DNA of 64,000 bases from Gordius sp. MW1. Its lineage: Eukaryota; Nematomorpha; Gordioida; Gordea; Gordiidae. The notes under the pieces are model-generated. The model was not told where the DNA came from. It saw only the letters and a list, made by a program, of their open reading frames with translations, and did no database searches. A program made the position numbers and the translations under genes. Positions 1 through 64,000 of this stretch are shown piece by piece. How positions within the stretch are numbered: the first letter of the stretch is position 1; every line of letters starts with the position of its first letter. The stretch spans positions 620,001 to 684,000 of the forward strand of contig OZ038531.1 in assembly GCA_964036665.1 (NCBI GenBank). Reading direction: 5' to 3'.

Positions 1-245
1 CACGGCAGCTTTAATATTTATTGAAAAATATTAATTGTAGATTAAAGTTCCATCTATAGGTCTATTCCTTAAGTTTTTTGTTTCACCTCTAAATTTAAAT
101 TTATTAGCATTTACGTAAACTCCTTTTCCTTTTTAAAATTGACCCCATTATGTTTAGGAAACGGAGTATATTGAGTTCATACTACACAAGCGATGTTTAC
201 TAACATATCTCTCTCCCTTCACCTACCCTCCTCTCATTTTCGTAA
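1..245. repeat. Partial copy of a foldback repeat family
   Basis: This stretch aligns by eye, in the same orientation, with the left arm of the foldback element at 2705-3255. Both share the landmark GCGATGTTTACTAACATA and the preceding run of short matches (a TTTCACCTCT block, then a GGAAA-GGAGTA block). The copy is cut by the window start, so its left end is unknown. No coding signal is seen. Confidence 0.65.
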
Positions 246-1189
246 ATATGAATTTACTAAATATAAAGTGGTGACAATTTTTATAGAAGTAATAATTAAA
301 TGGATTAATAGAAGATACAAAAATATATATTAAATTTAAAACATTTTAGATTTCCCGATTTATATAGTTTGAACAATTTAATTAAAGCGATCCTCCATCT
401 TATTAAAACGAATTAAGTGGATTTATCTTTAAAAGAATAAGAGAATAAGAGAAGACACCTTAAATTATATTAATTCATTGATTTCTCACCAAGAGGAACG
501 ATAGGACCTATTTGAATCTATAAGGTTAGATTTTTTTAATCATTCAAAGTTGAAAAGAATCCAAAAGTGTTATTTTATTAATTTAAATAAGAATGATAAA
601 TCTTTTAAATTTAGGATATTTTTCCTAAGTTAAAAAACCTCATTTTCAATGTAACTTTACCATCCAGCGCTTCCGTCGAGCGCCTATGTAGTCTTGGTAA
701 ACTAATATTTAGTGAAAAGCGGATAAGCTTATTAGACCACAATGTAGAATATGACCTTTTATTTAAATCGATTCACCGGATATTAATTACCCTGTGGTTC
801 TTATTCTCATATAAGAATAAATGATATTAAAAAAATTGTTATTTTTAATTTGCTTGAGTAACTTTTAATGTAGTAACTAGTTCCATCAGGTAAGTAACTA
901 GAACTGTATTCAGTAACTTTTAAAAAAATGTAACTGTATTTATTAACAACATTTGTATTGAAAGTTACTGTAACTTAACTAGTCACTTTAGAAAAGTAAT
1001 TAGTTTACATATAGAGATCCGCCCCTGTATTCCTGTCACCCACTTAACTTAAATAAATTTTTCTATTTATTTACATTGATTATTGGCACCTCTGTCGCCT
1101 TACTGTATTACAATAAAACGGCCTTACAACAATAAATATCAGATTGGTAGTACGATTATTAAATTGTTAGCACGACATATTTATTATAA
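246..1189. other. AT-rich sequence, no gene seen
   Basis: Low-complexity AT-rich DNA with stop codons in all frames. I see no exon pairs, RNA gene or transposon end. It probably consists of decayed repeats. Confidence 0.5.
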
Positions 1190-2480
1190 GTAATAAATAA
1201 TGCATAATTTTTTAATAGATAAATTTATTTTCACATTTTGTCGAAATAAAGCAGCAGTGCTTGTTATTTAAATAACTTTGAGTTACAATAAAAGTTATTA
1301 TGTCATAAGTAAATTAGGAATCTCTTGGCCAATCACACCCATATCTAGGAATCTGTCGGCATGATGTCGTAGTCGCTAATTCAATTTTCACATCATCTTA
1401 AATAAACGATAACATTTTTTAATTTTATAACATTTGTACCTAGTGTAAATCCATCATGTCTATCTAAAATTAAAATATTTTAACATCATTAGATTATTTA
1501 ATAAATAGCATAGACATACTAGTTGTTGGAGAAGGGTCTTCTTAATTTTAAAGCGTAGAAATATAAAATTTAACGTATATTTTATAATTAAAAGCACCTG
1601 GAATATATTTGCAGCGATAATGTTCCGATAGTAATATGGTAAAGATTAGGCATAAAATAATCTATCATTTATGTGTTAACAATGGATTATATTGTACTTT
1701 TAGCATAATGCGTTCAAAAGGTTAGAAAAAATTTAAGCTTTATTAAGCATATTGCAAGCAGCTTATATAATTAAAATTTAATTAACTTTTCACAAAAATA
1801 ATTAAAATCAGTATACGATTAAATGTATCTGCGTCCATCCTTGAATTATAATTTATAATGTTACTTAAGATTTAATTAAGATCTTTTCCCGAAAGTACAG
1901 CTACCTTTGTCTTTTGTACTCCTATTTCTTACAAAAGTAAGTACAAACAGGTTTAATTAACGCATATAAGGTTTATTTTTAATTAACTATTATTTAATTG
2001 AGTTCAACACTCGCCTTATAATTAAATTTTTTGAATTCCTTCTATTTTTATTAAAGTTCATAACTAATAAATTTTTGATAACACAATATATATAATTTTT
2101 TCATTTTATATAGATATTAAATTATTTAAAATATATGTTAAATGATTATCAGAATTCTTTACTTTTACTTAGAAATACGATATGTATACATTATTTTATA
2201 AAACAAATTTTACCTGATTTATAACTATATTATTCGACAGATACAATAATATTTATTAATCAGATATAAGCTTTTAATAATATAACTCCTATGAATATAA
2301 TAAAATATATAATCCTCAGATTTCCGTTTTTACCCTGATATTTTCCCTTTCAAAATTCCCTAAAAAATTTATACTTAAACAAATCGATATCAAAATTTAA
2401 AATTTTATGTATAGTTATTAAATTTAGTTTTATAAACGTATTAAATATATTATTATAACTATTTTAAGTGCTGGCTGTAG
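1190..2480 (+). repeat. Interspersed repeat family R1, longest copy
   Basis: Direct repeats of parts of this tract recur at 10735-11530 (matching about 1190-1900), at 12545-12720 (matching about 1800-1890) and at 44815-45460 (matching about 1880-2480). Landmarks are AATCACACCCATATCT in the left half and AAGTACAGCTACCTTTGT in the right half. The two longer partial copies cover different halves, so the full family is at least 1.3 kb. No protein is recognisable. It could be a non-autonomous transposon or a retroelement UTR. Confidence 0.7.
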
Positions 2481-2704
2481 CTACCATTGGACCGGCGACA
2501 GAGTTATGTGAAAGCATCAATTCTATTTGATTTATAAATTACTGGTCTACAATACAAATATTGAGCTTATGACTCCATCCCACAGCCAGACCAATAATTC
2601 GGATAGAGAATTTTGCGCTGAATAATTTCCAGTTTTAAGTTTTCCCCAAAACTTACAGTTTTTTCGATAAACGAGGTCAGACGTGCAAAAAATGCTTTTA
2701 ACCT

Positions 2705-3255
2705 TTTTTGAGGCTATATTTCCACGGCATTTATAATATTTATTGAAAAATTTAAATTTATTCCTCTAGATTAAGGATTCATCTATAAGCTCTTTTTTAA
2801 TTTTTTTTTGTTTCACCTCTGTATTTAAATTTAGTCGCGTTTAGGTAAACCCCTTCCCCTTATTAAAATTCGTCCCGCTATGTCTGGAAAAAGGAGTACA
2901 TTAGAGTTCATACTAATACATACGCGATGTTTACTAACATATTTGTTTCCCCCTTTCTCCTACTATTCGAATCCCGCCCCATATCTATCCAAACACACAT
3001 GAAGGGGGTGGGAGTGGAGGAGAAAGATAGGAGAGTATGTGAAGGGAGAGAGAGATGTGTTATTAGTAAATATCGCGTACGCAGTATGTATTCTAGTGTA
3101 CTCCGTTTTCCAACCATAGTGGGACGAATTTTGATAAGGTGAAGGGGTTCACTTAAACGCGAATACAAAAAACTAAATAGATCTATGAAACTTTAATCTA
3201 CTGGAATTAATTGATATTTTTCAGTAAAAGCTTAAAATGGGGTAGCAACATAGCT
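2705..3255. repeat. Foldback (long inverted repeat) MITE-like element
   Basis: The left half (about 2705-2955) and right half (about 3035-3255) are imperfect reverse complements around a short purine-rich centre near 3000. For example, the block around 2900-2945 reappears inverted at 3060-3110. Two overlapping open frames of 71 and 86 codons arise only because both strands of the palindrome are open, and they are not genes. A partial copy lies at 1-245. Confidence 0.7.
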
Positions 3256-3774
3256 TCAAAAAAATTTATAATGGATCCTCGTTTATTTAAAAAACTGGAA
3301 GTTTTGGAAAAAAATAAAAGCAGATTATTGTCGCAAAGTTCTCTTTCAGATGTTTTTTTGTAGACCTGTGAATTTAGCTGAATAAACATTAAATACCCTT
3401 TTCAAAACCTTTCCAGCTTACCTAAGTAATAAAACATATCGTATAAGTATTGATACCCATAAATTGCATAGCACTTAACACAATATTTGATCCAAGCTAT
3501 TATTTAAAGCTAAGGAATTGTATTGCTATTGCAGAACGAAGTAAAAAAATTATAATCATTCAATTTAAAAAAAGTTGGCAGTTTAAATTTGTTATATATA
3601 TATGCAACTCGAGCTGTGTTGTTCACCGATTATGAAATGCTGTACAATTTATAGTTTTTTTTATAAAAAGCTTTTGAAGATATGGCTAATTATAATAGGG
3701 TAAAATGTAATAAAAATTTAGTATATTAAAAAATTAAATAAGAGCGTTAAGTAGCTAATATACCTTGATCTTCC
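3256..3774. other. AT-rich sequence with one isolated repeat end
   Basis: No gene seen. At about 3457-3475 there is one copy of the end motif CCCATAAATTGCATAGCA that terminates the composite repeats near 20.9, 22.1 and 32.7 kb. The rest is AT-rich and unassigned. Confidence 0.5.
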
Positions 3775-4030
3775 TCTTTTAAGGAAGGACAAGAATCTAA
3801 AAAGGATTTAAAGTTGCGGGAGAATATTTTGAAGGAGGGGATCGTCTGCCTATTTCTTAAAAAAAGGCCAATGCCATTTTTCCATAAGAGCCGGAACAGG
3901 ATGAAACTGTGGGGATAAAAATACTTGGGCTTAAAAGGGCCTTGTATTTTGTTAATTTGCGCCTCTTGGGGAGGGCCATTGGGTCATAATTGAGATTTGA
4001 AGGGGCAAATCGGCGATCATGCTTTAATCT
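3775..4030 (+). repeat. Interspersed repeat R2
   Basis: An inverted, diverged copy lies at 12050-12320. Shared blocks include the GCGATC..CTGCCTATT and GGGCCTTGTATTTT segments. No protein coding is apparent. Confidence 0.6.
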
Positions 4031-4144
4031 TTTAATTTATAGGTTTGTTTTGAAAAACCATCAATGTCTTAAAACATTAAACTGTAATTAAAAAGGATAG
4101 TTTAAAGAGAGGTATACATACGACGTACGTACAAGGATGCCTAT

Positions 4145-4315
4145 TTTATAAAATGTTAGTTTACTTTGGTCGGGCTGGACACGGGCCTCAGATGGGGCTA
4201 TTCATTAGGACCCACCCGATCCCTAATTAATTTATAAATCTTGCCCGAGCCGAGCCCGAAACTTTCTCAGGCCGGGTCGGGCTTAAACGGCTTGTGCAGA
4301 GCTCTACTAGGCATC
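4145..4315. mobile_element. hAT-like non-autonomous element fragment rich in CCCGA
   Basis: Repeated CCCGA/GGCCC words and the terminal string GCAGAGCTCTA resemble the non-autonomous hAT element at 43777-44220, which ends in GCAGGCCTCTA. An outer inverted repeat (GGATGCCT near 4135, AGGCATCC near 4310) flanks it. The target duplication is not clear here. Confidence 0.5.
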
Positions 4316-4964
4316 CATAAAAAGTGGATGGACGATCCGGTATTTAAGTTAGGTGCATGATATAAGCTAATTACATATTTTTTTAGCCTTACCCTTTGCT
4401 TACTGGTTGTTTGACATAAAACAAATTTTTAAACTAAAGTTTATAATGAACGTATTTATGTACTATCAATCCATTATAATTTATAAAGTTAGTTTCCAAT
4501 AATGGTAGTTTAGGATTGATAAAATGCGAGGGTGGAAATGGGTTTAGATATTTCGGTCGTCCAGCGACCATTATCAATAAAAAAAAAAGAGAAAAAAAAA
4601 GAGAAAACAAAAGGTAACTTACAAGTGATGTGAATTACCAATGAACGAGAAGGTGTCGACAAGTTTTAATTTATAAACAAAAATAATGAAAACTAGTTGA
4701 AATAGGAGGGTGAATAATAGCGAACACCGGTTGGAACAAGAGAGTTAACACTTATTGAAATAGTGGGATAAACAAATTTAAGATAAAGATGGGGTAAACA
4801 ACTTTAAGATAAAGGATAAGGTAAAATACAAAAGGGGATTATAAAAATGAAGCAATAGCAACTATAAGAATAGTGTAAAGGATGGCAATTACTAAATAAG
4901 GCGGTTACGAAACAATAGGGGAAAGACAAAAGGGTAATAGGGCGTGTATAGTGGTAACAGGTAG

Positions 4965-7064
4965 TTATAGAGGAAGGTGTGGGTGAATGTGTTTGTAATT
5001 TCTGAATTGTCCTGGTTGATCATTGATTTGGGGCTTGAGGCGGTTGATTAGAACGCTTTCGATGAATTTTCTTTCTTTGTTATACTGAGATCGGTAGAGG
5101 ACAGTCGGGTTGTCCCAGTCGATGGTATGTTGGTTATGTAGAGAGTGTTCTGCTACGGCGGTGTGGGTCGCGCATCGTGTCAGCGAGGCTTTGTGTTCTT
5201 TAATTCTTTCAGCTAAGGTTCTCTTTGTTTCTCCCACGTAAAATTGGTTGCAATCGGCGCAGGAGATTTTATATATTAAATTAGAGATATAATTTTTATC
5301 GGTTATGTTATTAATAGTATTAGGTTTTATGAGTGCAAATAGGTTGGATGATGTTTTCTGAGAAAACTTAAAATTATCTATATTATGTTTGTGAAAAATT
5401 TTATTTAACTCCTTGAGGAAATTATTATTAAGACTTCGGTGGAAAGGTATGGATATATAATGGTTTATTTTAGATTTTATTATTGTGGGGGGATTCGCTC
5501 CTGATATTAATTTATTTTTAATGTTTGTCAGCAGGTCGAGTGGGTAGTTGAGGTCTAAAAATCTTTGTGTTATTTTGTCAACTTCAACAATCCTATCACA
5601 CTCTCGAGAGCAATGAGATATTGTTCTTTTAATCATCATTCTAAATGTGTTTATTTTAAATGAAGAGGGGGAATGGCTGTGCCATGGTATATACTGATAG
5701 GAATCAGTAGGTTTATGGTAAACTGTTGTGATGATCTCTTTATTTAAATTATGGAGGGTTAAATCTAGAAATGGTAACTGATTATTTGATTCTATTTCAA
5801 TTGTAAAAATAATGTTTTTATGGAATGAATTTAATGTTTTTAAAAAATCATCTAAGTCATTAGTTAGGTTATGAGGCCAAATACATAAAATGTCATCAAC
5901 ATATCTGGCATAAAAAGGAGGGAATAATTTAGAGGATTGTATGTAGGATTCTAATTCGTTGAGAAAAATGTTGGCAATTAAGGGTGCGAGGGGGTTGCCC
6001 ATAGCAGTGCCATCAATTTGGTCATAATTTATATTATTAAACTGAAAGTTATTTGTTGTGCAAAAATTTAATAGTTCTTTAAATACTGATTTAGTGAAAG
6101 GAGGTTGTTCAAGTCTATCATAGATTTTTACACAATAATTTTTAGCAGAATCTAAAGGAATATTGGTAAATAATGACTGAATATCAAAGCTTACAAGTGA
6201 AAATGAAGTCGGTAAACTACAGTGTTTTAATCGATTAATTAGATCTAAAGAGTTTTTTAAAATTAATGGTAAAGATACATGTGGTTGCAATATTGATATA
6301 AGATGCTGGCTTAGATTAAAATTGTAGGAGTTATAAGATGACACAATTGGTCTTAATGGAATTAAAGGTTTATGAATATTGGGTAACCCATAAATTAGAG
6401 GAGTGCGAGATGTGGACGGTCTTAACTTCCAGTATAAAAAGGTGCTGATTTGATTATCTTTTGAAAGATTTAATAAGAAGGTTTGTAACTTTTTTTCACG
6501 GGCATTAGTAGGGTTTCTTTTCAATTCCTTAAATAAAGTATTGTCTTTTAAAATATCAAACATTTTTTTGTTATAATCATCTGTGTTCAGAACTACTAGT
6601 TGACCACCTTTGTCTGATTTACAAATTCTTATATTAACATTGGATTTCAATGACTTAACAACTGAAAAAACTTTCTTATCTTTAATTAATTTCGATTTGT
6701 TAACTTTCAAAGGGCAGTCATTATTTAAGGTGTTAGATAAAAAAGATTCGAATGAGTTTCTTAAATGTAAATTGTCTGGATGTTGTTTTTCTATAGTGGT
6801 TAGAATGTTATTAAAGCTGTTCAATGTAGGTAGTAATTTGAGTTTATTGTTGTCAAGACAGAATTTAGGTCCAAGATTAAGCAAATTGATTTGAGATTGA
6901 TTGAAGTTAGTGCTTGACAAATTTAAAAATGCTGGTTTATTGTTATATGCTTTACATTCCCCCTCTTCATTTAAAATAAACACTTTAGAATGATGATTAA
7001 AAGAGCAATATCTCATTGCTCTCGAGAGTGTGATAGGATTGTTGAAGTTGACAAGATAACACAA
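4965..7064 (-). CDS. Penelope-like reverse transcriptase with GIY-YIG endonuclease
   Basis: An intact 699-codon frame. The N-terminal part has the Penelope motif LLNLGPKFC (about residue 61). The RT core follows: SDKGGQLVVL (about 149), LPNIHKP (about 228), FDIQSLFTNIP (about 292), GTAMGNPLAPLIANIF (about 352), YVDD catalytic motif (about 387) and LPFLDLTLH. The C-terminus is a GIY-YIG nuclease with IYK at about 597, YVG at about 609 and a candidate catalytic Glu at about 669. The enzyme copies its RNA at a nick it makes itself. The first 25 to 30 residues come from the antisense of the partner copy, so the native start is probably lost or near 6985. No internal stop or frameshift is seen, so this copy could encode a working enzyme. 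Confidence 0.9.
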   Translation of the reverse strand: MCYLVNFNNPITLSRAMRYCSFNHHSKVFILNEEGECKAYNNKPAFLNLSSTNFNQSQINLLNLGPKFCLDNNKLKLLPTLNSFNNILTTIEKQHPDNLHLRNSFESFLSNTLNNDCPLKVNKSKLIKDKKVFSVVKSLKSNVNIRICKSDKGGQLVVLNTDDYNKKMFDILKDNTLFKELKRNPTNAREKKLQTFLLNLSKDNQISTFLYWKLRPSTSRTPLIYGLPNIHKPLIPLRPIVSSYNSYNFNLSQHLISILQPHVSLPLILKNSLDLINRLKHCSLPTSFSLVSFDIQSLFTNIPLDSAKNYCVKIYDRLEQPPFTKSVFKELLNFCTTNNFQFNNINYDQIDGTAMGNPLAPLIANIFLNELESYIQSSKLFPPFYARYVDDILCIWPHNLTNDLDDFLKTLNSFHKNIIFTIEIESNNQLPFLDLTLHNLNKEIITTVYHKPTDSYQYIPWHSHSPSSFKINTFRMMIKRTISHCSRECDRIVEVDKITQRFLDLNYPLDLLTNIKNKLISGANPPTIIKSKINHYISIPFHRSLNNNFLKELNKIFHKHNIDNFKFSQKTSSNLFALIKPNTINNITDKNYISNLIYKISCADCNQFYVGETKRTLAERIKEHKASLTRCATHTAVAEHSLHNQHTIDWDNPTVLYRSQYNKERKFIESVLINRLKPQINDQPGQFRNYKHIHPHLPL

Positions 7065-7658
7065 AGATTTTTAGACCTCAACTACCCACTCGACCTGCTG
7101 ACAAACATTAAAAATAAATTAATATCAGGAGCGAATCCCCCCACAATAATAAAATCTAAAATAAACCATTATATATCCATACCTTTCCACCAAAGTCTTA
7201 ATAATAATTTCCTCAAGGAATTAAATAAAATTTTTCACAAACATAATATAGATAATTTTAAGTTTTCTCAGAAAACATCATCCAACCTATTTGCACTCAT
7301 AAAACCTATTAATAACATAACCGATAAAAATTATATCTCTAATTTAATATATAAATTTTCCTGCGCCGATTGCAACCAATTTTACATGGGAGAATCAAAG
7401 AGAACCTTAGCTGAAAGAATTAAAGAACACAAAGCCCCGCTGATCCGATGCGCGACCCACTCCGCCGTAGCAGAACACTCTCTACAAAACCAACATACCA
7501 TCGACTGGGACAACCCGACTGTCCTCTACCGATCTCAGTATAACAAAGAAAGAAAATTCATCGAAAGCGTTCTAATCGACCGCCTCAAGCCCCAAATCAA
7601 TGATCAACCAGGACAATTCAGAAATTACAAACACATTCACCCACACCTTCCTCTATAA
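6990..7658 (+). pseudogene. 5'-truncated Penelope-like ORF (GIY-YIG end)
   Basis: A 222-codon open remnant corresponding to the last part of the frame at 4965-7064. It keeps the GIY-YIG region (YKFSCADCNQFYMGESKR) and the shared C-terminus ending HPHLPL, but has no RT domain. It differs from its partner by a two-residue deletion and a handful of substitutions, including YVG to YMG and ETKR to ESKR at the nuclease core. It begins at the head-to-head junction and is therefore a dead 5'-truncated copy. Confidence 0.85.
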
Positions 7659-8429
7659 CTACCTGTTACCACTATACACACCCTATTACCCTTTTGTCTT
7701 TCCCCTATTGTTTCGTAACCGCCTTATTTTGTAATTGCCATCCTTTACACTATTTATATAGTTGCTATTGCTTCATTTTTATAATCCCCTTTTGTATTTT
7801 ACCTTATCCTTTATCTTAAAGTTGTTTACTCCATCTTTATCTTAAATTTGTTTATCCCACTATTTCAATAAGTGTTAACTCTCTTGTTCCAACCGGTGTT
7901 CGCTATTATTCACCCTCCTATTTCAACTAGTTTTCATTGTTTTTGTTTATAAATTAAAACTTGTCGACACCTTCTCGTTCATTGGTAATTCACATCACTT
8001 ATTAGTTACCTTTTTTTTCTCTTTTTTTTTTTTATTGATAATGGTCGCTGGACGACCGAAATATCTAAACCCATTTCCACCCTCGCATTTTAGCAATCCT
8101 AAACTACCATTATTGGAAACTAACTTTATAAATTAAAGTTTATAAGCATTATAAAATTTACATACAGTCCCGAACCCCTTCTAAATTATCATTTTGTCTC
8201 TAAATACAACAGCAAGATTTATAAATAATTAATTTGGTTGTGGGGCTCACAATTTGTGATCGATGTGTTTGTTAACAAACTCATAGGCTTTTGACCTTCG
8301 CAATATACAATTTATAATGGTCTGTTTTAGATTATTTCGAGAATTTTATGTCCGATTAATTTTTGACGCATTTAGCTTATATGTTTTCTCATTTTTCCTC
8401 AATTATTGTCATAATATTTAATTCTTCTT

Positions 8430-8690
8430 TTTATGACTGTTTGTCACCTAGGCTGGTATTCATCCTTTCAGCATTCGTTTCCATTTGTTTCTATATTTAC
8501 AAAGATCTTTCTTTATCTTATGGACATTCGTATGGTGCCGTATTTTATGAATCCAGGTAAGCTTGGGTCTTCCTCTCCTTCGTTTTCCTGCGTTATATAT
8601 CTCTCAATTTTCTTTCTGACGTAGCTATCGTCTCTTCTTTCGACATGGCCATACCATTTAGAAAGACCGAATACTACTATTTTTTGACTG
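8430..8690 (-). pseudogene. RTE-type LINE, 3' end fragment
   Basis: Read on the minus strand it encodes the C-terminal tail of the same LINE group found at 45605-46262: WYGHV, RRDDSY, KRGRGRPKLTW-like and NRNKWKRMLKG words, followed by a GTGACAAACA-type 3' end. Frames are broken. It is a typical 5'-truncated LINE remnant. Confidence 0.7.
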
Positions 8691-9635
8691 GTTAGGATTA
8701 AAATTAAAGATTTAAAGTTTCATTAAATTGTATCTCATTCGACTTTTATATGGGAAATTTTATTTTGACCATGGTAATATAATTTTGCTATATTTGTTTT
8801 AATAATATGCATTATTTAATGCTTATTTCTTAATAGTTATTGGAAGAATTTGGAAGCGCATTTTGGGCCTAACGGGCAAATTTAATATTTCGGGGAGCTC
8901 TAATGTTTTGGGCGGGCCCGGGCGGATACTTAGAAGGGTTCGGGAGTGCCCGTGTGGGCAGTGAAGTTAAAAAGATTCGGGGAGTAAATTCCAAACAAAT
9001 CTGACCTCTAATTCACATATATGACATTTTCCCCTTTAAAAAAATCTGAAGGCTCCATCTAATTCGTTCTTGGATATACTCTTGTGCTCCATAAGCCATA
9101 CGTAGTGCCCAAATAGCATTGCCACTGTCAATCCAATTTATAATTTGTTCAAGTAATCATAGTGAATCAACTTAATGGGCGAGCTGTGAGGGTGAGATAG
9201 GGTGAAATATGTCAGTAGGGAAATTACGAAAGCTTGAGGGCGAGGACGTAGCGAAGGAGATTTTGATGGGAGGCTAATGCCAGATGCATGGACTGTGGGT
9301 TTATTTAAAGGACCCCGCATTGTAAATCTGAAAGAAAAATGGGGCCTTCTTGGCAAACGGGACTTTTGAGTTAACTGATTCATGGAGTGTGGGTTCATAA
9401 AAGAAAAACGGATGTCAAATTATTCCTTCACTATGAACTACCGAGGACTTTTAATAACTCCACTTTTGTTTTCAGTATTAAAACATATAATTATAGGAGT
9501 AATATAATCCGTAGGTGAAAAAATATGAATAAAATTTTTAATAAATCAAACGATTAGTTTTTTACGTATTCACATATATATGACACATAGAAGAAAGAAA
9601 GTTTTTATAGGACAAAGCCAAGATAAGAAAGAAGA
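8691..9635. other. No gene seen; short GC-rich hAT-like patch
   Basis: Mostly AT-rich. A GGGCCCGGGC-rich patch at about 8880-8945 resembles the CCCGA-type hAT fragments elsewhere. An 86-codon minus-strand frame at 9138-9398 has no recognisable motif and I do not call it a gene. Confidence 0.4.
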
Positions 9636-9760
9636 GTAGCCGCGCGGAGTTTTTAAAATAGTCAAAAACGAGAAGGGTCAAACCTTATTCAAGTCGAATG
9701 AAGTGATGAGGTGGAAGGATATTTTAAGGAATCTACGAAGATTGCAAATGACAAAGAATC
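9636..9760 (+). pseudogene. LINE fragment (linker between EN and RT)
   Basis: Plus-strand translation gives words such as KIVKNEKGQTLFKSNEVMRW, which fit the segment between endonuclease and reverse transcriptase in RTE-like LINE ORFs (a KD.EG..L.D..E.M.RW pattern). Nothing else of the element is readable nearby. Confidence 0.5.
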
Positions 9761-10240
9761 CCTTATTGTTAAATCAAACATAAGTAAGGTCAAACTTTTT
9801 CATGAGAATGAAGTTAGGACGAAAATAAAGAAGATGCAAAAAATTTATATGGAGCATGGGTCGGAATTTGAGAATAAGTCACAACCATGACTAGCCTCTT
9901 TAACAAGATATTGATAGAAGAGCCAATTCTCTTTCAATGGAGATCAAGCACAATTATACCACGAGGAAAATTAAATTTTAGTTTAATTTTCTTCAATTTC
10001 TATTGTAGAGTGAGCCGGTGAGTTTCTTTAGAAAAGAGATTTTAAAGTAGGTTTAAAAATGAGGCATGGATGAATGAAATGTGCAAAACACTTTGTAAAA
10101 GGTATTGATTAATTTATTTCATTATTATACTCTTCTCTAGTGGTATAATACTCGCAATTTCTGAAAACAAAGAATTAAATGTAAGTTTAAATAACCATGT
10201 TAAATGCTTAGAAAAAGAATATTATTAATTACGAATACAG
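9761..10240. other. No gene seen
   Basis: AT-rich sequence that may continue the decayed LINE to its left. No conserved motif could be read. Confidence 0.4.
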
Positions 10241-10249
10241 GAAATTTTT

Positions 10250-10470
10250 AAGCCAGCTTCGCCATCCGTTATAAAGCAACAACCTAGACAAATTGTCGAA
10301 AGAAATTCATAAAACAGCAAATAAAAATAGCTCTTAACCAGAAATTTGGCCTCTGGCCGGGGTCACATAAAGTCGAAGTAAGCAACGGTCATTTTTAATT
10401 TGCTGGGAATCATTTAGCTAGTTTCGCAATTATCCGATATACAGCAACAACCTAGACAAGCCCAAAGAAA
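10250..10470. repeat. Two-copy tandem duplication, period about 190 bp
   Basis: The block GCCAGCTTCGCCATCC.. with GCAACAACCTAGACAA (about 10253-10310) recurs in diverged form at about 10415-10470, including GCAACAACCTAGACAAG. No coding is seen. Confidence 0.55.
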
Positions 10471-10734
10471 TTTATGTATAAAGCTAATCAGTCGGGCACA
10501 AAAATGATAATGAAATATGTTACGAGGTCGAAAAAATTTGCCAACTGGCAATGATTTGCTAGATAGACTTTATGTGAAAAGTAAAAGACTTTAACAGATG
10601 CATTAGTCACAGCCATTAAGAACCCATAAGTTTCCACAGCAACCGTTAAATAATTACAAGCTGGAGAGGACAGGACAGAATTGACGAGCGTACAAAAACT
10701 AGCCCATAAATTGCATAGCAATTAATAATAAAAC

Positions 10735-11530
10735 ATAATAAAAATGATGCATAACTTTTTAATAGAAATTTGTTTTCATATTTTGTAAATATAAAGAGTG
10801 CTTTTTATTTTAATTAATTTTGAGTTACAATTGAAGTTATTATGTCATGAATACATTAGTTAATAACTCCAATTTGCCTATAATCACACCCATATCTGAT
10901 AACCTGTGGGCATTGGGTCGTTGTCGTCGTAGCTAATTTAATTTTCACATCATTTTAAAGAAATGATAAATGTTTTTAATTTTATAAGATTTGTACCTGG
11001 TTTAAATCCATCATGTTTTTCTACCATTAAAATAATTTGCCATTTAAACATGATTAGTTTATTTAATAAATAGCATAAACACCAATTGTTAAAAAAAGGT
11101 CTGATTCTTAATATTAAAGCGCAAAAATATAAAAATTAACGTATTTTATATTTAATGGGCACCTAGAATATATTTGCAGCGATAATGTTCCAATCGTAAT
11201 ATGATTAGGATTACGCATAACGAAATCTATCATTTATATATGCATGTGATAGGGGGTTGATACGTTAGAAAAAATTTAAGCCCTGTTAAACAACGTATTA
11301 TAAGCACCTTAATTAGTTAAAAATATAATTAACTTTTCACATAATTAAATCACTATGTATGATTTAATGTATCAGCGTCTATTTTATAATTTATTGAATG
11401 TGTACTTCTGATTTAATTAAGACCTGAATTATTAAATTAAATTTATATATTATTTAAAAATCATAATTTGCTATTATAATTAAAGCCTTATGGCGAGCGT
11501 TTTATCTTAAAGCGAAGGCTAAAATTTTGT
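10735..11530 (+). repeat. Interspersed repeat R1, second copy
   Basis: Matches the left half of the R1 copy at 1190-1900 in direct orientation. The shared landmark AATCACACCCATATCT occurs near 10875. An isolated composite-repeat end (CCCATAAATTGCATAGCA) sits just before it at about 10706-10725. Confidence 0.7.
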
Positions 11531-11549
11531 CCTTAATTACATTTAAAAA

Positions 11550-11960
11550 GTGGCAAATAAAACAGGTCTACAAAAAAATCAACTGAAAAAAGGCGAACCA
11601 CCAAATCAAAAGGATTGGGATGCATGTTTGGTTTCGCGCTCCGTTGCTTATCTCCTTTCGATCTGCGATACCAAGCAACAATATAACCTTAGATCTTTGG
11701 TGTTTGATAAATCTGGACATGAATGGCTAGAGGCTTTTCCTAGCAAGTTCTCCAATATGATGTTAGAGGGGTTGCGATCCTACAATTTAGCACTAAGCCT
11801 TGGAATAAAATGCACCAAGGCATATGCCTGTAAATAATGCAACCTGCCAAGGATGAAGAAGCACGCCACCCCTTACACTGAAGACTTAATAAATTCAAAC
11901 ACTTGCCACACTCTAAAATCAATTCTATTATCCTTCCACCCTTAGAAAGGCCCAAATTCC
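11550..11960 (+). pseudogene. Retroelement C-terminal remnant (SG-WL-A-P motif)
   Basis: A 95-codon frame contains SGHEWLEAFPS followed by ALSLGIKCTKAYACK. This resembles the conserved SG.WL.A.P ... LRLG......C region that lies downstream of the RT domain in many uncharacterised invertebrate retroelement polyproteins (family knowledge). The Cys-rich part that should follow is degraded. Element identity is not certain. Confidence 0.45.
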
Positions 11961-12049
11961 ATCCATACTTGAACCTTCAGATCCTTCCCTTGAAGATGCG
12001 ACCTGACGGTTCCTCGCTAGTGCCATGGTAAAATGGACTCCTTTTGTGA

Positions 12050-12320
12050 GATTTTACATGCATAGACCTATTTGCCCCCTCTAATATTAATTATGACCCC
12101 ATGGCCCTCGCTGAAGAACGCATCCAAAATACAAGGCCCTTTTGGACTCTAGTATTTTTATCCCAATAGTTTCCTCCTGTTCAGGATCCTATAAAAAAAT
12201 GGCGTTGGCTTTATTCAAAGGAATAGGCAGGCGATCCCCTCCCTCTAAATATTCCCCCGCATTTTTATTGAAACAATCAATAGCTATCTCAAAGAGGAAG
12301 ATGAAGACATTTTACTCATA
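12050..12320 (-). repeat. Interspersed repeat R2, inverted copy
   Basis: Reverse complement of the repeat at 3775-4030. Shared blocks include TACAAGGCCC and AGGCAGGCGATCCCC. Confidence 0.6.
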
Positions 12321-12339
12321 TAATGTTTTTTTTAAATAG

Positions 12340-12540
12340 CTTCTTCTTCTTTATCAGTTATTTGGTCCCACAGTCGTGGGGTTTGTTTTAATGAGTTTCT
12401 TCCATCTTGACCGGGTGAGTGTCATATCTTGACTAATCTCTTTTGTTTTCATTACTTTATCGACTTGCCCTTTCCACGTGACACGGGGTCGTTCTCCTCC
12501 TCTCTTACCCATTACCTCCATGTCCAGTACTTTTTGATTT
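12340..12540 (-). pseudogene. LINE ORF C-terminal fragment
   Basis: On the minus strand the text VLDMEVMGKRGGERPRVTW can be read, with a following ISQDM..TRSRWKKLI segment. This is the usual basic C-terminal tail of RTE/CR1-like LINE polyproteins (GKRGRGRPK.W). It stops in a short RRR-rich tail. Confidence 0.6.
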
Positions 12541-12544
12541 ATAA

Positions 12545-12720
12545 CTTTTCACATTAATTAAAATTAGTATCCGATTAAATGTATCTGCGTCCATCCTTGA
12601 AATATAATTTATAATGTGTACTTCTGATTTAATTAAGATCTTATTATTTGAATTAATCATAATTTGATATTATAATTAAAGCGTTTCATCTCAAAGCGAA
12701 GGCTATAATTTTTCCCTTGT
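12545..12720 (+). repeat. Interspersed repeat R1, short fragment
   Basis: Matches about 1800-1890 of the first R1 copy and the end of the second, sharing AAATGTATCTGCGTCCATCC. Confidence 0.65.
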
Positions 12721-12944
12721 GGGGGATAACGTTATTTTAATTAAATACAAACAGGGCAAACTAAGACTTGTAAAATTATGGTAGCCAAATAACATAACCA
12801 TGGGCGTAGAACTTACTTTGATTAATATAGACCCTTATTAGCAAAGTTTACGAAAATTTAAATTATTTTATTGAATTTTAATATGAGATCACTTGTTGTG
12901 TTTGTATAATCACTAATTCATTTCCTACCACCAAATTTAATTAT

Positions 12945-15900
12945 TTATGGGCATTAGAAATTTTATTTACAAATCATGTAAGCTGTTTTTTAGACAAATA
13001 TTGTTCAATTTTAAAGTTAAATTTTTATGTAAAATCGCGAGTGATCGTATCATAAGCCTTCTCCAAGTCAAAAAATCTTATGAAGAATTACTCTCTTTTA
13101 TTCGTATAGTGCAAAGATCGGGATTGTGGATTTCTGGCCACATCCGAATTGCTTCGATATTTCCATCTCGATTTTCAGCCTTGTTACTAAGATCATTTCC
13201 ATAAGCTTCAAAAAGTGCAAAGTTAGCTTAATACCTCTGTAATTGCCACAAACCCGAGGGTTTCCTTAGCCCTTAAATAAGTTAAAAATCGTGCTTGCTC
13301 TGCATTGATTAGGAATTCGCTCTTCCTTGTTAATGTGGTTCGTCATTGTCATAACTTCTTCTTACGGCATCCAAACAATGCTTCCATAGGTATTCCATCT
13401 GGGTCATACGCTTTTCCATTTTGCATCTTGCTAATTTGTGTCTTAACTTCATCCCTCCTGAAAGAGTTCGACCAAATTTATGCTTAGCTCAATAACGGCA
13501 AAGGAATCTCTGTCATTTGCAAAATTTATAACTTTCTTCAATATCCTTTTCACATTTCCATCCCTTACTTCGGCTTGAATAAGTTTTGACTCTCCTCGTT
13601 TTTGACTATTTTAACCGACATCGCGACTTTTGTTCCATAAGCCTGACGGCCTACTTGTGATCCAGTTTGTTTGCCATCTGTAGACGGCATTCTTCGCTTT
13701 TGCAACAGCCTTCTTCGCGGCTCTCTTTGCCTCCCTCAGGGTTTCTTTCAGAAAAAATGCTCCGGGGGGTATTTTCAACTTCCGGGGGGGGGGGGGGGGT
13801 AAATTTTTTTTAATTGCTAAACCCTTTTATAATATTTACTGATTTTTATTAGTGATATAAGTGATATAAAAATAGATACATACACGCATAATCATTAAAT
13901 AAATACATGTAATATTTTAACGGGCAAGTGTTCTTTTAAGAAAGTATGTTGTAAAGAGAACAGACAGAGCATAAAGCCCCACCTAAGGCTTCATCAAAAA
14001 TTAGCCATTTGTATTTAGATGTCCATGAAATCATAAATTTATATGATGGTTTAAGTTTTAAATTTTGCCCATGTTTTTCACTTTCAGAGACTGAGCTATT
14101 AGTAGAGCTGCCAATACACTCATCTTTATCAATATATATTAATAAAATAAAAACAACTTGCATAATTTTAATTACCAGCATTTTTATCATAAGAAAAAAA
14201 AGAGACAGCGGATTTACAATTTTCATCTTGACCTTAAATATGAAAATATATATAATACTTCTATATTATAACCAAAATCTTTCTTGCCTCTTCCAGAGTT
14301 CATATGAATTTCACTGCTGGAAGCAGAATAATAGTTGCCTTTAACTTATATATTTTAAAATATCTAATGCTTAAAAATAAGTACCATAATTTCCCATAGT
14401 AACGGATAAAACAAGAGTTTTTTTTAATTCAATCCCATCTTTACCTATTACAAACAAACATTTTTATGTCTTATTTTATATAAACACAAATACCCATACA
14501 TAATTAAAATTATTCCAAATTAAATCATATTTACCATCTTTTTTATTAGGCTTTTCCTTTTTACTAAAGTAGTGTAAAAGAGTCTTTTATATTTACCAGA
14601 CATCTGCAACTCATAATAAGCATATTATATCAATAAAAAACAAACAATAGAATCTATTATTAATAATAATTCTTTTTAAGTTTATAAGTAAGATAGTGAT
14701 TTAATAATTCTAAAAGCATTTATTTATGTTTATTTACGTATTGATATTTTTTAATTAAAGATAATTGTAACTTTCAAGATTGTAAATTAGGGTTCACAGA
14801 TGTTAAAAAATGATGTCTATGAATGATTTCCACCTAATTTGTAAAAAAAATTTAATTTCGCCAATTTTATATTTTTTTTATTGACAAATTAAAATAATTT
14901 ATTGAATTTCAATTTTAGCCTATTAATATAATTTATGACTTCATGATGGAACTTGAGTTCATGCTTCCTTCAATCAAAACTCTCCGGGGGGGGGGGGGGG
15001 GTCCCCCCCCCCCCCCGGGCTCCCCCCTGAAAGAAACCCTGGCCTTCTTAAATTTTTATTAATGATTTATGCCACGGTTAATAGGAAATTTTATTTCTTT
15101 AAATAAAATTCCTAACCACTTGATCCAGCCATTATAGGTCCCTATTCTTGCCTCCTTTTGCCTGGCATAAAAACTGAATCGTCGTTTTCTTCATGCCTAC
15201 ATCCCTTTGCAACTTCCTTGCACCCAAGAGCAATGAGAACTTTTGATGGCATTTTTAGGTTTTCGTAGATTCGAAGTTCATAAACCTTTACTCTACGGAA
15301 ATTTTTTTTTAAAGATCCGTAACAAGTGGATGATAATGCCTGGCTTAGCGACTCTTCCCCCGGTATTAATTTGCAATCTTTGATCCCCCATAAGTTTTTT
15401 TGCTGTATTAGCAAATAGTTGATTCGACTAAAATGCTTTCCAATTCTATAAGTCATAATATAATCTACGCGTTATAAATAATACATATTGAACACCATGT
15501 CATTTGCTTGGTATACTTGGGAATATTTTGATCCTTCCTTTACTATAGGCCATGCCCACAGCCTCCATGATTTTGTTCATACCAGAGGGATCTTTTCCTA
15601 TTTGCGCGTTATCCGCTTCTATGATTAGCTTTCCTTCCTGCCCTATTCCTTGTATTTCCTTTTCCAATGACTGAAGAATCTGTCTTTTTCAAATTCCATA
15701 CGCCCACTTTAGGGACCATGCGCGCACATAACGGTCATGAGATTCCCGTGATCTGCATCATCACCCGCATCAACCCTTCGGACAACGATCGGCTTCCATT
15801 ACCTTATTGAACCATTCGCTTAGACGATACCCACCCCGTTTCTACAAATTGGTAACCAACTGTAGAATAGTTTATATCCTTCCCTTAATTCACGGGCTTT

Positions 15901-16120
15901 AGTTCCATATTATCTAGTCTCTTGTAGGCAGGCAATGCGTATCTTTCTTCTTTCTAGCATTTGTGCGATCTATGTTCTTTTCCGTCCACGTGCCCATATT
16001 CCAGCAAGTTACTCGCATTCTAATTAAAGATATAACCTTAAACCGCCTTTGTTGTGAATCGGGCGGTAACCCTAGTGTATTTTTTACATTGCTAAGCGTG
16101 ATGTGCAGTGCCGTCGTTTG
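12945..16120 (-). mobile_element. RTE-like LINE, decayed, split by a hAT element
   Basis: On the minus strand, from high to low coordinate: a TCWNMGTWTEKN-like endonuclease start (about 16030); EN words such as NAQIGKDPSGMNKIM (about 15590); a linker; then, after the inserted hAT element, KRAAKKAVAKAKNAVY (about 13700), EESKLIQAEVRDGNVKRI (about 13590), the RT motif CGNYRGIKLTLHFLK (about 13230) and FFDLEKAYDTI (about 13065). The product nicked target DNA and reverse transcribed its own RNA. Many frameshifts and stops make it a pseudogene. The interruption at 13737-15041 falls in coding sequence, so the hAT insertion is younger. Confidence 0.75.
13737..15041 (-). mobile_element. Internally deleted hAT transposon nested in a LINE
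   Basis: The ends are perfect 15-bp inverted repeats, CAGGGTTTCTTTCAG and its complement. They are flanked by 8-bp imperfect target duplications, gcctccct (13729-13736) and gccttctt (15042-15049), as expected for hAT. Long G and C runs lie just inside both ends. A 96-codon minus-strand frame (13936-14226) contains SWTSKYKWLIFDEALGGALC, matching the TTF-type zinc finger that starts many hAT/ZMYM-like transposases (W..KYPWL.YDE..G.FC..C). The catalytic and dimerisation regions are missing, so it is non-autonomous. Confidence 0.8.
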
Positions 16121-17520
16121 TGGAGGACGCTTCAGTTTTCTTATGTAAAATTTGGTTTAAAACTATCATGATTTTTGAGTTTATTTTACTTTATGACCTA
16201 GCGTTAACCATCCACTTTTTGCCACAAACTTGAGACCGTCGTAGGTAGTGTAGTAGACGTATGAGCATATGATAAATAGATGATACACTAAAAATTGTGA
16301 AATCCATCTTATTATCTTATTAAAGAGTTGTAGTATTAATTCCGAGATAGTCAACCAAATCCTAAGCCCTATCTAATTGTTCATATTTTTCAATTTCAAA
16401 GCACTTTTTACATACCTACTGGTAGGGGTTCAGGGCCCGTCGGCTGGCTAAGCTTTCGTGGAGATTCCTGAACGTTGTCAGGATAAGAGGGAAAGGGGTG
16501 ATGACAATGTCAGTAGTGTACCGATACATTTAATCCAATTGAAATAATTGTGGAAGGTGAGATGCTAGCATTAGATAGCCTGTGGAGGACGCGTTAGCCT
16601 CTTTGTGCCAAACAATTAGCGCTAATTCTCTTAGACATAATTTGAATAACAAGCTTTATATCAATTTAGAATTATAAATTTGTGTCGCCTTCCTAGTTTA
16701 AGCTAATATTCTTTAATTACTTACACATATAATGAGTTGAAAACTTGTCCCCAAGAAAAGAAGAAAATATTATATGAATGATAGGGGAGCAATATATGCT
16801 TAAAACAAAACAATTTTCCTTTTGAGTAGACGGCGGTCTCAAATATCTGTCACTTGGATCCTCTAAAGCTGACATCGGGGAGCCAAAAAGCTTAAGAAGT
16901 AGGTAATAAATTCCTGCTAAAAATATTTAACAGCAAACACATCATTAAAAGATTTTTTAATACTGTTTATCTTATCGTTGCGATTCTACACAGCGTACCA
17001 TGACTTTTTTATAGATTTGAGACCGGAAAAAAAACTGTCCATTTAGTTAGACAAGTGATTGGACTCTTGTAATCTATTTAACTTATAAAGGGTAGAATAA
17101 ACACCACCCTCTAGAGGCATAGAAGATAAATTTAACACAATTACAACGTGTTTTATACAATGTTGCGTGCTTGGCTTAAGAATTTGACCGCCTAAAGAGC
17201 CATATAAATTAGCGTAATAGAAGCGGTTTACTACGCTATGATATTTATATACGCACAATGAAAAAAGACGAGCAATAAAAACTTGGCGTATTTTTAAAAG
17301 TTTTTTGCTCCAAGCAACAGCTTCAATCAAATATGTATGGTATATTATTAGGAATTGAGGGGGGGGGGTCAATGGTCATTTTACGAAATTATAATTTTTA
17401 TTGTCAGTATACCGGTTCCAATGCTTTAATTTATTTGTACAAACACTAAACGCCATACACTTTAAGTTGCCCAATGTTTCGATTGCATAGCTTCGTTATA
17501 TAACTATATGCATTCTGTTT
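16121..17520. other. Probable LINE 5' region, then unassigned sequence
   Basis: About 16121-16640 may be the 5' part of the LINE to the left, but no domain is readable. A 109-codon minus-strand frame at 17043-17372 ends against a G run and has no recognised motif, so I leave it uncalled. The rest is AT-rich. Confidence 0.4.
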
Positions 17521-17522
17521 TC

Positions 17523-18905
17523 CTATAGCTGTTTGTCACATGTAGTGGTCAGCTCCTTCAAGTAGGTTCTCCATGTATTCCTGCACCTACACCAGCTTCG
17601 CTTTAGCTTGTACCTTCTCAAGTTCATATCTATTTTATGATCGCATGTCAGTTTCAGCCTCCCTCTTTTTCGCTTACCTTCAACGAGTGACTTTCCTCCC
17701 GTGACTCCAAATGGCCATACCATCTCAATCTTCTTACCACCTACTTTCTCTGGATCGGAACTATATTTAGCTTTTCTCTTATGTATTTTCAAGATTCATC
17801 TTAACATTCGCATCTCCATTGTAGTCAAGCTTTGCTTTTCTTTTGCCTTAACTGCCCCGGTTTCCGCTCCATACAATACCGTGGGTACAATAACGGTGTT
17901 ATATAACAGCGGTATGTGTTTGTCACTTAGGACACCACTCAACTCCCTGAATTCTAGCCAGCCTGCGTTTATTCTTGCCTTAATTTCGTTTTCCACACCT
18001 CCATCACATTTTACCCTAGAACCAAGATATTTGAATTCTTTCCTACTGCTTAAACACCAATCATCGATTTGTAGGTGTGTTTCTTTGTATTTATTCCCCG
18101 ACTCCAAGCATACCCATTAAGTCTTATCTCGGTTGACCCTAAGGCCTTTGATTTCAATTCACTCCATCCATACTTTTACCTGAATTCCATATTTGAGCCT
18201 GCGCCCTGGACGATATCATCCGCAAAGAGCATTGCCCATAGTGATTCGCATTTCAGGTACTTCGTTATCGAATCTATATTGTTACGAAGAGTAATAAACT
18301 TAGTGCCGCTCCTTGATGCACACCGACATTTAGACTGAATCCCTTTGATATACCACTGGATGTCCGAACTTTGGTTTTTGCTTTCTATACATATCTTTTA
18401 CTAACATTATAAGCGTCGGGTACACCATTGAAACTCAGGCTATCCCATATCAACTGCCTTGGCACTATATCGAAAGCTTTCTCAAGATCGATGAAACACA
18501 TATGAAGATCCTTTTGTTTCTCCTTATATAATTCCATAAGCCTCCTAAGACCATGTATTGCATCTGAAGTCGACTTTCCAGGCATGAACCAAAATTGTCG
18601 TTCATCTATTGAGATTGTTTTTCGGAGTCTAGCTTCTACAACCTTTTCCCACACCTTCATTACGTGACTCGTTAACTTTATTCCTCGATAGTTGTTGCAT
18701 TCTTGTATATCTCCCTTTATTTTATAGATAGGTATAACATAGCTTTCCCTCCATTCAACAGGCATTATGCCACTTGCAACTATTTTGTTATACAGCTTTG
18801 CAAGTAGATGTACAAGGGTCCTAGCATTTTGAAACCTTCCATAGGTATATTATCAGGTCCCACCGCTCTACCCATGGTCATCTTTTTAACCCGCGAGAGT
18901 ATTAG
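17523..18905 (-). mobile_element. RTE-like LINE, 5'-truncated copy (RT and C-terminus)
   Basis: Minus-strand reading gives the RT domain: ECNNYRGIKLTSHVMKV (about 18690), MPGKSTSDAIHGLRRLMEL (about 18570), CFIDLEKAFDIVPRQ (about 18490), AMLFADDIV with the catalytic FADD (about 18215), then EFKYLGSRVKCDGG and VLYGAETGAVKAKEKQSL. The C-terminal GKRKRGRLKLTCD and CRNTWRTYLKELTTTCDKQL end at 17523. The same family is present on the plus strand at 22333-23790 and 25379-27385. Several frameshifts make it inactive. The endonuclease half is absent. Confidence 0.85.
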
Positions 18906-19185
18906 TGGGTGAGACCCCACGCAAATTATAAATTAAAATATAGAACGCAATTCAATTCTAAAGAATTTGGTCTTTTTAGTAGCTTAAAATTTATCAAGAA
19001 CTAGGTTAGGTGAAAATTTCATAGGTTTTAGCTTAATACTTTATCCCTGGCCGACAGCTGGCCACTTTTAATATATGAAACATGCGACGCTTTTGAATTA
19101 TAATTTTTTTATTTTGTTCTATACAGGCTCTTTTATTTTTCCTATATTAACACTTCGTTTTTATAATGTTCTCACGTTTAAATAA
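18906..19185. other. No gene seen
   Basis: Unassigned AT-rich spacer between the LINE and the composite repeat. Confidence 0.4.
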
Positions 19186-20930
19186 ACTATTAATTGCTAT
19201 GCAATTTATGGGCTCGTTTTTGGTTGTCCGTTGTCTGTCTGTCCGTCCGTTACCCTCCCTATCTATTTGCATTGGGTATATTAGGTTATCGCTTATTTAA
19301 ATTAATGGATGAGAAAGAGGTGCCCCACCCCTCATCTCTATCTCCCTCGCTGTGTTATTTTTTGAATTAATGCATAAGAGGTGCCCCACCCCTCATCTCT
19401 ATCTCTCTCGGTGTGTTATACATAAGATTTGTTAAATTTTTATTATATAATAAACATAAATAAAAGTTGTTTACTTTTAATTGCTATGCAATTTAACTAG
19501 TTTTTGTTATATAATAAACATAGATAAAAGTTGTTTACTTTTAATGCTATGCAATTAAACTAGTTATATAATAAACATAAATGAAAGTTGTTTACTTTTT
19601 AATTGCTATGCAATTTAACTAGTTTTGGGGTTAGAATCCCGGAGTTTTTTTTGACTCTTATGATTGTTCTTGTTACTATCATTGATAATAAGAATTTTTG
19701 GCCGTCCGCTGGCTGCTGACCAATGAAAAAAATGACAATTGGCCAAAATGTGAATCGAAATTATTTTTTTCGTTTTTTTTTGACTATTATGATTGTTCCT
19801 GTTTCTACCATTGCTATTATGACTTTTTGGCCGTCCGCTGGCTGCTGACCAATGTTATATAATAAACATAAATAAAAGTTGTTTACTTTTAATTGCTATG
19901 CAATTTAACTAGTTTTTGGGTTAGAATCCCGGAGTTTTTTTGACTCCTATGATTGTTCTTGTTACTATCATTGATAATAAGACTTTTTGGCCGTCCGTTG
20001 GCAGCTGACCAATGAAAAAGATGACCATTGGCCAAAATGTGAATCCGAGTTTATTTTTTCGTTCTTTTTTGACTATTATGATTGTTTCTGTTACTACCAT
20101 TGCTATTATGACTTTTTGGCCGTCCGCTGGCTCCTGACCGATGGAAAAAATGACCATTGGCCAAAATGTGAATCGAAATTATTTTTTTCGTTTTTTTTGA
20201 CTATTATGATTGTTCCTGTTCCTACCATTGCTATTATGACTTTTTGGCCGTCCGCTGGCTGCTGACCAATGGAATAAAATGACCATTGGCCAAAATGTGA
20301 TTCGAAAATTTTTTTTTCGTTTTTGACTATTAGGAATTTATATCCACTTTTACCGTGTCCTGGCTGCTGACCAATGGAAAAAAATGACCATTGGCCAAAA
20401 TGTGATTCGAAAATTTTTTTTAGTTTTTTTTTACTCTTATGAATTTATATCCACTTTTACCGTGTGCTGGCTGCTGACCAATGGAAAAAAATGACCATTG
20501 GCCAAAGTGAGCATCAAAATTTTTTTTCCGTTTTTTTGGCTATCATTGACTTATAGAGTATCTGTTGGTACTGACCAATAGAGAAAAAGTGACCATTGGC
20601 CAAATTTTTGATTTTTTTAATTAAAAATTGTTCAAATTCTACAAAAAATTTCTCCCAACAATTCTGCAAATTCTTAACATTGTGTTGTTTTATAATATAA
20701 TGTTTGTTAGACCCATAATAACTAAAGGCCATAAAAACTAATGTAATGCGCAACTAGATGCAAACACTAAATCTAACCCTAACCCTTGCCTATATTACAT
20801 TTTGCCTTTATTACATTTTGCCTATAATGGAAAATTTGTATAAATAATTAATTAATCATTAGGCATTTAATACCCCCCTATAGGCATTCTCGCCCCTTCC
20901 CACCTTTCTCGCCCATAAATTGCATAGCAA
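19186..20930. repeat. Composite repeat family C, copy A
   Basis: The copy starts with TTGCTATGCAATTTATGGGC and ends with the inverted form GCCCATAAATTGCATAGCAA (20910-20930). Inside, after several short tandem units of the end motif (19440-19630, 19850-19915), lies a tandem array (about 19650-20600) of units of 105 to 130 bp. Each unit contains GCTGGCTGCTGACCAATGG and ACCATTGGCCAAAATGTGA, so it carries an inner CCAATGG/CCATTGG inverted pair. The frames seen here are repeat artefacts. I know of no named family with these ends. Confidence 0.75.
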
Positions 20931-20959
20931 ATATGATACATTTATACGAAGTACAGATG

Positions 20960-21032
20960 AGTCGTCCCCCCTTCCCTTCCCCTCTTCCCTTCCCTTCTCC
21001 CCCTTCCCACGAGGGCCGAAGGCCCGAGTTTT
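20960..21032. repeat. Polypyrimidine tract plus GGGCCGAAGGCCC hairpin
   Basis: About 45 nt of almost pure C/T (CCCTTCCCTTCCCCTCTTCC type) runs into CACGAGGGCCGAAGGCCCGAG, whose GGGCC/GGCCC arms form a tight hairpin. The same pair of elements occurs at 22145-22240 and, inverted, at 30120-30235, always just outside the composite repeat end. Confidence 0.75.
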
Positions 21033-21061
21033 ATGTATATATGTATGTATATATATATATA

Positions 21062-22108
21062 TATATTAATTGCTATGCAATTTATGGGCTCGCTTTTGAT
21101 TTTGTTTACCGACTTTGTTTACCGATATCTTGTCTTGCTTTGTTTACCGATGTCTTGTCACGCTTTTGTTTACCGATGTCTTGTCACGCTGTTTACTTTT
21201 TATAATTAACTATGCAATTTATAGTTTAACTAGTTTTTGGGCTCGAATCCCGAGGTTTTTTTTTGACTCTTATGATTGTTCTTGTTACCACCATTGATAA
21301 TAAGACTTTTTGGCCGTCCGTTGGGTGCTGACCAATGAAAAAAATGACCATTGGCCAAAATGTGAATCCAAGTTTTTATTCGTTTTTTTTTGACTATTAT
21401 GATTGTTCCTGTTACCACCTTTGCTATTATGACTTTTTGGCCGTCCGCTGGCTGCTGACCGATGGAAATAATGACCATTGGCCAAAATGTGAATCGAAAT
21501 TATTTTTTTCGTTTTTTGGCTAACATTGACATTACCCTATGCCCTCCCCTAGCAGAGCCTATGCCTCTACTGATATGGGTCCCTGTGCCCCCCCCCCAAA
21601 AGCCTATGCCTCTCCTGATGTGGGATCGAATCCCGGAGAGGCCAAATTTTTTTTGTTTTTTTTGTTTAAATTAATATATTGTTCTTGTTAATACCATTGA
21701 TAATATGGCTTTTTGGCCGTCCGTTGGCTGCTGACCAATGGAAAAAAATGACCATTAGCCAAAATGTGAATCGAAAATTTTTTTTTTGTTTTTTTTTTGA
21801 CTTTCATGAATTTATATCCACTTTTACAGTGTCCTGGCTGCTGACCAATGGAAAAAAATGACCATTGGCCAAAATGTGAATCGAAAATTTTTTTTTCGTT
21901 TTTTTGGACTCTTATGAATTTATATCCACTTTTACCGTATCCTGGCTGCTGACCAATGAAAAAATGACCATTGGCCAAACTGTGAAACGAAGTTTTTTTT
22001 CGTTTTTTTGACTCTTTTTGTATAAATAATTAACTAATCATTTTGCATTTAATACCCCCCTATAGGCATTCTCGCCCCTTCCCACCTTTCTCGCCCATAA
22101 ATTGCATA
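21062..22108. repeat. Composite repeat family C, copy B
   Basis: Begins TTAATTGCTATGCAATTTAT (21064) and ends with the inverted end at 22094-22108. It carries three TTTACCGATGTCTTGTC-type short tandem units (about 21110-21190) and then the same CCAATGG/CCATTGG tandem array (about 21240-22010) as copy A. Confidence 0.75.
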
Positions 22109-22144
22109 GCAAATATGTTACTTTTATACAGAGTATAGAAGAGT

Positions 22145-22240
22145 TCGCCCTTCCCTTCCCCTCTTCCCTTCCCCCCTTCCCTTCCCCCCTTCCCTTCCCT
22201 TCCCCTATTCCTCTTCCCACGAGGGCCGAAGGCCCGAGTC
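22145..22240. repeat. Polypyrimidine tract plus GGGCCGAAGGCCC hairpin, second copy
   Basis: A near-pure C/T run about 65 nt long, followed by the GAGGGCCGAAGGCCCGAG hairpin. It has the same layout as 20960-21032. Confidence 0.75.
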
Positions 22241-22261
22241 TATATATCTATATATATATTT

Positions 22262-22332
22262 GCGGCGTAGTGGGTATAATTTAGACTTAGAATTAAAGCA
22301 AGAGGTTGCTGGTTCGATACCACCTCCGACAC
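22262..22332 (+). promoter_or_regulatory. tRNA-like pol III promoter (A and B boxes)
   Basis: A 71-nt tRNA-like segment with an A-box-like GGCGTAGTGGGT (about 22264-22275) and an exact B box GGTTCGATACC (22311-22321). The spacing is tRNA-like and the segment ends in CACCTCCGACA. The acceptor stem does not pair well, so it is not a working tRNA gene. It sits directly before the LINE copy starting near 22333, so it is either a SINE head or a captured promoter for that LINE. Confidence 0.6.
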
Positions 22333-23790
22333 TTATTTCAAAGATTAAAAATATTTCACATCGTCAACACGGCTGTCAGGCCTGGATAGCCGAGCGTCAC
22401 TCCTGATCCAAGTGCTTTGAAAGTTCTTAATAATGATAGTAATGAAAGCGCCAGGGCGTCCTCCGTAAACGACGCGCATGGTAGGCGCCCGTATCATGTG
22501 AAAAGTCAACGAGGGTCACTATATCTTCCGCAAACGGATGTAGTTAAAGAAACTAGTTTGCTAAGGACGAGATTGAGAGTGGGCTCGCTAAATGTTGGAA
22601 CAATGTCAGCAAAATGCCTAGAAGTAGCTGACTCCCTTAGCAAGCGACGGGTCGATATAGCGTGTAAACAAGAAACAAGATGGAAAGGCGCAAAAGCAAG
22701 GATGATAGGTGAAGGCTATAAACTCTACTTCAATGGCCTAGAAACGAATAAAAATGGCGTGGCAATACACTACCCTCACATCTGCAAGTACAAAGAAAAA
22801 GTGGGCGACTCATGATGTTGAAACTATGCATAGAATGTCAAATTATTAATGTAGTTTCCGGATATGCTCCGCAAACAGGATGCACAGGTGAAGAAAAGGA
22901 GGACTTTTGGGAAGAATAAGATGAAACCCTGCCAATGTTACCTAGTGCCAAGATAGTTATAATTGGAGCGGATATGAATGGTCACGTAGGCAAAACAAGA
23001 GAAGGATTTGAACGGTACCATGGTGGAAATGGTTACGGAGCGAGAAACGATGAAGGCGACGAAATATTGAAAATAGCCGTAGCATTTGATTTGGCCATCA
23101 GAAACACCTTTTTCAAAAAGAATGTAAATCACCTAATAACGTACAAAAGTGGAAATTTCGCAGATTGACTTCCTCCTAATATCAAGAAAGGAATTAAAGA
23201 GTGTACGAGATTGTAAGGTGATGGTGAGGCTATTGCAGCCCATCATAGACTTGTTGTGATGGACTATACCAAGGCGAAAACACAAAAGCCGAAAGAATTA
23301 AATGGGAAAATCAAATAGTTCCGGCTACAAAAATTGAAAGATATTTACAATGATCAAATAATTGAACGGCTGCAAATAGATGATCCGCAAAATGCTAATG
23401 ATATGTGGAATAACATAGCTAACACGGTACGATCAGTGGCGAGATGTGTTCTAGGAGAAGGTAAACCAGGTATACAAAAAGATAAGGAGATATGGTGGTG
23501 GAACGAAGACGTGCAACACCTGATCAAAAAGAAAGCTTTACAAATAATGGTCAGGAAACATAAATGAAGAAACACGATTGGCATATGTTAAAGCTAGAGG
23601 CAAAACGTTTTGTAGCCAAGGCTAAAATAGAGGTCTACGAGAATTTGAATGTCAAATTAACCAGTGAACAAGGGGAAAGACTGATCTACAAAATCGCAAA
23701 GACCAGGGCAAGGAACTCAAAGGATGTGTTAAAGGTGAAAACTTTAAAGAGCAAGGAAGGCATCATTCTAAATCTGGACCATTCGCTTTT
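22333..23790 (+). mobile_element. RTE-like LINE, endonuclease half, 3'-truncated
   Basis: The endonuclease domain reads LRVGSLNVGTMSAK (about 22570), CKQETRWKGAKARMIGEGYK (about 22655), IIGADMNGHVGKTREGFE (about 22960), then RNTFFKKNVNHLITYKSGNF, then after a frameshift QIDFLLISRKELKSVRDCKV (about 23160). These are the classic RTE apurinic-type endonuclease motifs. A linker follows (RSVARCVLGEGK, VYENLNVKLTSEQGERLIYK). The copy stops near 23790 before the RT domain. Its last 410 bp overlap the start of the next copy at 25379, so the two are separate insertions or a duplication. Confidence 0.85.
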
Positions 23791-25375
23791 CACTTTTTTC
23801 GCATGAAATTCATTTTATATATATATGAATATGATTGACGTGCATGTGACCGTCATTCGCTGTATGCATTGTCCTTGATTGATCAGCTGGTATCTGACAG
23901 TGCGATAAAAGAGCGCCAAAGGTATGTGATTCCGGTGCTGTAAGACGCTATTGCGGTTCTGGAAAATTCTGTCGGTACCTGCTTGATGATCGGAATATGG
24001 CGGGTGGACAAGATGACGCAATGGTACGTAACGTTATGCATGTAAGTTGCATGTAAAGGCCAGTGTGGTCAATATGTACTGAAGGCTAATTCCAGTGCTT
24101 AGGGACGGTAGGGCCAAGCCCGAATGAATTCTGCCGGTACAGAGCAATGCGTTTACGACGAGGTTTCGGATATTAAATTTAATATTGCATGAGCGCACGT
24201 TTAACTAAGAAGCGAATTAATAAAACCATTTACGACGCTAAGCGTCGGTACAACTTCGGGTGTGGCGCTTAAGGGTGCGGCGTCTACGGACGCGTTGAAT
24301 TATTTCGGAGGCTTAATGCCTGTTATGACCAGTTTTTTTGGCTTAATGCCGTATCACTTTTAATTGGGTTTGATGAGGTCGAGTTACCTGGGTGGGCAAA
24401 TATTTTTGCCCCTGCGCATGATTTAGTTACATTTTTTTGGTTAGTACCGGAACGTCTTAGTAATATGACGAAAGGTAATACGTAGTCAGGTCTAAGGTTA
24501 CCGTTATGAAGTTCATAGCTCTCAGGTGATTATGGTAGACGGAGTCGCATTTTATGCGATACGTCTGATAACAATTTTTTACACTTAGTGAGGTCGCTAG
24601 TGCCTATGTCGGTGCCGATAGCTGATGTGTGGTATAACGATGTCACATTAATTTAACGGAAGTATCGTACTCTTTGGTCGAGAGGCTAGCAGCTCTTATG
24701 GAAAAGCGGCCCCAACGACTTGGAGTGGCGAAAATGTTTCTGTCTAGCTTTATGGGGATAATCAAAAAGCTACTGTGGGTTGTGTTAAACGAAAATTGGG
24801 TACAGTATCCCGTACCCAACGACGCTCAGATATACTTGGTGATTCGTTAACCATCGACCCCCCCCCCCCCCTAACAAGTTCGATGGAAAAGTCCTATTCA
24901 ATTTTTAAGGTCGATTTAATTTGAAGGTCAATGATGAAATCAAATCGAGGACCGATTCAGAGACCGATCCAGAAAATAATACAGGAAAGGTTCTATACAA
25001 ATCACGTACGTCCGAGCAAGGGGTAAGTGAAAAACGTATGTGGTCAGAAACTCATGTCCGACGACCGTGCTGAGAGAGAGTCAACACTCGGGTCGGAGGA
25101 GGTTTCTTAAACGGTATGGTGTTGTGGTTGTTAGGCGCAATCAACGGATGCGCAGGCGCGCACATAATTTTCCTATGCGCATACCATACACATCTCCCCC
25201 CCCTTCTTACCTCTTTCTCTCCTCGCTTTATTTTACGCGTAGTACGAATGCCAGCTGCGCGAGCAGGGCAGGTCATGCGTGGATGATCTTAGTGGAGATT
25301 TAATCTTTCTTTATTCGTATAAGAATCAAATATTATAATGCGCATCGTTCGCGTTCTTTTTATATAACCTAATTA
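23791..25375. other. CpG-richer unassigned insert between two LINE copies
   Basis: By eye this is clearly richer in G+C and in CpG than the flanks (for example CGACGCTAAGCGTCG near 24233 and GGATGCGCAGGCGCGCACA near 25145). It contains a C14 run at 24858-24871. No frame over 90 codons and no domain is recognised. A weak resemblance to a retroelement RNase H region around 24690-24850 is too frameshifted to call. It has not taken on the composition of its surroundings, so it may be a young insertion of an unknown element. Confidence 0.45.
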
Positions 25376-25378
25376 TAG

Positions 25379-27385
25379 TTCCGGCTACAAAAATTGAAAG
25401 ATATTTACAATGATCAAATAGTTGAACGGCTGCAATAGATGATCAGCAGAATACGATATGTGGAATAACATAGCTAACATAGTACGATCAGTAGCTAGAT
25501 GTGTTCTAGGAGAAGGTAAACCAGGTTTACAAAAAAATAAGGAGACAAGGTGGTAGAACAAAGACGTGCAACGCCTGGTGAAAAGAAAGCTTTACAAATT
25601 ATGGGCAGGCAACAAAAATGAACAAACACGATTGGCATAGGTGAAAGCTAAAAATGAGGCAAAACCTTGTGTAGCCAAGGCTAAAACAGAGGTCTACGAG
25701 AATTTGATTGCCAAGTTAACCAGTAAAGAAGGGGAAAGAATGATCTACAAAACCGCAAAGACCAGGGCAAGGAACTTAAAGGATGTGGTTGACGTGAAAT
25801 ATAAAGAGCAAGGAAGGCATCACTTTAACTATGGACCATCAAATCTGTTGGGAAGAATACTAAGAATTATGAAACAGTGAAAGTGGGTTTTCAGACCACT
25901 GTGAAAGCAAGAACTATGATATGACCTAGAGTTAGAAGTGACAGAAGAAGAGGTTGATCAGGTGCTTAAAAAGATGACCATGGGTAGAGCGGTGGGACCT
26001 GATAATATACCTATGGAAGGTTTCAAAATGCTAGGACCTTTAGGTGTACATCTACTTGCAATGCTGTTTAAAAATACTTGCAAGTTGGATGATGCCTGAT
26101 AAGTGGAGGGAAAACTATGTTATACCTATCTATAAAATGAAGAGAGACGTACAAGAATGCAACAACTAACGAGGAATAAAGTTAACGAGTCACGTAATGA
26201 AGGTGTGGGAAAAGGTTGTAGAAGCTAGACTCCGAAAAATAATCTCTATAGATGAATGAATTTGGGTTGATGCCTGGAAAGTCGACTTCAGATGTAATAC
26301 ATGGTCTTAGGAGGCTTATGGAATTAAATAAGGGAAAACAAAAGGATCTTCATATGTGTTTCATCGATCTTGAGAAAGCTTTCGATAAAGTGCCAAGGCA
26401 GTTGATATGGGATAGCCTGAGTTCCAATGGTGTACCCGACGCTTATATAATGTTAGTAAAAGATATGTATAGAAAAGCAAAAACCAAAGTTCGGACATCC
26501 AGTGGTACATCAAAGGGATTCAGTCTAAATGTCGGTGTGCATCAAGGAGCGGCACTAAGTTTATTACTCTTCATAACAATATGGATTCGATAACGAAGTA
26601 CCTGAAATGCGAATAACCTTGGGCAATGCTCTTTGCGGATGATATCGTCCAGGGCGCAGGCTCAAATATGGAATTCAGGTAAAAGTATGGATGGAGCGAA
26701 TTGAAAGCAAAGGCCTTAGGGTCAACCGAGATAAGACTGAATTGGTATGCTTGGAGTCGGGGAATAAATACAAAGAAACACACCTGCAAACCGATGATTG
26801 GTATTTAAGCAGTAGAGGAATTCAAATATCTTGGTTCTAGGGTACAATGTGATGGAGGTGTGAAAAACGAAATTAAGGCAAGAATAAACGCAGGCTGGCT
26901 ATAATTCAGGGAGTTGAGTGGTGTCCTATGTGACAAACACATACCACTGTTATATAACACCGTTATTGTACCCACGGTATTGTATGGGGCGGAAACCTGG
27001 GCAGTTAAGGCAAAAGAAAAGCAAAGCTTGGCTCGAATGGAGATGCGAATGTTAAGATGGATCTTAAGAATAAGCGAAAAGGACCTTATAAGGAATCAAG
27101 ACATAGATAACTAAATGTAGTTCCAATTCAGAAAAAGTTGGTGGAAAGAAGATTGAGATGGTATGGCCATTTGAAGAGATGGGAGGAAAGTCACTTGGCA
27201 AATCGTATCAAGAAAGTGCAAGTCGAAGGTAAGCGAAAGAAAGGGAGGCCTAAACTGAACGAAATTATAAAATAGATATGAACTTAAGAAGGTATGAGCT
27301 AAAGCGAAGCTGGTGTAAGTGCAGGAATACATGGAGAACTTACCTGAAGGAGTTGACCACTAAATGTGACAAACAGCTATAGGAA
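25379..27385 (+). mobile_element. RTE-like LINE, 5'-truncated copy with RT and C-terminus
   Basis: Starts at the same LINE position as 23319 of the upstream copy. It continues with MGRAVGPDNIPMEGFKMLGP (about 25980), the NNxRGIK motif (about 26160), MPGKSTSDVIHGLRRLMEL (about 26270), CFIDLEKAFDKVPRQ (about 26360), SLNVGVHQGAALS (about 26525), AMLFADDIVQ (about 26625), TVLYGAETWAVKAKEKQSLA (about 26975) and a C-terminus ending in CDKQL near 27380. At least five frameshifts or stops make it dead. It is the plus-strand relative of the copy at 17523-18905. Confidence 0.85.
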
Positions 27386-27715
27386 AATAAAATATATATT
27401 TAAAAAAATGACCTATTTTTGTTAATTTTTTCTCCCCTTATTAAAAAATACAAACTTTTGGAATCCACTTATTTAAAAATCAAGTTCTATAAATAAATAA
27501 CAATAACAAAACAAAAATTAATATCGATTAAATAGTAAAGTTAAATAATAAAATTTAATAAACATCATCAAAAATCACCATTTTTATATATTAAAATAAA
27601 AGGTTTTGCACTTACTAATTACTAGACCCGTCCCGAGCCAAAAAGTTTTATAATACTATTAATCACAAATTAAGCTTATATACAGTTGTGACGGTAGTAT
27701 CTAATTAAAGGGGGT
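27386..27715. other. AT-rich, no gene seen
   Basis: Low-complexity A/T-rich sequence following the LINE 3' end. Confidence 0.4.
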
Positions 27716-28325
27716 AAGGGGGGGGGGGGGGGTAAATTTTGTGTCGGATAAGAATTTCTATTAAACAAAAACTTATTAAAATTATATAAATTTAATACCT
27801 ATGATAGGTTTTTGGTCAAAAATGCCTTAATAATACCATGCGAGACGCAAATTGCAAAGAGCTCTTTCTAATTTTTCTCTTTGCGCTAATTGGGGCCATT
27901 GTTTTAACTATACACTTGCATTGACCTTTTAATCTTAAATTTCTCACCAGAACCAATAATTGAAATTATAAGCCCAAGTTCGCCCCGCTGCTAAAATTTG
28001 GCTTGTATCAGCATCTCCCTAGTTTAATTTAGAGGTTGATATAGTTCTTTAGAGAAATAATTAAAAATTAAATTTCTTCTTATTAGAAAACACGCACTTG
28101 GGACATACATTTTTTGTATAAATGATGTTATAATTATTAGATTTTATCTAAAATTAAATATTAAATTAATTAAGATAATATATTATTTCTATATGCGCAA
28201 CACACACAAGACTCTATTAATATTTTTTCCGTATTCGACCTAGAAGCGCGATTAAAAATCTGGAAAAATTTCATTTTTTGTTAAGGGGGGGGGGTTCTAA
28301 CCCAAAAAGCCCCTTCCCTACGCTA
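27716..28325 (+). repeat. Interspersed repeat R3 bounded by G runs
   Basis: Starts with a G14 run (27719) and ends with a G10 run (28287) plus CCCTACGCTACTGG. An inverted copy lies at 43060-43600 with the same order of blocks (for example GTGTGTTGCGCATATAGAAA). The terminal CGCTACTGG fits the GGCGTAGC type ends of hAT-like non-autonomous elements. Confidence 0.7.
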
Positions 28326-29041
28326 CTGGTGGCCTGTTTTGGAATATCAGATCAATTTTTGACGTATTTTGTATATAATTTTTTCTGCATTTCACTTCTA
28401 TTATATTATTGTCACATCTCCATTAACCCGCAGGTACCAATGTAACCTTTAAATGACGCAACTTTAGAGCCACTTTTATCAAAGCTACTGAAGATAAAAA
28501 CATATTTCAAATTAAATTTAAAAGAATGGTTTGGGATAGAATATCTGACACAATTTTATTACTTCTTCTTTATTGGTTTTTGAATTAAACTCGTTCAAAA
28601 ATCGTAAAAATCGCAATTCCGACCTACCTTCTTATATTCAATATTTATGTACACCCAACAATAAGTTTTTGCAACATAATTTACATATTTATAATCTCTA
28701 TAATTTTTTGAACATTTTGAAAGTAATTTAAAATTTATATGAGTATTTTAAAGACTTTAAAATTTGCCTTAAAGCTGAACGTCACCTAAAGGTTACACTG
28801 GGCAGAGCTTATGTGCCTAGAGCAACCCTTTTAATGATTTAATTATAAGACTATTATTCCATTAATGATCTTTTTCTATTTTTATTTGCAAAAGTACATA
28901 GTATAAAGAGGGTGTGGATAGAATAGTCAAGAATAGCAAAAAATTTGCGTTTTTAAGCTATAACATGTATTGGTAACACAATATTTTCGATTTTCTCTGA
29001 TGTTTTGATAGGAGGCGGATACATGATATTTATAGATAAAA
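28326..29041. other. AT-rich, no gene seen
   Basis: No exon, RNA gene or element end recognised. Confidence 0.4.
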
Positions 29042-30095
29042 CTAGCTGTGCCCGGCCAAGCGTTGCTTTGTCTCAGTCTTTAAGTGGTTAAATAAGTATA
29101 ACCTATTAATAAGACTTATCTAAAATGGGGTCATATAAGAGATAAAATATAAAAGGCTTATAATAATGTATGGGTAATAAAGAGCTGTATGAAGATTTTG
29201 GCTGAAAGTATAATGTAAAAAATGATGTAAATAGTAAAAAACACCTGCAAGGGAAAGTTGATGGATAAAGGGTAAATCAAAGATAGGTCTTGTGAAGAAT
29301 AAGTTATACACCTACATTATTATAGCTTCTTGTGAATGTCTCGTCAAATTTGGTTATAATACTCTGGCGTAATAAAAAGGGGAGAAATGCTAAAAGAAAT
29401 ATAAAATTATAGAATTTAGAAGGTGATTGATTATGCGAGTAAAATCAATGGGCTTTAATGGTAATTGCTAAAAGTTATGAGTGGATAAATAGAAATAATA
29501 TAACTTTAATTATTCATGCAGAAAAGTAGTGAGGTGTTATTAAGAGGGTTGTAATTCGGGTAAGAGATGCTTTGCAGCTTAACTTCTGCCTTACAAAGAA
29601 CAAATTGCTAATGCTTGGGGATAGACAATATTTTTGGTCATGTTATTTTCTGTGTAGATTAGATATAGAGATTTAGTGGATTGCCGACGCGCGAACATGC
29701 AACATATAATTGCCCATGTGAGAAACAATTTCTCAATCGATCCCACAAATTGCAAGGGACTGGCCTTGAACTTTGTTAATGGTTATAGCAAATGCGAGTT
29801 TGAAAGGAAATTGCAATCTTTTAAATTCAAAGGGCATATCTGTTGGAATTAAAGGGATCCATGGTATGAAGACATGTTCTCCCGTGAAAGGTCCAGTCAA
29901 GTATAAATAATCCGCTAGATGGCGGTAGAGACTACCAAAAAACAGGGTTAAGGCTGTCGCAGGTCGATAAAAAGTATATATAAACCATCTAGGATGCTAG
30001 GGCAATAATATGACCAAATTTGGTGGCAATCGGTCGAGAACTTTAGGAGTTATTAGAGGCCGAAGAAAACGGAGTTACATTTTTATATATATAGA
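29042..30095 (-). mobile_element. Helitron, internally deleted, with both ends
   Basis: On the minus strand the element starts TCTATATATATAAAA at 30095 and ends GGGCACAGCTAG at 29042. It lies between host A and T, the canonical Helitron insertion signature (A|TC...CTAG|T). Near 29650-29905 it encodes the end of a Pif1-type helicase: FTGEHVFIPWIPLIPTDMPF, FKRLQFPFKLAFAITINKVQ, then GQSLAICGID and a degraded SHGQLYVA-like segment. The Rep domain and most of the helicase are missing, and stops occur, so it is non-autonomous. Related pieces are at 33281-33490, 50832-52080 and 52081-52446. Confidence 0.8.
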
Positions 30096-30119
30096 TATGT
30101 GATGTAATTATGTAATATC

Positions 30120-30235
30120 AATCCATTATAATTTAAACTCGAGCCTTCGGCCCTCGTGGGAAGGGGGAGAAGGGAAGAGCAGGAGGGCAAGGGAAGGAGA
30201 GAAGGGGAAGGGAAGGGGGGACGACTCATCTATAC
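30120..30235. repeat. Polypurine tract plus hairpin, inverted copy
   Basis: Reverse complement of 20960-21032: CTCGAGCCTTCGGCCCTCGTG followed by about 75 nt of almost pure A/G. It precedes the composite repeat copy at 30245. Confidence 0.7.
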
Positions 30236-30244
30236 TCCGTATAA

Positions 30245-32672
30245 ATGTATTAGGCAATTTATGGGCGAGAAAGGTGGGAAGGGGCGAGAATGCCTATAGG
30301 GGGGGTATTAAATGCCTAAGGATTAATTAATTATTTATACATATTTTCCATCACTTTGGCCAGTGGTGATATTTTTAATGGTTAGCAGACAGTCTGGTAT
30401 TAACAAGAACAAAATATTAATTTAATTTAAAAATAAATTAAAAATTCCTTTTAGTTTTAAAAAAGGGCTAAATTCTGAAACTACCCGCCCGATTCGCTCG
30501 AAACTTTACCCGTAGGTGCCCAGGGCGGCCAGGGGTAAAATAGCTTTTAGGAACACGTAGGAAGAGGTAATTATTTGTTTAATCTTTTTCCTTTTAAATA
30601 TAGTAGGCCTTTCATATATATGTGGTATATAAACTCCCAAAATTAGTAAAGAATATACATTACTTTCGTAAAAATCATTATATTTGGCCTATGCTCATGC
30701 ATATATAAAATAAATATGTCAATATCTTAGTAAGCCATCAGAATAATAAAAAGGAAAAAAAGAGTTGTCAGGGGTATTTGACAAAATTTTGAAATCATTA
30801 TTATTCACCCAAAAAGCCTTGTTGGTCATTTTTTACGGCTAAAGGTTTACCTGCCCTACACTAATTATAAATTTCGTTTAAAACCAAACCCTTAAGTCTG
30901 TTTAAAAGATTGATAAAAATATTTATATTTACACTACAACCTAAAGGCGCGCAATTTTCATCAATAAATAGTGAAGCTTTAAGTAAAAAAATCAATAAAC
31001 GCCCACATCACATACCCTCCCCCCCCCACTCACTTGAGCGCAAATATCAAAAGAAACGCCTTAACACAAATATCATCCTTCCTACATATTCCTTCTTGCG
31101 ATTTTATTATAGTAAGCAAGCATTATTATTTTTTTTTACCTACCCTGATTTATTATAACCCATGCGATTTTGTTTTATATACCCCCTCTTCCCTTCTCTC
31201 TCTCCCGCCCTTTTTACGATAGGGGACGGGGTTGTTGTATTATCAATAAACATCGCACAACAAATTCAAGCGTAGAGTGTGTGCGTGTGTTTGTATAATA
31301 ATATAATAACCCTTAGTAAGCACAATTTCTCATTCGCACGTTTTTTTTCTCCCTTATCAAGGTCATCCTCCATTTTCCCTCAATTTCAGAACGTATTTAA
31401 AAGAAAAATACGATATAATTATTATTTAGAAAGCAATTTGTAATGGATGGGGGAAAATATAAGCCAGACAGGTTAAAAAGTTGTGTGATCAATAGCAATT
31501 AATAAGTCACATAAACCTAATACTATATAACAAACTAATAAAAGGGTCATGGGCGTGGTTGCAGGGAAGGGTAATTATCAAAAGATTTAAAATGTTTTAA
31601 TTAGTTATTATTAACCACAACGAATAAGAAAGATAAAAGAATTACGTTTATCTGGCTTTTAGGCCCATACTCGGGCAAGGAAGGGCCGTGCAGGTCTCTA
31701 AACTAAATTATTAAATAAATGAGTATGACCTAACCCATATTTTTTTAACTATTACTTTTTAGGTTTTCTATGAAATCACAATCTAATTAAATGAAATATA
31801 TTAAACCAATAAAAAAATATATATGCATTTATAAGGTTAAAAATATATTACAAAGTTGGCTGTTTGTTAGACCATCTATAATAAATTTTTAGGTTATATA
31901 TAAATCTTGGCCAAAAATTTTTTGATGCTCATTTTGGCCAAAGGTCATTTTTTGCATTGGTCAGCAGCCAGGACACGGTAAAAGTGGATATAAATTCATA
32001 AGAGTCAAAAAAAACGAGAAAAAATTTTCGAATCACATTTTGGCCAATGGTCATTTTTTCCATTGGTCAGCAGCCAGGACACGGTAAAAGTGGATATAAA
32101 TTCATGATAGTCAAAAAAAAAACGAAAAAAAAATTTCGAATCACATTTTGGCCAATGGTCATTTTTTTCCTTTGGTCAGCAGCCAGGACACGGTAAAAGT
32201 GGATATAAATTCATAATAGTCAAAAAAAAACGAAAAAAAAATTTTCGAAGCACATTTTGGCCAATGGTCATTTTATTCCATTGGTCAGCAACCAACGGAC
32301 GGCCAAAAAGTAATAATAGCAATGGTAGTAAAGAACAATCATAATAGTCAAAAAAAACGAAAAAAAAACTTGGATTCACATTTTGGCCAATGGTCATTTT
32401 TTTCATTGGTCAGCACGAAACGGATGGCCAAAAAGTCTTATTATCAATGGTAGTAACAAGAACAATCATAAGAGTCAAAACTCCGGGATTCGAACCCAAA
32501 AACTAGTGAAATTAACAAAAATTAAGAGTAAACAACGATACAAGACATTCTGTGCAAGACAAGACATTCGGTGCAAGACATCAAGACATTCGGTGCAAGA
32601 CAAGACATTCGGTGCAAGACAAGACACCGAACAGCGTTACAAACAAAATGGAAAGCGAGCCCATAAATTGCA
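30245..32672. repeat. Composite repeat family C, inverted copy C
   Basis: Begins with a partly deleted end (GGCAATTTATGGGCGAGAAA, 30251) and ends GCGAGCCCATAAATTGCATAGC (near 32651-32672). This is the reverse of copies A and B. The CCAATGG/CCATTGG tandem array lies at about 31900-32480 and 21-bp units at 32540-32640. About 1.5 kb in the middle (30340-31890) is AT-rich sequence absent from copies A and B. No gene was found there. Confidence 0.65.
32540..32640. repeat. Short tandem array, about 21-bp unit
   Basis: Four to five imperfect units of AAGACATTCGGTGCAAGACA. A diverged inverted version is seen at 21110-21190 in composite copy B. Confidence 0.75.
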
Positions 32673-33000
32673 TAGCATTTAATTAAATAGGGGCACAGGG
32701 ACCCATATCAGTAGATGCATAGGCCCTTGTAGTGGAGGGCATAGGGTAATTATCAATGTTAACCTATTCAAAAACGAAAAAATATTTCGATTTATTTGGC
32801 CAATGGTCATTTTTTTCAATGATCAGTAGCCTGCGGACGGTCAAAAAGTCATATTATCAATGGTATTAACAAGAACAAAATATTAATTTAATTAAATATG
32901 TACATTGGAGGGTAAACGGACGGACATCAACGGACAACGGACAACCAAAAACGAGCCCATAAATAGCATAGCAATTAATAAAATTTGTTTCCAAAAACAA
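32673..33000. repeat. Partial composite repeat
   Basis: Contains the GTGCCC..CTGATATGGGTCCC type segment of copy B in inverted orientation, one CCAATGG-type unit (about 32790-32850) and a terminal CCCATAAATAGCATAGCAAT (about 32957-32977). It is a further, damaged member of family C next to copy C. Confidence 0.6.
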
Positions 33001-33280
33001 ATTTTATAAATTATAGATATGTGAATTTTTGGTAGTTTTAATTAATTCCCGAACTTCATATAAATAGAAAAAAAGCACGAAACGTGGGTATGTTTCTAAA
33101 AGCGCGCGTTATCTTTATTTAAGAAAATGGTGATGTTTTACGGTATCGAGAATATTTAATTGTTACAGCTTTATATATTGTAGAAAAAACGGGCGTAGTT
33201 GAGTAAAAAATTGGGACAAAAAAGATAAAGCTATTGTGGAAAAGAGTTCAAGATAATAAGTAGCACGATAACGATAAATA

Positions 33281-33490
33281 AGTACAAAAAGCGTAGTACA
33301 AATATTCCGCTGGCGGTATGGACTACCAAAAAACATAGTTGCCGCTGTCGCAGGTTGATAAAAAGTATCTATAAACCATCTACAATGCTAAGGCAATAAT
33401 CTGGCCGAATTTGGTGGCAATCGGTTGAGAACTCTAAAAGTTATTAGCGTTCAAAAAAAAGGAACTTAGATTTTTATATATATAGATTGT
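33281..33490 (-). mobile_element. Helitron 5'-terminal fragment
   Basis: About 200 bp match 29905-30095 of the Helitron, including GGTGGCAATCGGT and the terminal TATATATATAGA (TC end on the minus strand, next to T). The rest of this element was not found nearby. Confidence 0.65.
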
Positions 33491-34335
33491 ACGTCCTAAT
33501 ATGCCAAATATGGCTAAAAACCTTACATTTGATAATTTTAAAGCGGCCTTAAAAAGAGATCTACATTTCTATAATTTATTCTGATTTTATAATACTTTTA
33601 TAAAATTTACTATAGATTTTAATCGTAGATGGTGGACTTTTTAAAACTTGGTCCCATTAGGTTTGTAGCTAAGTCCGCTCTTATAAATAGTCAAAAAAAA
33701 ATCATAAATAGAATTATAACTGTCGTTACTCCAATTTAAATAATTTTGATTATTTTACTTAAGATCTTTAATTTACATGGAAACCAATAATTTAAAATTA
33801 ACGATAGAGAATTTGAAATTTATATAATTTTTTAACTGGTATTAGTCTCTCATAAATGTCTAAATGTTTTGAAAACTTAAGAAGTCCTATTCTTCAATTA
33901 AATAATATCCAATGGTATGCGTATAAATCGTTCAAGACATAATCAGTCAACACTAAACAACACACAAATTTTCCAAGGTTTGAAATTTTCTGGATATTTA
34001 AATGATAGGTTCAATAAATAGTGTAATTCATTTCAATGAATAAATTCATGGTGCCTTTTATGGACATCATACAACAAATAAATTTATAAAATGTAAGCCT
34101 TTTAGATTTCGCTTTAAGATATTAGGTCCCTAAAACCTACTATCTTGTTACCTTAAAACAGTACCAAGAGGCCACGTTATAGTTGTCAAGCAAAATGAAA
34201 GAAGATTAGGGAGCTGTCATAAATGAATTAGCTGCCTTTCAATTTTGTCTCTTTTACTGTGGATTCTAAAAATACCTTTATAATCGCTTAATTATTAAAT
34301 TGTCTTTCAAAAGTTAATATTGGAGCTACGAAAAC
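33491..34335. other. No gene seen
   Basis: AT-rich. A possible splice-like acceptor and donor pair on the minus strand near 34150-34260 encloses no open frame of note. Confidence 0.35.
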
Positions 34336-34339
34336 AGTG

Positions 34340-34565
34340 CGTTTAAATCGTTTCAAATGCATATTGAACGATATAGAATCCCTAAAAGAGGAAAGGATTT
34401 ATTCTGCAAAGGAATATTTCTAACGTCATGGCACTACGTAGACACGATAATCATAACGAGGCTTTTCAATTGTTAAACCTATTACCTTTAGTAGAATTAC
34501 GCCTCTTTAAAAGTCCAGAAAAATACTTTTCAATGCCCGTAGCTATGTAATAAGTTTATGGGCTG
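34340..34565 (+). pseudogene. hAT (ZMYM1-like) transposase fragment
   Basis: Plus-strand text MALRRHDNHNEAFQLLNLLP (about 34426-34485) matches the ALRGH..D..N.GNF.ELL block of ZMYM1-like hAT transposases. The equivalent is also readable in the better copy at 46450-48640. The remainder is degraded. Confidence 0.5.
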
Positions 34566-34666
34566 CGTAGAATGCTCTGATTAAATGTTGATGCCACAAA
34601 AGTATCTTTTCGGGGCAGAAATTGGTGCTTCCCATTATTTGGATTAGATGTCGCTTACTACAATGC

Positions 34667-34830
34667 CTGCCAGCATGCGCGTAGGGCAAGGAGGGGCGGC
34701 TGCCTCCCTCTGAATCCAATTTGTTTAAATTTATTAGAATTATGGCTCAAATTTTAAAAAATGATCATGCTGTCCCTAAATCATTATTGCCCCTCTCTAA
34801 TTCCAATCCTGACTGCGCCCATGCCTGCCA
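34667..34830. repeat. Small hAT-like MITE
   Basis: Imperfect inverted ends CATGCGCGTAGGGCAAGGAG and the complement of CTGACTGCGCCCATG flank about 100 bp AT-rich DNA. A related GGCTGCCTCCCTCTGAATCC block appears diverged near 38190. The target duplication is unclear. Confidence 0.4.
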
Positions 34831-35724
34831 GCTCTATTGTCTAAACAAAATTATTAAACTCTGCAGTTTTTAAAAATAAATTGCCCAAAAAATACGCCAA
34901 CTTCTTAAGTGAACACAAAATCTTAGCTTTCCCAAGGTCAGAGACGCGATAGACGGTTAACAACGGAAAAATGGAACTCGACGGCTCTGCTACCTTTGCA
35001 GCTAAGCAACCAAAATTTCATGTCCATATTGAAATATCCGACCTCACATTTATTGTTGATCATCGTTCCAATATAATTAACTAACTTTTTTCACTTATCT
35101 TAGTCTAATAAAATTTTGAAATAGCTCATTTTTATGCCTCCCAGTGTAACCTTTAGGTGACATCCCTTTATTTACGGAACTAGGCAATTTTTTCAGAATT
35201 TTTAAATTGTTTAGTCATCTAGAGCATATTGAGATGCCCCAAAAAAATTTCTATATAAATTGGTTCGGCCGAACCGTTAGTGATACCTATCGGGTTAATT
35301 TAGGCAATAAAATTATAGAAAGCATTTAGATACTTTTACCCTTCTTCTGCCTAATAACTAATAAGTCACAAGTTACTCCCTTTCAAAATTATCTATTTGG
35401 CGCATTTTATGGAAAAAAGTTGCAAATTTCACAAAATCCCTTTAATAATATTAATCAAAATTATTAATTGCTATGCAATTTTATCATATGCTTTAATGTT
35501 TATATGGATTCTTATTCAAACTAAAAGCTGATCATTTTAAAAGCCAAGCAAATCTAATTGAGAACCCTAACCCTAACCCTTGCCCTAACAACCCTGACCC
35601 CACAAGACATCAAGCATTTTATATTAGCTTATGAAATGAACAGCTTTTAGTTTGAACAGAAACGTTTATATAGTGTTTACCGTCTTTTTATTTTTATACT
35701 CAATAAAACGCTTACAGGCAGTGG
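34831..35724. other. No gene seen; short telomere-like and composite-end motifs
   Basis: An isolated composite-repeat end (TTAATTGCTATGCAATTTTA) lies near 35463, and CCCTAACCCTAACCCTTGCCC near 35564. The latter also occurs in shorter form near 20768, so it belongs to a repeat rather than marking a telomere. Confidence 0.45.
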
Positions 35725-36540
35725 TAGCTGGGGGGGGGGGGGGGGGAGCGTGGAGGCCCGGGCGAGGCCCGGGCGCCCCCAAGAGCAAAAACCGGGCCTC
35801 ATGGGCTCCTTCAAGGGAGAAGGGCTTTTTTTAATTTATCTTAATTAAGTAACAATATGAAGATTATAATTGATTGTTTTTTAATAATACTTTTAATTAT
35901 ATTATTACAAATAAAGATGCTGTGTAAGACAATAATGAATGAAAATTTTTTCCATTCTTTATAATAAGGCGAAAAATTTAGCTTCAAATTTTAATAATTT
36001 ATTATTAGCTACTAAACGTATAAAATCAAAAAAATTGGGACACTTTTTACTCTTTTAAATCTATCAATTCATTAATTGATTTCAAAATTGAATATTATCC
36101 TATCATCGATAGATTAATAGCAGAAACAAATATAAGATTTTCGGAAACTAATTGGACCTCTTTTTTGTGAAAATTCTTTTATCAGAATTAATTAATCATT
36201 ATGAGTTAGAACTGCAAGATGCCGAAATAAATATGGCAAAAAATTATGTATTTTATTATAATTCTTTACCTTCGAACAAAATAAAATGCAATGTTTTTTT
36301 AATTTATTAAAATTTTACCCTCAACGGTGTTTCCAAATTTTATCATTTTGATTAAAATAATTTTAACTATCCCGATAACTTCATGTTCATGCGAAAGATC
36401 GTTCTCATTGCTTAAACTGATTAAAACTTATCTTTCTTCCACAATTGGACAAGATAGGTTATCTACCTTAGCTTTATTGGAACATGACTTTATCAATGTT
36501 ATTCCCCCGGATAATATCTTAAATTCGTTTGCAACATGAG
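35725..36540 (+). pseudogene. hAT transposase remnant with dimerisation domain
   Basis: A GGTAGCTGGGG end with a long G run starts the region. At 36327-36539 a 70-codon frame contains LTIPITSCSCERSFSLLKLI and SSTIGQDRLSTLALLEHDF, the hAT C-terminal dimerisation domain that holds transposase dimers together. About 350 bp upstream the text RLIAETNIRFSETN belongs to the preceding helical part. The catalytic domain is absent or too decayed to read, so this is a pseudogene. Confidence 0.7.
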
Positions 36541-36718
36541 TAAAAGGCGTAATGAAATACTATTGTAATTTTAAGATTTTATGAAAAATTATCTTGGCTT
36601 TTAAACTTGTTTTAAACTTTTTAACACTTTCAAAATATATTAAAATATTATTTAATTTACGAAAATTCCATCCCATTCATCTCACATGTTTATCGTTACA
36701 TATCTTGCATATTATTAT

Positions 36719-37010
36719 TTACAACATGCACATATAAAGCCAAAGATTTTTCAAAAAATAGTTTGTACACCATTTTTTCCCCTTTATTAGTGATATCTCA
36801 TCATAAGTTTGATAAATTAATATCAATAACAAATTACTGAATTTTATAGACAATTGTAAACGCATCAAAATTTCAAGGGATAAAAATCCTAAAAATATTC
36901 CTTTTGGTGTGTCATTGGATTTAACAAAATGTACACAAACGCTAAGTTGTTCTGCGAATCTCACATCTCAAATTTCATCTAAAATTATTAAATAAAATTT
37001 TGATTCATTT
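36719..37010 (-). pseudogene. hAT transposase fragment, catalytic-domain portion
   Basis: The 81-codon minus-strand frame RFAEQLSVCVHFVK..PKGIFLGFLSLE fits the LS.C.RYVD...I.E.FLGF region of ZMYM1-like hAT transposases. It is in the opposite orientation to the dimerisation-domain fragment at 36327-36539, so two elements or an inversion are involved. Confidence 0.5.
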
Positions 37011-37684
37011 AATTTTGGCAGAATATTTGTAAGGTTCATATATCCGTTAAATTTATTAGTTCATCTTAATTTGATGATGTAAATAAAGGGGGGGGGGGTG
37101 CAAATATATTTATAATATCATCAGGGGCAATAATTTCTAAATACTCTTCTCGAACTAATTTTAATTTCATAATTAATTTTTTTATTTTCTATGTTATAAT
37201 TTCGCCTTTTGAGGATCTAACTTTAAAAAGGCGTTTATATGTTCTCATTTTCCTGATATAAATGCTGCCTGAAAATGCTGCCAATATTGCATATGTAAAA
37301 GTAAAATTTATTATATATATAGGCAAGATTTTTTGGGGTTGTGGCAATAAAAGATTATTATAAAAACTACGTTGTATAGTTTTTTTACTATTTGTATTAT
37401 TTTTTAAAATGGCAACAATTTCTTGCCAATATCCCCATTCCTTTTTGTGCCCTTACAATTCATTTATACAAAAACTTATTATACCATGTGAAATTTTCTA
37501 TATTGTTTCAACTACATTACTTTGTTTTATTTATAATTAAATTTTTTTATTTTATGCCCTATAAACATGAGGGTCTGAGACATACCATTGTGATGTTATT
37601 AGAAAAAATGCACAAAGTAGTAGCGGAATATTAAGTTTGTCCAACGTTTATGAGGGGTAAAAATTTCAATTGCGCTTGATCCAT
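37011..37684. other. No gene seen
   Basis: Probably decayed hAT sequence. It includes a G10 run at 37089. Confidence 0.35.
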
Positions 37685-37850
37685 GGGCATATCCAGGTTT
37701 TGGATTAGGGGGGGGGGCAAACATAATTTTTTTAATTTTTAGGGTTTTTGTAGTAAATTTTTTTTTTGTCCCTCCCCCATTTACGCCCATGGTTGACCAG
37801 CTCAGCCCCCCCCCCCCCAAGGCAAAATTGCTAGCTACGCCACTGCTCAC
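37685..37850. mobile_element. hAT-like MITE ends with G and C runs
   Basis: Contains ATGGGCATATCCAGG followed by a G10 run and, on the other side, a C14 run leading into GCTAGCTACGCCACTG. The GGCGTAGCTAG/CTAGCTACGCC type termini with inner homopolymer runs are typical of non-autonomous hAT elements. Confidence 0.5.
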
Positions 37851-38890
37851 ATGCTTATTTAAGAACCATTGGGATTTGGTAGGGAGACTTTAACTCTAGG
37901 GCGATTTTGGCATAATATATATAGGGAATAAGTAAAATTTTAAGGTAAATTAAAAATCAATCAATCTAAGTAAAAAAAAATTGTAAGAATTTCTTCTATA
38001 TTTGTTTTACAAACAAGAAGAATGTATTCAAATTTTTTGTCTAGTTGTTTTCTCGTTATACACCTCAAAAAGCGTCAATCTTTCTAAATGAAAATTTCAG
38101 AATCACGTGTATGATGCGCGAACGGTGATTGGTCGAAGGCAGAAAAAGTTATTTAAAAAATGTGGATAAGTTTGCTTTGAAAGGAGGCGGAAAGGGATAG
38201 CTGTCTTCCTCTAAATCCAAAAAACCTTTTAAAATTAAGGTATTTAGGGCTAAAATTTTGAAAATTCTCATTTTTCACCTCCCTAAATTATTAAATACTA
38301 CGAATTTAATATCAAATTGATTTAATATATTGTTATCTGTTATTAAATCGAAAAAACCTAAGTGTTCATCTGGAGCAGGACAAAATTGATAGTATTGTGT
38401 TAAATGATTTTTTATAAGCAAAAAAGTTAATATGTTTTTAAAAAATGGTAATTTATTGAAATTTTAAACATTTTTAATCATCGTATCTTTTATCAATAAA
38501 ACACATATAATGAAAGTTAATATACAAATCCTTATAGATATGAGACTTAATTTAAAAACTATATTCTAGGCCAAATAATTTATTAAAATTTTCATAATTT
38601 TCAGCATTTTTTAATGAATTAAATTGTACTTTATTACAACGGCTCTCGTCCTGGCCTTTGCACCAATATGATTGGTATAAAATCAAAAACACGTGAATCG
38701 GAATATTCGTTGATTGGTTAATGTTCAATAAAGTGTTAACAATGCTAAAAATATTTAACCACAAACATACTCTATAAACAGGGAAAGTTAGAATGGCTAA
38801 AGTATATTTTTTTGAATATACTAAATATCGGTTATAATTCCATGAAGCATACTTGGGATCACAAAGGTTTCTGTATTATTACAATCAAGA
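37851..38890. other. No gene seen
   Basis: AT-rich. It holds a diverged copy of the block near 34700 (about 38170-38290). Nothing else was recognised. Confidence 0.35.
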
Positions 38891-38894
38891 AAGA

Positions 38895-39080
38895 GGATCC
38901 GAAAGCGTTTTGATTGACTGACTAAAGTCAGAATTACAGCACTGATTGTATCTTTTTGATTTTAAAAATGGTTATTACGATTTGTTAGACTGTAAATTTT
39001 AATTGAAGTTTTATTTGGCAGTTATTGGATGAACAGGTTGATCTGGCAAAGGAAAAGCACACAAACTTATAAGAATTTCT
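38895..39080 (+). repeat. Interspersed repeat R4
   Basis: Direct repeat of 50235-50425. The shared landmark is AAAGCGTTTTGATTGACTGA, and both copies share a GGCAGTTATTGGAT block. Confidence 0.7.
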
Positions 39081-39342
39081 AAAATTTACGCGTTCTCTTT
39101 AAATAATTTGTTGTTCCCTCAATAATTTGTTATTCGACAGTTGTAATAAAAAATAAGGATTTAAATTCGCAATGGTAGATTAGTATTTAATGATTATGCT
39201 CCATGCGCACTTTTGCATTGTGCCCGATAAGGAACTTTCGTCGCACTGGTCTAATTTTTACTTTACACCGAACTGATGTATATTTCTTACATTTTCCTAA
39301 TATGTTTAATTAATGAAAAGCTCATGACAAATTTAAACGTTT

Positions 39343-40660
39343 TCGACCGACCATTTCAGATCAGGATAATTTTTGGTGAGGGTGTAGGCCTCATTTATTA
39401 AATTAATTTCTCAAAGTTTTAGCTAATTTGGGCGAATACTTTTTAAGTTATGGACGTTTAAAGGGCCAAAATCACGTTCGGGAGCGTTTTATGAATTTTA
39501 CTATTTTGTCATATTTTTGAATAAAATTTTGGTGCATTTTGCTCCTAAAAAAATTCTCTATTGAAATAATTTAAAACCTCAAACTTTTGCGGTTAATTTT
39601 TTGTGGTTAATTTAGTGAAAAATCCTAAAAACATTTACTCGGTATATGAAATCACCAATTTTATAATATAATATCATATTTTAATCATAAAAAGTTTGGG
39701 ATCGACTACGAGATGGTCAAAATTTCGAAAATTTACATATCCACTAAAAATATTTATAGATGGCGGTATAATCAATTTACAAGAACATATATGATATTTG
39801 TTTTTTTATCAAATTGCATAAAGAATATATGGTAAATAAATAATACTGGGATAAAAATAAACATAAATTTGATCTTATTTTCTGCGCAATTGGCAATTAT
39901 CTGAGTTTGAAAATTAGATCTTAAATTTTAACTTAAATGATATAGGGGTAGGCTAAAATTAATGTGAGGTTGAAAAAATAATACCAATGATGATAACAAA
40001 ATTGCTCATATGTTTTTATTTTTGTACTGATAATCCATGCTAAAAATAAAAAATTTATGCAGGATGAAAGGTGTTTTAAAAATATTTTCTTGCTAGTTGT
40101 CACCATTTTTTATTTTAATTAAACTTAAAGTTATTTTCAAACTCAGTTCCTTGCCCATCGTGTAGATAAAGTTCTATCATAATATGTTCTTGTGATAATT
40201 GATTGTACCGCCATTTATATATATTTTTGGTGGAAATTTAGTTTTTCGAATTTTTGACCATCTCAAAACCGATCCCAAACTTTTTATGAATGAAATATGA
40301 TAATAAGTCATAAAGGAATGCACTTGTGAAATTAATGATTTCATATACCTGGTAAATATGTTTTTATGATTTTTCACAAATTTGACCATAAAAAATTAAC
40401 CGCAAAAGTTTGAGGTTTTTGGTTATTTCGATAAAGAATTTTTTTAAGAACAAAACTTACCAAAATTATAAGTAAATAACGCGATTACTTTCAAAAATAT
40501 GACAAATAGTAAAATCCATAAAACGCTCCCGAACGTGATTTTGGCCCTTTAAAAGCCCATAACTTAAAAAGTATTGGCCCAAAATGGCTAAAATTTTTAA
40601 AAATTACTCTAATGAATGAGGCCTACTGATCTGAGACGGTCGGTCAAAATCTTTTTTCGA
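39343..40660. repeat. Long foldback element, arms about 460 bp
   Basis: The ends CGACCGACCATTTCAGATCA (39343) and the complement of CTGATCTGAGACGGTCGGTC (near 40628-40648) pair. The arms stay alignable for about 460 bp each (39343-39800 and 40180-40650), for example AAAATCACGTTCGGGAGCG at 39468 against its inverse at 40524. The spacer is about 380 bp and AT-rich. No transposase frame is present. Confidence 0.75.
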
Positions 40661-41060
40661 ATCGACATGGAATGGCCTCATATTTAAACATTAAAAATAG
40701 CTTTTTCTGTGTGATTGAAGTTAAAGTTATTAACTAGATTATAACTTGGAGTTTGAAGCATGAAAGGTTATATCTTCGTTATTGACATTTGGAGACATAA
40801 AGCAGCGTTTTAAATTTCATATTTGATTTATGAGACTTATTATTATTATTTTGAGTCTGATAAAATTAGTGCCCGTTCAAGCTATGTAAAGTTAAATTTA
40901 CCAACTGTTACAAATATTAATTTTTATGGGGAAGGGGGGAGAACAACCCAACCTAAATTAGATTCCAACTTTATCAAAATTTATATATATTAAATATTTT
41001 AATGGAGAAACCAACCTAAAGTTCCAGCTTTATTAAAATATACAAAAAAATATATAATAT

Positions 41061-41066
41061 TTTATT
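41061..41066 (-). terminator. Candidate polyadenylation signal AATAAA
   Basis: AATAAA on the minus strand about 175 nt downstream of the stop codon of the five-exon gene at 41240-44713. AATAAA is common by chance in AT-rich DNA, so the link is only positional. Confidence 0.3.
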
Positions 41067-41239
41067 ATATATAGCAATAATAAATCCAAAAAAGTAAATA
41101 ATATGCTAGTCTAAACTTAATTTATCAAAAACAATAAACATAACACGTAAAAATAGCGAAAATGGACATTTAGTAAAAAATATGTCAGTCAAAATGATTG
41201 ATTGACAGCTCTTATAAAACACGGCTGGCTTCTGCCGTA

Positions 41240-44200
41240 TTACACCGGGCAAAGATACTTGAATATGATATCGTGCTTCGTTCCATTAATATGTCCTGAT
41301 CGCCCGTGGTCTGTTATATAACCCTGAATTCGAAACTCGTTCCTTTTGCGATTATAATAAAGTATGTGGTGTTGGCCTTGTTTGATCAATTTCTAGGAAA
41401 AAGATTTATACTTTTAGACACATTATTTAATGCTAAATTAAATACACGATAACAATATTTAATAACCATATTATGAAAAGTTGTTGATATAAAAATTGTA
41501 TTAACATTTATTATAAAAACTTAAGGCAGCAATACATTAACTATTTACTATTAAACATATATTTTGTTAATCTTACAGTATGAAGAAACTGATTGGTAAA
41601 TGTATAATTTCCTGGTATGCCTTCAAATCTGACACAAGATGCGCTGGTAGAAAATCCATATTGTTTCATAAACTAAAAGTAAATATATTAAGTTTTTTGT
41701 CATGAATTTTTAACGCAAGACCTTATAACGTTGGTCTAATTAGATTAACTAATTATTATTTTTGCTGAAATACTTTTTTGATTAGGCTTAATATTAAAAT
41801 TAATTACTTTTTGACAAAATTAATGGCTTTAATAATATATTTTTACTTTTATGATCACTAAAATTATATATTAAGCTGAAGGTTTAATAACAACCCAATC
41901 TTGCTCAACATTTTAATAATCCGACCCAATATTAATGGCAAACATAAGGATTTTTAAAGTAAGTAAACTGACCTCGTCGAGAGATGAGCGAGCCAATTTA
42001 ATAGCCAGCCCTGCCAAATTTAAGATTAGCCTCATAACATATAAAATTTAAATATCAATTTAACACCAAATTCTGGTTTATAGCTTTAGCACATTAATGA
42101 ATATAATTGATAGGAATGCTATAGTTGACAATTTTGGTTGATTATGATCGGTTAACTAAAATCTTAGTTTTTACAACATGATTTTATTGTTATCATCACA
42201 CAAACCTTTCTTCTGAGTTAAGATGAAATTCTCTACAAAAATGTGCAAAAATGAAGAAAAAAATTTCGGCCTCTCTATAAACAACTAAATTATTGTGATT
42301 TGTTAGATTTTGTATTGAACTTTTGAATTTTAGATATATTCTTTTTGCAAATTTTCATTGTTAAATTTTAATTATTAAATGGTACTAGAAATATTCCCTA
42401 AACTAATATATTCACATCTATATGCATTTCAATGATATATTAGCATTTAAAAACATTCAAAAATAATGAATAAATAAATAAAGGACTTACATCGCTATCT
42501 GCGTAAAAAGACAAGTTTTGGCGATTTCCTAAATAATTAAGAGCATCAACAAATTGCTCATTTCCACTTAATTGTTCTTCTGTATTTTGATATAGGGCTG
42601 AACCATTAATACGGATGAGAGCTTCAGAATTAATGCGACTTATAGATACATTTATGCTGTTAAAATTAATAAAAACTTAATAAAGCTTTTATAATCGTTT
42701 TAAAACAAATAAGCATGTGTGCTTAAAATTTTAGTGATTTTTTACCATTTTTCCTGATCGACTATAAGAAAGTGCTCAAAGCAAAACTACTAAATTTTAA
42801 ATTTTCTATAGTAATTTGATCTTAAGGAAAAGAAAAAACTGTAAAGAAAATTGAACAAAAAAGACGGAATATTTGAAAATCTAAAAATTTTTGGGGGCAA
42901 GTGTAAAAACTAAAATCTGTGGCGATTAATATTAATTAAAAATAATTTTATATTTAAATACGATAGTTTCTTGTAAAAGTTTATAATATCTCAGCTTATC
43001 TATGGTATTAGCCATAAATTAAAAACGAAGGGGCTACCCAAGAGCGTAGAAAAGGGGGGGGGGGGGGGGGAGGGGTTTCTGGTTACGACCCCCCCCCCCC
43101 TCATTGACAAAAAAATTCATTTTTTTTCAAATCATACGGAAAAAATATTAATAGTCTTGTGTGTGTTGCGCATATAGAAATAATATATTATCTTAATTAA
43201 TTTGATATTTAATTTTAGATAAAATCTACTAATTATAACATTATTTATACAAAAATGTATGTCCCGAGTGCGTGTTTTCTAATAAGAAGAAATTTAATTT
43301 TTAATTATTTCTCTAAAAAACTATCTAAACCTCTAAATTAAACGAGGAAGTTGCTGATACAAGCCAATTTTTAGCAGCGGGGCAAACTTGGACTAATAAT
43401 TTAATTTAAACGGTCCCGGGCAGGACAATTATTGGTTCTGGTGGGAGATTTAAGCCTAAAAGGTAATGCAAGTGTTAAGTTTAAACAATGGCCCTAATTA
43501 GCGCAAACAGAAAAATTGGAAGGAGCTATTTGCGATTTGCGTCGCTTAAGATATTATTAATGCATTTTTTACCAAAAACCAATCATATATACTGAAAAAA
43601 TGCTGGGGCTTCGCCCCCAGACCCCCGTTGGGAGCTCCGCCCCCAGACCCCCATCTCCTCGGGGGGCCCGTTAACTTTTTTTAATAGTATTATAAAATAA
43701 GTTTTTTTGAAACCCCCCCCCCTTGAGGCAATCCTGGCTACGCCCAAGGGGCTACCTTTACCCTTCCTATTACTAATAGAGCCCCAAAATAAAATTTCAT
43801 CGGCCCAAGCCCGACCCGAGCCCGACACTTTTTATTTTATTTTACCCGAGCACCACCCGAGCCTAAAATTATATTTTTACTTAGCCCCGACCCGAGCCCG
43901 AGCGCGGCCCGATTTTTTAGATATGTAAATTTACAAAAAAAAAATGTATTCAGAATACCGACCGCATCTTTTATTTATTGAAAAAATATTTTGTTTCCTC
44001 TAAATAGCTTACTCAACAAAGGAATTGGTAAAAAGTTTAAAAAATGTTTTAGCTAGATCTTGACTGGGCCGGACTCGAGCCTCAGGTTGGGTACACCCTT
44101 AAGGCCCGATCCGAGCCCGAGGCCCAATTAAATTTTAATTTTTGGCCCGAGCCCGGCCCATCTCGACGTCAGACCGGACCTAGCCAAGGCCGGGCTTCAG

Positions 44201-44713
44201 GCGGCTAGTGCAGGCCTCTAATCACTAACCTCGTTATTTATTTTCCACTTTAGGTAATAAAATTTTATTAAACGATAGAGATTCGAATAATGATTATAAT
44301 AACCCATTTTATATTGTTAACTTAGTAGGCTGTTAAATAACTTTTAAGTGGGAATATACTTAAGGTAGAGTTTTGAAAATCGCTAGCACGTAATTATTTT
44401 GCAAACCGAATATCATTTTAGAGTAAATCAAATGTAACTAAAATGTAGCAAAAATATTTAGAATATATTAACCTGGTATTTTGCGGATAGTTAGGAAAGA
44501 TATCATGGAGATATCCAGTCCAAGGTAGATTGTTTGTGTCACATGCATTATCTATATATAAGAAATTTAAATTTACAACTAAATAAGTGCAAATATGTAA
44601 ATATCAATTTTTTACAAAATAATTGTCTAGATAACTTTAAAATACACACTTGGTTTAGTGCAACGACAGTCCGCAATCAAAAGAAACAATGAAATTAAAT
44701 ATATTATGGGCAT
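41240..44713 (-). CDS. Five-exon gene for a small secreted glycoprotein of unknown family
   Basis: Exons on the minus strand: 44713-44650, 44551-44473, 42656-42491, 41672-41577, 41392-41240, giving 185 residues plus TAA. All introns are GT-AG; intron phases 1, 2, 0 and 0 match on both sides of each junction. The acceptors end TATATATAG, TTTAACAG, ACTTTTAG and TTTCCTAG. Exon 1 encodes a signal peptide (MPIIYLISLFLLIADCRC), so the product enters the secretory pathway and, having no later membrane segment, is probably secreted. The mature part has few Cys (NNACD, SASCVRF, terminal KYLCPV) and about six N-glycosylation sequons (NTS, NVS, NGS, NLS, NYT, NGT). No family is recognised. A TATA box lies upstream. 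Intron 2 holds repeat R3 and a hAT element. All exons are shorter than 60 codons. Confidence 0.8.
43060..43600 (-). repeat. Interspersed repeat R3, inverted copy inside intron 2
   Basis: Reverse of 27716-28325, with G and C runs at 43056-43100. The short tract just beyond it (43600-43675) has the hairpin CTGGGGCTTCGCCCCCAG. Confidence 0.7.
43777..44220. mobile_element. Non-autonomous hAT element in intron 2
   Basis: A 444-bp element, ends TAGAGCCCC and GGCCTCTA, with near-perfect 8-bp target duplications: attactaa (43769-43776) and atcactaa (44221-44228). It is rich in CCCGA/GGCCC words like the fragment at 4145-4315. No open frame. Confidence 0.65.
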
Positions 44714-44773
44714 TTATATTTTGAAAAATTGTAAGCTAAAAAATTTAATGGTTTGTGAATGTTAATAAGGGAG

Positions 44774-44781
44774 CTTTTATA
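44774..44781 (-). promoter_or_regulatory. TATA box of the five-exon gene
   Basis: TATAAAAG on the minus strand, 61 to 68 nt before the ATG at 44713. A TTCACAA initiator-like site lies about 20 nt downstream. This would give a 5' leader of about 40 nt. Confidence 0.55.
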
Positions 44782-44814
44782 TTAGAGAAAATGTTTTTCA
44801 ATTTTAAAATTAGT

Positions 44815-45460
44815 CGAATTTTTCCGAAAAGTACAGCTACCTTTGTTTTGTACTTACAAAAGTAAGTTCAAACAGGGTTGAATGACGCTTTAACTAATTA
44901 AACTATTATTTAATTAAGTTCAACACTCGCCTTATAATTAAATTTGTTTAATTCCTTCTATTTTTATTAAAGTTCATAAGTAATAAATGTTTTGATAACA
45001 CAATATATATAATTTTTTCATTATGGGTAGATATTAAATTATTTTAAATTATTTAAAAATTTGAATGTTAAAAGATTATCAAAACTCTTTACTTTTACTT
45101 AGAAATACGATATATACATATTATTTCATAAAACATTTTTCACCTAATTTAAATCTATATTATTTGACAGATACAATTTAATAATTATATATAAGCTTTT
45201 AATAATATAACTTCAAAGAATATAATCTAATATATAATCCTCAGATTTCTGTTTTACCCTTATATTTACTCTTACCTAAAATTCCCTAAAACTTATCTAT
45301 TTAGAAAAAATCGATATCAAAATTTAAAATTTGATGTATAGTTAATTTAAATTTAGTTTTATAAAGGTATTAAATATATTATTATAACTATTTGATGTTC
45401 AGGCTCGAATTGCGCGTGGACGCTTTAAATGTAATTACCATTGGACATAATTATATAAGT
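44815..45460 (+). repeat. Interspersed repeat R1, third copy
   Basis: Direct copy of about 1880-2480, sharing AAGTACAGCTACCTTTGT and TCAACACTCGCCTTATAATT. It lies just upstream of the five-exon gene's promoter. Confidence 0.75.
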
Positions 45461-45604
45461 AAGCATTAATATTTCTTTTTACATAATTTAAATAAATAAA
45501 CTTAAAATACCCTTTTTACAACCTTTCAGAACTCACTCAAGTAATAAAGCAAATTAAGATATTAGTATTTGATACACACATAGGCGTAACTAGGATTTAC
45601 TCAT

Positions 45605-46262
45605 GGGTAGTGTTAGAAAACTTTATCCCTTACTTTAGGCGATTGGCAACTCGTAAGCGTGGATTCCTTCAAATATTTCGGATCAACACTTCAATCGGAT
45701 GGCGGAATGGATGAAAAAATCCAAGCAAGGATAAATTCCGGACGGCTTAAGTGGAGGACTTGACAGGCGTTCTGTGTGACAAAAACATTCCGAGAAGACT
45801 AAAAGGCGCACTGTATAAATCCATTATACAGCCAACAGTCCTGTATAGCGAGGAATCATGGGCTATACTATACGTAAAAGAGAAGAGCAGCGTCTTGCGA
45901 CCATGGAGATGAGAATGCTAAGATGGGTGCTAGGAGTAAGCAAAAAGGAACATAGGCGAAATGAAGAAATAGAAGAATTTTGGGTACTACATCTATTACG
46001 ACAAAGCTCCTAACAAATAAACTAAGATGGTATGGCCATGTCAAAAGAAGAGACGATAGCTAGGTCGGAAAGAAAATCGAGATGATATACTTCGCAGGAA
46101 AACGAGGAAAGGAAGATCCAAGCTTACCTGGATTCATAAAATACGGCACGATATAAAAGACAAGATAAAGAAAGATTTATGTAAAAATAGAAACAAATGG
46201 AAACGAATGCTGAAAGGACTGACCACAAGCCTAGGTGACAAACAATCATAGAAAGAAGAAGA
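45605..46262 (+). pseudogene. RTE-like LINE, 3' fragment
   Basis: Plus-strand text LVSVDSFKYFGSTLQSDGG (about 45640), QARINSGRLKWR, LTGVLCDKNIPRRLKGALYK, PTVLYSEESWA, then after frameshifts RWYGHVKRR and NKWKRMLKGLTTSLGDKQS. It ends in a GAAGAAGAAGAA tail near 46260. It belongs to the same LINE group as 8430-8690. Confidence 0.75.
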
Positions 46263-46449
46263 AGAAATGTTAGAAAACTTTCAAGGTGAAATTTTTTTTG
46301 TGAAATTTTTTTTTGATAAAAATGTTTTTTTTTCTAAAAGTTTAAAGTGACAATAGCGTAAAAAATATAAAATACTAAAAGTAAAATTCCAACAAATATT
46401 TATATATATTTAATATACAATATAAAAAGGATATAAATTGAAAATCAAT

Positions 46450-48640
46450 ATCGACCATTTTTAGATAGAAACGCATTTACAACATCTTTAGTTTCAGGAT
46501 TATATTGCCTGCGTACATAGAGCAACGTTAATCCGGTAAGCCTGAAATTTAAAATTAATAAAACCATTTAGTTTGCCTTTCTTGTCTAATTGTACTTCTA
46601 AGATATGTTTTAAGTCTTTTTAGCACTGTAAAACACCGCTCATTAGAGCACGTTGTCACAGGTAGGGTTGCTAATTTATGGTTAAGAAATATTAGGATAA
46701 AGATCAAGTTTGGAGGCTTGATTGTATAAGGTATCTAATGCATTGTTAGGTACTATTTATGATTTGGAGCTTTTAAAAGATGAATACCACGATTTAATAT
46801 CGGATTCAAACTGCTATTCTGATCCTTAAAGATCATCATAAAATTTAGCTAATATAAAAAAATTATTTAATATTTGAGGGGTGAGCTGAACGGGGTCTTT
46901 AATAAAGAGGGTATTAAATCCCATAAGTATTTGTTGGTTCTTAGTAATTCGTTCATCTAATTCAGCTAAAACAGAATCCAAAGTTGTCTGTATGTTTGAC
47001 CTTAATGTTTAAAAGGCGCCTCCTTCTAGGAATAGTAATGAAAAAATCATGACTTTTTCTAAATGTTGAAACATTGGTAAAAATAGTTTTAGACCCCTCT
47101 TCGGAATTTTACGCAAATCTTTGATTTGGCAAATAGCATTTTGGGCGGCATACATTGCCTGTGATAGATCGATGCTAATTGTTTGCAGATAGTTGCTAAG
47201 ATGTATAGTATAGGAAAATACTTGTTTCAACATAAAAAGGGACAACCAAAATTGGCCTTGGTTCAATGATGAAAGTAATACTAATATCATTGCATTCGAG
47301 ATAATTCTACATCATCCCATTCACAAATCTTCTCGAGCCTAGTAAAAATAGTTTCTTTGAATTCATAAAATCTTTTAACAGCATTATGTTTTTATGTCCA
47401 CCTTGTTTCACAAAGTGTTGTTAATTTGGATGATTTTGGATTAGTTGACAAAGAGAGCAATACAGATTTTAAAGATTTAATTTTTTGGAGAAGTTATAAA
47501 ATCGGTAAACTTTTTGATAAAACCTTTTATAAAACACAAATTAAATAAAAAACAATTGCAACAATCTTTAATTGCTAAATTTAGATTGTGCGATGCACAA
47601 TGAATACATATAGCCTTAAGGCACACATCTTTAACAAAGTCTGTAACCCATTTTTAGAGCCACTCATCGCTGGGCTCCATCATAACCCTGCCCTCTTAGT
47701 TTTGTAATGTCAATTAAAATCTTTAAGAGTCTGCGTCACACCTTTAAACATCCCCTTTGCTGACATATCTATGATCTTGATATATTATAAAAAGACCTCT
47801 CTGACCACTGTTGGTTGTGTATTCAAATCAACATAACGGATAACAACGGCCATTTGTTCTTGTTGAGATATCCGTTGTCTCATACAAGAGAAGTGAAAAA
47901 GTGTGAATAATTAATTTTTGCAACTATATTCGTTTGAATATGTTGTTTAATAATATAAATTAATTCATTTTGTATAGCAGGTGAGAAGTAATTAGCATTT
48001 TTCGGACATTCTTTTAAATATGTTTTCACTTTCTCGCTGAACTTTGATAAAGCCAGGAGCTCCCTAAAGTTCCCTTCATTACTATCCTTTATCCTGGGAT
48101 TTTCGACTGGTAACAGGCCATAATCACGGTGACCTATTAAAAAGAGTTTATACTAAACATTTAGATTGAAATACCTCTCAATGCGATTCCTTGCCTGCCA
48201 CAGAACACTATAGCTTCCGTTATAGTATATAATACTTCCCTTAATTTATTGTAATAGAATTTACTTTCATTTTTAAATAACCAGGCCAATTGACTGTTTT
48301 TGTTAAATAAATAGCTTCTTAAAAGCAAAAACTGTTATTTAAAAACTAGCAATTTATCTGACCTGTTATAAGCATCAACAGTTAAACTATTTAAAATTTT
48401 GAGAGCCTTTTCCACTCGTAACTTTCCTTGCAAGTTCACAATACTTACAAAAAGTTCCTCCGAGCTTGGAATAACATAACCATGGCCATTGTTTAAACCA
48501 CTGATATTGAAATTTTAATGAGTTCCACATTTAGGGAACTCGAAGATTTCATTAGGTTGCCAGATTAATTTAAAAACTCTGAATTTCTCCATTCCAATTA
48601 AATTTGAGTAAATAAAATTGCCTATGTCATGGTCATCTAA
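46450..48640 (-). pseudogene. hAT (ZMYM1-like) transposase, near full length but broken
   Basis: On the minus strand in order: TTF-type zinc finger FKQWPWLCYSKLGGTFCKYC (about 48490), GLLPVENPRIKDSNEGNFRE with an HRD before it (about 48100), ECPKNANYFSPAIQNELIY (about 47970), a catalytic-core stretch, FWLSLFMLKQVFSYTIHLSN (about 47230) and the dimerisation domain LATLPVTTCSNERCFTVLKR (about 46660). The reading resumes after 35 nt as LTGLTLLYVRRQYNPETKDV (about 46520) and ends near 46455. That gap starts GC and ends TTTCAG, so it may be a tiny intron. The transposase would cut and paste its element. Other frames are broken, so I call it a pseudogene. Confidence 0.75.
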
Positions 48641-48829
48641 ATGTAAATTTATAATCAGTGTACCATTAACATACCATAAGTATTGAATATTTTTTAAATG
48701 TTATCCTTGATATTTTCTATTTTCGACTTTACACTAGCAATATATAGAAAAAACAATTAGATTTATAGTAAGTTATATAAAAAAATTTCCTTAACAAACT
48801 CTCAATAACTAAACTTACCAATTGTTAGT

Positions 48830-49195
48830 GTTTGATCATCCTTTCCCTCTTCTTCATGTCCTCTTACAGAATTAGTACCATCATTTTCTAAAAAACTATA
48901 TTCTAGAATCTAGAGTGAGTTTGAACAAATAGTAAATTACCTTGATCTCAAATTGGGATTTTTAGTGTTTGATTATCCTCTTTTTATTGTACACTTACAG
49001 AATTAGTAAAATCATTTTCTAAGAAACTAGGCTCTAGAATCTATATTCTAAGCCTATATAATCTAATTATCACCTGATCTCTAATCGTTAGTGTTTGGTT
49101 AATATGTTCCTCTTCTTCTCTTACTGAATTAGTACTATCATTTTTTAAACTAAATTCTAGAATCTAGAGTGAATTAAAATAATTTGTAAATTACC
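48830..49195 (-). repeat. Threefold tandem repeat of an exon-like unit
   Basis: Three diverged units of about 130 bp. In the best (48830-48905) the minus strand reads a ..TTTTTTAG acceptor, then an open acidic segment (NDGTNSVRGHEEEGKDDQTL), then a GTAAGT donor. It lies upstream of the hAT transposase and may be a multiplied 5' exon of that element. Confidence 0.55.
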
Positions 49196-50230
49196 CTGGC
49201 TAATTGTCCCCTTTGAAAAGTTATTTTTTTGGAAAGTTTATAAATGGAATATCGTTTCATAATGGAATGGGATGAGAGCTATTTATCTAAAATTTAAATT
49301 CAAATTTAGAATAAAATTTATAAATTTTGAACATACAAAATAGAAAAAGCAACCAAAAACTTAATAACACTTCCAAAATAATTTATAAATTATAATTATT
49401 ATCAGTAATATTTGTGTGCATATAAAAAATTATATTATTTGAAAATCATTTAGGAGGTGTTGTGGTTGTTCTTACTCTTTCGAAGAAGATACCCGTTATA
49501 AATATTTAGAAAAATAAGTTTTTGTTGAGAGTGGAATTTAAATGATATAATTTAACAATATATTTTTGAGAAATTGGGGACTTTTTTGAAATTTTAGATT
49601 CAATCCTGCCCTCGTATACTTTTGTTATATATTTTTTGCCATACGATATATAGTCTTCAGATTGTTATAATAGTTTAGCCTTATTATTCTCCATTATTAG
49701 AAATTTCAATACTTCTAGCATTGTTTCAATCATTTGTTACTAACGCGATGCATAATATTAATAAATCGCTGAAATAAATTGCGGTTATTGTAATAAGCCC
49801 TTAAAAGACAAATTTATATTTCGAGGGTAGCTTTAATAATTCTGCATGGCCAAGGCATTTAATAAGGGTTGAGCAAGCGCGGGGCAGAAATTCAATTACG
49901 ACCATCTTTCCAATTTTCAGTGAATAAATATATTACAGACTATTTTGTTCTCCTATTCCATTTCTATTGTTCCGTTGGAAAAGGCAACTAGGCAACTGTA
50001 CAGTTAAGTCATTATAAACCCTTTGAGGTTGATATTTTCAAACAGTGACTAGTTTAAAATTTAAGATGTTCGTGAAACTGGACGCCCTATTTAATAGCTT
50101 TTGGGAAGGAGGTACATTATTCTTAGCCATCATATTTGTAAGCGTTAAATTCCGTAGACCACTCTCTCTCTCTCTCTCTTTAGATTCCGTCTGAATTTCA
50201 CCGCTCACAGGTTTAGTTTCCCGTTCTTTC
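49196..50230. other. No gene seen; CT microsatellite
   Basis: AT-rich. A (CT)8-9 run lies at about 50162-50180. Confidence 0.4.
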
Positions 50231-50234
50231 GTCC

Positions 50235-50425
50235 AAAGCGTTTTGATTGACTGATTAAAGTCTTTACAGCATTGATTGTCTCTTTTGATTTTAAAATGAT
50301 TTTTATTATATTAATTACAATTTGTTAGATTATAACTTTAAATTGAAGTTTGGCAGTTATTGGATTAACAATTTGAACTGGCAAAGGAATAGTTTACAAA
50401 CTTAAAGGAATTCCTAAAAATAGTT
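50235..50425 (+). repeat. Interspersed repeat R4, second copy
   Basis: Direct copy of 38895-39080. Confidence 0.7.
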
Positions 50426-50499
50426 TGTTATTGGACAAAAAGAGATTTATCGCAAAAAAAGGGATGAAGGGTTTAAAACCTTTTAAGGACTTATATAAA

Positions 50500-50710
50500 T
50501 TACAATTAATTTCCGAAAATCTTATGTTTAGCTATTATTCTATCGATGATAGGATAGTAAAAACCAATTTTGAAATCAATTAATGAATTGGCACATTTAA
50601 ACGTGTATAAAGTGTCCTAATTTTTTGGTTTTTTAATACGTTTAGAAGGTAATAAATCAAAAAATGAAGCTAAATCTTTCGCCTTATTATAAAGAATTTG
50701 ATATTCCTCA
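50500..50710 (-). pseudogene. hAT transposase fragment
   Basis: Minus-strand sequence aligns with the plus-strand hAT remnant at about 35945-36150 (shared CAATTCATTAATTGATTTCA and CTATCATCGATAGA blocks). It is the region just before the dimerisation domain. Confidence 0.5.
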
Positions 50711-50831
50711 TTTCTTCTACCATTTAAAATCTATATTAGGATATTAATTGTTGAAATTGCATTTATTAAACAAATATTTGGGCTTTGAAACTCGTTCTGA
50801 ACCGATTGACCAATTTTAAAAATATGAACTA

Positions 50832-52080
50832 CTAGCTGTGCCCGGCCAAGCGTTGCTTTGGCTTAGTTTTTAATTATCTAAATAATTTGTATGAATTAGT
50901 ATAACATTTTGAAAAATGTAGGGTCATTCGTTTATGATATAAAAAAATATAGGAAAAGGCATACTTATTTATAATTAAATAGATTTGTAATAGTTTAAAA
51001 TACCTAAAAGGTGTTAATTTTATATATTAAAAAGTACGATGTTAACGATAATGGGCATAGTTGGGTAACAAAAATATATAAACCACTGCACTGGTGTATA
51101 AAAGTTAGTTATAATGTTAGACAATGTATAGAAAATAGTTTAGTAGAGCGTTTAAAGTAGTGTAATGTCATAGCCTAAAATCTATAGTATCAAAATGAAG
51201 AGATATCAAAAGATCTCCTTCAAATTTGGTTAAATGAAGGCTTTTATAATATTTGGTTGGAATGAGAAATAATTAAAAATAATACAAATTTCCGCGAGTA
51301 TAATGGAAACCAATAGGTTTAATGGTTCTTTGTAAATCTTGCGATTACCGATTAGAACTTAAAGCGGTTTTTCATAAGCCATTGTCCATTCATCCCAAAC
51401 GATAAGTTTGCACTTCTGTAATACACTAACCATTCCATATGTTCTGGAAATGTTGCACATTAGAGTTTCACAGTAATAAGCGTTTAAAGGCAACTTTTAT
51501 GCTGAATGAGCAGTTTTCTACCGGGTAATTATGTGACAGCCCTTCCGGAAGACGCTAGAACCACGGCTATATTAATTTGGGAACGAATAGTTGCCAGAGC
51601 AATGTCAGTAGGAAAGTTTTACCAGTTCCTCCTCAAGCATCTAAGAAGAAGACTTCTCCTCTACTTAACCTTTATTAACAGCAAGCAAAATCTTATTGTA
51701 AAGGGGGGCGAAAACGTTTTAAGTTCAATTAGGATGAAGGGGGGGGGGGGGAATAATTTTTTTTGAATTTTTAAGGGTTTTTGTATTTTTTTGTCATTTA
51801 AGGGGGGGGGGGCGCATGAACCCAAGGGCTATCTACGTAGACTATTGCGCTCCGCAGTTGAATGGTTGCCACGCTACCACCATCCTCTGTTGATCTTGTT
51901 TTTTTATGAAGGATACCCATCACTGTCCGTAATATGTAGAGCAGACGTTCCGATTTCGTGCTCTCGAAGCATTATTCTGTATGAATAATCATATAACTGC
52001 ATTTCAAGTTTGTCGGTTAACCATTGTCTGCATTTATCAACTACCGTTAAAGTAATCTTTTTGTACTTTTAATATTAATA
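50832..52080 (-). mobile_element. Helitron remnant with helicase Walker A and B
   Basis: The 3' end GGGCACAGCTAG lies at 50832 on the minus strand next to T. Further in, the broken helicase frame shows Walker A as FFLDA.GGTGKTFLLT (about 51645) and Walker B as CKLIVWDEWTMAYEKPL (about 51385), the nucleotide-binding motifs of Helitron Pif1-type helicases. Several stops and frameshifts make it dead. The 86-codon plus-strand frame at 51506-51766 is only the antisense of this helicase. Confidence 0.7.
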
Positions 52081-52446
52081 GTGCCCGGCCAAGCGTTGCT
52101 TTGGCTCAGTCCTTGGTTAAATAAGTATAACCTATTTATAAGACTTATCTAAAATGGGTCATATATGAAATAAAATATAAAAAGCTTATAATAATGTATG
52201 GGTAATAAAGAGCTGTATGAAGATTTTGGCTGAAAGCATAATGTAAAAAATGATGTATATAGTAAAATAAAACCTGCAAGGGAAAGTTGATGGAAAAAGG
52301 GTAAATCAAAGATAGGTCTTATGAAGAATAAGGTAATACACGTACAGCAGTATTATAGCTTCTTGTGAATGTCGTCAAATTTAGTTATAATACTCTGGCG
52401 TAGAAAAAAGGGGAGATGCTAAAAGAAAATAAAATTATAGAATTTA
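52081..52446 (-). mobile_element. Helitron 3' end, truncated at the mitochondrial join
   Basis: Matches 29047-29417 of the Helitron closely (GTGCCCGGCCAAGCGTTGCT, then TAATAATGTATGGGTAATAA, up to AATTATAGAATTTA). Similarity stops abruptly at 52446, where mitochondrial-type sequence begins. Confidence 0.75.
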
Positions 52447-52627
52447 AACCTCTTCACCTTACTAATACCTTACTAATACCTTACTAATACCTTACTAATA
52501 CCTTACTAATACACCCACCCACCCATACCCCCTTTAAGGGGCAGGCCCCTTTTAACATTTTTATTGTCGTGAAGAGGTTTACAGCCGTGGCTGTACACCT
52601 CTTCACGACAATAAAAATGTTAAAAAT
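52447..52627. repeat. 11-bp tandem repeats and stacked hairpins upstream of cox1
   Basis: ACCTCTTCAC (52448-52457) is followed by five units of TTACTAATACC (52459-52512), a C-rich stretch, a GGGGC-AG-GCCCC hairpin (52536-52553) and a long hairpin at 52553-52622. The long hairpin has 26-bp arms and an inner ACAGCC-GT-GGCTGT stem. It ends five bases before the cox1 ATG. It could be a control-region fragment or a replication-related structure. Confidence 0.7.
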
Positions 52628-54162
<1,535 letters not shown>

Positions 54163-54181
54163 CAATCCGATTCTGATTGTA

Positions 54182-54862
54182 ATGAACCCATGACATTTGG
54201 TTTTTTTAAATGACATAATATCCTCTTCATCAGAGTACTTACTACTTTTACATGAATTTGCTATAGCTTACATCACTGCTATTACAGTGATAGTCATGTT
54301 TATATTTTTTACTATCATTACACCAAAAAGCTATACCCTAAAATCTGCACATATAAACTTAACAGAGTTTATTTGAACAGTTCTGCCTATGGTGATTTTA
54401 ATAGCCATGGCATTGCCTACAGTAAAAATTTTGTATTCTAACGAAGATGCTCACTGACCTGATCTTACTGTGAAAGTAATAGGGGCTCAGTGGTACTGAA
54501 ACTATGAGTACTCCGATTTTGAAAACTTAAACTTTGACTCGTATATGACACAACAAGAAGATTTAAACAGATATAAAACACGGCTACTTGATACAGACAA
54601 TCATTTAGTGCTACCTTACAAAAGTATAACACATTTAATCATCTCGTCTAATGATGTTATCCACTCATTTGCCCTGCCACAATTTTCTATAAAAATAGAT
54701 GCCATTCCGGGCCGTTTAAATCAAATATTTATTCTCCCTAATAAGCCTATAATCACTTACGGTCAGTGTTCCGAAATTTTCGGGGTCAATCACTCTTTTA
54801 TGCCTATTTGTTTAGAAGCTCTATCAACTAATAATTTTTTAAACTGAGTAACAACAAAATAG
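54182..54862 (+). CDS. cox2: Cytochrome c oxidase subunit II
   Basis: 226 residues, intact, ATG to TAG, 19 bp after cox1 with no tRNA between. Two N-terminal membrane segments are followed by the CuA domain with AQWYWNYEYSDF, NDVIHSFALPQFSMKMDAIP and the copper site CSEIFGVNHSFMPI. It accepts electrons from cytochrome c. The start MNPWHLVF is chosen because it gives an in-frame ATG right after the spacer; another ATG eight bases later is out of frame. Confidence 0.95.
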
Positions 54863-54864
54863 TA

Positions 54865-54929
54865 CAGTTAAAAAGCTTTTATGAAGCATCAACCTCTTAA
54901 GTTGAAGAAGTTACTAGTAACTTTACCTG
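54865..54929 (+). tRNA. trnK: tRNA-Lys (CTT)
   Basis: Anticodon arm TCAAC-CTCTTAA-GTTGA, acceptor CAGTTAA/TTACCTG (one mismatch), D-arm GCTT/AAGC, T-arm AGTTA/TAACT. It sits between cox2 and tRNA-Asp as in the arthropod ground plan. Confidence 0.85.
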
Positions 54930-54933
54930 CCTT

Positions 54934-54983
54934 GGGGGTTATACCACTTTGTCAAGGTGGTAAACCTAGCTATTAGGACCCCC
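54934..54983 (+). tRNA. trnD: tRNA-Asp (GTC), D-arm missing
   Basis: Acceptor GGGGGTT/GACCCCC, anticodon arm CCACT-TTGTCAA-GGTGG, short T-arm CCT/AGG. Only three bases separate the acceptor from the anticodon stem, so there is no D-arm. It is about 50 nt long. Confidence 0.75.
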
Positions 54984-55151
54984 ATCATCCCCCAAACCTT
55001 CCCTATAGTGACGTCAATTATTACATTTCTAATCTTATCGTTAATTTTTTCATCGTCTATTCTGTTCATCAGAGGGCCCTCTGATACTATTAAGCCCTTC
55101 ATGGTAGGAAGAGTGGGTGTTTCAGTTTCTATGTGTCCTATTAAATTTTAG
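54984..55151 (+). CDS. atp8: ATP synthase subunit 8 with atp6-derived C-terminus
   Basis: 55 residues, the normal size. It starts IIPQTFPM (the family signature IPQ..PM) with one membrane segment. From about residue 33 the DNA (55080-55136) is a 57-bp exact copy of atp6 sequence at 55335-55391. The tail therefore reads SDTIKPFMVGSVGVSVSMC, identical to part of ATP6, instead of the basic family tail. ATP8 supports the F0 stator. The start is taken as ATC at 54984, directly after tRNA-Asp. Confidence 0.8.
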   Translation: MIPQTFPIVTSIITFLILSLIFSSSILFIRGPSDTIKPFMVGRVGVSVSMCPIKF

Positions 55152-55154
55152 TTA

Positions 55155-55823
55155 ATGATAATAAGTTTATTTTCTTCTTTTGACCCCTATGGGTGTTTCA
55201 GTTTCTATGTGTATTTTCTCAGCTATTTTGTCATATCTGGTTGGATGTTAATTATATGACAAAATAGCTGAGAAAATACACATAGAAACTGAAACACCCA
55301 CTCTTCCTACCATGAAGGGCTTAATAGTATCAGATCTGATACTATTAAGCCCTTCATGGTAGGAAGAGTGGGTGTTTCAGTTTCTATGTGTATTTTCTCA
55401 GCTATTTTGTCATATAATTATTTGGGCTTAATACCGTACACGTACACTTTAACATCTAGTACAGCTATTATTCTCTCTCTTTCTCTAGCATTATTTACCC
55501 CTTCAGTAGTCTACTTTTTAACTGGGTTAAAATTATATATATTTATTCCATCGGGATCGCCTATTGTTCTAGTTCCTTTTTTATTTATCATTGAGCTTAT
55601 TTCCACTTTGATTCGGCCCATTACTTTGGCTCTCCGACTTTCAGCTAATATTACAAGTGGCCACATTTTAATACATCTTTGCATGGGCTTAATGGCTACC
55701 CACCCTTTCATGGCTTTTGGGCCTGCTATGCTTTTAATAACTTTAGAGACATTGGTTTGCTTTATCCAAGCCTATGTCTTTATATCCCTTTTAAGACTTT
55801 ATGTTAGAGAATCAGCTAGCTAA
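55155..55823 (+). CDS. atp6: ATP synthase subunit 6, hairpin built into its N-terminal third
   Basis: 222 residues, the usual length, ATG to TAA. The start MMMSLFSSFDPY is canonical and so is everything from LSYNYLGLIPYTYTLTSS (residue 86 on), including LSANITSGHILIHL and MTLETLVCFIQAYVF. This is the proton-channel subunit a of F0. Residues 33 to 88 are encoded by a perfect 168-bp palindrome (55251-55418), and residues 12 to 27 by a further direct copy of its right arm read in another frame. The frame is open throughout with TGA as Trp. The N-terminal part does not resemble ATP6 yet keeps its length. Confidence 0.85.
55251..55418. repeat. Perfect 168-bp palindrome in atp6
   Basis: Arms 55251-55334 and 55335-55418 are exact reverse complements with no spacer (centre AGATCT). 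Direct partial copies of the right arm lie at 55080-55136 (in atp8) and 55190-55235 (atp6 5' end). Confidence 0.95.
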
Positions 55824-55833
55824 CTCGCCACTC

Positions 55834-56625
55834 ATGATAACTAACCCTGTGTACATCTTAAATAACTCATGATGGCCTTTAATATCCGCTTTTTCCGGGT
55901 TGTCCTTCATGACCTCTTTTTTATCATTACTGTGAATAAAAAACGTTTATCTTAGAAGTCTTTGTCTAGGTGTTTCAGCTCTTATAACTTTATACACTTT
56001 CTATCTTTGAGGGCAAGACTTACAACGAGAAAGTATTTTAAGAGGTCAAATAACTATAACTATTGAAAATTCTTTAAAGTTTTCCTTTATCTTATTCATT
56101 TCTTCGGAAATTATATTTTTTATGTCCTTTTTTTGGTCTTTTTTTCATTTCTCTTTAAGACCAGATCCTGAAATTGGCACAAATTGACCGCCTTTAGGCA
56201 TTGACCCTATCCCTTTCTTTGAAACGCCTTTATTAAATACAATCATTTTACTTACAAGAGGGATTACTGTGACCTGAGCACATCATTCTTTTTTTAGTAA
56301 TAAGATGAAAAACTCTACTTTAATTTTGACTTTTGTAACAATCTTACTGGGCGATTTTACCTATTTGCAGCTGGAAGAATATACAACGTCTAACTTCTCT
56401 ATAAACGACTCCTGCTATGGTAGCGTGTTTTTTATATCAACAGGATTTCATGGCTTACACATTCTAGTAGGATCCCTGTTTTTAGCGTCCTTAGTGCCCC
56501 GCATAATATCAGGCCTTAATAGCTCTAACGACATTCTTCATTTTGAGCTAGCGGCCTGATACTGACATTTTGTGGATGTAGTGTGGTTATTTTTATACCT
56601 TTGTATATATTGATGAGGAGAATAA
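55834..56625 (+). CDS. cox3: Cytochrome c oxidase subunit III
   Basis: 263 residues, intact, ATG to TAA, starting ten bases after atp6. It shows NSWWPLMSAFSG, SSEIMFFMSFFWSFFH, TNWPPLGIDP, TVTWAHHSF and the C-terminal FHGLHILVGSLFLA and WYWHFVDVVWLFLYL with WWGE at the end, all diagnostic for COX3. Complex IV structural subunit. No inverted repeats were seen. Confidence 0.97.
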
Positions 56626-56628
56626 CAG

Positions 56629-56680
56629 CATCTTAGTATAAATAGAATACAACTAATTTCCAATTAGAAGACCTTAGATG
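56629..56680 (+). tRNA. trnG: tRNA-Gly (TCC), T-arm missing
   Basis: Anticodon arm CTAA-TTTCCAA-TTAG, D-arm GTAT/ATAC, acceptor CATCTTA/TTAGATG with one mismatch. About six bases replace the T-arm. It overlaps the nad3 ATG by three bases and sits in the ancestral place between cox3 and nad3. Confidence 0.75.
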
Positions 56681-57025
56681 TTAATAAATTATATGCTACT
56701 ATTTTTTGTACCTTTAGCTATTGTGTTATTGTTGTACTGCATATACAGAATAATCTTCACCTTGTCGGTCGGTACCCCTAGAAGCCTCAGATCTTCTTTT
56801 GAATGTGGCATTGACACCTTAGGTGTTGCACGAACACCTTTTTCTTTAAAATTCGTATACTTAACCATCATATTTATTATCTTTGACTTAGAAATCACGA
56901 TTATTATCCTTATCTCATTAATAACTAATTATTATGAACTGCTTATCAGTGGAGTAATAGTACTAATCCTTACAGTAGGACTGCTATTTGAGTGAAAGTA
57001 TAAAAACTTAACCTGAATAAACTAA
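56678..57025 (+). CDS. nad3: NADH dehydrogenase subunit 3
   Basis: 115 residues, intact, ATG to TAA. It carries the diagnostic SSFECGID region (with the loop Cys) and VYLTIMFIIFDLEITIII, then a third membrane segment. Core membrane subunit of complex I. It reads past two TGA Trp codons near the end (FEWKYKNLTWMN). Confidence 0.95.
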
Positions 57026-57030
57026 ATATA

Positions 57031-57082
57031 GTATATAAGGGGGCTTTTAAATTACTTTGCACGTAATTTTAGGTGATTATAC
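57031..57082 (+). tRNA. trnA: tRNA-Ala (TGC)
   Basis: Anticodon arm ATTAC-TTTGCAC-GTAAT is clear. The acceptor GTATATA/ATTATAC has five good pairs. The T-arm is reduced or absent. The position after nad3 is ancestral. Confidence 0.7.
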
Positions 57083-57100
57083 ACCAGTCTCCACAAAAAG

Positions 57101-57174
57101 GTTATACTGACGCATACATGCTAGAAACCCAGATTTCGACTCTTAAACTGAAGGTTGCCTTCTCTACTAAACCC
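57101..57174 (+). tRNA. trnR: Possible tRNA-Arg (TCG)
   Basis: A TTTCGAC loop with a short AGA/TCT stem, a D-arm-like GCAT/ATGC and a T-arm-like GAAGG/CCTTC. The acceptor pairs poorly. It is supported mainly by its position between tRNA-Ala and tRNA-Asn, the ancestral order. Confidence 0.4.
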
Positions 57175-57175
57175 C

Positions 57176-57240
57176 TTTTAGGTAATTTAATTAGAATATT
57201 TAACTGTTATTTAAAATGTGGCACTGCTATGCCCCTAAAA
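57176..57240 (+). tRNA. trnN: tRNA-Asn (GTT)
   Basis: Perfect acceptor TTTTAGG/CCTAAAA, anticodon arm TTTAA-CTGTTAT-TTAAA, T-arm GGC/GCC. Confidence 0.88.
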
Positions 57241-57258
57241 GACTCAACACGATAGGTT

Positions 57259-57311
57259 AGAGTAAGATTTAAACTGCTAATATAATGCTATGGAAGAAAC
57301 CATTTTACTCT
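57259..57311 (+). tRNA. trnS1: tRNA-Ser (GCT), D-arm missing
   Basis: Perfect acceptor AGAGTAA/TTACTCT, loop CTGCTAA with anticodon GCT, T-arm TGG/CCA. A missing D-arm is usual for this tRNA. It follows tRNA-Asn as in the ancestral order. Confidence 0.82.
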
Positions 57312-57314
57312 CTG

Positions 57315-57611
57315 GTGAGTAGTAGTATAACTTTTTGAATTGTAAGCTTGCTAGTGCTGTCTTCTACTAGCAAGCTTACAATTCAAAAAAATAAACCTTT
57401 AATAACTCTCATCGCTATTGAAATATTGTCTGTGTCCTTAATTTTAATTACTATAAAAACAGTTTCATACAGACATAATAGTATCATGTCCCCAATCTTT
57501 ATTATAGTTATTATTGTAATTGAAGCAACACTGGGGTTAACAGTACTTATTAACACAGCCCGTCAAACATCAGCTAGAAACTCATCAAATATACATCTTT
57601 CATCCCTATAA
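57315..57611 (+). CDS. nad4L: NADH dehydrogenase subunit 4L
   Basis: 98 residues, the usual size, GTG start three bases after tRNA-Ser and TAA stop. Three hydrophobic segments with the family signature PLMTLIAIEMLSVSLILI (Glu in membrane segment 2) and VIEATLGLTVLI. Codons 6 to 25 are built from an inverted repeat (57332-57355 and 57366-57389) without loss of frame. Plus strand, whereas the ancestral arthropod copy is on the other strand. Confidence 0.92.
57332..57389. repeat. Inverted repeat in nad4L, 24-bp arms
   Basis: Arms 57332-57355 and 57366-57389 are exact complements around a 10-base loop. They encode WIVSLLV.. and ..TSKLTIQK on the two sides. Confidence 0.95.
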
Positions 57612-57625
57612 TTTGAAAAAAAATT

Positions 57626-58920
57626 ATGACAGTAGTTCTCAACATATCTTTAGTTGCATTATCTGCAGCTATCCCTGTTCTGCTATTATGCTGTTTTGGA
57701 TCACTGAGCTCTCAAGATATTTTTACAGTAAATATAACCATTAGTATAGATACTTTATCTGTAATATTAACTATACTAATTGTATGGGTGTCTCTCATAT
57801 CGGTAATCTACCTCGCCGATAATTATAGAGAAGCATTTAAACTTCCTATACTTACGTTAAATGCTTCTCTGACAATACTTATACTAAGAAGATTTCTTCT
57901 GTCCGATTTATTGCTATTTTTTATTTCGTATGAAATCTCTCTGATCCCTATTCTATTTATAGTCTGAGGCTGAGGGGGGAATTTCAAAAAATCAAAAGCA
58001 GGGGCATTCTTATTACTCTACACTAGAGTAATAAGAATGCCCCTGCTTTTGGGCATTCTTATTACTCAAAAACATTTAAAATGTTTTACATGAAGAACTG
58101 CGAATACTCTTTCACATTTTGTTTCCTATTCAAACCTTATCATTATACTTATAACCTTAGCTTTTTTTGTAAAAACGCCTATGTACGGGTTACACATATG
58201 ACTACCTAAAGCACACGTAGCAGCATCTACAATAGGGTCTATAATTCTCGCCGGTTCTTTATTAAAAATAGGGGTGTATGGAATCTTGCGTGCCCCTTTT
58301 ATTCACTCACATCTCCTAGCGAGCAGATCATTTTTTGTAGTAGCTATAATGGTCTCTGTAGGGGGTATATGTATTTCATCATTACTCATGCTTATGATGC
58401 ATGACGGAAAAATCGCTATTGCCCTATCAAGTGTGTCTCACATGAACATACTTCTTTCTAGATTAATAGTTTTTTCACTTGAGTCATTTAATACCTCTTA
58501 CTTAATTAGTCTATCTCACGGTTTTATTAGTCCGGCCATGTTTTTAATTTTTAGACTATATTACAAAAGAATAAATCACGTAATATAATAATCTCTCGTG
58601 CTACTGCGTCTTTAAGATGCCTCTCATTAGGGCTAGTTTCATTTTTTATTTTTATAGCAAACGCAGGTTGTCCCCCATCTTACAATTTTTGAGGGGAATT
58701 TACTATTTTTTTTAATCTAATTAGTTTTAACCCTGTCTCCATAACTCTACCTTTATTTATTACTAGAATGTGTGTTTTAAGATTCTCATCTTTCATGTTC
58801 TCCCGTATGACTAACGGAAATCCTGAATTTTTAAAAAAATGAACCATCAAGCCTTCAAATTTATATGTATTACTTTTTCTTGCTATCCCTTCTGTCTTAG
58901 CCTGAAAATATCCTTTGTAA
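57626..58920 (+). CDS. nad4: NADH dehydrogenase subunit 4, one frameshift
   Basis: About 431 codons. It shows LLLFFISYEISLIPILFMVW, KTPMYGLHMWLPKAHVAA, SMILAGSLLKMGVYGILR, HDGKIAIALSSVSHMN and, after the break, NAGCPPSYNFWGEFTIFF, all diagnostic for this proton-pumping complex I subunit. The segment KAGAFLLLYTSVMSMPLLLG is encoded by a perfect hairpin (57994-58050), yet keeps family-like residues on both arms. A net +2 shift in the AT-rich 58581-58592 separates the two halves; a repeated AT dinucleotide would explain it. Confidence 0.93.
57994..58050. repeat. Hairpin in nad4, 27-bp arms
   Basis: Arms 57994-58020 and 58024-58050 are exact complements with a 3-base loop. A third, direct piece of the left arm (GGGCATTCTTATTACTC) follows at 58051-58067. 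Confidence 0.95.
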
Positions 58921-58952
58921 GACACATAAAAATAAATTCATGTGTCCTCAAA

Positions 58953-59010
58953 GTGAGTATATAATCATAAAATGTGAAATTATGTTAGAACATGAACATG
59001 TTCTGCTCAC
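58953..59010 (+). tRNA. trnH: tRNA-His (GTG)
   Basis: Acceptor GTGAGTA/TGCTCAC, anticodon loop with GTG between ATAA/TTAT, T-arm GAACA/TGTTC. The D-arm is not evident. It lies between nad4 and nad5 as in the ancestral block, here on the plus strand. Confidence 0.72.
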
Positions 59011-59011
59011 A

Positions 59012-60499
59012 ATACCGATTAATATCAACAACAAGAACTTTACATTACTAATATGGGGTGCTCTGCTGCCTGTTCTCGCATTAACACTTCTCAAGATAGA
59101 AAGAATGATTATAAGAGTTATAATTAGCCCTAAAAGAAGATACGACATAGAGATATATTTTTATATTGACCCTTTTACAGCCTCTTTTTTAATCACGTTA
59201 ATATTAGTTTCTGTGACAATTTTAATTTATTCTGAATACTATATAGAAAATAATATCTACCAAGGATTTTATAAGTCCATGTTAAACATATTTATCGTTT
59301 CGATAGTGTTAATAGCTATATCCCCCCATCTCATTACCCTGATCCTAGGGTGAGATGGTTTAGGTTTAACATCGTATCTGTTAATTATATATTATCAAAA
59401 TAAAGACTCTATGCTAAAAGCAAATCTGACTATTATTTTAAATCGGGCTGGAGACATTCTTCTTATTGTAGCTGCTTGTTTACTTATAAGTAAACAAGCA
59501 GCTACAATAAGAAGAATAGCTGCTTGTTTACTTATAAGTCCCTATATTAAAATAGGAATTGTCACAGGGGTAGGAGCAGCCATAGTGAAGGCAGCCCAAC
59601 TTCCCTGAAGAGGTTGACTGCTGGCAGCTATGGCTGCTCCTACCCCTGTTTCTTCACTTGTTCACTCAAGCACTCTAGTGTGCGCAGGGGTAATCCTCAC
59701 AGCACGAGTGCTTGAGTGAACAAGTGAAGAAACAGGGGTAGGAGCAGCCATAGCTGCCAGCAGTCTTGGTCTGTTTCTCAGATCTGTAGCTGCTTGAAAA
59801 GAGAAAGACATTAAAAAAATTATTGCTTTAAGAACTATAAATCAAATATCTTTACTTTTATGTATAATTTTTTTGAAAATATATTACGCGTGCCTAGCTC
59901 ACATACTTACACATGCCATTTTTAAGAGTAGACTCTTTATAAATGCAGGGGCTTTATTTCATAGCAATAATAGCAACCAAGATATTCGTGACAATCCTTG
60001 CGTCATAAAAATTTTTAATCAATCTTCTTTTTTATCTTTATGGGCTCTAAGAGCCCTTCCTGCTTCGACAGGGTTTTTCTCAAAAGAAAACTTTCTGCTG
60101 GCAGCTATGGCTGCTCCTACCCCTGTTTCTTCACTTTCATTTTTTGTAATATCATTAGGTATGGTTATAACACTAGGCTACACTTGACGACTGTTCTCTA
60201 TGATAAACTTTGAGTCACCGCCATTAAAAAAGGAGATTCATACCAGCCCTAGTATCAAAATTTATGTATCCTTGTCTGTGTCTGGGGTACTTAGCCTCAT
60301 CTCTGTCTCAGTTATTGTTATTACATGTAATAACACAGTAGAGCCCAACCCGCTTATAATAAATTTATTTTTAATGATAAGTCCTTTTTTGTCAGGGCTC
60401 TTATCGAGTGTATTTGTCGAAGCAGGTCTTTCTCGACAAATACACTCGATAAGAGCCCCTTATCGAGTGTATTTGTCGAGAAAGACCTGCTTTACGTAG
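59012..60499 (+). CDS. nad5: NADH dehydrogenase subunit 5 with several copied tracts
   Basis: 495 codons, shorter than the usual 550 to 570. ATA start, TAG stop. Typical parts are FYIDPFTASFLITL, YSEYY, GWDGLGLTSYLLI, NRAGDILLI, KAAQLPWSGWLLAAMAAPTP, VSSLVHSSTLVCAGV, EKDIKKIIALSTMNQMSLLL, LTHAIFKSSLFMNAG and GFFSKENFLL. A 62-bp palindrome (59456-59517), a 59-bp-arm inverted repeat (59617-59764) and a second copy of the AAMAAPTPVSSL tract (60095-60136) are all in frame. The 3' end dissolves into alternating repeats, so the last membrane segments are lost. Complex I proton-pumping subunit. Confidence 0.9.
59456..59517. repeat. Perfect 62-bp palindrome in nad5
   Basis: Exact arms 59456-59486 and 59487-59517 (centre CTTATAAG). 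A third, direct copy of the inner part (22 bp) follows at 59518-59539. It encodes AACLLMSKQAATMSSMAACL in frame. Confidence 0.95.
59617..59764. repeat. Inverted repeat in nad5, 59-bp arms
   Basis: Arms 59617-59675 and 59706-59764 are exact complements around 30 bases. The left arm encodes the conserved LLAAMAAPTPVSSLVHSST; the right arm stays open as VLEWTSEETGVGAAMAASS. A 21-bp inverse piece lies at 59565-59585 and a 42-bp direct piece at 60095-60136. Confidence 0.95.
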
Positions 60500-60576
60500 C
60501 GACAAATACACTCGATAAGAGCCCTAGGGCTAAGACCTAGGGCTCTTATCGAGTGTATTTGTCGCTACGTGACTTG
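60395..60576. repeat. Five alternating copies of a short tract at the nad5 3' end
   Basis: CTTATCGAGTGTATTTGTCG occurs five times in alternating orientation between 60395 and 60570, with nested palindromes such as GCCCTAGGGC. It covers the last 35 codons of nad5 and about 75 bases beyond. The stretch up to the next tRNA (60577-60642) holds nothing I recognise. Confidence 0.9.
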
Positions 60577-60642
60577 TGTATTGATTTTAGCTTATGTAAA
60601 GCATTGTTTTGAAGCAACAAAGAAATATAGATCAAATCGTCT

Positions 60643-60703
60643 AAAGTCTACCTAATAGGTGTATCGGGTTTTGAAGACTCGAAGTTTACTTAACTTAAAA
60701 CTT
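60643..60703 (-). tRNA. trnW: tRNA-Trp (TCA)
   Basis: On the minus strand: D-arm-like AAGTT/AACTT, anticodon loop CTTCAAA (TCA), T-arm ACC/GGT, acceptor AAAGTTT/AGACTTT (imperfect). It directly follows nad2 on the same strand, the ancestral nad2-Trp order. Plus-strand folding would give anticodon TGA, but a good tRNA-Ser (TGA) is at 63375. Confidence 0.72.
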
Positions 60704-61593
60704 TAATTTAGTTTGTATTTCTTTGAGGTGTTTAACAAAAACCAGCTTATGAGAAGACGAGAGTAGTAAAAATATCTAACTACCGAAAATAGTATCACAG
60801 TAAACCCCAAAGTCCATCACTGGTTAACCATAAAAAACTTCACAATATTTACTTTCAAAAAAAATAAAGGGGTAGGAGGAAAACCTGACAAAAGAAAAAT
60901 AGCTAAAAATAGGCCCAAAACTACTTTTTTTCTTAAAGTAAAAAATGACAGCATACGAAACACTATGATTTTATTTTCAGCCGTTACTAACGTATAAATA
61001 CACCATAAGATTAAGCAATAAAGTAGCAAAAAAATAGCGTATATTCTTGGGCTTAATAAACCTCTACAGATAAACCATCTAGAGTAACTTAAAGAAGAGT
61101 AAATCATAAGTATAAAAACTCTAAACGTTTGCAAGGCTGAAAAGATACCAAACATAAAACCTAAAATAATTATGAGCATAACTGGTTTGTCTCAAGATCA
61201 AAAAAAGGAGGCTGGCAATTCTTTGTACAGTGAAATACCAATTCATAAAGGAGCTAGCTTTTGTAGAGTAGATAGCTGTACAAAGAATTGCCAGCCTCCT
61301 TTTTTTGATCTTGAGACAAACCAGTTATGCATTGGTACCACTCCTGCTTATAAAAGAAGGAGTGGTACCAATGCATAACTGGTTTGTCTCAAGATCAAAA
61401 AAAGGAGGCTGGCAATTCTTTGTACAGTGAAATACACAAAGAATTGCCAGCCTCCTTTCGACAAAAGGAGGCTGGTAATAATAAATACCACAAGATTTAA
61501 AGCAAAACCCTGTCACAAAAAGATAAAACTCGTTGCGCTAATACATCACACAATAGTATAGCCCCATAGCAGATACAGAAAACTCAGAACCAA
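60703..61593 (-). CDS. nad2: NADH dehydrogenase subunit 2 with hairpins and one in-frame stop
   Basis: 297 codons from a TTG next to tRNA-Met to TAA. Conserved regions are VYFTVQRIASLLFLILSQ, AGVVPMHNWFVSSSKKGGW, QLSTLQKLAPLWIG, LGFMFGIFSALQTFSVFM and LSGFPPTPLFFLKVNIVKFF. These are the usual quinone-side complex I motifs. Inverted copies of one 70-bp tract occupy 61178-61490 in frame. An in-frame TAA at 61350-61348, in the 12-base loop of the main hairpin, replaces what is normally a Lys before the AGVVPMH motif. The minus strand is opposite to its ancestral orientation relative to cox1. Confidence 0.85.
61178..61490. repeat. Alternating inverted copies inside nad2
   Basis: Exact 70-bp arms 61276-61345 and 61358-61427 with a 12-base loop. 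A further direct copy lies at 61178-61238 and shorter pieces at 61435-61480 (AAAGGAGGCTGG and inverse). At least five alternating segments in all. Confidence 0.93.
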
Positions 61594-61594
61594 T

Positions 61595-61656
61595 AATAAA
61601 GGGTAACAACCATCTACGGGGTATGAACCCGTAAGCTTAATCTAGCTTACTTTATA
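61595..61656 (-). tRNA. trnM: tRNA-Met (CAT)
   Basis: On the minus strand: acceptor ATAAAG/CTTTAT, D-arm AGCT type, anticodon loop TTCATAC between ACGGG/CCCGT, giving the classic GGGTTCATACCCC string. It lies directly upstream of nad2 on the same strand. Confidence 0.9.
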
Positions 61657-61676
61657 CACACAAAACCATAACCACT

Positions 61677-61730
61677 CTAACACAAAAAGTAAAATTTGAA
61701 TTTACTATCGATAGCGTCTATCTGTGTTAG
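61677..61730 (+). tRNA. trnQ: tRNA-Gln (TTG), D-arm missing
   Basis: Perfect acceptor CTAACAC/GTGTTAG, anticodon arm GTAAA-ATTTGAA-TTTAC, T-arm ATAG/CTAT, no D-arm. The minus-strand reading would give CAA (Leu), which is less usual. Confidence 0.72.
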
Positions 61731-61782
61731 TAGTAATAACGGGACTGTAAATCCCTCCTTGTCATTTTTATGACTGCTACTA
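61728..61782 (+). tRNA. trnY: tRNA-Tyr (GTA)
   Basis: Acceptor TAGTAGT/GCTACTA, anticodon arm GGGA-CTGTAAA-TCCC, T-arm GTCAT/ATGAC. It overlaps tRNA-Gln by three bases. The D-arm is reduced. Confidence 0.8.
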
Positions 61783-61792
61783 TATAGGATCT

Positions 61793-61841
61793 GTATTATA
61801 TTTAATAAATTGAATTTGTAATTCAAAAAAGTAGTAAATAC
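61793..61841 (+). tRNA. trnT: tRNA-Thr (TGT)
   Basis: Strong anticodon arm TTGAA-TTTGTAA-TTCAA. The acceptor GTATTAT/TAAATAC is imperfect and the T-arm is missing. It lies next to tRNA-Pro before nad6, the ancestral neighbourhood. Confidence 0.72.
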
Positions 61842-61849
61842 CAGAGCCT

Positions 61850-61911
61850 TTAAAGGAAGATTGCTCTTATCTTAGACACCCAAAGTTTAAATTTTATTAA
61901 ACTACCTTTAA
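61850..61911 (-). tRNA. trnP: tRNA-Pro (TGG)
   Basis: On the minus strand: acceptor TTAAAGG/CCTTTAA, loop TTTGGGT with anticodon TGG (stem with one mismatch), T-arm AAG/CTT. Opposite strand to tRNA-Thr, as in the arthropod ground plan. Confidence 0.65.
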
Positions 61912-62273
61912 ATTATACAGAAGCTAGTAAACTTAGCAGAACTAAGCACACCCCTGCTGGCAAGGGGTGTGCTTTTACTAATAATATTAATCTTATTAAT
62001 AATGTTTTTAGTAAAAGCACACCCCTTGCCAGCAGGGGTGTGCTTAGTTCTGCTAAGTTTACTAGCTTCTGTATTAGTCTTTTTTGATGCGCCTTCCTCC
62101 TTGTTTACTTGGGTAGTTTGAATCACCTACACAGGAGGGGTAATAATTTTATATCTATATGTTAGCGTTTTGGCTCCATCCCCAATATGGAGCTCTGCAC
62201 AGGAGTACCACTCGTAGGGGTATTTTTCATACTCTCATCTACTGTGTCAATTTCTTATGAAAATAATATATAA
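61912..62273 (+). CDS. nad6: NADH dehydrogenase subunit 6, hairpin start and one frameshift
   Basis: About 120 codons, shorter than the usual 150 to 170. Recognisable from LLMMLILLMMFLVKAHPLPA through GVCLVLLSLLASVLVFFDAP and WVVWITYTGGVMILYLYVS, the family's membrane segments. The first 22 codons are the exact reverse complement of codons 33 to 54 (arms 61916-61979 and 62010-62073), so the native start is overwritten or lies near 61966. A net loss of one base between about 62204 and 62214 gives TAG at 62215; the tail VGVFFMLSSTVSISYENNM continues in the next frame to TAA. Confidence 0.85.
61916..62073. repeat. Inverted repeat in nad6, 64-bp arms
   Basis: Arms 61916-61979 and 62010-62073 are exact complements separated by 30 bases. 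The right arm carries the genuine nad6 sequence (KAHPLPAGVCLVLLSLLASV). Confidence 0.95.
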
Positions 62274-62277
62274 AACA

Positions 62278-63375
62278 ATACGAAAAAATAATAACATTAC
62301 ATCAATAATAAACGCGTTTATTATTGATCTTCCTACACCTCCTAACCTAAACTATTGATGAAATATAGGGTCTTTAACAGGTTTATTTCTGGTAATCCAA
62401 ATCGTGTCAGGTCTATTCTTATCTATACACTATACACCAAGCACTACTATAGCATTTACATCTGTCTTATTAATCGTAAATAATGTATGAGAAGGGTTTA
62501 CTTTTCGAAGTTTCCATGCACTAGGTGCATCTTTTATATTTATATTTATCTACTTACATATTTTCCGTAGCCTGTTTTATGGCTCGTACATTCTAAACCC
62601 AAACACTTGGCTTACAGGCTGAGTAATGCTGGCTTTATCTATAGTTACAGCCTTCTTAGGTTACGTTCTCCCTTGAGGGCAAATATCATTCTGAGCAGCT
62701 ACAGTCATCACTAACATGCTTTCAGCTATTCCTTATCTAGGTAAAAGTATCGTTTTGTGAATCTGAGGAGGATTTAGAGTAGGTGAACCTACTCTAAATC
62801 GCTTTTTCTCCTTACATTTTATTTTACCTATCCTTTTAATAGCCCTGTCTTTGGCTCACTTAATTTTATTACACGACAAAGGTAGCAATAACCCTTTAGG
62901 TCTTCCATCTAGAGCAATAAAAACATCTTTTCACGTATTATATACGTGAAAAGATGTTGCAGCTTTTATCTTACCTATCACGGGCTTAATAGTAATTGCT
63001 TTTTTATCCCCAGACTCCTTGTCAGACGTCTCTAATTTCATTGAAGCTAACCCTCTTTCTACTCCTGCGCATATCATACCCGAATGATATTTTTTATTTG
63101 CTTACGGCATTCTTCGTAGAGTACCTATTAAGCTAGGCGGTGTCATTGCTTTATTTATAAGTCTTTTTATCTTACTCATTCTAACTTTGAGAAATAAGAA
63201 AATTGCTACCGTGTATAATAAACCCCGACAGTTCATAGCAACTATTGCTTCTAGATCCTTTTTACTTCTTAGATTTATTGGCTCTCAAGTAGTAGAAGAG
63301 CCCTTTTATACCCTAGGACAAATATTTAGCTTTATTTATTTTTTATCTTTTATTTGTTTGTACATGATAGCCTAA
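62278..63375 (+). CDS. cytb: Cytochrome b
   Basis: 365 residues, uninterrupted from ATA to TAA. It contains [40 protein letters not shown] (haem His residues), [34 protein letters not shown], the Qo-site [14 protein letters not shown], and a typical last membrane segment. Complex III core subunit. Two small perfect inverted repeats sit in conserved places: 62771-62800, where [14 protein letters not shown] replaces the usual GGFSVDNATL, and 62922-62958, encoding FHVLYTWKDV where FHPYYTWKD is usual. Confidence 0.96.
62771..62800. repeat. Inverted repeat in cytb, 14-bp arms
   Basis: GATTTAGAGTAGGT and its complement around GA. Confidence 0.9.
62922..62958. repeat. Inverted repeat in cytb, 17-bp arms
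   Basis: AACATCTTTTCACGTAT and its complement around a 3-base loop. Confidence 0.9.
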
Positions 63376-63429
63376 GATTAAAACTACAATTACCTTGAAA
63401 GTAATTTCTGGCCTTAAGGTCTTGAATCT
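63375..63429 (+). tRNA. trnS2: tRNA-Ser (TGA), D-arm weak
   Basis: Acceptor AGATTAA/TGAATCT with one mismatch, anticodon arm ATTAC-CTTGAAA-GTAAT, T-arm GGCC/GGTC. It directly follows cytb as in the ancestral order. Confidence 0.82.
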
Positions 63430-63479
63430 AATTTAACCAGTTAGTATACTTTATTACGTAGAAGTTTCAGCTCTAAAAC

Positions 63480-64000
63480 ACTCACAAGAGTACCGGTTTA
63501 TTCAATATCTAAAAAGTGTTAATAAACACCACCACTAAATTCTAAATTTAATGCACAATTATGCTATTTTAGATGCTAAACAAACGGTCCTTTCGTACTA
63601 GGTTTTCTTTTATAAAGATAGGAACCGATCTGGCTCTCGCCGATCTGAACTCAAGTCATGGATTATTTTAATTAGTCGAACAGACTATCTTAGTGAAATG
63701 CTACCTCCACCAGACATAATAACTCAACATCGAGGTCGCAAACAACATAAATCATAAGGTCTGTTTTATGCTATAACGCTGTTAGCCCCAGGGTAACTTT
63801 TACTTTCTATCAAACAAATTGGATCATACTAAAATCTACAAGATTTGTACTTATAAGTAGTTTCACGTTTAGCCTAAGTTGCCCCAACTAACTAATATAA
63901 TATTAGAAGCTCCTGGGGTCTTCCCTTCTTTTACTTACTTCAAGTGTTTTCACTTGAAACATAATTTCAATTTTTTCTTTAAGGTACAAATAGATAAAAG
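63480..64000 (-). rRNA. rrnL: Large-subunit mitochondrial rRNA, 3' part
   Basis: On the minus strand it shows the conserved peptidyl-transferase-side strings, for example the complement of GGCTCTCGCCGATCTGAACT (about 63631) and of GTTAGCCCCAGGGTAAC (about 63781). The 3' end near 63450-63490 is estimated. The gene runs past the window end. No nad1 and no clear tRNA-Leu lie between it and tRNA-Ser (TGA). Confidence 0.9.

Follow-up and report, generated by a model that had tools for sequence, protein, structure and literature searches.

Long inverted repeats inside mitochondrial protein genes were described earlier in hairworms by Mikhailov et al. 2019 (PMC6649704) and Nikolaeva et al. 2023 (PMC10380579). 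The available part of the former reports perfect repeats of up to 142 bp per arm and a cox1 devoid of any, discusses template switching, contains one substitution pair between two individuals, the published case of arms evolving in concert, and leaves open the mechanism that keeps the palindromes perfect. No mention of nuclear copies of mtDNA (NUMTs) or of pseudogenes was found in the main texts of these two papers. Regarding the nucleus, short NUMTs of ~45-200 bp are promoted by EndoG/Nuc1 in yeast, capture at breaks being the route described there (PMC10802722, in the portion available), and Endonuclease G, a mitochondrial nuclease, was shown to cut mtDNA in a structure-directed manner at G-quadruplexes (PMC9711528, likewise in part).

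The hairworm locus analysed here is similar to the published nematomorph mtDNA in its long atp6 and nad repeats, the lack of repeats in cox1, its gene order and its concerted arms. It differs in being a nuclear copy, and in the presence of NUMTs of varied age which give many more paired changes and display the fate of palindromes without maintenance. The short hairworm inserts share their size range with those of yeast but, unlike what the available part of that report describes, their ends pile up at palindrome centres and they are confined to one arm. As for Endonuclease G, the likeness lies in a mitochondrial nuclease acting on non-B DNA, namely G-quadruplexes there and not hairworm hairpins. 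Among the literature matches listed, no earlier report of centre-ended, single-arm NUMTs was found, and the new part seems to consist of the paired arm changes across nuclear copies and the micro-NUMT ends at palindrome centres. The sequence-only reading had presented the coding palindromes as a pattern not yet described; since gene order and palindromes match the Nematomorpha published in 2019 and 2023, this claim fails.

A nuclear copy of a hairworm mitochondrial genome

The window, i.e. the whole stretch of 64,000 nucleotides that was analysed (G000:C5:620001-684000), lies inside the 24.0-Mb nuclear contig C5, whereas the mtDNA is carried on a separate circular contig of 14,798 bp, C12. The locus, first taken for a mitochondrial genome, is therefore a nuclear and decaying NUMT of recent date that holds nearly all of a hairworm mtDNA, the phylum Nematomorpha following from mtDNA gene order and palindromes, and it is C12 that represents the organelle genome. 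The copy covers mtDNA positions 3892 to 14798 and then 1 to 3743, and aligns to C12 (blastn) in four long pieces with identities of 97.7, 93.9 (with gaps at palindromes), 98.9 and 98.6%. Frames read with the invertebrate code (code 5), from which the gene names were assigned, succeed each other as cox1-cox2-atp8-atp6-cox3-nad3-nad4L-nad4-nad5-nad2(-)-nad6-cytb-nad1(-), in agreement with the published Gordioida list (PMC10380579). Further nuclear copies are present, with a divergence of 1.3-14%.

Perfect inverted repeats inside coding genes were recovered with arm lengths within 0-3 bp of those first noticed, and both the copied tract in atp8 and the lack of arms in cox1, cox2, cox3 and nad3 were confirmed (Table 1). 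Compared to the window copy, the atp6 palindrome of the mtDNA has 9 additional bp per arm at its centre (arm 95). One control-region palindrome stops just short of the cox1 start. In C12, 47 perfect repeats with arms of at least 14 and spacers of at most 400 were counted, the longest of 108 bp, many of them long and within protein genes, against 0 in five mononucleotide shuffles of the same contig; the repeats are genuine and greatly exceed what chance would produce. Besides, because C12 and the other nuclear copies share the palindromes where these have not been lost, an artefact limited to C5 is not supported.

Table 1. Features of the analysed stretch, in window positions
Feature	Positions	Strand	Details
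Single-arm micro-NUMT L083, in nuclear sequence	49450..49494	+	nad1 palindrome centre (mtDNA 2780) to near arm base (2829); 88% identity
Near-full-length NUMT	52456..64000, onward to C5:686625 past the window	+	blastn vs C12
Control-region palindrome just upstream of cox1	52550..52625	.	perfect arms 29, spacer 18; mtDNA arms 39 bp
2-bp insertion private to the window NUMT	53012..53013	+	breaks cox1 frame; comparison with C12 and other NUMTs
atp8 tract	55080..55136	+	direct copy of atp6 palindrome arm, 57 bp perfect
atp6 inner hairpin	55190..55300	.	arms 47, spacer 17
atp6 palindrome	55249..55420	.	arms 86 and 86, spacer 0
nad4L inverted repeat	57332..57389	.	arm 24
nad4 inverted repeat	57993..58051	.	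arm 28
nad5 inverted repeat	59456..59517	.	arm 31, spacer 0
nad5 inverted repeat	59616..59765	.	arm 60, spacer 30; differs from mtDNA by two paired substitutions
Remains of nad5 3' palindrome cluster	60394..60570	.	mtDNA's 98-bp-arm palindrome gone; 124-bp deletion vs mtDNA 11937-12060
nad2 palindrome (gene on minus strand)	61276..61427	.	arm 70, spacer 12; mtDNA arm 81, spacer 5
nad6 first hairpin	61915..62074	.	arm 67, spacer 26
Site without mtDNA's 281-bp nad6 palindrome (13786-14066)	62165..62187	+	at 21-bp direct repeat
cytb inverted repeat	62771..62800	.	arm 14
cytb inverted repeat	62922..62958	.	arm 17
Mitochondrial LSU rRNA part of NUMT	63609..63957	-	Rfam RF02541 match

Micro-NUMT ends and the loss of hairpins

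From 120 regions, the first 40 of which were chosen after hits were seen to match arms and the next 80 from focused-search lists, 10 were removed before the end-point statistic: L031 (a duplicate of L030, judging from the search listing), L018 (which shares its flanks with L016), L022 and L046 (within L126 and L128, respectively), L056 and L057 (both flanked like L055), L067 and L062 (matching L066 in flanks as well as structure), and the long NUMTs L127 and L129. The remaining 110 loci do not cover all hits, since outside the count stand four look-alikes of L094 (C1:28051955, C3:21758, C3:25653838 and C8:37124838, whose identical mtDNA coordinates are the sole ground for treating them as copies), duplicates from the C5:21065862 and C5:3435k groups, several medium NUMTs and various short hits.

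In this sample, one end lies no more than 5 bp from the palindrome centre in 41 of the 66 segments that overlap a tight palindrome, compared to a mean of 8.4 and a maximum of 22 upon random placement (20,000 draws), and none of the 66 crosses the centre by more than 15 bp (random mean 13.0, minimum 3). The share is 38/63 with one segment per locus and 32/47 when atp6 is left out; it is only 9/19 in atp6 and 1/5 in nad2, and reaches 3/3 and 1/1 for the control-region palindromes CR1 and CR2. Single pseudo-centres in cox1 yield up to 3/5 by chance, with a mean of 11%. Looped hairpins are spanned at times (L019, L043, L128). At the other extremity, 18 of the 41 centre-ended inserts stop at most 10 bp from the base of the arm (random mean 5.3, maximum 14), six extend 11-224 bp past it and 17 fall short of it by more than 10 bp, so that a stem residue alone is insufficient as an explanation and tip cutting is the common factor. 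Ends at centres, absence of the second arm, and far ends near the bases in excess of expectation are what is observed. Signed offsets place the ends up to a few bases before or beyond the tip. In V(D)J joining hairpins are opened with palindromic overhangs, and the scatter about the tip may be likened to this by analogy only.

Some inserts combine fragments of distant genes. Young inserts include L010, L012, L020 and L035, each 100% identical to mtDNA. With regard to insertion sites, a test for insertion at the centres of nuclear inverted repeats placed 6/105 loci above the 99% level of the null, two of them (L059 and L077) at most 6 bp from the centre, and the idea is set aside. By eye, micro-NUMTs are denser for atp6, and to a smaller degree for nad6 and nad5, than in control searches with cox1 and cox3; as each palindrome arm counts twice, no weight is put on it. 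ARAGORN, run with the bacterial code, found no tRNA in L005.

A joint explanation, which we hold to be probable, combines a recent NUMT, arm-to-arm correction in the mtDNA, and arms cut at the tip and captured as micro-NUMTs. The mtDNA palindromes would extrude as hairpins or cruciforms that would be cut at the tip, and often near the base too, and the double-stranded arms thus released, roughly 25-140 bp long, would be captured at nuclear breaks to give single-arm micro-NUMTs. We infer that a nuclease cuts the tips and that end joining ensures the capture.

Alternatively, whole palindromes might have been inserted, one arm being lost later through chromosomal palindrome instability. In line with such nuclear processing, long tight hairpins are absent from long NUMTs: the nad6 palindrome from 3/3 with both flanks (C5, C1a, C8a), the nad5 palindrome from 4/4 (C5, C1a, C8a, C3), and the atp6 palindrome from 3/6 (C8a, C3, C1b). 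Nevertheless, the nad6 and atp6 losses are bounded by direct repeats and what they leave behind is not precisely a single arm, the centre excess is equally strong in young (22/39 at identity of at least 90%) and old inserts (19/27 below 90%), and no trace of the second arm was found in the flanks of 40 of the 41 centre-ended inserts when compared to 50 shuffles, a decayed second arm being above the shuffles in L063 only; this alternative is therefore considered unlikely. In C5, C1a and C8a, the identical 281 bp are missing at the identical 21-bp direct repeat. An ancestral absence of the nad6 palindrome is disfavoured, and its repeated loss is preferred over a recent gain in the mtDNA, because the old micro-NUMTs L037 (79% identity) and L033 (87%) already hold an arm joined to upstream nad6.

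Proposed correction between palindrome arms

NUMTs freeze past states of the palindromes, and correction in the mtDNA, seen as paired changes, is therefore separable from nuclear decay, seen as mismatched arms. Ten NUMT copies were compared with the mtDNA at repeats perfect in C12 with at least 60% of pairs aligned, a choice that favours conserved arms. Of 31 double changes, 30 are complementary and one is not, compared to 3.4 complementary changes expected for independent arms, with the proviso that kinship among NUMTs makes some cases non-independent, and 42 single-arm differences were counted where about 220 are expected at the rate outside arms. The arms thus evolve in concert, and both the paired changes and the scarcity of single-arm differences favour arm-to-arm correction in the mtDNA. 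In the window copy, where 28 repeats were counted with overlaps, 8 single and 7 paired differences were found, the single ones mostly in small nad2 and control-region hairpins. Private changes of C12 are 48 synonymous for 9 non-synonymous, with 46/57 at third codon positions. Private indels of 1-2 bp break cox2, cox3, nad4 and nad5 in this contig.

The proposal of overwriting from the opposite strand under selection for open frames fits these paired and single counts as well as the 48/9 ratio of C12, but had been attached to a locus that is a nuclear pseudogene. Transferred to the mtDNA, copying between arms with selection for open frames is plausible. The arms would be held identical there by hairpin-templated or template-switch copying, an enzymatic step that we infer, while selection would preserve the proteins; the NUMT has brought the palindromes into a nuclear chromosome, where their maintenance has ceased.

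Arm identity could also stem from selection for structure, the palindromes acting as functional attenuators in the absence of correction, and the positions of four repeats common to four hairworm species, as given in the available part of PMC6649704, are in line with this idea. It is nonetheless improbable, as length changes between mtDNA and window copy are symmetric about the centre in the atp6 (18 bp) and control-region (15 bp) palindromes, which is better explained by copying, and as the RNA-seq in that same part shows no significant stage difference.

An RNA origin of the micro-NUMTs, in which stable transcript stems would be reverse transcribed and the copy would end at the hairpin tip, can appeal to the same hairpins being borne by mitochondrial transcripts (PMC6649704, in part). 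Centre-ended inserts also arise from control-region palindromes and some inserts mix distant-gene fragments; both speak against this origin while being still compatible with RNA, and we regard it as very unlikely.

Decay of the window copy and significance

The expectation that the reading frames stay open on the arms held for some genes of the window copy only, given the lesions in cox1, nad4, nad2 and nad6. Its cox1 is divided into two frames (52556-53023 and 52966-54159), nad4 lacks 1 bp near 58572, nad2 is split into two frames whose junction lies at the palindrome centre, and the nad6 frame is cut short without its 281-bp hairpin. Private changes of the copy amount to 12 synonymous and 17 non-synonymous, with 13/29 at third codon positions, reflecting release from protein selection in comparison with C12, and the window copy decays neutrally; the NUMT C1a is less neutral-looking (34 synonymous, 19 non-synonymous). 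That mtDNA reads were misjoined into C5, the window being a working mitochondrial genome, would agree with a nearly full-length copy close to C12 and with several frames open where those of C12 are broken, but is made most improbable by 211 substitutions relative to C12, by these neutral-looking private changes opposed to the selected-looking ones of C12, by private frameshifts and hairpin losses, and by the existence of the other divergent nuclear copies.

This chromosome-scale hairworm assembly contains a young, almost full-length NUMT alongside older ones and about a hundred micro-NUMTs, which makes palindrome upkeep testable from sequence, and in such assemblies NUMTs can be mistaken for mitochondrial genes. 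The accumulation of micro-NUMT ends at the centres of palindromes points to mtDNA being cut in a structure-directed manner. Whether hairworm mtDNA palindromes undergo cutting in vivo at the hairpin or cruciform tip, the freed single arms being a recurrent breakdown product that seeds the nuclear genome, is in our view evenly balanced; if so, NUMT ends would constitute a genome-wide record of structure-directed mtDNA cutting, and tip cutting could also supply the copying between arms through which the palindromes stay perfect.

Inverted repeats in a nuclear copy of the mitochondrial DNA

The inverted repeats that the sequence-only reading had described in mitochondrial coding genes are present in the window, with arms 0-3 bp off its figures in a perfect-repeat scan, and the copied tract that it had noticed in atp8 reproduces 57 bp of the arm in atp6. 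While it had assigned them to a mitochondrial genome, the window lies inside the 24-Mb contig C5 of an assembly of 211.8 Mb in 12 contigs, the mitochondrial DNA (mtDNA) being found on the separate 14,798-bp contig C12. From window position 52456 to C5:686625, the sequence tracks C12, starting at its position 3892, passing the end of that contig, and finishing at 3743. Four long pieces align to C12 with 97.7, 93.9, 98.9, and 98.6% identity, the 93.9% piece having gaps at palindromes. Since the alignment is gapless across the ends of C12, this contig is circular, and the nuclear copy (NUMT) therefore corresponds to an almost complete mtDNA, linearized within the control region. The gene order is the one published for Gordioida (PMC10380579).

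The same scan detected 47 repeats with an arm of at least 14 bp in C12, versus none in five shuffles of that contig. The pattern had been thought undescribed, but Mikhailov et al. 2019 (PMC6649704) is devoted to coding palindromes of the same type; Nematomorpha is thus very probably the phylum of origin. The pattern is real, already described, and located in a nuclear copy. The terms "numt", "pseudogene", and "nuclear genome" are absent from the main texts of these two hairworm papers.

Inverted repeats of the window (arms from the perfect-repeat scan), micro-NUMT segments ending at palindrome centres, and listed positions
Feature	Arm (bp)	Centre-ended segments	Position
atp6	86	9/19	
nad2	70	1/5	
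nad6 inverted repeat	67		
nad6 palindrome		9/12	
nad5 inverted repeats	60 and 31		
nad5 palindromes		10/15 and 1/2	
nad4	28		
nad4L	24		
cytb (two repeats)	17 and 14		
nad1		7/9	
Control region (two palindromes)		3/3 and 1/1	
Centre-ended micro-NUMT			window 49450-49494
Private indels of C12			C12 441, 2314, 5822, 6361, 7660, 7947, 9608, 9890, 10884, 11705, 11846, 12465, 13169, 13445

Probable correction in the mtDNA and decay in the nucleus

In the mtDNA, one arm would be corrected from the other, and decay without correction would follow transfer to the nucleus. Eleven NUMT copies, named by contig, were mapped to C12 (divergence of 1.3-13.8%), and usable repeats, one or more per copy, were available in ten of them. 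For 14 repeats in these ten copies, 30 complementary double changes, a single non-complementary one, and 42 single changes were recorded, compared to 3.4 complementary doubles and 220 singles expected if the arms changed independently at the rate outside them; these changes come partly from related copies (C4/C4b, C8a/C3) and so are not all independent events, and conserved arms are favoured by the restriction of the count to repeats without mismatch in C12 and with an aligned share of at least 60%. The most telling old copy is C1b (11.4% divergence outside arms): among 226 pairs, paired changes number 6 and single ones 3, so the arms of this copy remain almost perfect relative to each other, even though it differs from C12. 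The window copy alone, in a wider set of 28 overlapping repeats, displays 7 paired and 8 single changes, the majority of the latter in small hairpins of nad2 and the control region, and it differs from C12 in length at or beside the palindrome centres of atp6 (18 bp), the control region (15 bp), nad2 (15 bp), and nad1 (11 bp). The paired changes and the length changes at centres match what arm-to-arm correction in the mtDNA followed by uncorrected nuclear decay would predict.

A three-way comparison of C12, the window copy, and C1a identified 120, 63, and 101 private sites, respectively. Among those placeable in codons, third positions account for 46/57 in C12 (48 synonymous, 9 non-synonymous), 13/29 in the window copy (12 and 17), and 33/53 in C1a (34 and 19). 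Thus, C12 is the selected lineage and the evolution of the window copy looks neutral, while C1a is intermediate, perhaps having departed from another mtDNA lineage. At C12-private sites, C8a, where available, agrees with the other NUMTs in 88/103 cases and with C12 in 11. Damage specific to the window copy consists of a 2-bp insertion in cox1, a 1-bp deletion in nad4, disruption of nad2, and losses of 124 bp from the palindrome cluster of nad5 and 281 bp from nad6. Nevertheless, C12 itself has 14 private indels of 1-2 bp, many in single-base runs and some breaking cox2, cox3, nad4, and nad5; although probably consensus errors, they count against a clean picture of original versus copy.

Long hairpins are also lost from the nuclear copies. 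The 281-bp nad6 palindrome is absent in all three copies with both flanks (C5, C1a, C8a), its site being a 21-bp direct repeat, and the nad5 palindrome with 98-bp arms is absent in 4/4 copies (C5, C1a, C8a, C3). The atp6 palindrome is absent in three of six copies (C8a, C3, C1b), where direct repeats of 63-75 bp mark the site. It persists in C5, C1a, and C4, and also in the one-flank copies C8b and C4b. C8a and C3 probably go back to a single event. The NUMTs at C8:416.5-433.3k and C3:80-94.6k have in common internal deletions and a ~5.6-5.7-kb insertion at mtDNA position 11830, and are therefore probably copies of one insertion. An origin of the losses in an amplification step of library preparation must be excluded: hairpin skipping of a similar kind was seen in PCR by Mikhailov et al. 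(PMC6649704), although C12, from the same assembly, retains its hairpins.

Short mtDNA inserts ending at palindrome centres

Searches around palindromes, plus the palindrome-free cox1 and cox3, led to 120 fetched and re-aligned nuclear regions, ten of which were dropped, leaving 110 loci with 162 micro-NUMT segments of 22-372 bp. Sixty-six segments overlap a tight palindrome (arm of at least 26 bp, spacer of at most 5) by at least 25 bp. In 41 of them, an end lies no more than 5 bp from the centre, compared to 8.4 under random placement with the same lengths (maximum 22 in 20,000), and none crosses the centre by more than 15 bp (13.0 at random, minimum 3). This result stands in young inserts, in old inserts, when each locus contributes a single segment, and when atp6 is left out. 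At cox1 pseudo-centres, used as a control, 11% are centre-ended on average, single ones reaching 3/5. In 40 of the 41 centre-ended inserts, no second arm was found in the flank beyond the centre. As for the far end, 18/41 have it no more than 10 bp from the arm base (null 5.3, maximum 14), while it falls short of the base in 17 and extends beyond it in 6. Looped hairpins are crossed by some inserts (L019, L043, L128).

The most likely mechanism is that mtDNA hairpins or cruciforms would be extruded and cut at the tip or within a few bases of it, a step that we infer, with a second cut often near the arm base, the double-stranded arms then being captured at nuclear breaks. The main rival is that whole palindromes were trimmed later in the nucleus. 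As to the mechanism, yeast EndoG promotes short NUMTs of ~45-200 bp (PMC10802722), and structured mtDNA (G-quadruplexes) is cleavable by EndoG (PMC9711528); these are leads rather than tests. No report of hairpin-ended or single-arm NUMTs was found in the open-licence literature among the matches listed, as titles and abstract beginnings.

Other observations concern nuclear mtDNA. The mtDNA segment 517-705 (C12, as L005) has at least 12 dispersed nuclear matches (81-86%) with about the same ends, on C1, C3, C4, and C5, as if this piece had turned into a nuclear repeat family. Two micro-NUMTs, L059 (C3:22515765) and L077 (C4:22873764), lie at most 6 bp from the midpoint of an inverted repeat in nuclear sequence, as though central breakage with capture of mtDNA also occurred at palindromes of the nucleus. 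Eight different micro-NUMTs (L022, L026, L034, L035, L075, L077, L109, L115) are associated, by flank similarity, with a single short repeat of the nuclear genome, each lying inside or next to a copy of it; it may be a preferred site. Four inserts (L029, L112, L096, L044) are composites of several distant mtDNA fragments end to end. The regions C4:356k-381k and C4:1457k-1487k are mirrored and contain the same NUMTs, apparently as a large inverted duplication.

The interest of the pattern lies in what the nuclear copies reveal on the correction and breakage of palindromes.
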